A stretch of 64,000 bases of DNA from Rhea pennata (Eukaryota > Chordata > Aves > Rheiformes > Rheidae): positions 5,022,001 through 5,086,000 of the forward strand of contig NW_026907675.1 in the NCBI RefSeq assembly GCF_028389875.1, written 5' to 3'. Below are positions 1-64,000 of this stretch, piece after piece. The position numbers and the translations under genes are program-made. Numbering within the stretch: the first letter of the stretch is position 1; every line of letters starts with the position of its first letter. The notes under the pieces were generated by a model. The model saw only the letters and a program-made list of their open reading frames with translations, was not told the origin of the DNA and did not search any database.

Positions 1-102
1 GGCAGGAGTGGAGCTGTGCAGGAGCAGTGCCATTTGGCAGCTGGAGGAGATGCCGGCTTTTCACAGGGGATCCCTGTTCCTAAGTTGCTCCCAGAATGAC
101 GG

Positions 103-709
103 AGGTTGGAAGCACCTCTGGAGATTGCCTAGTTCAACAGCTGCTTAAAGCGGGGTCACCTATAACAGGTTGCTCTAGGCCAAGCCAACTCGGGTTTTTG
201 GTATCTCTGAGGATAGAGACTCTCTAACCTCTCTGGGCAACTTGGTGCAGTGTTTGATCACCCTCACTGTAAAAAAAATGTTTGTTCTTAAGTTCAAACA
301 CAATTACTGTATTTCAGTTTATGCCCATTGCCTCTCATATGATCACGGGGCACCACTGAGAAGAGCCTGGCTCCATCCTCTTTACTCTTACCCATCAGGT
401 ATTTGTACACATTGATAAGATGCCCCTGAGCCTTCTCTTCTCCAGACTTAACAGTCCCATTTCTCTCAGCCTCTCCTTGCATGAGAGATGCTTCTAGTTC
501 CTTCATCATTATTGCTGGACTTGCTCCAGTAGGTCCATGTCTTTCTTGTACTGGTGAGACCACACCCACACACAGCACTCCAGCTGTGGCCTCACCAGTG
601 CTGAGGAGAGGGCAGTAATCACCTCCCTCAACCTGCTGGGACAGGATGTTTTTTTGGTGCTCAGCTGCTGTCTCTGTGATACGGAGTTCTCAACCCTTAC
701 TCCATCCAT
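103..709 (-). mobile_element. CR1 LINE 3' end, truncated (copy A)
   Basis: The minus strand encodes the end of the CR1 ORF2 reverse-transcriptase protein. Recognisable pieces are ALVRPQLECC, QYKKDMDLLEQVQQ, GHLINVYKYL and DGARLFSVVPRDH, all hallmarks of avian CR1 C-termini. They are followed by the CR1 3' tail. On the plus strand this appears as the familiar 'gttggaagcacctctggag ... agttcaacagctgcttaaagc' start (two separate stretches). The element is 5'-truncated, as most CR1 copies are, and the reading frame is interrupted between ORF pieces. It lies upstream of the P2RX2 3' exons, inside what should be a P2RX2 intron. Confidence 0.92.
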
Positions 710-1188
710 CTATCCTTCACTCTTGCTTGCCCCTGCCTCCACTGAGGAAGGTGGTGATGATGAGGATGGTAATTATTGAGAAAGAAGGAGCAGGAATGCT
801 CACACTGGTGGGTAGATATGGGGCATGTGGCCTTGCAAAGGGAGCGGCTGAAGTCTTTGGGAACAAGAATCCCTTTGAAAATGCCAGCATCTCGCCAGGT
901 AACTACCCCCGGGTTCCTCCTCTTCCTGCTCTCCACCCTCCTGCTGTGCAGGCCATCCCCTAGTCAGTCATGTGCATTTCTGAGTGCCTGCATACATCCA
1001 CGTCTGGTATGTAGTTCTCCTAGGAAATCCCTTCACCGTTCATCAGCTGGAACCATCAGTGATGGCATGGATACCAATGAGCAGAGCTGGGGTTTAATGT
1101 TTCGTTTGGGTGCTTCACGGTATTAGGAAGAAAATTCAGGAGTATTGGTGTGCTGCTCTATGCCATGGCTCTGGCTTTGTCTCCCCAG
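710..1188. other. P2RX2 intron sequence, no exon recognised
   Basis: This stretch lies between the CR1 tail and the first recognisable P2RX2 exon of copy A. Short open frames exist on both strands but none resembles a P2X exon. The preceding P2RX2 exon lies upstream of copy B at 54807-54887, so for copy A it would lie outside the window. Confidence 0.6.
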
Positions 1189-4145
1189 GGGCAACATTCA
1201 AGCTGCTGAGAGCAGTTACTTGAAAAGCTGCACCTTCAACACCATCTCTGCCCTTTGCTGCCCCATCTTCAAGCGGAGCTTCATCGTGGAGCAGGCAGGA
1301 GAGAACTTAAGGGAGCTGGCAGAGAAGGTGTCATGTCCTGGGAGGATGGTCCTCCCAGAGGGCCCAAGGTCTTGCTGGCTGGGCACAGGGCGTTCCTTCA
1401 GCACCTGCTCTAGTGCTTGGCTCCACGGGATCATCACTCACACACTGGCACTGTTGAGACTCAGAGGCAGCTGGAGGCAGGTCCCTGGCCCTGCTGCCCT
1501 GCCAGCATGCTGCAGGGGCTAGCTGGGATGAGCTGAGGGCAGTGGCAGCTTAGCCAGCCTCAACAGCTCGGAGCACAGCACATTCACTGCAGCCCCTGAG
1601 CAGTCCTTTCTGCCCACCTTGCGCATGCAGAGCCCTGCAAGGCTCCCAGGCCCAGGGTCTCTCTTACGAGGCCCCTGTGCAGAGGCTGGAGAGCAGGAGG
1701 CCAGCTGGCAGCAAAGCATAGACTGCAGGTGTGCCTGTATCACTGCCAGGACTGGCAAGTTTGCTCGCCCAGTGGTGGGGACTCATTCCCAAAGTGTGTG
1801 AATGAGTCTGGAGACATTGCCAGGGGAGGGCAGTGCACCCAGCATTTGGTCTCCAGCCCCATCCGGCCCTGCTGCCTCTGCTGCCCTTTTGGGAGTAGAT
1901 AATTCCCATCCAGGGAAGGAACTCAGCACTGTTCCATCCTCCCTCCAGGTTCTGCATCCCCTGCTCAGCCCCAGCACCCTCAAGACCCTAGAGGCCCCCC
2001 ACTCTGCATCTGGGAATGCTCCCTGATGCCTAGCCATGCTCCCAACTCAGCTGGAAAGCCCACTGCTGGGGCAGAGCTCCCCTGGGTAAGCAGCCTTGCA
2101 AGCAGTGCTGCTGGCTTCCCTGGCAGGGCCGTGTGCCCCAGTATGGTGGCATTCCTGGCCTTTCCCAGCGGGTGATGAGGATGACAGCTGTGCTAACGCC
2201 TGAGTGGGGTAAATGCCCTGCTTGCTTGCTGGCTTATCATGCCCATGGCCAAGCTGTGTGCACAGTAGTGCTGTGCCCTGGGGTCACTGTGTCCATGGTG
2301 TGCTGGTGCTGTGCTAGGCCTGCTGGTTTCTGCTGCAGGGTGGGGTGGTCATCAACTGGAACTGTAACCTGGGCCTGCCTGAAACCGACTGCAACCCCCA
2401 CTACTCCTTCCACCGCCCCGATCCCAAGACCACTGTCCCAGGCAGTGGCACTTGCAGTCCTGCATCCTCCTCCTGCCCTCCCTGGTCCTGCTGTGGCTGG
2501 TCCCCATCACTGGGCCCTTCTACCTGTCTCCCCAGGAGGTCTGCGAAGTATTACAAATGGAACGGGACCCACACACAAGTGTTGATCAAGGCCTGTGGGA
2601 TCCATATTGATGTCATCGTGCAGGGCCAGGTAGGATTTTGCATGGTCCATGTGCTACTGGGGTGCATATGTGCATAATATGCTGCCGTGGTGCTAGGACC
2701 GTCCTGGAAAAGCAGCTCTTCTCCACTGCTGCCTCAGAGCTGGGATGAACACAGCCAGGCCTCTTCTGCTCAGCCTTGCAGAGGAATGGGGGAATCCCAG
2801 GTGCCTCAAATTAGAACCTTTGGCAAAGTGTGCAAAGTGTGCTGGAAGGAAATGCAAGACCTCACAGTGTGCGCTGCTGCTTGGGTAGGTTGTCCACACT
2901 GTGGCTTGGGCAGAGGGAGGTCTCTGCTCAGTCTCATTCCTTGTGCCCAACCCAGAGTGAATGCAGGCCCAGGCAGGAGGCAACCTGGGCTGGGCAGCGA
3001 TTGCTGATCCCATCCTTTCTGCCAGGCAGGGAAGTTTAGCCTGATCCCCACTGTCATCAACCTGGCCGTGGCTCTGACCTCGCTGGGAATGGTGAGTATT
3101 GGTGCCGGGGGCTCGGCCCAGCTGCGCACTCCCAGCACTGACCTCCCTCTCTCACCTTCCAGGGCTCCTTCCTCTGGGACTGGATCCTGCTGAGCTGCAT
3201 GAACAAGGACCAGGTGTACAGCAGCAGGAAATTTGAGCAGGCACCACCCTAGATCCTGGCCCTGGAGGTTTGGTCCTCTGGGACAGAGCAGTGGCCACGC
3301 TGCCAGCAAGGCAGGGCAGGGTGCCTGGGCATGGCTGCAGGCTGGGCAGCAGCATGTGGCTGGGGCTGCCAGGGCATCTGGCCCCTCCAGCCATCTCTCA
3401 CCCCCGCGGCAGGCTGAAGGTGCCTCAGAGGCTGCTCCACGACATACAGCACCTCAGGGCTCTCCAGCCTCCAGAGAGTCTGTCCCGCAGGGACCGACCG
3501 CTTGTCCCTCCCCCACCACGTACAACCACAGCTGGAAGGAGCCACTGTGCCAGGCAGCAATAACACTTCCTCTGTCCGGGCCCTGCTCGACTCTGAGCTA
3601 CCTGCTTTTCCCACGCGATGCTCCCTGTGCCTGGCCAGGATGCACCGGGCACCTTGCCGGCTGCTGCTGCTGGCCACCAAGAGCCACGGCCCCCTCCCTT
3701 CCCTCAGCCATGCTTCAAGCAGCTCCAGGCAGGTCCTGCCCCATGGCTGCCAGCTGCTGTGAGAGGCTGGGGGTCAAGAAAAGCCCCAGTGGCAGGGCAG
3801 ACCCGTGGTGCCCTGGCTGGCTCCTGTGGGGGCTTTCAGGAGCTTTTGCTCTGGAGCAGAAGGCAGTGCCTGACTACTGGCTCTGCTTCAGCACACCGGG
3901 AATGGGCATTACCATTTTCTGGCTGGCTTGGAGCGCTGGCAGCCCCATCCTGGAGCAGCTCCTGGCTGCGGGCACCCAGGGTCCTGGGGGCAGGGGTGGG
4001 CACATCTCGAGTAGGCCTGCCCTGCTCATCCCCTGTGCCCCTGCAAAGCTGCCACAGATGGAGCTGCAGCAGTGGTGGTGGCCCTGGAGCCGTACTGAGG
4101 ACTAGAGCAAGTCCTGCACTAGCCAAGCAGCCAGTACCCAATAAA
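1189..4145 (+). pseudogene. P2RX2: P2X purinoceptor 2, 3' exons (copy A), probably decayed
   Basis: P2X2 is an ATP-gated trimeric cation channel of the plasma membrane. Exons seen: 1189-1327 (GNIQAAESSYLKSCTF, CCPIFKRSFIVEQAG), 2339-~2456 ([20 protein letters not shown]), 2536-2629 ([20 protein letters not shown]), 3026-3091 (AGKFSLIPTVINLAVALTS) and 3163-3252 (GSFLWDWILLSCMNK, then YSSRKFEQAPP and a TAG). The last two give the second membrane segment and the YxxxK trafficking motif. Resemblance is closest to human P2X2, including FSLIPT and the CDWILL-like stretch. Oddities: the conserved GGVIGV loop is three residues short (GGVV). The exon ending near 2456 lacks a GT donor and has lost bases around the expected SGYNF. 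The cytoplasmic tail is only a few residues after YSSRK, whereas human P2X2 has a long tail. A polyadenylation signal follows at 4140. I judge it a probable pseudogene; a functional divergent isoform is less likely. Confidence 0.8.
4140..4145 (+). terminator. AATAAA polyadenylation signal of P2RX2 (copy A)
   Basis: A canonical AATAAA lies about 890 bp after the P2RX2 stop codon, in a GC-rich region without other AATAAA motifs nearby. It is placed correctly for the 3' UTR of P2RX2. Confidence 0.6.
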
Positions 4146-5405
4146 CTGCAACCACCCAGCCTTGCTGCCTGGAGCCTGATTGCTGCAGCATGTGCTGGGG
4201 GGAGGGGGAGGGTGACAGTGCAGCGTCATGGCTAGCGGGGTGAGAGATGGACATGTGCATCGTTCTACCCTCCACCCTAAAAGCTGCACCCTGCTGCAGT
4301 GCCAGGGCACGGATGCTCTTGCCCCGGAGCCCGGGTGGTAGGGAACATGAGTACAAGCACCTGCTTGCCCTGCACTGCAGCAGTAGGGGAGGAGGACAAG
4401 TCACCCCCAACCCCTGCCAGCGTGGTGCATGGACCTCTGCCAACACCAACCCTGCCCTGAGGCTGCAGCTCTCTGAGCCTATGCCCAAAAGCAATTCACA
4501 GCAGGTACCTGGCAGTAACTCACCCAGGCATAACCTGATTATTTTCTGGCTCTCAGGTTACAGCAGCTCAGCTCAGCACATCCTCCCCCAGCATAGCTCA
4601 GCCCAGGCAGAAGTTTGGGGGAAAGGGGTCTTGTCACACCGGGCAAGGGAAGACCCCAAGCCATGTCTTGAAGGCTCTCCCACAGGCTGGAGGGTGGGGA
4701 TGCAGATGGAGGACATGCCAGGGGTACAGGCAGGGGACTTCTGGTGCACCAAAACCTCCTCTTGCTCCCCTTGCTGGGCTGGGGAGCATCTTCCTCCTTT
4801 GACTTGGGGTGCAATTGCTCACAGGAACAAGGTAATACCATTGCAAGAGGAGTCTACCTTGTCCTCATTCCAAGAAGAGGACCTGGCTTCTCTAGGACCA
4901 AAGAGCAACTCTGAGCAGGCAAACCTATGGGAAGGGCTTGGGGGAAGGAGCCAGCCTCTCACTGTAGAGCAGCAGGATGAAGGCAAGTGCCTGCCCCCAC
5001 CTCCAGCAGCTCATTGCCCTGAGGAGAGCAGGAGCAATGATGCAGGGCTGAGAGGAGCTGCCTGGCGCAGGTTGAAGCCACTGGAGGCTCCGCTGGACCA
5101 AACCTTAACTCAATTGCACAACGCAGTGATTGCATTAGGGCCAGGTTTCTCTGCCCGTCCAGGCCAGCTCATTTCCTCCAACTCTAATATCAAGAAAACA
5201 AACACATAGGTACAGCCCCCTCAACCCCCCTTTCAGCAGTACTAGATGGAGGGAGGGCATAGCGAAGGACAGGACCACTTGCCCCATAACCCAGTGCTAA
5301 TAGAAACAGGTATACTATAGAAGTGAAAAAACAAAGCTCAGAAAAATATTTTCAATACAGGTATGTGTGGAGGGCATTGAATAAAAATTTGTATATATAT
5401 ATATG

Positions 5406-5445
<40 letters not shown>

Positions 5446-5881
5446 AAAGGAAGTGTCAGAAGTAGCTGAACACACAGTGCTTCAAAATGCCCAGAAAATT
5501 AACTGGAATCTAGTAATCTTGGCTCCCCTCATGCTTTTTCAGGCTTCTGCAAGCAGGATTAGATGGAAAGGACCAGGAGGCCAGGCTTCAGCTAAGCACT
5601 GGCCTCCTGGGTTTCATCACACCTGTGCTGGGATTTCAGTGAGCAGCCCCCCCCACCCTATGACTCACTGCTGTCAACTTGAAGCTTTAGCACCCAAGGG
5701 GGACAGCTCCCTTGCTCCCCTTCCAGCCCAACAAGAAGAGTCTGGCTTTCTCCTCCCTCTAGGAATCCTGCCCCATGGCTCAGAGAATGCTCCTTTCCAG
5801 GGTGCCTACAGCTCCCTGCTGTGTGTGGGCCATAGCACGTGCTCCTCTACCCAAAGAACCAGATGCATTGTCTGTGACACA
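4146..5881. other. Intergenic between convergent P2RX2 and POLE
   Basis: No exon is recognised. A 320-codon open frame (4247-5209, +) crosses this stretch. It has low-complexity, GC-driven composition and no recognisable domain, and it is probably a chance frame. Human P2RX2 and POLE are also neighbours in tail-to-tail orientation. Confidence 0.6.
5391..5445. repeat. (TA)n(CA)n(TA)n microsatellite
   Basis: A compound dinucleotide repeat. Copy B carries one CA unit fewer, which accounts for the last 2 bp step in the duplication offset. Confidence 0.95.
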
Positions 5882-5887
5882 TTTAAT
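5882..5887 (-). terminator. Possible ATTAAA polyadenylation signal of POLE
   Basis: ATTAAA on the minus strand, about 350 bp beyond the ancestral POLE stop. It is the nearest canonical variant I could see downstream, so the assignment is tentative. Confidence 0.3.
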
Positions 5888-6233
5888 TGTCTAAAACTCC
5901 ACATTAAAACCACAGAGATTCATGCACACAGGGTGCTGCCTACAGCACAAACTCCCATCCCAAACTGGGCTTCTGCAGGGCTCTGGCAAATGCAGTCCCC
6001 CCTCCCCCATAGAGAGCAGTTCCAGCCCTAGGCACCTTCTTAATTCCCCCAGCACAGCACCAGGCTGTGACCAGGACTGCCCCAACACCGCTTAGCGCCC
6101 CCACACAGTGCAAGATGGATATGTGGCTTCTCCGAGATCTATCACAGAGCACAAATGCTCTTCAGCAGAGGTGAGAGCAAGTACCCAGAGCTGACACAGC
6201 AACAAAAAAAGACAGCAGGACAAGTTCATCACA

Positions 6234-9200
6234 TCACTGCTGGAACTGGTGGTTTGTACGGAGCAGCCACTCAATAGTTTCCAGCAGATAGGCCACACTC
6301 TAGTGCCAAGCAATGCTCTGGAAGATGTTGATGTGCTCCATGAAGATCTGAGGGGGGAGATACCAGTGAGGGAGGGCTGCCCAGCACACCTCATGCATGA
6401 GCCAGGGAAGATGGAAGCTGGAGGGGACAGGGGGGAGAAGGCCAGGCCAGGAGAAGTTCTGCAAGCTGGTCAGGCAGGACTGCCTGGGTTGAGCACAAAG
6501 CAACGAATAAACAGCCAGAAAGCACAGAGAGATGAACTTGTGCCAGATGGGCTGAAAGGGACAAGTTATCACTGGGTTTTTCACTGGCTGTTACAGAGGA
6601 GCTGCTGGCAGGAGGCTGCATCTGGTGGCAGGATGCACACATACCTGGGAAGAAATGGTGAGGGCAAAATCTCCAGCACAACTGCAGTACACAGGCATAG
6701 GTGTCTCCTTCACACCATGACACTTCTTGCACACCTAGAGGCAAAGGAGTTTTAGCTGGGATAGCAGACAAGGCTGAGCAGCTCAGTCCTTTGACAGGGC
6801 TCTCTGGGGAGACACTGCTGACATCAGGTCAATGGGTCAAGCCTCAGCCAGCCAGCAAAAGGCTGCAGCTATGTGCTGAGAAGAAGTGGAGAGCGCTCGA
6901 GCCAAACTCTCCTCATCATATTCCCACTGCATCACATCAGTCAGAGAAGTAAGGTTGGGCTGCTCGGTTTCAAGGAGCAGAGAGCAGCTTCAGCCCTCCT
7001 GCTGCAGCCTGCCACATCAAGGGCAGGCTCCCGCAGCACGGCCGCCCAGCACTCATCAAGTCCTGCAGCAGGTAGGCCATTAGCTTCTTCTGCAGCGCTT
7101 CCACCAGTGCCATTTCAATGGAATCCGAGTCATACTGGGCCTGGCAGTTGGAGCATACCCAACTGGGCAGCACTGACCCATCCGAGGGGCAGAGAGAAGG
7201 GAGATGAACACCAGTGTGACTCTTCCCAAGAGAAAGCATGGTGCAGCCTCAGCCCTCGCAGCCTAACAAGAGCATTCAGAGAGCCCCGAGTGCCAGGAAG
7301 CCATAACCAATTTCGGGAGGGGATAAAGCATCAGCCAAAGCACCAGCACACCTCAAACTGTCACAGGCAGCTAGGAAAGGGGATGAGCAGAAAATAACCT
7401 TGAAGGGAGGTTTATCGCTGTCATGGAACCAAGCAGACCTTCAAAGCAAAAGGACTGAGAGAGAGAGAAAGATGGACAACATGTGAGTGAATGATAGGCC
7501 GAGAGCACAACCATGCTAGGGCCTCTGGTGTCCCCAAGAGGGACTTAATGCATGCAGCCAGGGCAAAGGGGATTTCCTGGGAAAGGAAGGCTGTACCTGC
7601 GAGAGGGCAGGGTCCTTGCACAGGTCCAAGTCCCTGCAAAAATTGCACTTCCTGCAGATGACTTCAGGGAGCATGTAGGAGCAGCAAGGGTCCCGAAACT
7701 GGGCTTCTTCTGAGAACTCACCCACCTCAATGAGGCGCAGCAGGTCCCGGCGCAGTTTGTTTACTTGGTTAGTTATACTGGCATCCAGGGACAACACCTA
7801 CAGGAGACAGTGTTAGGTAAGGCCACCAGCAGAGAAGACGGTCCTCACGGGGACTCACTCTGATGCGAGTGCTAGCTGGGCAAAACAAACTGATTGTAGA
7901 ATTGCAACAGATTCTTAAAAAAAAAAAAGAAGAAGAAGAAAAAAAAAAAGAAGAAAGCACAGCCCACCCCACTAACCTTGTAGATGTATTTGATGAACTC
8001 TAGAGCTGGGTTGTTGAGTGGCAAGTAGGAGCCAGGTAGCACTGAGAACATGTCTGAGGGCTCAGTGGCATTATGGGAACCAGCCATCTTCTTCTGGATC
8101 TTCTGAGTGACGGTGAAGAAGCTCTGCGTGAGCTCGTTGGTCACATAATCCTGTGAGAAAGTGATCACGCCTGGAGAGGAGGAGCAGAGAGAGCTCTTGA
8201 GCCATACGGAAGCATATGGGGACAGCAAGGTGGGCAGCTCTCTTCCTGCTGCAGGACTGGCCCAGCAGTGCTGCACACAGCTCTCCCATGGCTAACTGTG
8301 GCTAACCGTACTCACCAGGCATGGCTCCCGTCTCTCCCAATGCCTCCTGGGACACCTGGCTCGTGGCCCTCCTCTTGATGGGAGCGCTCCGAGGGGCATT
8401 GTGCTGCAGCTCCTCGCTCCTCCTTCATGCTGTGGTACACAGCCACAATGTAGGCTGCAGAGACACGTAAGAAAAGCTCCAGATGCAGTCCACGATGGGA
8501 GAGTGGCACAAGCGCGACTGTGCTTGTCGACTCTCCTGGGGCACCAATGACTAATCAGGAACTAGTGACCTTCTTCCCCTCTCTGAGAGAGTTCACACTG
8601 GCGCTGAAACCACCCAAACAATGATATTTACAGACATGGAGGTGGTTCCTTCTGTATCACATCCAGCACAGTGCAATCTTTGACTGTAAGGGGTTCTTTG
8701 GATCAACATCAGAACCTTCTCAGTAGCACAGAGAGCTTCAAGAAGCTGTGGGGAATGCTGTGGATATGGCTTGGGCAGCAGTAGGGTGCGGATAGCTCTA
8801 ATCACCAGAGGTAACATTCAAAGTAGGACCAGGCGAGCAGCAGACTGCACTCACCCAACACAATCCTGAGGAAGCAGTTCTGACAGGAGGCAGCCTGGCG
8901 GAGAAACTGCACGATGTTCCAACTATTCTCTAGCAAGTCCTCCACATTTGCTTCTCCATCCTCCTCCTCTTCTTCCTTGTCCTCCTCTTCCTCACTGTCC
9001 TCATCCAATACTTGACTCTTGCTAGAGTCCTGCTGGAATGGAGCACAAGCCATGCCCAGGCTTTCGGTTGGTGATGTCGTAGCAGTTCCCTATATCCAAA
9101 CCAATAGCTCCCTGCTCAACTCAACCCACTGCACCCCTGTCTCTGCAGGACTGAGCACTTCCCATCTCTTACCTCCCCAGAGTGGACGCTAGAACGCACT

Positions 9201-9305
9201 CTTCCCTTGATACCTTCGTAATTTGCTGGATCCATCCAGAGCAGGAATTCCCAGCAGCGGCAGAAGGAAATAGTCAGAGAGTGAAAGATCTCCTTTGAGT
9301 GGATG
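6234..9305 (-). pseudogene. POLE: POLE C-terminal block: zinc-finger exons (copy A)
   Basis: Exons on the minus strand: 9305-9173 ([19 protein letters not shown]), 9031-8855 (acidic run, then [16 protein letters not shown]), 8454-8316 (AYIVAVYHSMKEE), 8170-7977 ([18 protein letters not shown]), 7797-7597 ([33 protein letters not shown]), 7183-7057 ([20 protein letters not shown]), 6734-6645 ([20 protein letters not shown]) and 6347-6234. The cysteines of the CysA and CysB zinc-binding motifs are kept. In the 8454-8316 exon the frame shifts after MKEE; the expected RRATSQVSQEALGE reads in another frame. The 7183-7057 exon has CG where the acceptor AG should be and AT where the donor GT should be. 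The last exon stops at SIAWH, where human has QHYGMSYLLE; the ancestral tail continues after the stop as YLLETIEWLL. Confidence 0.92.
7918..7955. repeat. A-rich (GAA)n tract in POLE intron
   Basis: A-rich sequence with interspersed GAA repeats, repeated at 63208-63245 in copy B. It lies just intronic of the 8170-7977 exon donor. Confidence 0.9.
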
Positions 9306-9569
9306 CTGGAGGCAAGAGACTGCAGTCACACACAATGTTGGCATCTTCCCTAGCTAATAACCTTCTCCATGGGAGGCAATGAGGAGCAGGCGATGTTAGC
9401 AAGAGAGCAGTTCACTTCTCACATCCAACCATGCTTCAGCAAATGGACTCAGTACAGAAGGCTGCAGAGCAGTCATTAGCAGAACTAAGGGCTGCAGAGG
9501 AATCATACCCACGCTTCAACTGCCTCTTGTGTCAAGATGCCTGTCTTAGGAGCCTACACATCATAGTAT

Positions 9570-12500
9570 TCTAGAGATGCCTGCTGGATCACATCAAAAC
9601 TGATACTCACGCTGGAACCTTCTTCCATGTCATTGATGTGATGGGACTGTAACACTGTGTTTACAGCCAAGCTCTGAATATCCGGCTCCAGGCACACTGT
9701 GAACAAACACAACCTGTCAACGGGCAAGCAGGGCAGAGAACCAGCAAGGACACAATCCCCTCTCCAGGTATGATGAATGCACCCACTTGCCAGGACTTTC
9801 CACAAGTTGTAAGAGCTCTTTACAGGTCTTGCTGCATCTACCGAGTGCAACATCAAGATATTCATATCAGGAAATGGTGAAAGCCTATATGGTACTGCAG
9901 CAGCACGGGAAACTGTGCTGCTCTCCAGACTGCCACACACCTTGTATTACAGGCTTTAAAGGACACTTTTGGCACATGGCCAGACCTCTCCCCTCTCTGG
10001 CTGTGATGCTATGTATGGATGGCCCCATTCACTGCACAGCTAAACAGCATAGCACCTTCCAACAAAACTTGGATCTACTTCCCCTCCAGGGGCCACCAGC
10101 TTTTTCTGGAAACTGCAGCAGAGGTGCTCAGAACAACTATCAGTCAGCTTGTTTTGCATCACAGAAAGATTCATCCTAGCGACCACCAGAAGTGATCTTC
10201 TGAATGCTGCTATGAGAGGCCACAAACTAGGAAATAATCTGTATTTAAATGCCTACATGCATTTTCTTCTATTGCATACAGGACCTTCTATCCCCAGGAG
10301 ATGCCAATTGCATATATCCTGTCCAGATCATCATTGCTCAACTTCTGAAGCTGTCAGCAACTGCAGAACTGCTCAGATACTCTTCTGCCACTGCAGCCAT
10401 CCTTCTCCTGAGCTCATGGAAGAGCACTTAGCTCTGCTCCCACTCAGTGCTATCCTACCTGTGGAGTAGCAGCCAGGGTTGCTTATCTCCACTGAGGCTC
10501 TCTTGTCAAACTCCATAACTAAACGGTTATCATCAGCCTCTTTACCCCCCAGCTCTGGGCGGGCCGTGGGTGAGAGCCACAGCAAATGGTTGTGACGACG
10601 GACGTGGCGGGAGAAAAACAGGTCAGAACCAAAAGGTAGACATGTCATCAGGGAGATTCCCAATGGGGATGTGGTAATATCTGAGGAAAGGAAAGAGGTA
10701 CAGTCATCGGCGTAAACACATCAACAGAAGAACTGTGCCAGCATCATATTTGCTTGTCCCAACAAGGGCAAAAGCACAGAAGGTGAAAGCATCTGGCCTC
10801 ATCTTGGCCTCAGGCTCCCGCAGTCTCCCTTTCCCACCCAAGCACAAACAAAGTAACCTCTCTAGGGGAATGTGGCCACCTCAGGCACCTGCCCTCCTCA
10901 AAAGCCTGGGATAGGCACGTGTCCAAGTTGAGGCAGTGGCGGATCACGCGGCAGGCTGCACGGCGCTGCCAGTCCAGGACTGAATAGCTGACGGCATCTG
11001 TTACTCGGACAGGGACCAAAGGAAACTCCTCGATGATGGGAATCCCACTTGCCAGTCGTTTCAGGTCCCAGTTAGACTGCACAGCAAGAAGTGTGGGGCC
11101 CCGGCGCTCATCCTACACAAAGGAGGAGAGGACATGCCCTGCTACATCCCTTCAGCCAGCACCTCTGCTCAGCAGGAAACCAGCTGTGTGAATGAGTGCT
11201 CACATGCCCCATTCCTGTAGTGGTCCCTGGTCCTCCACACAGTAGAGACAGTGTACTCAGAGTCTCTTGAAGCACCTCCCACTGAATAACCAGCTCCACA
11301 ATTGAGAGCTGGGGTTTGGGGGTATGATCTAGCCTCACTGCTTGCATTGCGCTATATAAGCTCACCCCAGGCAAGCCAGAGCCCGCAGGCAACATCCATT
11401 TTTACCCTTCAACTTTGAAGCACTAGCTGTGTGCAGAGAGCTATGCTTAGAGGCTGTTTGAACTGCTGGACCAATGCCTTCCATGCAATGTTTTCCTCCT
11501 CCCAGGTACCTGCGCTGACAAGGTCTCAGTGGGGACCTTCCTCATGCCCTCAGCTCATACCTTGCAGCCCTGCAGGAGCCGCTGAATGGCTCTGTAGACT
11601 GTCTTGAGGTCGGTCTCAGCACGCACTTCAAAGGTGTGCTTGTCTGGAAGCAGTAGTTCTTCGCCCACTTTTTCCAGCACAGCACTGCGCTCCGATGAGT
11701 ACATGTTGGTGAGGTTTGGCATCTGGTTGCTGCGTACCTGTACCAAATGCAAACGTGATCAGAGGGAACAGGGTTCAAAAGAGACAGGCTCCAGGCTGCA
11801 AATTTCAAGGAAGCTCTTTCCTCTACACATCACAATGCTTCACGTGACAGTTGAGGAACAGACCTGCTTGGTACACTTCAAAATACGAAAATCCCTGCTG
11901 CACAGCAGTAGACATCTGTGTCTGTGCAAAGAAACCGCTCAGCTCCAAACCGCTGCCTGATCCCCTTGCGTTCCCTCCCAAACCTTTAAGCCCTACTCTT
12001 ACCGTGTCCAGCACAAACACTGCAGCTTTGCGCTGAGAGGGGATGAAAAGGCCAAAGAGAGCTTTGTTGCCCTGGGAGCTCTGGTAGAGGTAGATGTGGC
12101 AAATACTTCCTAGAGACACAGAGCAAACATGCAGCATCAATAGTATCTTCAAGCTATTTGGTCCTGGGTACACTGACAAGCCTTCTCCTAGGGTGCCTTA
12201 CCTGGCTCCAGCTAAGTAAACTGAGCCAGAGAGCGCATTTCCAGGTGTTCAGTGTCAAAAGTGTCGGCCTCTCGCCCTGTGAGGTGTCTGACAAGCTGCC
12301 TGCTGACCATGCACACGCAACCCAGCTGGATCAGGGCTCAGAATAGTAACGGCACCTGTAGTGACAGGGACACTGAGATAATTCTCAAGCCACCAAGTTT
12401 TGAACTGCTTAACGAATCAATATCTTCATTAAAAGCAGGCATCCCAGCTGCCCATCTTCATTTCAGACTTACAGCATTAGAAGCACCAGTACATTTAATC

Positions 12501-15500
12501 TTGGTCTCACTGCTTTCGTATGTCTACTACTGAATACAGTTTAGGTTCTTCTTTGCTCTTTCTGAACTTTAAAAAGTGGTATCCTATCCTTCTTTATGGA
12601 ATACAGAGGTTTTATCACTGCATCCTGGCCTATGTACATGCCACATGCTGGGGTTTTCCTCATCTTTACTCGAAAGAACTCCCATACCTTTGCAGTTCAA
12701 CTGCTAACAAGACGGTTCTGGTTTGGTTTAGAGGAAACTCACTCTTCCCGTTCAAGTGCCATCTTTTCCCAGAGTCTCCTAATTTCAAATAAATCTAAAC
12801 CTCTTTCCCCTAAGGGGTTGGAAACCAAACAAGTATCTTTGCTCATATAAAACTGGGCACATTTCTGAGAAAGCTACTCGAGAGGGTCTTTCGTTTTAGC
12901 GTCTTACTAACTTGTTTCATTTTGAGCTCCCATGCCTCTATCTGTGCCATTGGTACACAGACCAGTCAGCTACCACTCAGCACTCCTTAAAGGATGAGGA
13001 AGGAAAACGAGCACCTGGAAGGGTTACCTGAGTCTCATACACTCCCTCAGCGTCTGGAGCAGACAGGTCTGCATTGATTTCATTGATGTGCTCTTGGTAC
13101 GCGTCTTCAGGGACTGAGTAGTCGTAGAGATTGTAAACCAAGTTTGAGCGGGGCAAGATCCAGTTCACCTGCCAGGAAAACAGACACACTCAGCAGGGCA
13201 CCTTGCTTCAGGCCGTGCTCCTCCCAACAGCAGGGGAATCTTAAAGGGCAGCAAGGAGTTGTAGTTTGAGCCTGCCTTATGTTTCCAGAAACATGCTGAC
13301 TCAGGAAGCAATCTAGCTGCCGGTGCTGGTCATTCCTAAGACAGTTAGCGGGATTTATGCTTTGTCCACATTGCAGTAACTGTCAACCTGCTTTCTGGTC
13401 AGGCTGAGATTAGCAGCAGGCAAAAGGGACTGCATTAAGGCGCATTAGCAGGGCTGGACAGGGAAGTCTTGTGAGGCAAACTGCCTGTAACATCTGTCTG
13501 CAGTGGCTAGAGCAACTTGTATGTATTCAACCAGCTGTCTTCCCCTGTAGAAGCAGCAGGGTCAGAAACATGACCCCCACCTTCCTGTAAACAGCTCCCT
13601 CCTCTGGTTTTGCAACGCGCTGATTGACATAGAACACTCTTGGGATGCTCAGTCTGATACAGTGCAGGTCGCTTCTGATCACTGCCCACAGCCTCAACCA
13701 GCCAGCCTGGCTGCTCTCAGCAATCTGCAGGACAGGGTGATTTAAGTTAGCTTTGCTGGAGAGATGCAACCCATTCTTAGCTCTTACATACACGCCATGG
13801 AGCACTTCTGGGATCTTCAAAGGCTCTACTACCTATGTCTTCGTTCTCCAAATAAGGAGCAACTGGTGACCACAAAGACAGCAGTGGACCCAAAGATTCA
13901 TTGCTCTCAGCTCTGGCATCTCCACATCCTGCTATTGTCCTACAGGTACGGTGAAAAAAACTGTTCTGCCAGAGGAAACGTCAGAGCATGAATGAAGACA
14001 GCTCTGACTGATCTGCAGGCAGCACGTTGCATTGTGCTTCTGAAGGGAAGAGGACACCTGGTAAAGGCTCAAACACATCTCTTAGCTTTGGGCTAGCATT
14101 AGCTAACAAATTCATGCCATTGTCTGACTTTAGCCAAAGCATTTGGACATGCTGGATTAGGTGTCCCATCTCCAGCTCATGGTTACACACAGAGTCAAAG
14201 GCTGCATGTGACCTTAAACCAAACAAGACTTTTCTGGAAGATGAGAAGTGTCACAACAAGAGGCTGGGTCTCAGATAGCAGAGGCAACCAAGCATAACAA
14301 GAAATTAAGAAAATGCTTGGATTGTACCATCAACTTCTTCATGCTCGCATTGACTAAATCTAGGATTCAAGGCACACTTGCCCAGCTCCTCAGCTGAGCT
14401 TGCCCCACACAGGGTCTACATAGAAGTCCCAGATTTGCAATCAAGCACAATCACTTGAGGACCTCACTTCCTTACAAAGCTTCTCTGAGCCTGAGGCTAT
14501 GCAGTCCCACATGACCTTCAAGGAGGTAAAACTAAAGTAGGATTGAGGTTAGCTGTCCCTGAAGTTCAAGGTTTGACTACAGGTATTGCAAACATGAGGC
14601 ACAGGGCACTGAACAGGCCTCTGTGAGGGGTTAAGAGTGGGCCTGCCTTGCTGCCTGGTACCTGCACAATCTGCCAGGGCAAGTCCAGGATGCCGTGTGC
14701 CGTCCTGTACACGTAGCTGCTCAGTCCTTTGGAGAGGGTATCACAGATTATGCCTCCGCCTGTCATCACTCCACCATCCTCCAGGCGCCGCTTCTTCCGA
14801 TGCTCCTGGTGCTGCCAAGCCTGCAGCTCCCATTTCTTCTTGTGGTAGCACAGCCAGACCAGATGTTCTTCCTAATCAGAGAGAGAGTACATGAACAGGA
14901 ACCACAGAAATTAGCACGCATCTCCTACACATGAGGATCAAGCAACATAAAGCCGAGCCCTTCCACCTTCAGATCCTGATCATGTTACTGGCATAGCTGT
15001 GAAGTTGCCATTGGCCTGACTTTCTCTGCTAGTGGGACTCTCCCGGTAACATTTCCCTTTGTAGTTTTCAGTCATAGAAGCACAGAGGGTTTCAATAAAC
15101 ATGCAGCTTGCTACGCCCTGTTCCCTAGCTAGCTAGGCAGATGATCATACTCCTAGGATGTTTCCTGGATTCCTCCTGCCCAGTCTACTTCACTTACCTT
15201 AGTAGTCCCATGGCAGCAGGTGGGTCCAGGATCTCTCGCCAGGACTGCGACAGTTCCAGATACTGGAACATCTGCTGGCTTTCCTCTGCCGTACAGACCC
15301 GCTTCTGTTTATTTGCAACTGGAACCAACGGCTGAAGGGGCTTAGCAGCCCCCAAATCCTCTACGTCTCCAATCTGGGAGCTCGGTGTTCCCCCCTGGTG
15401 CTGGTTAGCAAGGACCTGAGAGAAACGACAGCAGGAAGTTTTGGGTGCTGAGGACACAGTATCAGCAAGAGAGGCCCACCAGCACAGCCAGCTCCTTTCT

Positions 15501-15651
15501 CTCACTCTTATTACCTGTCTCTTGCCTTCAGAAGTGAAGAGCTCATTCATTTTCTTTTGTCTGTGCACTCCCCGGAGTCTTCTAGCTTGCGAGACATGGA
15601 ACAGTTCTCTGAGATCAGCTCAAACAGCTCTCAGTCAGGCATGTTGGCAGC
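9570..15651 (-). pseudogene. POLE: POLE middle block: inactive polymerase-like half
   Basis: Exons: 15651-15515 (fused, see findings), 15415-15198, 14871-14662 (WLCYHKKKWELQAW, HGILDLPWQIVQ), 13724-13581 ([20 protein letters not shown]), 13168-13028 ([19 protein letters not shown]), 12355-12202, 12109-12003 ([18 protein letters not shown]), 11737-11561 ([19 protein letters not shown]), 11112-10889 ([20 protein letters not shown]), 10680-10459 ([20 protein letters not shown]) and 9696-~9570 ([18 protein letters not shown]). This half corresponds to the degenerate polymerase module known in Pol epsilon. The 12355-12202 exon reads VPLLF then stop then ALIQLGCVC, and later SLAQFT then stop then LEPG. 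An extra T near 10631 shifts frame after DDMSTF. After QQASLE at about 9570 the next roughly 120 codons expected from human are absent. Confidence 0.92.
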
Positions 15652-16452
15652 CTGAAAAAAGGAACAAGGGGAAAAAAATCACCATCAGGAACCTAATGAT
15701 CAAACCTCGTTGCTATTATATACATGGAACATTTAAACCGATTGATATGGCTGTCTTTATGAGGAGTTTGTGAGCAATCTCTGCTCCAGTTGCCAACACG
15801 ACCTATGGAACATAGAGATCATGGACATGAGGTCTGCATCAAAACTCCTGCTGTGAATGCAACACTTTGAAATGATGTTGTACGGCAAACTCTTAGTGGG
15901 CCCAGCTCTGTAGTGCCAGATGCAAAATACAAAGGGGAAGTGCTCCCAATAAACTCCCAAGCAGAGCAGTCGCTCCGGCTTTTCATCTCTCCTGCTCCCC
16001 GGTTTGAGGCTCTGTTTTCTGGCATTGTCTCTGCTCTTGCTGGTTATTTTAAAGCTAATCTCTTCTGGCCTCCTCAGAAAAGATTCTGCAGGCAAATGGT
16101 TCTGCCATCCTCTGTCTCAGTGAGTGGCTCTAGAGAAAGTCCTTGGTGCAAGAGGGCCACCACGCTACCTCTGTGAAAGAGGTGACTGGAGGACAACGCT
16201 TACCCACAATTAAGCGGTAACAGCTGACAAAAGTGCTGTAACAAGGTCTGGTGCTAAAAGACCCTAAAGAGCAGCCCTAGAGAATCAAAGAGGCAGAAAT
16301 TACATACAAACAGCCATCAGAGGCACAATGGACCAACCATTCTCCACAAAGTCCATCCTCCCTACAGTGTTAGGGTAGCTTTGACCTTCTCTGGCCCCAA
16401 CCTGGCAAGACAAACATGCAGGGGATGCATATCCTGCAAACCCTACACTCAC

Positions 16453-22959
<6,507 letters not shown>

Positions 22960-24831
22960 CTGCAGGGAGATGTAAAAAAGTAAAATTCAAACAAGAAGGA
23001 ATTAATGATGCAGTCACATACGCACTATATTTGGTCCTTTACTTCCGACATGCACAGAGACACCTGCCACTGATTCTGGGGAACAGAGGAAGAGTATGAA
23101 AAACTAAAGGAATAGGATTAAGAAGAGTGGCAGCGGCGAATCTTCTTTAGCCACCAATCTTTAAGGTTTTCTTTTGGACCTCCAAGGTAGGTTTCATCTA
23201 CACTGCAAATGTCTACAGATAAGTTTCTCCTGTCTCTCTCCATGGAGTATAAAATGAGTCTAAACAGGCATCTTTAACATGTGTTGTCTCACCAGACATA
23301 TTCAGGATGAGAAAAATCAGCCTTGCCTCCAGCCTATGCCAGTTCTTTATTAATATGGGAAATAAGGCACAGATGGACATGGGGCAGAACTCAAAGCTGA
23401 AGAAAGTTGTTATACAACACCAATATGTGTGCACAGGACCCAGGCTTGCCTAAAGAAATGTGCTGCAACTCCACCCTCACAGTTCTGCTCTCCTTGGAAA
23501 GCCCAGTCATGCCTCTGGCCCTGCAGGCTGAGGCAGGACAACAGACCTCCTGGAAGTTGGTGACTTGATCCAACGGCAAACCTTCTTCCTCTTCGACAGC
23601 ATGCCGGAGCGTCTTCTCCACATGCTGCATCAGGAAGTTAAAGGCAGCAGGATTCTGCAAGGATACAGGAATGATACCGAGACCTCTTCTAGCCCTGACA
23701 CCCATCCTCACACACTGCCCAGGGAAGGGGGGCAGGGGGTGACAGCTTCTGCAAGATTATCCATGCTCCAGCGTAGCTTCGGCGATCTTTGAAAACAGGC
23801 TCACTACTTAGCAGAGCATGTCTCAGTATGGGTAGAGAGCAATTCATCTCATCTGAAGGGCAGATGGCTGAAACAGGTCAGCTGAATGGCATCTTGAAAT
23901 GCCCCTTCGTTCACTGATCAGCTCCAATGTGAGCAGGCAGATAATGTTGGCCAATTAGCTGGCCTGACCTCCACAGCCAACTTGAGAGCTCTCTAGAACT
24001 GAAGGACGGTGGCTTTCTGCTAAGAACCCTACAACTCACAAAAGTCTACACCACTCGCACTAAGGCAAAACACAAAGCAGAGAAGAGATGGTGGCTGCTC
24101 CCCGGCCCTTGGAGTTCTCCTGCAAAGGAGGCTATATAGGGCAGCTAACAAGAAGAGAAGATTGCATGCATGTTCCAGAGTGCTACACTTATGGGGCTGA
24201 CCTAGCAGTCAGCTGCTCACACATCTAAGGCTCTAAGGGGCCAAGGATTTAGATTTAAGGTCCTTCTAAATTCACAGTGCACGTTCCCTTAAGATCATTC
24301 ACGAGATTAAGGCCACTAAAATAAGCAGCACTGAGGTGTGGTGTATCACACAGCAAAGAGAGAAGCTGCCTCTAAAACTTACAATCTAGACAGTAGCACC
24401 AACCAGAAACAGGTAAAAGAGGCCAAAAGAAGCTTGGCTTGAGTGGGAGAAGGACAAAGATATAATCCTGATGAGACAAAAACAGAGTCATCTCTGCCAA
24501 CAACCACTCGCTCAAAGAAAACCAAAAACCAAAAAAAACCCCTCAACCAACCAATAAACAAAGTAAACAAACCCACACAAAAGCAATGAACCACTCTCCT
24601 TGCTGTAACACTGTCTTTACCCAATAGCCAGTCTGAGGTCATGAAGAGCAACTTCTCCAACCCTTCCCACCTAAACTCTAAGCAGGTTCATACACTCAAG
24701 CCATAAATTAGGTATCAGTTTTATAACAGGTATTGCTATTGGGTATCCGCCAAAAGAACAGAGGATGGTAATTCCAGTTGGAGGGTTATTCCCTACTGCC
24801 ATGCTCTCCAGAAAGAAGAGAAAGAGCATCA

Positions 24832-25158
<327 letters not shown>

Positions 25159-25420
25159 TTAGGCTGGCCTTATCACCACATCATTGAACTTAAACGTCTG
25201 ATTTGGTGCCCAACATGATGTGTTTATTCAGGCAGTATTGAAGCCCAAGGCAAGAAGGAGCACAGTAAGGAAACAAAACCAACTCCTTCACTTAGGCTAC
25301 CCATAACTGGTCTATGGAAAAACAGCTATGACTGCTGTACTGCAGAAAGGAAGCGCATTTGGAGACTACTTTCCCTCCTTTCCTTGGGAAAAACTATCCA
25401 AACTGTAGAAATTAGTTCTA

Positions 25421-25639
<219 letters not shown>

Positions 25640-26750
25640 TCACATTTAATACAGCAGTTAACACGTACAACGGGAAACAATGAAAGGTTGAAATCAGCAG
25701 GAAGATGCAAAAGGTATATTTCTGCATACAAACATCCCAGCATGTAAAGAGTTATCAGTTGGCTTAAGACGACATTCTGCTTTAACCTGAATTACATAAG
25801 CCAGCTCCGAATTAGCAGAAATGGGGAAGATGAGCTCACTGCCACATATCCGCACAGATGCCACTCCGGAGCGGTCAGGAGGCCACTCTTGGCCTACAGA
25901 GATCTCCAGGGCTTTGGCAGAAACCTCATTAAGGTGTCTCCTGGACACTAGCAAAGTACTGCTCCGTTGCAATGCCCCGAGTACTACCGTTTTGCAGAAG
26001 TGTAAATAACACAAATATACAGTGCAACGCCAATGCCAGAAACACATCAAGGAAATTCTATTCTTCCCTAAGCTTAAGTTCTTTCAGGTGTCTGAAATTC
26101 AGCAAGATACACTGACAACTTCTCAAAGACACTGCATTAACTTAAAGGATTTCACAAAGCTCTAACTCAAAGGTTCACTAATACTGCAGATGCCCAGAGA
26201 TACAGCACCGGGTGGGAATACCTGAGGCTCCTCTGTAGCCGTCCGGCACATCTCTTCAGGGTCCGGCTCCACTGCATCATAACCCAGTTTTGCTTTCGCT
26301 GCTGCTTTCAGGTTGTGACTTCCCACTGGCAGGTAACTCTCTCTCTTCACCCACCTAGACAGAATAATGAAAATGCCAGTCTACGAAGAGACAGCCCTGC
26401 ACTTCAGAAAGGGCTGCTACGTACAAAAAGATCTGCATTACTCTAACAGGGAAAGGTGAGAGCAGAACATCCAAGTGCAGTGGAATAAGAAGCTGCACAG
26501 CTTTAGACAGTCTGCATATCTACCCATGCTCTTAAATTCTGACTCGTACAAATTCTGCTATTCAAATCATTTCTATTGCTCAGATTTTTCCCAACCCTCA
26601 TACTTCAGAGACTTCAAAGATAAACGTTTTAACACAGGAGGAGGTATCAGCAGGACTGCAAAGAGAGGCAGTTGTTTTCCAGAGTCTGGACACTGGTCCA
26701 ATGTGAAAAAACATTCAAGTCACAACTGCCAAGACAGACAGCCCTCTCCT

Positions 26751-26752
<2 letters not shown>

Positions 26753-26782
<30 letters not shown>
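26753..26782. repeat. (CA)n microsatellite in POLE intron
   Basis: An uninterrupted CA run of about 15 units between the 27310-27191 and 26354-26222 exons. Confidence 0.95.
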
Positions 26783-26785
<3 letters not shown>

Positions 26786-27755
26786 CACGCACCCTTTCTT
26801 TTCCTCTCTGTGCTAGGCAGGCTGTTGGGTTAGAATATGGCCCTGTGCCCACTACAACGGTTTGGTCTTATCCTGTCCTTTTACCTGCTGTCCAGGACAG
26901 TTCTCAAACTCCCAATGACAGCCACCAGCAGACTGTATAAACACAGTTAGTCGTTCAGGCTAGTGTGGGCAAGACGTAACTTCTGTACATAATGGCACAC
27001 AACGGAGTACCGAGTAGAAGCAGCACAACCAAAGATGGGGGTGCTAGTCCTTTCCTAGTAAGATGTAACTCATGATAGCAGTGCACAGAGATGGAAAAGG
27101 GACAGTATTCAAATACATCAACTGTAGGCATTTTATACAAATTTAACAGATAAAGATGCAGTTATACGGTACAGACGCAGCATTCGGTACCTCAGACAAT
27201 CCATGTGGATGCACTGCGGGGCTTTGTACTCTCCCTGGCTGCCCTTCTGAAATCCAATCTCCTGATACATATTAATTCCATGAGCTGCTGCTCTTGCTTC
27301 CACAAAAGGCCTGAGGAGAGAGACAATGCAGAAGAGAAGAAACAAAGCAGTCCCTTTCCTCCACCCCATCCCCATCCCAAGGGTTTCAGAACTGCTTTCT
27401 TGTAAGCTACTTAATGAGGAATTTTTCTTGTGAATTCTCCTTTGCTCCAGACCTTAGCCGTGACAGCTGGCCACAGGGAAAACTCCCTGTAGGGCAGAGC
27501 TACTGCAAGAAGGAAGCTGCTTGCTTACATCCCATACAGGAGGCAGAACATTATGATCGAGTTTCCCTCGCTCCCCAAAGGCTTGGCTGCTCTGGTCTCC
27601 CTATTGTTCTGCAGTTCTCCTTTGACACTTTGCCTGTTCTCCAGTTACTGAGGTCATCCGTGTACAAACATTGCCAAATCAACAACAATCTAGAAGTAGC
27701 TCAGCAATCCCAGGACCAACTGATGAGACTCTATAGAAGTTCGTATTTCAAAGCC

Positions 27756-27804
27756 AATAAACATAGCTCTGCTCAGGGAAAAAAAAAAAAAAAAAAAAAA
27801 AAAA
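27756..27804 (+). repeat. AATAAA plus 26-nt poly(A) tract inside POLE intron
   Basis: AATAAA at 27756-27761 is followed 17 nt later by an A-run at 27779-27804, on the strand opposite POLE. This is the signature of a retroposed transcript 3' end. The preceding 27414-27755 has no family I recognise and no target-site duplication that I can define. Confidence 0.5.
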
Positions 27805-30477
27805 GTTCTGAATTCCACCTCCCCCTCTTTGACAGTCCTCTGCAGGCTGGCAATCCAAGACTCAGCCCAGCACTCCAGATAAAGAGCACATAATCAGGAT
27901 GTAAACAGGTTCCCAAACTGGTTGGATAGTCTGCGTAGATAAGAACACATGTGGCCGCTATGTGACCTCCAGACAAAGGACATACAGGCTGGTACCCAAT
28001 CTCACCTCATGGCCTAGACAACATTTCCTTTTAGAAACCAGGCTAGTTTTCATTCCTGATCTTACCAGTCAAAGAAGTCTCCATCGTATGTGACAATGAT
28101 AGTAGGTTTGGTCTCCTGGACATGTTCAAACCGCCTCTGCATTAAATGAGCCTAGTATGCAACAGAGGATTAAAAAAGAACCCAAAACAAAAAACATCTC
28201 CCCCACAAACACAAACACTCAGCAAATTCACCTCCTGCAGGCAGGCACTGGATATAATACAACTGATGCAGTCCTTCCCCTCTGCTCTTGACCTAGCTAG
28301 AACCTGATCTGCCTCATCGTCACACCATGAAATGAAAGCACCACCAGCACCGTGACTGTCCGCTGTGCTCCCCAAAGATACACTCTATTGGGTGATAAGC
28401 TCTCTTTGGCCTACAAGAGACCAAGGCAGATAAAAAGCAGCCTGATTTCCCAAGTAGAACCTACTTACCTCATCTGGTTCATTAGACACAGGATGGACCC
28501 TCACACTCCGGCTTCGGAGTCCTCAATATCCTCACAGACAATCTCCTTGTTTGTGATCAGATAGCCCTAGAGAGTTGACAAAGGAAGAGTTACTGAGGAC
28601 TCAGATCCCTGCTACACCAGGGACAGGTTCCTGAACAACCGGAACACACTGCCTAAAGGATGAAATAGTCTTCCATCGATGCGATAATCCTTGCACAGCT
28701 TGATAGGTAGAGCTTTTGTCAAGTGGGAACAGCTCTTTGGAGGTCACCTTCTGAACAATTGCTTACAATCACCTAAAGGGTGCCAAAAGGGAGACAACTT
28801 AAGGACTATACTCTCCAAATTACTACTGCCCCTCAAAGGGGCACCAGTAGCCTTACCTGGGTTCTCCAACATACAAAACGAGGAAATCCTTATGCATCAT
28901 TCAGACTAGACTTCAATTTTATTTCCACAGCCATTACATATAGACCAAGCAACTAGCAACAAAGCAAGCCAGGGACCAGACCGCCAAAGGTGACATGCTC
29001 GTTTGCTGTCTAGCATTTTGCTCCAAAGCATGAAGAAAAGAACTGTTGTTCCATTACCTGCCCATCAACCACGTAGGAGATCATCATGATCCAGTCTGCC
29101 TCTGCATCAGGAAACTTCAAAGGGAGTTTGGTAGTTTCAATGTCAAAGGCGAGAACAACCGGATCCTGAATATGACCAAATACATTAAACTCAAATCAGC
29201 TTTAGAGTATGATTTAACGAGCAGTTCTCATTAGATTAACAACTAATTTACCTAAGTAGGTTTATGCACATCTCAGACCCAGCAGGCTTGACTGTAGGAG
29301 ACAAGGTAGCAACAGTGGTACCCACTGATAACCAAACAGCAAAATTCATTAACAGGAGAGAACGGAATAACAAAAGCTTCTCTTTAATGCAACAACCCCC
29401 TTCGAGAAAGAGAGTCAGCAGGATTGACAGCACGTGAGGAAACATTGCGCAGGCAAAAAACACTTATTACCTCTATGCCTTTATAATAAAGGTTTCTTAT
29501 GGCATTGGATTTATAAAGCATAACAACGAGTTTAAGAATAGTTGGGCACCCCAGGAATCACCTGGAACAAATGATGTACACCTCTCAGTTGGGCAGGAAG
29601 TGCTCACTTCACTAGATTCTTCTTCCTTTGAAATGGTTCAACTGAAATCAGGCATCAGGTGTAGGAAACCAAAGAGAAAATTGGAATTCTCATTTGTACT
29701 TTTTAGTCTGTGTGACTAGGGGAATCCTAAGAAGCCCATGGGCCAACCATCCTAAGGAGACCTCTTTCCTTGACAGCATAGACGTATAGACATCGCTCGC
29801 CTGGTCTCGCTCTCTGTTTCTCCTCACAGCAAGAGAGATCTCTTTCCGCACCTTCACCAAGTCCTCCACCACGTGGAAGGATAACTTAATGTAGTTCTGC
29901 TTAAGATCCACCAAGTGAGTTGGCTACAAAGCAACAAGACAGTGCCAGCTAAGGGTGGAAAAGAGTAATGAGGGAAAGGGGAAGACTGCTAACAGTAAGA
30001 AAGCGTTGGGAAGGCAAATTATACTGGCACACGTGGAAGAACTGGCCAAAGAAGAGGTAGTAATTGGATGGAAAGACTAGGAGTGAGAAGAGATGCTAGC
30101 AAGCACGTAAGACACGCTGTGAAGAACATGTGAGCTATGCCAGTTCACACCAAGGGCCATCTTGTCTTGTTGTCTGTTTCCAAGCGCAATCACCAGTACA
30201 CACCCAAGAAAGAGTAAATGTATAGTATCCCCCTCTGCCACAACACTCTTAATCTCCAACCATTTCTAGCTCAGGAAGTTTCTTGAGCATCCTGTGAAAA
30301 AGACTATGTGCTGGAGCAGAACATATATTTTATTTACTATTACTATAAGAAGTAATTACTATCAATAAGCAATAATTAGCCTATACATGATATGCAATGC
30401 AAACAGTGCTTGAAGATTAAAGGTAAGCATACTGCTTCCCTTTACTGCTTAGCCCCTTTCTACTCCACTTGAGCTCG

Positions 30478-30478
30478 A

Positions 30479-30510
<32 letters not shown>
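30478..30510. repeat. (GAAA)n microsatellite
   Basis: About eight perfect tetranucleotide units in a POLE intron, close to the 30642-30550 exon. Confidence 0.95.
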
Positions 30511-30511
<1 letters not shown>

Positions 30512-31759
30512 TAGTTATTCAATAGTACAGCAGGCAGAGGAATACTGACCAGATCCAAATCTTCTTTGGGGACAGTTTCCAGCTTTGAAATGTTCCCTTG
30601 AAACTTCTTGGAGAGGAAGGATGACACTTCTCGTTCGCAGCCCTGCAAAGAAACTGGAGAATGAGCAACAAAGCCAGACACTTCTCCAGAGGAGAAGACA
30701 AGCTCACAAGAGGTTCTGGCACTAGTGTCCTCAATTGTGAGGGGAGGACACGAGGCTGTCCTGAAATCCTGGCCATCTGGAAATCTGTTCCTTCACACTG
30801 GGGCTCTCTTTGATCGTCAATTCACAGCACCGTCAGAACAAACCCAGTTTTGCAGCACGAGCAGGATCAAGACGAGATGAGAGGGGAAATTTACCCCTGT
30901 TTGGGCTTAGAAGAAGTGAAATAGGCTCCAGAGATCAATTTTAGGACAAAAAAAGAACAGGAAAAATATGACAGCTCCTTGAAGGGATAATTCATCACAT
31001 AACAAACCAACTTCCCTCTAAGAAACCTTAGTGGAGCCACCATACTGATACAGCTGCTTCCCATCTCAGGTCTTCTCTAACAGCTCTGACAAAACCACCA
31101 ACAGAAGCACTGGAGCTGTATTTTTCTCCTACCAACCCAAGAAGATGGTCGGTCACAAGGCCTCTCAGCTGACTGGGGGACCCTTCAAGTCAAACCTGCC
31201 CTTGTCTCTGGGACCTCGGCCACTAGTTTACTCAAGACCCCGCTTGCCAGTGCGCAGCTTCCAAGTCCATACTCGCCTTCTGGGTAGCGATGTAGAAATA
31301 CGGCTCATAGGGCAGGGCCACCCAGGAGAAATCAAAACCGGTGAACATTGCGCGACCCCGCAGCCAAGGTGAGAAACCAACCCAACGGTTCCCAACGGAA
31401 GCAACGGGCACCGCGCTGCCCTTGCTGCGCGTTGCTGGCATTTGTGCGCCACACACACATCCCTGCATCTCTGCAGCACCCACATTGGCCCCCAAGGGTC
31501 CCAGGTGGACCCAGCGTAGGGCAGACAGCGCTGCTGCCTTGTGGGTGATGCCTGGGGCCCAGAACAGCCAAACCGGTGGGGGCAGGCAGGACACCCAGCC
31601 CGGGCACCAGCGCTGCACTGGAGGAACGGGATGCACCTCGAAGCAGCTCCATCCTCCGGGATGAAGTAGTCCACAGCGCTCACCAGCCGCCGGTCCTCGC
31701 CCAGCACCTCCGTCTGCACATGCACATGGCCTGTTACGACACACGACCCCCCCCCGCCC

Positions 31760-32045
31760 CCTCCCACCCCAGTCCTACCGGGTGCCTGTCGGTGACACCT
31801 CCCCTGCCCCAGTCCTACTGGGTGTCTATTGGTGACACCTCCCCTCACACCCAGGTCCTACCGGGTGCCTGTCGGAGACATCTCCCCCTCCCGTCGGTGA
31901 CATTCGCCCCCCGTCCTACAAGGTGCATGTCGGTGACCCCCCCATCGTTGTCCCCCCTAGTCCTACCAGGTGCCTGTGGGTGACACCCCCCGCCGGTGAC
32001 ATCCCCCCCCCGGCCCAGTCCTACCAGGTGCATGTTGATGAGCCA
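31760..32045. repeat. Minisatellite built on the POLE exon 2 splice donor
   Basis: Six imperfect units carry the core tcctaccaggtgcatgt (as read on +) followed by a gtgacacccccc-like spacer. The unit nearest the gene (32019-32035) is the true exon 2 end and GT donor of POLE on the minus strand. The others repeat the exon-end-plus-donor motif into the intron. Unit spacing is irregular, at roughly 40-60 bp. The inverted arm at 50495-50618 carries two to three units of the same repeat. Confidence 0.85.
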
Positions 32046-32160
32046 GCCCGTGCGCTCGCCAGGCTCCGTGGGCCGCTCGAAGCCGAACAGTGTGTCCAGT
32101 CGCTCCGTGCGCTGCGAGCGCTCCAGGCGCTTGAGGGAGGACAGCGAGGAGCCATCGTCC

Positions 32161-32698
32161 CTGCAGGACGCCGGGCCGCCAGCCGCTGCCCAGTCCCCGC
32201 CGCGACCCACCACCCCCCCCCCCCACCTCCCGCTGCCGCCTGGCCCCAGTGCTCACTGCCCCCCCCAGCCGCCGCCGCCGCCGCCGCCGCCGCCGCCCGG
32301 CTCCGCGCCGCCCCGCAGCACCATCCCGCCGCGGCCGGAGCAGCCCCGCGCGCTGCCCCCACCTCCCGCGAGCGGGAAGCCTGCCAGCCCCGCCTCCCCA
32401 GGGAGAGCACCAATCAGAGAGCGGCACCGCAGCCAATGGTCGCTCTCTTCCTCGACCTCTGCCCCGCAGCACGGCGGCTGCGCTGGCCACGCCCCTCGCG
32501 GCACCTTCCCGGGCAGGCCCCGCCCCCGCCCCGGCTGCCGCTGCCGCGCACGCGCCTGCGCGGCGGCGCCCGGCGCGGCCCGACCCGGCCCGGCCCGGCC
32601 CGGCCCGGCCCGGCGCGGTGCGGCCTGTCGTGGGGCGGCGGCGCTGCGCGGGAAGCGGCTGCTGCTCCTGAAGCGGCGCCGTCGCAGGGGCAGTTGCG
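32161..32698 (-). promoter_or_regulatory. POLE: GC-rich POLE promoter and CpG-island region
   Basis: This stretch is extremely GC- and CpG-rich. It contains a GCC/GGC run that encodes the exon 1 glycines (32268-32300) and a GGCCC pentamer array (about 32577-32620). It reads as a TATA-less housekeeping promoter for POLE on the minus strand, cut off upstream by the LTR at 32699. No first exon of the usual neighbour PXMP2 is recognised here. Confidence 0.65.
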
Positions 32699-33333
32699 TG
32701 TCATAAGTTACTCTCTTGAAGGTCAATTCATACAGAGAGTTTGTTAAATCATGTGAACAATTTATTTAATTAAGTAAGCAGCCACAAGCAAAACAGCGCT
32801 GGGCGGCCGGGGAGTCTCAGCTCCGCCAACGGCGCGCGCCTCCCTCACACACAGTCCCCCCTTATAGTCTGCGTTGTAATCTCCCGGTGCGTCCCGCGCA
32901 TGTGTGAGTTGCTGGGGGGGTCGTCTGAAGCTCTCTGGTGGTCGTGGAGAGGAAGGCCGTGCTCTTCTTCTGCCTCTTTATTTTGGTTTGTCTCCTTGTG
33001 AGTGATCACAGGGGTTTGCTTATCTGTTGTGTTGACTCCCTTTTGGGATGCTGTTCTGTGAGAAAATTACAGGCGCCTGCTTATCTTTTCTTTATCCTTT
33101 TACCTTCAAAACCTCTGAGCAGCTTGTTGCTTACTTCAGCTCTTCATAGTCCTGCAAGATAGCTAGGGCCCCGACACTGGTTCCACAAGGGGTTATATAA
33201 GCTTTTGTGCTTACCATAATTTATTTGTCTGACACCATGTCTCAACCCTGATTGTTGTAAAACCTCCTCCTCCCCCTCCATCGGCTTATTCCTCCTTCTA
33301 AACAATGAACAAAGAGTTACAATTTATTACACA
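32699..33333 (-). mobile_element. Solo LTR fossil, avian endogenous retrovirus (copy 1)
   Basis: A 635 bp element, read on the minus strand. It starts TGTGTAAT and ends TTATGACA (TG...CA termini), with a TATAAG box and an AATAAA near its 3' end as expected for U3-R-U5. No internal retroviral region adjoins it. The right flank (POLE promoter) is shared with copy 2 and the left flank is not. I see no matching target-site duplication. The LTR looks whole; the family was not identified further. Confidence 0.75.
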
Positions 33334-33611
33334 GAGGAAGAAGAGGCGCTGTGCCCCAAAGCCCTGTGTTAGGAGTAGCACAGGCTTTGCTTGGAGCCGG
33401 GCGAGAGCGCGGCTGCTGCCGTGTGGGGCAGCGAGAATAACTGGGCAGCGCTCTCCGCGCCTGGGGAGGCTGTGAAACGCAGCGCAGCCGCGCGAGGCAG
33501 CCGTGCACGCGGCCGTGTGCCGCGCTGGAGCGCGGTGTTAGTGCGGGCGGCCAGGGCAGTGCGGGGGTGCTAGCGTGTCTCTTCTTTCTCCGTGCCCTCG
33601 TCTCGGCGTAG
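33334..33611. other. Junction sequence between LTR and first ADCY10-like exon
   Basis: GC-rich sequence with no recognised exon. It would be intron of the ADCY10-like gene if the upstream exons were removed at the LTR breakpoint. Confidence 0.5.
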
Positions 33612-36241
33612 GGAGGCAGAGCGGTTTCTGGCGCAGGCGGAGCAGCTGCCTGCGGTGCCCGGCCAGAGCAGAGGGACGCCCGGGGCCGCGCGCTCCTGCG
33701 AGTGCAAGGCCGTCGTGGAGCTGGTGCTCGTGCCCCTGGCTCACCACCACACAGCAATGGGCAACGATGCCAGAGCCCTCTACTACCTGCTGGAGAGCGC
33801 GGCTGCCTGCTTGCACGTCTCCGACAACTACCTGGTGAGTTGTCCTGCATGCCAGAGGCCGCTGCACGTGGAGGCCTCTCGGTGGCCTTGCCCAGGGCAA
33901 GCCCATTTCCCCCCTGCACTAGGACCGGCCTCTGTGGGCCCTTGGGGGCGAAGGGCTGGGGTCGGAGCCGGGGTTTTCTTCCTGCTTGCCTGTCCCGGGG
34001 CAAGAGCCGCGGGGCAAGGGAGCGGGACCTTCGCGCGAGGTGCCCAGCAGGGAGGCGGTGCGGAGGAGTGCTCGTGCCCGCGGCGTGCGCTGGGGTGGCA
34101 TCGGCAGGGGCAGGGGCACGGCCTCCGCGGGGAGCTGTGCAGGCGGGTGGGAGTGCTGGGGCTGGAGGCAGGCTCCGCAGCGCCGCTCACCCGCTCTCCG
34201 TGCGCTTGCTCCAAGGCCTTCACGAGCCTGCGCAAAGCAGAGGCCCTGAGGAGCTCGGCGGCTCAGAAAGCCCCGGTGCCGGCCTGCTTTGAAGAAGCCA
34301 CCTTCCTGAGCCTGCAAGGGGAGGTAAAGCGGCAGGGCGGCCGCGAGGGCTCTCGGGGCGGGAGGAGCGGGATGCCGCGGTGGCGCGGGGCAGCCGGCGG
34401 GGGCGGCGGGGGGACACCTCTGGCACTTTGAGGCCCGGCCGCAGTGAGCAGCCCTGCCTGCGACCGCCGCGTCCTCCGGCCCCAGCCGGTCGAGGCCCTC
34501 GGCCTCGCGTCGGGCAGGGTCGGGAAATGTGGTGGGAGCTCAGTCAGAGCCCTCGGGCACCGCCTGAAGAAGCCTTCTCCTGGGCAGGTGTGCTACAACG
34601 TGGGACGCGTGGAGCTGGCCAAGACGACCCTCAGGAAGGCGCTGAGCCTGCTGGGCCGGAAATTCCCGGGCACCTCGGCTGGCGCCTTCTTTCAGCTCCT
34701 GCTGGAGCAGTCGGCGCACGCCTCTCACCAGAAGAGCAGAGGCTCCTGCCCTCCCGCAGAGGCAGGGTAAGGAGCTCAGGGGGAAGAGACGGGCAGAAAG
34801 AGCCCTTTCCTTGCTGGTGCTGAGCCCCTTGGCCACCAGCTGCCTAGGCTTAGGGCTAGAGTCAGGTCCTGGCGAGGGCGACGCTGCGCAAGGCGCTGGG
34901 GGCTGCTGTCGGGGGAGGCGGGCTGTGTCGTCTCGAGGGGGACGGCGCGGGTGAGAGCAGAGGGGTGTTAGCGGGGAGCACGGGCTGCAGAGGGAAAGGG
35001 AGTGTGCAGGAGGGAGCAGGCGGTGGGCCCGGGGGGAAGCGGAGGCGAGGGGCGAGGAGGAGGGAGCTCAGGGCTCGCAGCCGGGTGCCAGCCTGCCGCA
35101 CAGCACCCCTTCTGCTGCCGGTGCCCGGCTTTGCTGGGCGGCGCGGGCTGTAGTGCCGTCGCGTCCATGCGAGCAGTCACCTTTCCCCGGGGTGCTTCTC
35201 GGTGCTCCTGTATCCGCCCCTGCAGCCCTGCCTGCCCCAGCCGCCTCGTGGGCCTCGCGCCTCCCCGGCCCTGCCGGACTCGGCCCCACGTGGCTCGCGG
35301 CTGCAGCTCAGCAGTTTCTCTTGCATGGCAGGACGGAGAGGCTGCCCTGGCTGTTCCAGCAGAGCCGCTGCCTTTCCTTGCTGCGGCAGCTCTTCAGCCT
35401 GGAGAACACTTCCAGCGGCCGGAGGCTCTCGCTCCTCGCAGCGCTCATGAGGGTCAACGCGGCCGAGGAGTCCGAGGACGCGAGTCACGTGAGTGCCTTC
35501 TCCGCGCCGCAGCAGCCGCAGCAGGCGGCTGCACGTCCGACACGGCTCCTTTCCCCCGGCCTGGCAAGAGCAGCCGCAGGGTCTGCCCCGGCAAGGAGAG
35601 GCCAAACAGGACGGGGATGTCCCCGTCCCGGGACTTCTCTCTGCGAGCTCCCAGGAGACGGGGCTTGCTGTTCTTCTGGGCTGCTCCTCTCATTGGATTT
35701 GTGTCGTGACTGTCACCCTTGGGCAGGCTGTGGCTGTGGGAGGCGTGCGAGTGAAAGAGAAGAGCAAAAGTGGCGGTGGGGTTTGTGGCCCTCTAGGCCT
35801 GAGAGTCACCCTGGCGAGATCCAGTCTTGTGCATTCTGCTGTCTGGACCTTTCTAGATCCTCGCGTCCTACCTGGAATATGTGCAGTGCTGCCAGGAGCT
35901 GGGCCGCCAGGAGGAGCGGCTGGAGAGCGGGCGGGCGGGCGGCCATCCAGCTTAGCTCCGGCGTCGAGCCCTTTGGAGGAGGAGGGGCGTTAACCGCGGC
36001 AGAACTGGCCCAGGCCCTGTCCCGTCTGCACCTCAGCCTGGGAAATCTGCCCCTCTCTGTTGACGTCGGTAGGTGCTGCCCCGGCTCCCTGGGAGAGGAG
36101 ATCTCTGCGGAGAGAGCCTCTGCGAGTCGGCTTCATTCACTCATTCATTTATTTCCCTCTGCAGTGCACGGAGCTGGAGAAGCCCGACCTGGACCGGGAG
36201 CTTCCAGGCACGCTCTTCACGGCGCTCTTTCTCCAGATGAG
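33612..36241 (+). pseudogene. ADCY10: ADCY10-like C-terminal helical-repeat fragment
   Basis: Soluble adenylyl cyclase (ADCY10) has N-terminal cyclase domains and a long C-terminal TPR-like part; only the latter is present. Exons: 33612-33834 (HHHTAMGNDARALYYLLESA), 34216-34323 (CFEEATFLSLQGE), 34588-34766 (VCYNVGRVELAKTTLRKALS), 35332-35488 (ERLPWLFQQSRCLSLLRQLF), 35857-36068 (ILASYLEYVQCCQELG) and 36165-36241 (ELEKPDLDRELPGTLFTALF). All have GT-AG borders. The assignment comes from memory of avian adenylate cyclase type 10-like proteins. The piece is 5'-truncated close to the LTR and 3'-truncated before NUF2. Within 35857-36068 the frame shifts in a GGGC repeat: EERLESG reads in one frame, while AELAQALSRLHLSLGNL reads in another. 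No catalytic domain is present, so no cyclase activity is expected. Confidence 0.65.
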
Positions 36242-36786
36242 GTAATGCTGCCGCTGGGCACGGTGCGGTGTCGGGGGGCCACCGGAGATCCTTTGGGCCA
36301 GGGTCACGGGAGCCTTTCCCCGGAGACTTGTTGCCAAAAGATGAGTGGGTGAAAAGAAGAGCGATGGGAACTCCCCTGGAGGTTCTCCAGGAGGAGCACA
36401 GAAGGGGGAGAGACGGGTGAGGAGAAGCGGGGTGGGACGCGTGCCAGGGTGCGGAGTTGAATCCCACCGCGCGGAGCTGCTCCCTGGGGCTCACTGCGTG
36501 CCTCCCCAGTGCCCGGAGCGTGCAGGAGCGCTCTCCAGGCTGGAGAAGCAGGTGGCTGGAGAGCCCGGGATCGCCGGGCAGGCGTGCTGCTCCTCCTGCT
36601 GCCGGGACCTCGCAGCGCGTGGAGGGGGCCGGGGCCGGGGGGCGGTCCCGCCGCGCACGGCTGCCGCTGATTGGCTGCGGGGGCGGGGCGGAGCGCGGGG
36701 ATTGGTCCGGGCGTAGAGGAAGTGACGACTGGGCGGGGCGGGGCCGGCGCCGGGTTCAAAGGGCGGCGGCGGTTGGCGGCGCCGCC
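36242..36786 (+). promoter_or_regulatory. NUF2: GC-rich region upstream of NUF2
   Basis: No exon is recognised. The last 200 bp are strongly GC/CpG-rich, with GGGGCGGGG (Sp1-like) boxes and an ATTGG/CCAAT motif near 36668 and 36700. This is consistent with a housekeeping promoter just before NUF2 exon 1. Confidence 0.5.
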
Positions 36787-38641
36787 GTGGAGGTGCTGAT
36801 GTTCCGGCGCTGCAGCCCCGCCGACATCGCTACCTGCCTCCGCGGCCGCGTCCGGGCCGGCTGCGAAGCCCGCAGCCTGGCCAAGGGCGACCTGTTCCCC
36901 GGCCCGAAGGTGCGGCGGGGCAGGGCGGGGTGGGCGCTGAGGCGACGCGCGGGCTTTGGCCCCCCGCGGCGCGGGCGGGCGGGGGGGGCCGGTGCCCCGC
37001 AGCTGTCAGAGCGCGCGGTGCCGCCGCTCGTGTTGCGGAGCGCGGCGGAGCGGTGCCGCGCGGCTCCCTCGCCTCGGGGCGGTAGCGGCGGGGCTGCTTT
37101 TCGGGGCGGCCCGGGAGCCCTGCGCGGTGCGGGTGACACGCTGGTTTGTGTCTTTGCTTTCGCAGCCTGAAGTCTTGCACGTGATTTTCATGAGAATCCT
37201 GCAGAAGGTGTACGGGATCTGCCTGGAGCATTTCTACATGGTTTGCGTGCAATGTGGTGGCTCACGTACAGTGGAACGTGTGGGGCAGATAATAAATGTT
37301 GGCTGTAGAGATGAAATGTTGAAGCGTTGCTCTCCTTTGCGTGTCGTGAGGTCAGGAGGATGCCGCCAGGAAGGTACGGTTTTCCACGTGCTGACAGAGT
37401 GAGGAGGAGCTTGGAAATCCTGCCTGTGCTGCAGAAAGCCCAGAGTGTTGGAGGCACTGTGTAGCGTGGGGATTTGCTGTGTGCGTGTCCAGGGAAGTGG
37501 CTGCTGTGTGTGCGTAGGCAGGGATGCGAGTGCAGTATTGCGGCATAGTCCTTGCAGTAGGTCCTTTGCTAGAGACCTGTTTGAAGCAGGAGTATGATGT
37601 GTGTGCGGACTGTTGCTGTGGCACGGCTGACTGCACCTGAGAATCAAAGAAGATTCTGCCTGTTTTCTGGGAGTTTGGTTCAGGTCAAGGCGCCTCTCAA
37701 AAGAGTGGGGTTTGGGTGTGCTGCATCCGAGTTGCTCTTTTTTCTTAAATAAAAAAATCTTTGTTTTGATGGTTTTGTTCTTTGGGGCTGGTTTCTTCTA
37801 GGGGGTGGGGTGGGGTGAGGGTTCCTCCTCGCTTCCTGCCCTGTCCGGGCCTCTGCCTTTGGCCCCGGTGGGAGGAGGGTGCCAGCTCCGAGGGGCCGTG
37901 GGCGCCGTGGAGAAGGGCAGTGAACGCTGCCTGCGGAGCTCGGCCCGCTGCAGCCGTGCGTTTGCCGCGCAGCGTCCGAGGGTGGCTGTGGCTGGTGGCC
38001 TCGGCAAACGGATGCCGTGCTGAGGTGAGGCCAAGCGCATCTTGTGCCTCCGCCACGCAGGAAGTTATTCCTGGAAGCCCGTGGGAAATGGTAGTCTCGG
38101 GGCATTTGTGGATAGCACGTGCTCGTGGCAGCTCAGCTGTTCGTGCGCTGTCACGTTGATTGTCGTCGTCCTGTTACGGCGTGACCAGCCCAGAGCGGTG
38201 CTCGAGGCAGTCTGCTGGCAGAAGCGAGGGCAGCCTTCGGCATCCGTTGAACAGAGCTGTGAGTCAGCTCGCGGGCCAAAACGTAGCAGAGGAAGAGCTG
38301 GGACTCGTGGTGTTGTGGGGGGAGCCGAGCAGCTCCTCTTGCCAAGGGGTTCGTGTTTGTGCGACTCGGGCCTGAGCTCCGCCGCGAGAGGCGGCCTGCG
38401 TGCGGGGCGCCTGACGTGGCCGCAGCGCGCTGTCTCCTTAGGGTCGGCTGCGTTTCCTTGCCCTGAGAGGGAGAGGTTTTTAAGCTGAAATGTGCAGGCT
38501 TAGGGAGCAGTTCTGGCTTCTGGGTGGCACTGTCTGGGGAGCATTTTTCCAACGGCCTTGTTTTGCAGCCTCTGGACAAATCCTAGGACGTGTCTCTCCA
38601 GGGTGAGTTTCTGTTACTTGGCAGTGACTATGTGGAGGTTT

Positions 38642-38691
38642 TCTTTCCTTCCTCCCTCCCTCTGTCTTCCTCCCTCCCTCCCTCCCTCCCT
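38642..38691. repeat. (CTCC)n pyrimidine-rich repeat in NUF2 intron
   Basis: TCCC/TTCC tetranucleotide units forming a polypyrimidine run. Confidence 0.85.
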
Positions 38692-41600
38692 TTTTGTGTG
38701 TGTTTCTGGAGGGGAGGGTGTTTCATGCTTGGAATTTACTAGAGAGAAGATGCATGTCCCGCAGATGGAGCCTTAGCAGCTTGTGTTCCCCAGGGGTGCA
38801 AGACCATCAGGCGTGTCTTCAGTCTGAGTGATGTTCTGTTGTGGAGAAAACCTGCCTGTTTCCTGGAAGTCTGCTGTGCCTGCGTATTCACTCTGCTCTC
38901 TTTCCTCTTTAGATGCCCGTCAACATTGACATCCTGTATCCCCAAATATTTGAAGGCTTTCTCCCTGTTTGTAACTTGTTTATTCACATGTAAGTACACA
39001 AGTTTGTATCTGTTCGGTTGTTACTTCTTCCAAGGCTTCAGTTCAGAGGGAATGGGAGGGGGGGGGATGAGGGCGGGTTGTTTTTTATTTTTTTTTTTTG
39101 AGCACCTGTGAGCTGGTGGTGGCTGCAGCGCTCTCTGTGCTCTCTGGTTTGGAGCAAAATGAAATTTGCAGGCGAGCAAGAGGCAGCAAGGTTGTAATAG
39201 AAAAGAAAACCTTGGCAGCTGTCTTTTGTCTAAATCGATGCGTTACCTTTACTGTGAGGACTAGGAGGCTGCGTTAGTGACTTGATTTAGAGGGTGGGGG
39301 AGTGAAAGGGTGGGTTGGAGCGCCTGGGGGTACCGCGAATGGCCAGAAGTTCATCATCATACCCAAAAAGGGGTTTGAAGCCCTTGTTAGGTGAACTTGC
39401 CCCCCGAATTCAAGATACCTTTGCTGCAGCGATGGGAGCGTTAAACACTAATCTGTGCAGGCGATCGTACTGTGTTAGTCTCCTGAGAGGACTTGTTGTT
39501 GTTGCGTGCTTACTGCACCTGGGCTCTGGGGTAAGAGGAGAAAATCTCTTTTGAGTGAGCGACTATAGCACAAAAACTGCAATGGTGGCTGCAGATAGAT
39601 CTATGTTTTGCTTCCTTGCAGGGAGCGCTTTCTCCCGGTGTGCCGTGTTAATGACTTTGAGATTGCTGATGTTCTAAGTCCAAGTAAGCAAGTGCTTGTG
39701 ATGCTGTCTGTCCTGTGTGGGAGTGTAGGGGGATTGGGGTGGTGGCACTTGACAGGCAGGCTGCTTTCCTGCCCGCTTGGCACTCGACTGCTAGTAGTTT
39801 GTCCATCAAGCTGTGGCACTCTTGAAATGGTGTGGGAATACGTGGCCGTGGAAAGTAGCCTGAACTCTGGAGTTCTCTCTGGATTCCTTAGGCAAATACC
39901 TCCGCAGGGAGCGGTTAGATGGTGAAAGCTGCTCTTCCGTCTCCGCGGTTCCCAGCTGCGGCGATTCTGCTGCGCCGCACAGCTTAGGACAGGCTGTTGT
40001 GAAGAACGCTTTCACTTCTGGGTCTGTCTTAGCTTGTGAGAGTGTTGCCCGTTACTGATGTTCCTGCTGGGGGGGCAGAGGAAGACAAGCCCTGTTTCTG
40101 CGATCCCTTGCCTCCTCTGTGAACTATGCTTGGCCCACCTTTTCCTAAGTGATTGCAATATGCATGGAGACCAAAACAGTGGTGACTTGCAATTCTAATT
40201 TCAGAAGCAAAGAGGACAGCTCGCTTCTTGAGTGGCATTCTCAACTTTATACATTTTCGAGAATCACGCCGTGGAGTCTACTTGGATTTACAGGCGAACT
40301 ATGTAAGATTCGGGGCTGTGTTACTCCTGATGCTTGCTAAAACATAAGTAATGTTAACCTCAGTTTGAGAACATAGAGGTTGTACTTCTTAATTGCATGT
40401 TTTAGAAACACGCTGGGGTTTTCCTGTGGGTTTAGAGATGGTGTGTTTCAAGTGAAATACGTGATTAGCAGAGCTCAGAGAGAACCCAAAATGTAAACGG
40501 TGTTCCCCTAGAATAAAAACATCTCCACGTAATTAACTTGCAGAAATGAGCTGTGGAGAAACTGCAACAGCTGGAGACAGCAAATCAAGAGGCAGCAGTG
40601 AAGCTGGAGAAGCTGAAGTGAGTATAAGGAGTAGGAGCTGAGTTGCACTAACCTTCTTGGCTAGCTCTCCTGTTCCCAGTGCATGTGTGGGGTGTGCAAC
40701 TGCGAACTTACTAGTTGAGCTTTGTGGTTTGATAGAGCAGACCGAGAACAACAGGCTTCTCTGCACCTGGTGTAGATAGTGGACAGCCCAACCGGTGCTC
40801 AGAAGTTTGGCCCCTCTACCTCCCTTCTGCTTGTCTGTGACAGCCGAGGTGGTAGTTCCTCTTGGACTAGTACTTGCTTTGAGTAATGGGTGTGGGCTTT
40901 GGTGTGTGTGGGACTAGCTTGCTGTGAAGGGCAGACGGTGTAGAGGCAGTAAGCTGAGACAGTAGTTAGCTTTGTTTCTCGACAGTGAAACATATCTTGC
41001 TTTCCTAGGAGAGTTTTCTTTCAAACTGTCCACCTTCTCTCCCTTACCCCATCACACGTTCTCAGCATGTGCACCTCCATGCTTTGTAGCTTGGTTCTCA
41101 AAGCGAAGTAATATTTTTGAGCTTTCCTCCAAGCCTGTTTAGCTTAGTCTGGGCAGACTCAGCTTCTCCACTGGCACTTGACTTTGCTGTTTAGCCTCTT
41201 TGGGAAGCAAGCCCGGAAGCATAAAGCAGTTTCTGTTGGGTTGTGCCCTGTTAGAGGAGGGGCTTGTCTGGTGAGAGGCCAGAAGAGCTGTTGTGAGCAA
41301 AGAATAAGACTTTGGGAGTGCCTGGTTGCTGTGAGAGGAAAACTGTATTTTGTAGCTCAGAGACTGTGGTGGATCTTTAATTTGAAACCATCATTTTGAT
41401 CGTCTAAGCTCTTAAGGATGAATTCTTTCTAGAGTGGTTGTTCTAGCCTCACTAATCTATCAATTTCACTAATAATGCTGAAACTGTCAATATCTCAGTG
41501 TGTGGTTGTGTTATTTATTTATTTACGTTTGCTTAGCACTGTTCCTGTAGAAGAGCAAGCAGAGTTCAGGCAGCTGTCTGATGACATTCAGGAATTGCAG

Positions 41601-42066
41601 CAACTGCTAAACCACGACTATCGTCGGAAAACGGTATGATCTCTTTACCCCTTTCTCTGGAATGCTGCTGTAGCTTCTGATCACAGGTGTTCCTTATTTT
41701 TGTGTTGGTTTTGTTTGTTTTGTCCCCTTCCCCTACTTTTGTGAAGGATAAAGAGGACTTTTCTGGTTTAAGACAAAAAAGGTATTACAACACCGCATTC
41801 TTTTTAATCCCTCCCCTTGCCTCTTTGTTTACCCATAAGTGATGTGAAACATGCTTGGAATCAGAGCTAGGGTCTTTTCTTTTGAAATACATTGTTGTGG
41901 TGAATGGAGAGGCACCTCTTTTCTTGTTGAAAGTAATATGTATGTTTTGCCGTGAAATTTTTGATTTGTCTTGCAATAGAATATGAAGGGTTTACTCAGA
42001 ACTGAGGGTGAACTATGTTGGGAAATAGACTGAGGCCTAAGAAGGGTTACTTAAGGAAAGACTCTT

Positions 42067-42117
42067 AAAAAAAAAAAAAAAAAAAGAAAAAAGAAAGAAA
42101 GAAAGAAAAAAAAAATA
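42067..42117. repeat. A-rich/(GAAA)n tract in NUF2 intron
   Basis: An A-run of about 20 followed by GAAA units, between the seventh and eighth NUF2 exons. Confidence 0.9.
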
Positions 42118-43053
42118 AGCCAAGGTGGTGTTGGTAGGGAAGAGTGCTACTTTCCAGCAAGGGCAGCTTTCTTCTAGGTCTCGCAGGTAACCTTTTCTGT
42201 CACTTCAGAGAAATGAAAATCTGGTTAGTATTTTTTTTGGAGGTGCTACTGTAAGCCGTCTGTCTGCTTTTAATATTAACCATGTTTCACCTTCTTATTA
42301 CTGGAGACCTGGTGTATTAATGTAGGCCTTCTCAAAGTAAAAACATGACCTCTGGCAAAGAAGATTGGGTGTGTGTAACAAACCACAAGGGCTGATGAGA
42401 ACAGAGGAAGTAAAATGGCACCAGTATTTGCTGGTAGGGATGGAGCTGGGATGGCAAGTGAGACATGCAAGCATGCCGAAAAGGCTTTGGCGTGGTAGTA
42501 CAGAGAAGGGTGCTGATAGCACTGCGTAGTACAGAGGTAGCTGTTTTGGCTCTTGGGAGCTATGGGCTGTGTTCTTGTTTTCTGCGCTGCCTGCCCACTC
42601 TGATGGAGAGAACCTTCCGAAGTTAGTGCCATCTGTCACCCCTACTCCAAGTCACCTACGGCTGCCTGCCTCCTCGATGCTCCCAGTGGCTTTTCAACAA
42701 TGTTTTCCTTCCCTATATTTTAAGTTTCTACAGACTGCTATTTTATCTGCTAGTTGTGGCATTCCAGAGAAACTATCAGTGAGATTTAAATAGCAGTGAG
42801 GTGTACGACCTTAACTGTGGCTTGCATCTGGGAGATTAGCTTAGTATAAGGTAGCTCTTCCCCTGAAAGAGTCTTAACCCACACTAGGGCAATTGTCTGT
42901 TCTGTTGACAGGTCTAAGCTGGAAGAGTAAAGGAGGTAGCAGTTGAAAAGATGTTCCTGTTGTTTGTTGCTTTGTTTCTTTTCTTGTTAGACAGCTTTGC
43001 AAGAAGTGATCTCACAAAAAAAGTCAGATATTGCGGAGAGGACCCGAAAATTG

Positions 43054-45005
43054 GTGAGTGTACCTTGATATAGGCTATAGTTTAAATTCCAGTTCAGCTA
43101 ATTGATCATCTTTCTGCCTTTAAGATCAGGTTAGTCTTGGAGCTTGGTAACGTGATCGTTCAGGAGATGATTTTTAGCTTTTTAAAAACTGTTTCAGCTT
43201 TGCTTTTCCCACAGAAACTTTACTGCAACTAACTGGTGATTTTTTTTTTTTTAGCCTTTACAGACTTCTCTGATATACGCGTGAACAAACACACGTCTGT
43301 CGCCCGTTAGACTGCGCCTCTGCGTCCACTCTTGCCTATTTGGGGCCTATGGATTAGAGGCAAGATCACTTCTTGGTAATTTCACTTTTGATTCACAGTC
43401 TGCAGACAGGTCACACTGTAATGGTTATAAGATAGCCTGTTTAGCATGCTTAATGGAATTTTATCATGCTTTTCCCTTATATTTCACCAGATCCCGCTGG
43501 TGTCGGACGAAGAAGCCAGCGTCTGGCACGTGGAGTTGCTGTGTGTTTTCATGCAGGCAGATACCTCCCTAGGCAAATGGCAGTGTTAGGCAAATGACAG
43601 GATTTTATTTGCACCTCCCTTTATTCTGGTCTGTATATACACTTTGGTATCAAAACACAAGTCATTTCCAAGAATACTTTGATAATGTGTAGGCAATACG
43701 TTTTATGTTAAAAGATTCCAGCTTCAGCGATATATGATACAAACCTTAAAATTCAGGAGGATTTTCTAGGTCTGTAAGGGGACAAACATGCAAAATGTTC
43801 CTAAACCAGTGGCGGTGTAGTGGGGTCCCACTGCAGGAGGACAGATGGCATCTTTTCACCGTTGCTGGTGTAAGAAAGGAAGAAAACAGGACCCGGTGGG
43901 ATCCCAGGTTCCTGAAAGCCCTAAATGAGCAAAACGCTTCAGCCCGTGCTAATCCAGCGTGATTGAGGCCCGCTCCGAGCAGCCCTTAGGGTCGGGACCA
44001 AACCTACCTGCTGATGCCAGTTGTGGCGCATGAAGGATCTGGGTGCTCGTCTGCGCAGGGCAGGTGTTGGCATTGCCCCTCGCTGGCCTGCAAGGGGCTC
44101 GTGGGGCGCTCAGGAGAATCCGAGAAGTACCTGCTACAGGAATTAGACGCCTCTGGAATTTTAGCGACTGGTCAAAATCCTCATTTAGGCCATTAAATCG
44201 ATTTTTGGATCCAACCGAGGGGCGTCTTTTTTTTCAACAGTTACAAAAATGCCAGATTATTTTTCCCCCAAAGTGTCAGTCTCTGCATTTAACTGCGACA
44301 TGTGGATGCTTCTTCTTTATAGTTTCTCTGGGGAGAAAATTTGTTTCTTTCTTATTGGGCTCCCCAGGTTTAAGGGTGGGGGGGGCACATGCAAGCTTTT
44401 CAGAAACTCAAAGCTTAAACTTAAACTCTTGTGCTTGCATTAAGGCTTGGAAACAGGTGACCTGGTTTCCAGCAGCCTTTGGCCCCCACTACTGCTCACC
44501 AACTGGAGCCCTGGGCTTCTGGTGACAGGAGCACCCTGCTTTAGAGCCTAGATGTAAATATAAGATCCTGACTTGACAACCCTGTTTTTAATCTCTTTGC
44601 TCATATACCTGCCTTTGCACAGCAGAAGATTCTCAGATTCTTTGGGGCACCAGTGAGGTCTTGGGGCTGGTCCCAGCAAGCTCTGCTGGGTTTTGTGGCC
44701 CAGAGACCTTGGTAAAGGTAAACTCCCTGGCTACAGCACAGTTCTGGGGCCTTTCCTGTGCATGGGACATAATTGCTCAAGCCTGTTTGTAGGACGTGGT
44801 AGGCCCCATGCTGATCCTGCTTTTCAGCGGGTGTCATATGGTACAGGAGGAGTGCTAATGCTCCTGGTTGGCAGATAGGCACTGTCCACAGTTCTAGTGG
44901 CAACTCGATATTTTGCCACTGATGTCCTGCGCCCCGGTGGAAGAATAAATGTGGAGGCAGCAGAGTGAGCAAAACTGTAACACAGGGACTTTGTTCTCCT
45001 GTAGT
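43054..45005. other. No gene recognised after truncated NUF2
   Basis: The later NUF2 exons should start here but none was found on the plus strand. A splice-acceptor-like stretch near 43490 opens a short frame (IPLVSDEEASVW) that does not match NUF2. 43770-44530 has no recognisable family. The 3' end of LRRC52 on the minus strand follows. Confidence 0.5.
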
Positions 45006-45011
45006 TTTATT
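45006..45011 (-). terminator. LRRC52: AATAAA polyadenylation signal of LRRC52
   Basis: A canonical AATAAA on the minus strand, about 115 bp beyond the LRRC52 stop codon. Confidence 0.5.
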
Positions 45012-45123
45012 TTGGTTCACAAAAATCGCTTCTGGAGGGGGACGCACAATTTGCAAAATTGGACAGGAAGGACCTGGTTTCAAGTCTCGGGACAGGCATT
45101 CAGAAGCTTCTCCAGGGCCCGTT

Positions 45124-48100
45124 CTAAGTGGTTGTGTCTTCCTCTTCATCCTCCTCCCCTTTTGCAGTGTGGAGTTCATCTATCACTGCACAGATGCCAG
45201 CCAGCCAGGCTGCCACAGTGCCAGCTGAGAATATACAGAAGCCAACGAGACACAGAAAGATGTAGTCCTGCTTGTGCAGTTGGATCAGGCAGTCCAGCTG
45301 GAGCTGTGCCTCCACTGCGGGCATTTTCAAGCCGCGTAGACCTTCTGGCATGTAGCAGGTGATGTTCTCGGCACCTGCAGAGGGAAAAGCAGAAGCAAGA
45401 CTAACTTGTCCGTGCCCTGAGCAATAGTGGATAGGAGTCCTGCTAGAAAAGCAGTGGAGGAGTTTCGTAAAGCCTTTGAAAAATGTCTCCGCACTTCACA
45501 CTCCTTTCCCTGAAGAGCCTGGGTGAAAATACGTAGTCCGTCCCTTGCCAAACCAGGTAGCCAGAATGATCAGAACGATTTCTGTGTTATTGTCGCGATA
45601 GGAAAATACTGCCGGTTGGATTATACCGCAGTGGCAAGCTGCTGTACCTGCGCTGTTGAGTTCTGCTAACTGAGCACCTTCATTTTAATATAAAAGCTCT
45701 TGTGATTTTTTTGAAAAAACCTTAAACATCTTCTGCCATGCCATAGGCTAAGCTGAAAGAGGTTGTTTTATGCTGGCATAGTGAGGTCTGCATCCACAGA
45801 GTCAAGCTGTGAAACCTGGGTTGTTTGCAGTTAGGGGTCACCGAGCTTGTTGTGTGAAAGAAAAAGAGGAAAGTCCTCAGTAATTCAGTTCCGCCGAAAT
45901 AATGACTGTGCTCTGCCGTATTGTAGTCTAGGCCGTGAGAAAACAGGTGCTGGCTTTTCCCTCTGGAGCTAGTGAAGGCTGGGCATAGTAGGAAGCAATG
46001 TCTCTTCCTGGTGTTTGTAGAAGGCCAGTGTGGCCTCCAGCACAGCCGCCTCCTTCCCCTGGGGGTTTTGAAATCAGTGCGACAGACTCGGTTACTGCGA
46101 CAGAACCGTGTCGGTCGCTGCTGGAAGTGCTGGATGGGTGGTCCTTCTTAGGGAAAGGGAGCAGGGGAGAGGGACGAGCAACAATTTATACTGTATTGTG
46201 TTATGTTGTATTTTGTTATACCTTGACGAGTGGATACAGCTGCAGAGACCGTTGGTGCTGTTATCGCTCGCTGTCAGGAGCGTAACTGCGGGGCTCGTTC
46301 ACCCTTACCCCAAGCCGTCGAGCTGTGGGAACTTCCCGCCTGCGCCTCGACCGTGCGCAGCTCCTGCTGAGCGTAAAACACTGGCACAAAGTGGTCTGTG
46401 AAGCTGCAGTGGCTCTCTAAAGGCCGGGACAGGGATCTGCTTGCAGCAGATTTCAGTGCTCTGCGTTGCCCCTCAGTTCCGTCTGTCCCACTGTCCCTCT
46501 GCTAGAGCTGTCAGCTCCTGGGACAACCCTCGTTTTAGGGCCGCCTAAGCCTGACAAACAGGGAGTTGCTTTTCCCTGCCTGGATGCAGATAGGCGCACG
46601 TGATCCGGGGTTCCCAGCATGGATACACTTACCTGCAGCATTAAAGTTTACCCAGTTCTCACACCAGTTCCAGGAAATACAACACCTCGTGCTGACTCAC
46701 CCGCAGCACCTGGCTGGGACATAGCAGCAAAGTCTGACAGAGGAGGAAACTGGAGCTGCCTCCGCTGGCTGCTGCTGAGTCTTTCCGCTCTTTCTCCCCT
46801 GCCCTGACACGTGGAAGCAGGGAGACGGGTCGTTTCTTCCCAGCCCTGGCGCAGTCTATTCCATCTCCTCCCAGCCTCATCAGAAAGGTTTCAGTAGGTG
46901 CCTTGGTCTCTTTCCCATCCTTCCCGGGATTGTGCAGGGACCCACACGAAGACGTCCAGTCCTCGCTGCCACTTGCTTTTCTGCTCGTAGCCTTCCAAAC
47001 CGCCTGCAGTGAGCTTTACTCTCCTGTTCAGGGCTTCCACGTGTAATCTCCAAACTACCTGGCGACTGCTAGGGGTAGGACTTCTCTACACTGTTCCATA
47101 ACTGTCTGTAATCTGTATGAGGACAATAAGTACCTTTACAGGCATTTACTACGCCTATTAAGACACTCAGACATCCCTAATTCTGTTCTGTCCTAACACC
47201 AGCTTCCCTTGCCCTTCCTTATGGTTCTTTTCTGCCTTTTTCTTACTTGATGGACAGGTTTTCTCAAATTTCTTTTTTTTTTTTTCCCAGCTCTCCTTCA
47301 TTATTTTATTGTGAATTACTGAGGATCAAGCTTTTTTCATTGGTGCAGTGATGTGTTCCTTTTCAATTTGGAAAATCAAATACAAATTTCATAGCTGCAT
47401 AACAAATTTTTACGCTTGGGACTAGTGTTTCTGTGAAAAAGGGAACCAGTGATTACTTTGCCTCATGAATATTCAATATCTGTGGTCCAGCTGTAGACTC
47501 TCTCAATAAGATGGAAAAGAGCTGGATTTTGGTGAGCCAGATGATGGAAGGAAAGAAGGCTCCTGCCTTCAGTAAACTGCTCTTACTCGGGAGTAAGTGC
47601 CTTTCTGCTGCAGAAGTCAGAGGAACTCAAGCGAACGCTCATCTGCAATGCATGTACATTGATTATTTTGGATAACTTAAAACAAAAGTGAGCCAATTTG
47701 CTCTGGGATGCTGGAGGAAGAGTGGGAACATATGAAGCCCGTCAGTCATAAGGATACAGGGACGCTTTTCTGACCACAGTCTTAACTTGCATTCTGTTTC
47801 ACCCTGTCAATCGCATTTCACCGGTACCCAAACCAGAACCCCCCATGGGAACAGCAAAAGTCTTTTGCCGAGTTCAGAGCATTTGGATCACGGCTTGATC
47901 CTGAGAACCTGTCAAATGTACCTGCTTTGACAGCTAGAAGCACTGTGATAGCTGGAGGTTATAGGAACTGTCGTTTCGATCTGCTTTAGCACAACAGCTG
48001 CCATATTTTTTACGGAAAAAGGCATTGCAGGAGGCGTTTGAGGTGAAGGGGACACTGGCAGAACGGTGGGCAGCTCAGGGCTGGAGAGGCTGAGCAGAGC

Positions 48101-48731
48101 AGGACAGAACAGAGGCAGGAGCAGAGCACTTCCCGCATCTCCACGGAGAGAGGGGTTTTTAACGGACTGTTATGGACGCAGCGATACTGCAGCAGCAACA
48201 AAAAGATACAGTCTATCGAGCAGCTGAAGAAAAGGCAGGAAAATCAGAGCAGTAGCCTTCTCTGCAGCTCTCCCCAGAGCCTCCTCGGGCTCCTCACTCT
48301 TGGCACTGCAGCTGTAAGGTGCTTGTGACTCGCAGTGACAAAAGTGATAACAAGCTCGCAGTGATACCGCCTGCAGCTGGGGCAGGCACTTTATAGAAGT
48401 AGCAATATCCTAGCTACTGGTTACGCTTCCCGATGCGTAAAGTGAAATCCAGACCATCCCCCAAGAGGTTCTCCCGGCAGTCCAGATAGACCAGGTCAGC
48501 GAGGAAGCTCAGTTCCACTGCAGGCAGGTATGAGATCTTGTTTGCTGCCAGAATCAGCTGCCTGGTATCCAGTGGGATGGTCACAGGGAGCTCTTGCAGC
48601 TGTTGCCCTGTGCAGTTCACTTCCAGGTACTGACAGCTGCACCTGCCTGGGCAGTTGATAGTCTCTGATGCCAGCCCCAGCCCCAAAAGAAACATGAGGC
48701 TCAGGGGCTGGTGTCCACCTGGAAGAGACAT
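45124..48731 (-). pseudogene. LRRC52: LRRC52, two exons, leucine-rich repeats mostly missing
   Basis: LRRC52 is a single-pass LRR membrane protein, an auxiliary gamma subunit of BK-type/SLO3 potassium channels. Exon 1 starts at ATG 48731: signal peptide (LSLMFLLGLGLASE), LRRNT cysteines (INCPGRCSCQYLEVNCTG) and one or two LRRs (LPVTIPLDTRQLILAANKI, LADLVYLDCRENLL). It then runs LRIGKRNQ into a stop at 48414-48416. Human LRRC52 continues with roughly 100 more codons of LRRs and the LRRCT. Exon 2 (45374-45124) is intact: ENITCYMPEGLRGL, the transmembrane stretch DYIFLCLVGFCIFSAGTVAA and an acidic tail, ending at TAG 45124-45126. The expected splice partner and repeat body of exon 1 are gone, so the copy is probably dead. 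An assembly gap closed without Ns is the alternative. Confidence 0.82.
45375..48413 (-). other. LRRC52 intron plus deleted exon region
   Basis: No exon is recognised in this 3 kb. The LRR body of LRRC52 exon 1 would be expected next to 48414 but is absent on either strand. A T-run lies near 47273-47285. Nothing else stands out. Confidence 0.5.
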
Positions 48732-49232
48732 GATCTAACACCTCCCAGAGTGCCCGGCCCCTTAGGGAGTACAGACAGACAGGCACGGAGGAGCTGCAAA
48801 GGAGGGGACCTAGGGAAGTGGTTTCGTCATTACAGCCATGCCGACGAGATGTCCAGCGGCAAGGCTGTTGGGAAGCGCTCTGCTTCTGTGGCTCACCTGG
48901 CTCCTTGGCAGCCTGCCTGGCTGGAAGCGGAGCCGGGTTTCACCCACTTTCTGGATCTGCAAGTGCAGGGCGGTGGCTAGAGTGTCTCCATGTCACGCTC
49001 ATTGCCAGCTGACACCTCCGTGATGTCAGCAGCTTGCAAAAGCCACCTAGTTTGGGGACACTGACATGACCGGCCTTGCTGAGCCCGTGCTGCTTTCGTC
49101 GGAGTGAAAGCGCACGCCTGTAGGCCTACGAGGCAGGTGCGCCCTGGATGAGGACACCAAGTGTGTGCAGGGCCGGTGTGAGCAAATGCAGTTGCTGTCA
49201 CAAATAATGTCAAAAGCCGAGGCGTGGTCATT
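48732..49232. other. LRRC52 upstream flank to LTR breakpoint
   Basis: Sequence 5' of LRRC52 running to the LTR. A 61-codon plus-strand frame at 48838-49023 begins with a hydrophobic stretch but matches nothing I know. Confidence 0.5.
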
Positions 49233-49864
49233 TGTGTAATAAATTGTAACTCTTTGTTCATTGTTTAGAAGGAGGAATAAGCCGATGGAGGGGGAGGAGG
49301 AGGTTTTACAACAGTCAGGGTTGAGACATGGTGTCAGACAAATAAATTATGGTAAGCACAAAAGCTTATATGACCCCTTGTGGAACCGGTGTCGGGGCCC
49401 TAGCTATCTTGCAGGACTATGAAGAGCTGAAGTAAGCAACAAGCTGCTCAGAGGTTTTGAAGGTAAAAGGATAAAGAAAGGATAAGCAGGCGCCTGTAAT
49501 TTTCTCACAGAACAGCATCCCAAAAGGGAGTCAACACAACAGATAAGCAAACCCCTGTGATCACTCACAAGGAGACAAACCAAAATAAAGAGGCAGAAGA
49601 AGAGCACGGCCTTCCTCTCCACGACCACCAGAGAGCTTCAGACGACCCCCCCAAGCAACTCACACATGCGCGGGACGCACCGGGAGATTACAACGCAGAC
49701 TATAAGGGGGGACTGTGTGTGAGGGAGGCGCGCGCCGTTGGCGGAGCTGAGACTCCCCGGCCGCCCAGCGCTGTTTTGCTTGTGGCTGCTTAATTAAATA
49801 AATTGTTCACATGATTTAACAAACTCTCTGTATGAATTGACCTTCAAGAGAGTAACTTATGACA
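49233..49864 (+). mobile_element. Solo LTR fossil, same family (copy 2, inverted to copy 1)
   Basis: A 632 bp element from TGTGTAAT to TTATGACA. TATAAG lies at 49701-49706 and AATAAA at 49798-49803, about 97 bp apart, giving a U3-R-U5 layout. The right flank is the POLE promoter, identical to that of copy 1. The left flank is LRRC52-side sequence. No target-site duplication joins the two flanks. The LTR looks whole and no internal region adjoins it. Confidence 0.75.
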
Positions 49865-50618
49865 CGCAACTGCCCCTGCGACGGTGCCGCTTCGGGAGCA
49901 GCAGCCGCTTCCCGCGCAGCGCCGCCGCCCCACGACAGGCCGCGCCGGGCCGGGCCGGGCCGGGTCGGGCCGCGCCGGGCGCCGCCGCGCAGGCGCGTGC
50001 GCGGCAGCGGCAGCCGGGGCGGGGGCGGGGCCTGCCCGGGAAGGTGCCGCGAGGGGCGTGGCCAGCGCAGCCGCCGTGCTGCGGGGCAGAGGTCGAGGAA
50101 GAGAGCGACCATTGGCTGCGGTGCCGCTCTCTGATTGGTGCTCTCCCTGGGGAGGCGGGGCTGGCAGGCTTCCCGCTCGCGGGAGGTGGGGGCAGCGCGC
50201 GGGGCGGGATGGTGCTGCGGGGCGGCGCGGAGCCGGGCGGCGGCGGCGGCGGCGGCGGCTGGGGGGGGCAGTGAGCACTGGGGCCAGGCGGCAGCGGGAG
50301 GTGTGTGTGTGTGGGGGGGTTGGGTCGCGGCGGGGACTGGGCGGCGGCTGGCGGCCCGGCGTCCTGCAGGGACGATGGCTCCTCGCTGTCCTCCCTCAAG
50401 CGCCTGGAGCGCTCGCAGCGCATGGAGCGGCTGGACACACTGTTCGGCTTCGAGCGGCCCACGGAGCCTGGCGAGCGCACGGGCTGGCTCATCAACATGC
50501 ACCCGGTAGGACTGGGCCGGGGGGGGGTGTCACCGGCGGGGGGTGTCACCCACAGGCACCTGGTAGGACTAGGGGGGACAACGATGGGGGGGTCACCGAC
50601 ATGCACCGACATGCACCT
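49865..50618 (+). pseudogene. POLE: POLE promoter and exons 1-2, inverted orphan copy
   Basis: Exon 1 is 50209-50270 (MVLRGGAEPG, glycine run two residues shorter than the other copy). Exon 2 is 50370-50505 ([31 protein letters not shown]). Both have GT donors and exon 2 has an AG acceptor. Exon 2 ends INMHP as in human, whereas the 32025 copy ends INMHL, so this arm keeps the ancestral residue. No further POLE exons follow on this strand: P2RX2 sequence comes next. Any transcript would encode only about 65 residues of POLE. Confidence 0.92.
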
Positions 50619-50671
50619 TGATTTAACAAACTCTCTGTATGAATTAACCTTCAAGAGAGTAACTTATGACA
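50619..50671 (+). mobile_element. 53 bp LTR 3'-end fragment (third copy)
   Basis: Matches the last 53 bp of the two LTRs, ending at the same TTATGACA terminus, with very few differences. It sits exactly at the distal end of the inverted POLE arm and at the start of P2RX2-side sequence. Confidence 0.85.
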
Positions 50672-51597
50672 ACCACCACCTTCCCCACAATCCCCGCTCC
50701 AGCAGCATCACACTTTGGCATGCTCATACTGCTGCCCAGCCCAAAGGCTTCATCAGTGGCAAGGGTAGGAGGAGAAGCTGCTCTCTGCAGAGAGCCCTCA
50801 AAACCTGCACACCTGGACCCAATCCCAGGCTGGCACCCCGCCTCTTGCAGTCGGGCTGCTAGGGTATGGCTCTGACGAGTTCCCGCTGGCGTCTCTCTGC
50901 CATGCATGTCTCCACTCTGTCTGAACCCTGCTGGTACCTCCACCACCTCCCGTGGAGCAACTCTCTCCAGTTCAGGGCCACCAGACAAGGAAGAGCTACC
51001 TTTTCCCTGCTTTAACCCATTCTGCCACCAGTTTCACTGCATCACTCCAGTTCCCCTGCAACATTTGGTGAACAGGAGCTCGACACACAGCTCACCCACT
51101 ACTTTCTTGGTCCTGTAGCCTGCATCGCCCCTTTCTCCTCTCCTCGAACCTGGCAACCAGATGTCCTACCTCTGCTCCCCAACCCTTCCTGCAGCCTCTG
51201 TCTGTCCCCTGCTGGCAGCCCTGTGCCTTGCCTGCCAGTCCCTTCCCTCGCCTCCAAGCCCTGTCCCTCATCTGCAGCCCCCGTCCCCTGCCTGCAGCCC
51301 CCATCCCTCGCCTGCAGCCTCTTTCCTCTGCCTGCTGCCCCACCCGTGGTGCTGTGCTGTGAGTGCCAGCTCCAGACTTATCCACTTGCGTCCGTGCTGA
51401 CCATGCCCGTCCCTCACCGTGGTCCCCATGGCACAGCAGGGGTTGCGTCCGTGCTGGGCTGGGGCTGTGTGGCAGCTGTGGGGCGTCGTTGGTGGTGGGG
51501 TGGGGGGGGGGTCAGTCCTTATCGCTCCAGTGGTTCCCCGAGCTGTGCCATGCCGTGCCGTGCCATGCCGTGCTGTGCCATGCTGATCACGCCAGCA
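50672..51597. other. P2RX2 5' flank with degenerate repeats
   Basis: No exon is recognised. About 51160-51345 is a degenerate tandem array of roughly 23 bp units (ctgcagcccc..tcccctcgc type). 51546-51590 is a TGCCATGCCG-type repeat directly before the P2RX2 start. A G-run lies near 51500. Confidence 0.6.
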
Positions 51598-52087
51598 ATG
51601 GGTGCCCGGGATTGCCTGTGGGCGCTGTGCAGCTACTCCACCCCACAGGTGATGGTGGTGAGGAACGGGCACCTCGGCACCAGGCACCGTGCGCTGCAGC
51701 TCCTCGTCCTGCTTTACTTGGTCAGGCGAGTGCGGGGCTGGGAGCTGCTGCCTCCCGGTGGGGCATCGCTGCCGCACGGTTTATCCCTGCTCCGCACACA
51801 GCCCCTGCGCAGCCCCACAAGTTGCCAGGGCAGCTTCTCTTGCCTCTGCCGGGAGAGGGGGAAGGCGATTTCAGCTAAAGCCATAGTGCTGCAAGAGGCG
51901 GGGGGCGCAGTGTCTCTGTCCTACCCTGATGGTGATCTCCCCGTGCCCTGTCCCATTGCTCCAGTCCCTTCACATCCTGCTCTAAGGGCCACTTTTCTTG
52001 TACGCCCCCGACTGGGACCCCTGCAGGGGTGCTGTCCCTGAGCCTTGTGCCATTTTTCCCACGTGGCCTGCACACCTGTGGATAGCA

Positions 52088-52200
52088 CGACTGCAGCTTG
52101 GCAATGCTGGATCCCAGGGATTTCTACGTCTGCAGGAGATGGGTAATGCTTGGCTGCTGAAGGAAGTGGGTGGCAGAGCTCTGCCTGTGCTTTCTGCCAA
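52088..52200 (+). repeat. Diverged internal repeat, unit 1
   Basis: Shares gatcccaggga, then ttctac/ttccag..., then ctgcaggagatgg with 52812-52920, at clearly reduced identity. An old local duplication inside the intron. Confidence 0.5.
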
Positions 52201-52811
52201 CCGCGAAGGCCTGCCCTGCGCAGGCGAGGTAGCCGTGAGGTGCAAATCCCAGGCCAGGGAGGCTGGCTCTCCTGAGACTGCCCTGCTGGGGCGCTCTGCT
52301 TGCCTGTGCAGAGCAGCATGGCAAGGGCTATTTGCAGGTGGCTGCCGCGGCTCCTCTGTGGCACTGAGGACCTGACGCTGGCCTCATCCCATCCCTGCCT
52401 TTGGGATGCTTTCACCTTTCCTGAGCTGTGCAAAGCCCAGATTAGCAGGTACTGCTGGCAGCCAGAGAGAGCAGGGTGTTGGTGCTTGCCCTGGCACGAC
52501 TCTCCACACACCACCTCCACCCTCTCCTGTGCCACAAAGCAGCTGTGCTGGAGCCTATGCTCTCCAGAAGCTGCTTGGGACAAGGTGACGGAGGGGCCAT
52601 GCCCGCAGGCTGCGGGAGATACCGCAGAGACCGTGGGCATGTGTTGCTGTACAGGGCAAGGCGAGTGTGGCAGCTCTCTCTTAGCTGTCTGTCCACTCTG
52701 CCTGCCTTTGGTGGCTCTGAGATTACCTCCTTGCCCACATATTGCCCCATACCATGATCTCCTGGAAGCGTGACTGGAAGTGGAGCAGAGGGATAGGAAA
52801 GAGAAGGCGCA

Positions 52812-52920
52812 GCTGGAGCATTGCAGTGCCAGATCCCAGGGACTTCCAGAGCTGCAGGAGATGGATGACAGGTGCCTGGTGAACAAAGTAGCCGAGCAGA
52901 GCCCTTCCCATCCTGCCTGC
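52812..52920 (+). repeat. Diverged internal repeat, unit 2
   Basis: Partner of 52088-52200; same order of shared blocks. Confidence 0.5.
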
Positions 52921-53057
52921 TGCCCTCAAATACCTCAAATGGCAGCAGAGCCCTGTGTCTCCTAGCCGCATGTGCTGGTGCCCACAGATGGTGCTAGGGA
53001 GCACCTGTTCCACTCGGTTCCCGGGGGCCAAGTGTCCGCTTTGGCAAGGCAGCACTA

Positions 53058-53060
<3 letters not shown>

Positions 53061-53103
<43 letters not shown>
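53061..53103. repeat. (CA)n microsatellite
   Basis: About 21 CA units in a P2RX2 intron. Confidence 0.95.
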
Positions 53104-53109
<6 letters not shown>

Positions 53110-55407
53110 TTCACCAGCAAGCAGTTTATTCATAAATACTTACAAAGAGACCGACCCAATGGAAATCTTGAGAAGGACCACTCCAATGCTTGTCCCAATC
53201 GTCTACATGATGAGAGAGAGAGAGTTGGCAGGTACAATCCTTTTGGGCGTTCCCGAGGAGGCAACTTGGCCCTCTGTTGTGTAGCAACTTCCCTCTCCTT
53301 TGGAAAAATTCCAGTATTTATGGTTATTCGCCCCCAACCTGCACAGCCGAGGTGAGGCTCTGACCTGCCTTTCTCCCTTCTCTTCTCTTGTCTTGCTTGC
53401 TTTGGGTGGCCTCTTGGAGCAGTAGATGAGCAGCAGACTTTCTGCAAGGGCTTCCCAACTGCTCCTTCATCCAGATGGACCCAGCACAGGAAGCTGTCGT
53501 GTGTGGTGGTCCCCGCTGCCTGCATGGGGACTCCTGTGTTCCCTCCTCCAGGCCCAGCACTGTCCTTGGCTCCCAATGAGGCAACCATAGCTGCATCCCA
53601 GACACATTGGGACTGCATGTTAGGTCACCTTTGCAGTGCTGTGCGGCAGGCTCAGCGGAGCTTGGCACGTCGCACCGGGCAGGGCCCTGTGGCCTTAGCC
53701 AGGCAGGTGCGCCATGCTCTGCCTGCCCTGACGAGCAGCGTCAGGCCTCTGTGGTTTTGCATGTTCAGGGCGGGAGAGGGCACTCTCAGATCAGGTCAGG
53801 GGAGGCTCTGACATTCACGTGATGTTGGTGCCTGTAGCTCTCCTCTGCTGCTACCAGTTTGTGGCAGGGATCCCCCTGCCTGCCTTGGCTTGGGCACTGT
53901 TTGCGGGCTGCTGAATGAGGGATCACGGGAGGGGAGATGTGTGGAGACTGAGCGGAGCTTGCTGGCGGATGCAGAGATGTGGGGAATCCTAGTGAGCACA
54001 GCTGCCCCTGGCTCAGTTCCCATGCCAGGAAATGGAGAAGAGGGTTGACTGTCTACTCCGGAGGACACACCAAGGAAAGCCATGCTAGAGTAGGGCCACC
54101 GCAGGCACGCTTAACGGCTGCTTACCCCAGGCAGCTTGCAAGGGCTGGCACCCATGCAGAGATGGGGAAGCACATGGGGTGCCCCGTCCCCTCTGCAGCC
54201 ACAGCGTAGGACTACCAGGTGCATGTCCTGTTCTCATCATGTCCCCCATGACCCTGTAGGGGCTAACAGTTTGCAGTGCTGTATGCAGCTGCGACCATGA
54301 CTGCACCCCTGGCGACATGGACATGTTGGGCCACAGAGAGCTGGGCATGTGCAGGGACAAGTGATCTGTGCAGCACTGCGCACTGGGCAGGATCCCATTT
54401 GCCAGGAAGTTCAGCATTGTGTGTTCGTCCTCACAGGGCAGAAGACAGGGCACTGCGTGCCCAGTGCTGGTGGCACCGAGAAGAGCTCTGAAATGCTGGC
54501 TTGGTGTCCAGCAGAGGAAGCGAGTGTTGGGTACGGGCCCCAAAGATGGGTCGTGGCACTGGGGAGGAGAGTCCTCTGCTAGGATGGAACAGGCACCAAA
54601 AGGCTGGCCAATCTTCGAGGTCCCGTTGGACACCAGGGGATGCTCTGGGCGGGACACCTCTGAGGGTGCTCTTGAGAGGTTTGGCCCCTTCAGCAACAGG
54701 CCATGGCCTAGGGAGGCGATGCCATGGCACAGGGATGGCCTTGCACAGGCCATGCCAACAGGGACCATTTTGCTCCCGAAGCCATAGTGCTTAGGTCTCT
54801 CCACAGTGAGTCCCTGGCGAAGATGGCACCACAGTTCCCCATCCTTATCAAGAGGAACATCCACTTCCCCTGCTTCGGCTTCTCCAAGGATGTCCATGTG
54901 GAAGAGATCAATGTAGGGCCTAGGGATGGAGCAAGTAGACCAGTGGGTACCCAGGCTGCCATGTGTGTACAGGGTATAGAACAAAGTGGAGAGCAATATA
55001 GGTGATGCTAAGCAGCTGAGTGCAGGTCAGGCCCTGCTGCTGGGACCAGGACAGCCTTGCTGCAGCAGCAGTGCTTTGTAGTCAGGTCTTTGGCATAGTG
55101 GGGAGAAGGGGGCCACCTTGGCCCTGCACTTGCATGTGTGTTGTCTGAGTGTGTGTGTGTGTGGAGTGCAGCCAGATGCCTTCCTGAAAGTGCAATGGTG
55201 GATAGCACAGCCATTTCCCGTAACAATTAGGTACCAGAGGAATGAGTGTTCACTGACAGCAGGGAGATGTGGTTGAAATACGTGGACAAGCCTGAAGGAT
55301 GGAGAGGCAGGAGTGGAGCTGTGCAGGAGCAGTGCCATTTGGCAGCTGGAGGAGATGCCGGCTTTTCACAGGGGATCCCTGTTCCTAAGTTGCTCCCAGA
55401 ATGACGG

Positions 55408-56004
55408 AGGTTGGAAGCACCTCTGGAGATTGCCTAGTTCAACAGCTGCTTAAAGCGGGGTCACCTAGAACAGGATGCTCTAGGCCAAGCCAACTCGGGT
55501 TTTTGGTATCTCCAAGGAGAGAGACTCTCTAACCTCTCTGGGCAACCTGGTGCAGTGTTTGATCACCCTCACTGTAAAAAACATGTTTGCTCTTAAGTTC
55601 AGACACAATTACTGTATTTCAGTTCACTCTCATATGATCACGGGGCACCACTGAGAAGAGCCTGGCTCCATCTTCTTTACTCTTACCCATCAGGTATTTG
55701 TACACATTGATAAGATGCCCCTGAGCCTTCTCTTCTCCAGACTTAACAGTCCCATTTCTCTCAGCCTCTCCTTGCATGAGAGATGCTTCTAGTTCCTTCA
55801 TCATTATTGCTGGACTTGCTCCAGTAGGTCCATGTCTTTCTTGTACTGGTGAGACCACACCCACACACAGCACTCCAGCTGTGGCCTCACCAGTGCTGAG
55901 GAGAGGGCAGTAATCACCTCCCTCAACCTGCTGGGACAGGATGTTTTTTTGGTGCTCAGCTGCTGTCTCTGTGATACGGAGTTCTCAACCCTTACTCCAT
56001 CCAT
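55408..56004 (-). mobile_element. CR1 LINE 3' end (copy B)
   Basis: Duplicate of the CR1 tail at 103-709, with the same 5' truncation point. It carries a 10 bp deletion and several substitutions relative to copy A. It lies between the P2RX2 exons at 54807 and 56484, confirming that the element is inside a P2RX2 intron. Confidence 0.92.
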
Positions 56005-59000
56005 GTATCCTTCACTCTTGCTTGCCCCTGCCTCCACTGAGGAAGGTGGTGATGATGAGGATGGTAATTATTGAGAAAGAAGGAGCAGGAATGCTCACAC
56101 TGGTGGGTAGATATGGGGCATGTGGCCTTGCAAAGGGAGCGGTTGAAGTCTTTGGGAACAAGAATCCCTTTGAAAATGCCAGCATCTCGCCAGGTAACTA
56201 CCCCAGGGTTCCTCCTCTTCCTGCTCTCCACCCTCCTGCTGTGCAGGCCATCCCCTAGTCAGTCATGTGCATTTCTGAGTGCCTGCATACATCCACGTCT
56301 GGTATGTAGTTCTCCTAGGAAATCCCTTCACCGTTCATCAGCTGGGACCGTCAGTGATGGCATGGATACCAATGAGCAGAGCTGGGGTTTAATGTTTCGT
56401 TTGGGTGCTTCACGATATTAGGAAGAAAATTGAGGCGTATTGGTGTGCTGCTCTATGCCATGGCTCTGGGTTTGTCTCCCCAGGGGCAACATTCAAGCTG
56501 CTGAGAGCAGTTACTTGAAAAGCTGCACCTTCAACACCATCTCTGCCCTTTGCTGCCCCATCTTCAAGCGGAGCTTCATCGTGGAGCAGGCAGGAGAGAA
56601 CTTAAGGGAGCTGGCAGAGAAGGTGTCATGTCCTGGGAGGATGGTCCTCCCAGAGGGCCCAAGGTCTTGCTGGCTGGGCACAGGGCCTTCCCTCAGCACC
56701 TGCTCTAGTGCTTGGCTCCACGGGATCATCACTCACACACTGGCACTGTTGAGACTCAGAGGCAGCTGGAGGCAGGTCCCTGGCCCTGCTGCCCTGCCAG
56801 TATGCTGCAGGGGCTAGCTGGGATGGGCTGAGGGCAGTGGCAGCTTAGCCAGCCTCAACAGCTCGGAGCACAGCACATTCACTGCAGCCCCTGAGCAGTC
56901 CTTTCTGCCCACCTTGCGCATGCAGAGCCCTGCAAGGCTCCCAGGCCCAGGGTCTCTCTTACGAGGCCCCTGTGCAGAGGCTGGAGAGCAGGAGGCCAGC
57001 TGGCAGCAAAGCATAGACTGCAGGTGTGCCTGTATCACTGCCAGGACTGGCAGGTTTGCTCGCCCAGTGGTGGGGACTCATTCACACACTTTGGCAAATA
57101 CCATGACATTGCCAGGGGAGGGCAGTGCACCCAGCATTTGGTCTCCAGCCCCATCCGGCCCTGCTGCCTCTGCTGCCCTTTTGGGAGTAGATAATTCCCA
57201 TCCAGGGAAGGAACTCAGCACTGTTCCATCCTCCCTCCAGGTTCTGCATCCCCTGCTCAGCCCCAGCACCCTCCAGACCCTAGAGGCCCCCCACTCTGCA
57301 TCTGGGAATGCTCCCTGATGCCTAGCCATGCTCCCAACTCAGCTGGAAAGCCCACTGCTGGGGCAGAGCTCCCCTGGGTAAGCAGCCTTGCAAGCAGTGC
57401 TGCTGGCTTCCCTGGCAGGGCCGTGTGCCCCAGTATGGTGGCATTCCTGGCCTTTCCCAGCGGGTGATGAGGATGACAGCTGTGCTAACGCCTGAGTGGG
57501 GTAAATGCCCTGCTTGCTTGCTGGCTTATCATGCCCATGGCCAAGCTGTGTGCACAGTAGTGCTGTGCCCTGGGGTCACTGTGTCCATGGTGTGCTGGTG
57601 CTGTGCTAGGCCTGCTGGTTTCTGCTGCAGGGTGGGGTGGTCATCAACTGGAACTGTAACCTGGGCCTGCCTGAAACCGACTGCAACCCCCACTACTCCT
57701 TCCACCGCCCCGATCCCAAGACCACTGTCCCAGGCAGTGGCACTTGCAGTCCTGCATCCTCCTCCTGCCCTCCCTGGTCCTGCTGTGGCTGGTCCCCATC
57801 ACTGGGCCCTTCTACCTGTCTCCCCAGGAGGTCTGCGAAGTATTACAAATGGAACGGGACCCACACACAAGTGTTGATCAAGGCCTGTGGGATCCATATT
57901 GATGTCATCGTGCAGGGCCAGGTAGGATTTTGCATGGTCCATGTGCTACTGGGGTGCATATGTGCATAATATGCTGCCGTGGTGCTAGGACCGTCCTGGA
58001 AAAGCAGCTCTTCTCCACTGCTGCCTCAGAGCTGGGATGAACACAGCCAGGCCTCTTCTGCTCAGCCTTGCAGAGGAATGGGGGAATCCCAGGTGCCTCA
58101 AATTAGAACCTTTGGCAAAGTGTGCAAAGTGTGCTGGAAGGAAATGCAAGACCTCACAGTGTGCGCTGCTGCTTGGGTAGGTTGTCCACACTGTGGCTTG
58201 GGCAGAGGGAGGTCTCTGCTCAGTCTCATTCCTTGTGCCCAACCCAGAGTGAATGCAGGCCCAGGCAGGAGGCAACCTGGGCTGGGCAGCGATTGCTGAT
58301 CCCATCCTTTCTGCCAGGCAGGGAAGTTTAGCCTGATCCCCACTGTCATCAACCTGGCCGTGGCTCTGACCTCGCTGGGAATGGTGAGTATTGGTGCCGG
58401 GGGCTCGGCCCAGCTGCGCACTCCCAGCACTGACCTCCCTCTCTCACCTTCCAGGGCTCCTTCCTCTGGGACTGGATCCTGCTGAGCTGCATGAACAAGG
58501 ACCAGGTGTACAGCAGCAGGAAATTTGAGCAGGCACCACCCTAGATCCTGGCCCTGGAGGTTTGGTCCTCTGGGACAGAGCAGTGGCCACGCTGCCAGCA
58601 AGGCAGGGCAGGGTGCCTGGGCATGGCTGCAGGCTGGGCAGCAGCATGTGGCTGGGGCTGCCAGGGCATCTGGCCCCTCCAGCCATCTCTCACCCCCGCG
58701 GCAGGCTGAAGGTGCCTCAGAGGCTGCTCCACGACATACAGCACCTCAGGGCTCTCCAGCCTCCAGAGAGTCTGTCCCGCAGGGACCGACCGCTTGTCCC
58801 TCCCCCACCACGTACAACCACAGCTGGAAGGAGCCACTGTGCCAGGCAGCAATAACACTTCCTCCGTCCGGGCCCTGCTCGACTCTGAGCTACCTGCTTT
58901 TCCCACGCGATGCTCCCTGTGCCTGGCCAGGATGCACCGGGCACCTTGCCGGCTGCTGCTGCTGGCCACCAAGAGCCACGGCCCCCTCCCTTCCCTCAGC

Positions 59001-59431
59001 CATGCTTCAAGCAGCTCCAGGCAGGTCCTGCCCCATGGCTGCCAGCTGCTGTGAGAGGCTGGGGGTCAAGAAAAGCCCCAGTGGCAGGGCAGACCCGTGG
59101 TGCCCTGGCTGGCTCCTGTGGGGGCTTTCAGGAGCTTTTGCTCTGGAGCAGAAGGCAGTGCCTGACTACTGGCTCTGCTTCAGCACACCGGGAATGGGCA
59201 TTACCATTTTCTGGCTGGCTTGGAGCGCTGGCAGCCCCATCCTGGAGCAGCTCCTGGCTGCGGGCACCCAGGGTCCTGGGGGCAGGGGTGGGCACATCTC
59301 GAGTAGGCCTGCCCTGCTCATCCCCTGTGCCCCTGCAAAGCTGCCACAGATGGAGCTGCAGCAGTGGTGGTGGCCCTGGAGCCGTACTGAGGACTAGAGC
59401 AAGTCCTGCACTAGCCAAGCAGCCAGTACCC

Positions 59432-59437
59432 AATAAA
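59432..59437 (+). terminator. AATAAA polyadenylation signal of P2RX2 (copy B)
   Basis: Duplicate of the signal at 4140. Confidence 0.6.
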
Positions 59438-60697
59438 CTGCAACCACCCAGCCTTGCTGCCTGGAGCCTGATTGCTGCAGCATGTGCTGGGGGGAGGGGG
59501 AGGGTGACAGTGCAGCGTCATGGCTAGCGGGGTGAGAGATGGACATGTGCATCGTTCTACCCTCCACCCTAAAAGCTGCACCCTGCTGCAGTGCCAGGGC
59601 ACGGATGCTCTTGCCCCGGAGCCCGGGTGGTAGGGAACATGAGTACAAGCACCTGCTTGCCCTGCACTGCAGCAGTAGGGGAGGAGGACAAGTCACCCCC
59701 AACCCCTGCCAGCGTGGTGCATGGACCTCTGCCAACACCAACCCTGCCCTGAGGCTGCAGCTCTCTGAGCCTATGCCCAAAAGCAATTCACAGCAGGTAC
59801 CTGGCAGTAACTCACCCAGGCATAACCTGATTATTTTCTGGCTCTCAGGTTACAGCAGCTCAGCTCAGCACATCCTCCCCCAGCATAGCTCAGCCCAGGC
59901 AGAAGTTTGGGGGAAAGGGGTCTTGTCACACCGGGCAAGGGAAGACCCCAAGCCATGTCTTGAAGGCTCTCCCACAGGCTGGAGGGTGGGGATGCAGATG
60001 GAGGACATGCCAGGGGTACAGGCAGGGGACTTCTGGTGCACCAAAACCTCCTCTTGCTCCCCTTGCTGGGCTGGGGAGCATCTTCCTCCTTTGACTTGGG
60101 GTGCAATTGCTCACAGGAACAAGGTAATACCATTGCAAGAGGAGTCTACCTTGTCCTCATTCCAAGAAGAGGACCTGGCTTCTCTAGGACCAAAGAGCAA
60201 CTCTGAGCAGGCAAACCTATGGGAAGGGCTTGGGGGAAGGAGCCAGCCTCTCACTGTAGAGCAGCAGGATGAAGGCAAGTGCCTGCCCCCACCTCCAGCA
60301 GCTCATTGCCCTGAGGAGAGCAGGAGCAATGATGCAGGGCTGAGAGGAGCTGCCTGGCGCAGGTTGAAGCCACTGGAGGCTCCGCTGGACCAAACCTTAA
60401 CTCAATTGCACAACGCAGTGATTGCATTAGGGCCAGGTTTCTCTGCCCGTCCAGGCCAGCTCATTTCCTCCAACTCTAATATCAAGAAAACAAACACATA
60501 GGTACAGCCCCCTCAACCCCCCTTTCAGCAGTACTAGATGGAGGGAGGGCATAGCGAAGGACAGGACCACTTGCCCCATAACCCAGTGCTAATAGAAACA
60601 GGTATACTATAGAAGTGAAAAAACAAAGCTCAGAAAAATATTTTCAATACAGGTATGTGTGGAGGGCATTGAATAAAAATTTGTATATATATATATG

Positions 60698-60735
<38 letters not shown>

Positions 60736-61171
60736 AAAGGAAGTGTCAGAAGTAGCTGAACACACAGTGCTTCAAAATGCCCAGAAAATTAACTGGAATC
60801 TAGTAATCTTGGCTCCCCTCATGCTTTTTCAGGCTTCTGCAAGCAGGATTAGATGGAAAGGACCAGGAGGCCAGGCTTCAGCTAAGCACTGGCCTCCTGG
60901 GTTTCATCACACCTGTGCTGGGATTTCAGTGAGCAGCCCCCCCCACCCTATGACTCACTGCTGTCAACTTGAAGCTTTAGCACCCAAGGGGGACAGCTCC
61001 CTTGCTCCCCTTCCAGCCCAACAAGAAGAGTCTGGCTTTCTCCTCCCTCTAGGAATCCTGCCCCATGGCTCAGAGAATGCTCCTTTCCAGGGTGCCTACA
61101 GCTCCCTGCTGTGTGTGGGCCATAGCACGTGCTCCTCTACCCAAAGAACCAGATGCATTGTCTGTGACACA
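59438..61171. other. Intergenic between P2RX2 and POLE (copy B)
   Basis: Duplicate of 4146-5881, including the compound TA/CA microsatellite at about 60683-60735. No exon is recognised. Confidence 0.6.
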
Positions 61172-61523
61172 TTTAATTGTCTAAAACTCCACATTAAAAC
61201 CACAGAGATTCATGCACACAGGGTGCTGCCTACAGCACAAACTCCCATCCCAAACTGGGCTTCTGCAGGGCTCTGGCAAATGCAGTCCCCCCTCCCCCAT
61301 AGAGAGCAGTTCCAGCCCTAGGCACCTTCTTAATTCCCCCAGCACAGCACCAGGCTGTGACCAGGACTGCCCCAACACCGCTTAGCGCCCCCACACAGTG
61401 CAAGATGGATATGTGGCTTCTCCGAGATCTATCACAGAGCACAAATGCTCTTCAGCAGAGGTGAGAGCAAGTACCCAGAGCTGACACAGCAACAAAAAAA
61501 GACAGCAGGACAAGTTCATCACA

Positions 61524-64000
61524 TCACTGCTGGAACTGGTGGTTTGTACGGAGCAGCCACTCAATAGTTTCCAGCAGATAGGCCACACTCTAGTGCCAAG
61601 CAATGCTCTGGAAGATGTTGATGTGCTCCATGAAGATCTGAGGGGGGAGATACCAGTGAGGGAGGGCTGCCCAGCACACCTCATGCATGAGCCAGGGAAG
61701 ATGGAAGCTGGAGGGGACAGGGGGGAGAAGGCCAGGCCAGGAGAAGTTCTGCAAGCTGGTCAGGCAGGACTGCCTGGGTTGAGCACAAAGCAACGAATAA
61801 ACAGCCAGAAAGCACAGAGAGATGAACTTGTGCCAGATGGGCTGAAAGGGACAAGTTATCACTGGGTTTTTCACTGGCTGTTACAGAGGAGCTGCTGGCA
61901 GGAGGCTGCATCTGGTGGCAGGATGCACACATACCTGGGAAGAAATGGTGAGGGCAAAATCTCCAGCACAACTGCAGTACACAGGCATAGGTGTCTCCTT
62001 CACACCATGACACTTCTTGCACACCTAGAGGCAAAGGAGTTTTAGCTGGGATAGCAGACAAGGCTGAGCAGCTCAGTCCTTTGACAGGGCTCTCTGGGGA
62101 GACACTGCTGACATCAGGTCAATGGGTCAAGCCTCAGCCAGCCAGCAAAAGGCTGCAGCTATGTGCTGAGAAGAAGTGGAGAGCGCTCGAGCCAAACTCT
62201 CCTCATCATATTCCCACTGCATCACATCAGTCAGAGAAGTAAGGTTGGGCTGCTCGGTTTCAAGGAGCAGAGAGCAGCTTCAGCCCTCCTGCTGCAGCCT
62301 GCCACATCAAGGGCAGGCTCCCGCAGCACGGCCGCCCAGCACTCATCAAGTCCTGCAGCAGGTAGGCCATTAGCTTCTTCTGCAGCGCTTCCACCAGTGC
62401 CATTTCAATGGAATCCGAGTCATACTGGGCCTGGCAGTTGGAGCATACCCAACTGGGCAGCACTGACCCATCCGAGGGGCAGAGAGAAGGGAGATGAACA
62501 CCAGTGTGACTCTTCCCAAGAGAAAGCATGGTGCAGCCTCAGCCCTCGCAGCCTAACAAGAGCATTCAGAGAGCCCCGAGTGCCAGGAAGCCATAACCAA
62601 TTTCGGGAGGGGATAAAGCATCAGCCAAAGCACCAGCACACCTCAAACTGTCACAGGCAGCTAGGAAAGGGGATGAGCAGAAAATAACCTTGAAGGGAGG
62701 TTTATCGCTGTCATGGAACCAAGCAGACCTTCAAAGCAAAAGGACTGAGAGAGAGAGAAAGATGGACAACATGTGAGTGAATGATAGGCCGAGAGCACAA
62801 CCATGCTAGGGCCTCTGGTGTCCCCAAGAGGGACTTAATGCATGCAGCCAGGGCAAAGGGGATTTCCTGGGAAAGGAAGGCTGTACCTGCGAGAGGGCAG
62901 GGTCCTTGCACAGGTCCAAGTCCCTGCAAAAATTGCACTTCCTGCAGATGACTTCAGGGAGCATGTAGGAGCAGCAAGGGTCCCGAAACTGGGCTTCTTC
63001 TGAGAACTCACCCACCTCAATGAGGCGCAGCAGGTCCCGGCGCAGTTTGTTTACTTGGTTAGTTATACTGGCATCCAGGGACAACACCTACAGGAGACAG
63101 TGTTAGGTAAGGCCACCAGCAGAGAAGACGGTCCTCACGGGGACTCACTCTGATGCGAGTGCTAGCTGGGCAAAACAAACTGATTGTAGAATTGCAACAG
63201 ATTCTTAAAAAAAAAAAAGAAGAAGAAGAAAAAAAAAAAGAAGAAAGCACAGCCCACCCCACTAACCTTGTAGATGTATTTGATGAACTCTAGAGCTGGG
63301 TTGTTGAGTGGCAAGTAGGAGCCAGGTAGCACTGAGAACATGTCTGAGGGCTCAGTGGCATTATGGGAACCAGCCATCTTCTTCTGGATCTTCTGAGTGA
63401 CGGTGAAGAAGCTCTGCGTGAGCTCGTTGGTCACATAATCCTGTGAGAAAGTGATCACGCCTGGAGAGGAGGAGCAGAGAGAGCTCTTGAGCCATACGGA
63501 AGCATATGGGGACAGCAAGGTGGGCAGCTCTCTTCCTGCTGCAGGACTGGCCCAGCAGTGCTGCACACAGCTCTCCCATGGCTAACTGTGGCTAACCGTA
63601 CTCACCAGGCATGGCTCCCGTCTCTCCCAATGCCTCCTGGGACACCTGGCTCGTGGCCCTCCTCTTGATGGGAGCGCTCCGAGGGGCATTGTGCTGCAGC
63701 TCCTCGCTCCTCCTTCATGCTGTGGTACACAGCCACAATGTAGGCTGCAGAGACACGTAAGAAAAGCTCCAGATGCAGTCCACGATGGGAGAGTGGCACA
63801 AGCGCGACTGTGCTTGTCGACTCTCCTGGGGCACCAATGACTAATCAGGAACTAGTGACCTTCTTCCCCTCTCTGAGAGAGTTCACACTGGCGCTGAAAC
63901 CACCCAAACAATGATATTTACAGACATGGAGGTGGTTCCTTCTGTATCACATCCAGCACAGTGCAATCTTTGACTGTAAGGGGTTCTTTGGATCAACATC
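61524..64000 (-). pseudogene. POLE: POLE 3' end (copy B), cut by the window edge
   Basis: Exons on the minus strand: 63744-63606, 63460-63267, 63087-62887, 62473-62347, 62024-61935 and 61637-61524. They are identical, as far as I can see, to the C-terminal block of copy A. The same defects are present: the frameshift after MKEE, the altered splice sites around the 62473-62347 exon and the premature stop after SIAWH at 61590-61592. The next exon upstream would lie just beyond base 64000. Confidence 0.93.

What the first reader, a model, noticed from the sequence alone, without database searches (positions are those of the whole stretch)
31920..50618. Foreign 15.9 kb gene block held between inverted LTR+POLE arms
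POLE-side sequence and the same LTR occur in opposite orientation on either side of a block with ADCY10-like, NUF2 and LRRC52 pieces. Both arms share the LTR-POLE side, but the far side of each LTR is unrelated, and no target-site duplication fits either LTR. This is what recombination between dispersed LTRs would leave, so the LTRs look like rearrangement breakpoints and not fresh insertions.
Basis: partly seen in the sequence, partly recalled or inferred. Interest (0 to 1): 0.75.

Follow-up and report, generated by a model that had tools for sequence, protein, structure and literature searches.

The report
Retrovirus repeats joining amplified gene fragments
In a multicopy stretch of this genome, copies of one old retrovirus sit exactly where pieces of a POLE-containing repeat are joined to pieces likely taken from another chromosome; exchanges between the retrovirus copies probably made the joins, a known kind of event seen here in unusual detail.

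Summary
A 15.9 kb block (NUF2, with ADCY10-like and LRRC52-like pieces) lies between inverted LTR+POLE arms (95.8% over 1,416 aligned columns). Both LTRs end exactly at their termini on unrelated host flanks, with no target-site duplication. Elsewhere in this genome the same host flanks occur in other pairings across the LTR: ADCY10-POLE, LRRC52-POLE, LRRC52-site 2, including proviruses with LRRC52 on one side and site 2 or POLE on the other. LTR-free versions of all four flanks exist. Against it: C8 has no LTR at either site; no unrearranged parental insertion was found (exact-pattern searches at POLE and LRRC52 only, no answered control); copies were sampled through these flanks, and the LTR was never surveyed genome-wide. 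The right POLE piece looks like a later insert, not a second simple exchange. New member of a known kind.

The parts
8805..32698 (-). POLE gene, 5' end near 32.1-32.7 kb; exons recognised by eye down to about 8.8 kb
   Evidence: two exons by PDB matches, Pfam DNA_pol_B_exo1 E=4.5e-11; other exons by eye; intactness not tested
32699..33331 (-). Left LTR of a gammaretrovirus-like ERV; 3' end on the POLE promoter side, 5' end on the ADCY10-like flank
   Evidence: LTR-free site GTTGCG|GACCGG in 12 of 12 no-LTR copies read
33332..49234 (+). 15.9 kb block, likely C8-derived, with an ADCY10-like piece, NUF2 and an LRRC52-like piece
   Evidence: C8 matches at 95% and 98-99%; NUF2 by PDB; ADCY10 and LRRC52 names recalled
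49235..49864 (+). Right LTR; 5' end on the LRRC52-side flank, 3' end on the POLE piece
   Evidence: no LTR on C8 at this place (L046)
49865..50619 (+). POLE 5' piece (upstream region to intron 2), inverted against the main POLE gene
   Evidence: same truncated end in 5 copies (window)
50620..50671 (+). Third LTR remnant: 52 bp 3' tail of the same LTR, ending exactly at site 2
50672..55305 (+). Site-2 flank of the repeat unit, with a P2RX2-like exon near 51.6 kb
   Evidence: Pfam P2X_receptor E=0.0042, below the curated cut-off
55306..64000 (+). Start of the next tandem unit (copy of 1-8710, 99.4%)

Best explanation
Two different segments, a POLE unit and a segment likely from C8, were amplified on several contigs and carried insertions of one gammaretrovirus-like ERV. 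Recombination between these proviruses or LTRs joined the segments, with the C8 side on the 5' LTR end and the POLE unit on the 3' LTR end; some hybrid proviruses later collapsed to solo LTRs. In the window unit, LTR-block-LTR stands where two other units have a 2.7 kb spacer between POLE and site 2. A later repair event began in the LTR of an LRRC52-LTR-site 2 copy, copied across a POLE-linked LTR into 755 bp of POLE, and rejoined inside the LTR, leaving the POLE piece and the LTR tail. Shown: exact LTR ends, mismatched flanks, LTR-free sites, partner reassortment, proviruses with unmatched flanks, shared end of the insert. Inferred: original insertions at each site, crossover against conversion, order of events, the repair step, direction of copying from C8.
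For: Of 17 POLE-LTR copies (40 of 236 candidates were scored, so a lower bound), the far side is ADCY10-like in 13 (12 read, 1 from coordinates), LRRC52-side in 2 and provirus interior in 2. Of 26 LRRC52-side places, 19 have the LTR, 6 do not (C8 included) and 1 was not read; the 19 lead to provirus interior in 11, POLE in 7 (window included) and site 2 in 1. Short samples beyond the 11 proviruses match the site-2 side in 7 and POLE in 2; 2 are still proviral. The far junction was read to the base in two of them (L107, L099). The POLE piece with LTR tail has the same end in 5 copies and is absent from L074. ERV type: TLV_coat, RVT_1, RVP and Gag_p30 in 3 of 4 open pieces searched.
Against: No unrearranged parental insertion was found: exact patterns for the missing end gave 0 at LRRC52 and 0 at POLE, with no mismatch allowed and no answered positive control. 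The ADCY10 pattern was sent and never answered; a site-2 pattern was never sent. C8 has no LTR at either site. ADCY10-LTR was seen only joined to POLE (13 of 13). Every LTR with a host flank read has the same polarity, which random exchange need not give; the sample was drawn through these flanks and the LTR was never surveyed genome-wide. In 4 of the 7 site-2 cases the second sample further out matched nothing.
Confidence: 0.68

Rival explanations
1. Aberrant retroviral integration: the two ends of one viral DNA were joined to two different places (LRRC52 side and site 2, say), bridging them without a target-site duplication; amplification then spread the join.
For: Exact LTR termini at all four host junctions; proviruses with unmatched flanks; no parental insertion found by the two exact-pattern searches answered.
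Against: Does not by itself give LRRC52 with both POLE and site 2, or POLE with both ADCY10 and LRRC52; at least one LTR or provirus recombination is still needed.
Confidence: 0.16
2. The arms arose as an inverted duplication of one LTR+POLE segment by break repair or template switching, and the LTR is a passenger.
For: The right POLE piece ends inside an LTR, with its other break in POLE intron 2, as a templated insert would.
Against: Explains the POLE piece only; both LTR-block joins are exactly at LTR termini, and L074 has the right LTR without the POLE piece.
Confidence: 0.1
3. Assembly artefact or collapsed repeat.
For: The region is a near-identical tandem array, where assemblies fail most often; no reads were available.
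Against: The same base-exact POLE-LTR-ADCY10 junction was read on six contigs (C18, C138, C139, C144, C147, C149) in copies that differ from the window by several percent.
Confidence: 0.03

Closest known systems
Hybrid HERV-K (HML-2) proviruses with different flanking target sites, made by recombination between proviruses
   Same: Provirus or LTR with two unrelated host flanks and no matching duplication; stated in PMC4425911 (passages seen), which credits earlier work. Hughes and Coffin 2005 was seen only as a reference-list entry; its content is recalled.
   Different: Here the same flanks reassort in three combinations within one genome's amplified copies, and the joins link two amplified host segments.
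K111/K222 HERV-K in human centromeric and pericentromeric DNA
   Same: ERV copies lie in duplicated DNA and recombine together with their flanks (PMC4425911, passages).
   Different: There the flanks are centromere-linked repeats; here they are a POLE unit and a gene-bearing segment likely from C8.
CfERV-Fc1(a) gammaretroviral lineage of canids
   Same: Gammaretroviral ERV; the paper uses matched target-site duplications as its test for inter-element rearrangement (PMC6407205, passages).
   Different: Its proviruses had matched 5 bp duplications; here none of the ADCY10 or LRRC52 flanks matches POLE or site 2.

Membership tests
Products of ectopic recombination between LTRs or proviruses | Element complete to its exact LTR termini on both sides | tested here: met
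   (both main LTRs; the 52 bp tail has only its 3' terminus)
Products of ectopic recombination between LTRs or proviruses | Host flanks unrelated and without matching target-site duplication | tested here: met
   0-2 positions match for ADCY10 or LRRC52 against POLE or site 2; exception outside the window: L027 against POLE, 5 of 6
Products of ectopic recombination between LTRs or proviruses | LTR-free version of each flank exists elsewhere | tested here: met
   POLE 12 of 12 no-LTR copies read; ADCY10 C8 + 6 array copies; LRRC52 C8 + 3 array copies; site 2 in L010 and L016
Products of ectopic recombination between LTRs or proviruses | Same flanks found with different partners | tested here: met
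Products of ectopic recombination between LTRs or proviruses | Parental insertions with target-site duplication, or reciprocal products | tested here: inconclusive
   0 exact matches for LRRC52 and POLE; ADCY10 pattern did not complete; site-2 pattern not sent; positive control did not complete
Gammaretrovirus-like ERV | Gamma-type Gag p30, protease, reverse transcriptase and Env domains | tested here: met
   3 of 4 open pieces of L027, searched as they stand, match; the fourth matches nothing
Gammaretrovirus-like ERV | tRNA primer site and polypurine tract next to the LTRs | tested here: inconclusive
   the adjoining bases were seen; the tRNA-His assignment is recalled, not searched

The most novel reading that the evidence does not exclude
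Cassette exchange between inverted ERV pairs: a spacer flanked by two outward-facing ERVs in the POLE unit was swapped, by paired LTR crossovers, for a C8 block flanked the same way, and this ERV family acts as a standing recombination handle that assembles and spreads chimeric segmental duplications. The polarity of every LTR read here with a host flank (C8 or once unknown sequence on the 5' end, POLE unit on the 3' end) is what such a swap would leave.
Probability: 0.15. Interest if true: 0.65.

Novelty: new member of a known kind. Interest (0 to 1): 0.45.

Why it matters
LTR-mediated exchange is often argued from single elements that lack target-site duplications. Here copies in one genome show LTR-free sites, proviruses with unmatched flanks, solo LTRs and reassorted flanks side by side, so the order of exchanges could be reconstructed. 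If it holds, one ERV family helped fuse two amplified segments into a new repeat unit carrying POLE.

Tried and rejected
Rejected: fresh LTR insertion (no target-site duplication; the LTR-free sites continue differently on each side). Rejected as the whole story: simple inverted duplication (L074 lacks the POLE piece). Rejected: artefact (base-exact junction on six contigs). Considered and not excluded: deletion from a full inverted POLE gene into a site-2 LTR; the orientation of the unit would need a further inversion, so a templated insert is preferred. Considered: a flip of the block between inverted arms. At C144:2.02 Mb and 2.21 Mb the LRRC52 side is next to one POLE copy and the ADCY10 side next to another. 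There the ADCY10-linked arms reach at least w31534 and w31420 and the LRRC52-linked arms w31520 and w31312, past the end of the window's right piece, so independent joins explain them as well. Led nowhere: paper searches for these gene combinations (one search listed 10 of 52 papers) and for ampliconic W-linked or similar repeats (listings only, no paper opened); Rfam (0 matches); a tree of POLE 5' ends, mixed, with no clear donor of the insert; a PDB search in the wrong frame, redone.
Full report
What is in the window. The window is G000:C138:5022001-5086000 of a 1.27 Gb assembly in 180 contigs. Bases 55306-64000 repeat 1-8710 at 99.4%, so the finding lies inside a tandem unit of 55.3 kb. The inverted arms are real: 31922-33333 against 49233-50607, 95.8% over 1,416 columns. 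Exact ends: left LTR 32699-33331, block 33332-49234, right LTR 49235-49864, POLE piece 49865-50619, LTR tail 50620-50671, site 2 from 50672. The two LTRs differ at 4 of 628 compared bases (where the ends were taken one or two bases off) and the two POLE arms at 15 of 738.

Genes. Two POLE exons match human POLE in the PDB and a third piece has a Pfam exonuclease match. NUF2 is confirmed. A P2RX2-like exon near 51.6 kb has a weak Pfam match (E 0.0042, below the cut-off). Whether any of these genes is intact was not tested.

POLE side. A search with 31900-32900 scored 40 of 236 candidates: 17 copies carry the LTR, 22 stop at the LTR edge, and one (C138, the preceding unit) is split over two rows. 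At the edge, 12 of 12 no-LTR copies read share the continuation GTTGCG|GACCGG: this is the LTR-free site. Followed outward, 2 of these 12 (L010, L016) have a 2.7 kb spacer and then site 2, CTCTGTC|ACCACCACC; 9 have a spacer of about 2.4 kb and then sequence matching 53811 or 53817 onward, the preceding C138 unit among them; L009 was not followed far enough. So the comparison 'spacer replaced by LTR-block-LTR' rests on the two site-2 units.

C8 side. A search with 33334-34833 scored 40 of 66 candidates: 21 copies at 97% or more on C18, C138, C139, C144, C147 and C149, one C8 copy at 95%, and more distant ones. Of the 21, 13 are joined to POLE through the LTR (12 read, 1 from coordinates), 6 have the native flank without LTR, and 2 begin at query base 50 next to a piece matching 13729-13872. 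C8 has the native flank and no LTR (L033). A search with 48033-49232 gave 26 places: 19 have the LTR; 6 do not (C8, L063-L065, and L080-L081, where the match ends at 49231 and no LTR follows); C144:2412007 was not read. On C8 the end 49232 (29705536) lies 12.9 kb before 33334 (29692678) on the same strand, so the block is not colinear with C8. A tandem duplication of the C8 segment, with a period of about 29 kb in the C18 and C149 coordinates, explains this.

Partners. The 19 LRRC52-side LTRs lead to provirus interior (11), to POLE (7, window included) or straight to site 2 (1, L074). Short samples beyond the 11 proviruses match the site-2 side in 7 and POLE in 2; 2 are still proviral 7.5 kb or more out. 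In 4 of the 7 a second sample 2 kb further matched nothing held. The far junction was read to the base in two: L107 (site 2) and L099 (POLE). Of the 17 POLE-LTR copies, 13 lead to ADCY10, 2 to LRRC52 and 2 to provirus interior. One host flank with several partners across the same element needs recombination in the LTR or provirus. None of the ADCY10 or LRRC52 flanks matches POLE or site 2 as a target-site duplication. One exception outside the window, L027, matches POLE at 5 of 6 bases, but its outer flank is not the POLE spacer; it is left unexplained.

Right POLE piece. Five copies (window, L082-L085) share the same end, CATGCACCTT|GATTTAACAAAC, then the LTR tail and site 2; L084 lacks a short local duplication that the other four have. 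L074 has a full LTR and site 2 without the piece. So the piece was probably copied into an LRRC52-LTR-site 2 join once and then amplified; loss from L074 by conversion is not excluded. At three places (C18 52-84 kb, C18 136-169 kb, C149 61-93 kb) this right join occurs, by coordinates, in a C8-type segment with no LTR at ADCY10, so the left and right joins are separate events.

Evidence against. The missing other ends were not found: 0 exact matches for LRRC52 and for POLE. These searches allow no mismatch and the positive control did not complete; the ADCY10 pattern did not complete and a site-2 pattern was never sent. Parental insertions may have been lost or mutated, or the first joins may have been made by aberrant integration. 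Every LTR with a host flank read has C8-type (or, once, unknown) sequence on the 5' side and the POLE unit on the 3' side; plain random exchange does not predict such polarity. The copies were found through the POLE, ADCY10 and LRRC52 flanks, so other insertions of this ERV were not sampled.

Literature. PMC4425911 (passages) states that some HERV-K target-site duplications were removed by recombination between proviruses, giving hybrid proviruses with different flanks. PMC6407205 (passages) uses matched duplications as evidence against inter-element rearrangement. Searches for these genes together and for ampliconic W-linked repeats showed nothing on this amplicon in the rows listed; no paper from those listings was opened, and only the held open-access library was covered.

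Verdict. The junctions are real and LTR-associated, and recombination in the element is well supported by reassorted partners. A new member of a known kind.

Noticed in passing
1-8710 and 55306-64000: 55.3 kb tandem unit at 99.4% identity; the preceding unit on C138 (L020) has POLE without LTR and without the block.
   Followed up: partly
L027:7988-9501 and L086: Unknown host sequence on the 5' side of a POLE-linked provirus, with a TSD-like match to POLE (5 of 6 bases) although the outer flank is not the POLE spacer.
   Followed up: partly
L022 (C144:1649000-1658500): Proviral interior on both sides of the second LTR: tandem proviruses sharing an LTR, next to POLE.
   Followed up: partly
G000:C142 (16 places), C21:3923932, C8:36821468: Diverged copies of the ADCY10-like sequence: 16 at 71-73% on C142 (capped list), and one each at 90% (C21) and 89% (C8, 7 Mb from the likely source).
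   Followed up: no
L039, L040 (C144:1756900 and 2396500): Sequence matching 13729-13872 of the POLE unit lies next to 33383 onward, a few bases apart: a different POLE-unit/C8 join without an LTR at it.
   Followed up: no
L010, L016 against L011-L015 and L017-L020: Two kinds of no-LTR unit: after the spacer, 2 continue at site 2 and 9 at 53811 or 53817.
   Followed up: partly
ADCY10 and LRRC52 LTR-free sites (L033, L046): Both 5' junction sites read TCTG|CA in the LTR-free state; chance or target preference.
   Followed up: no
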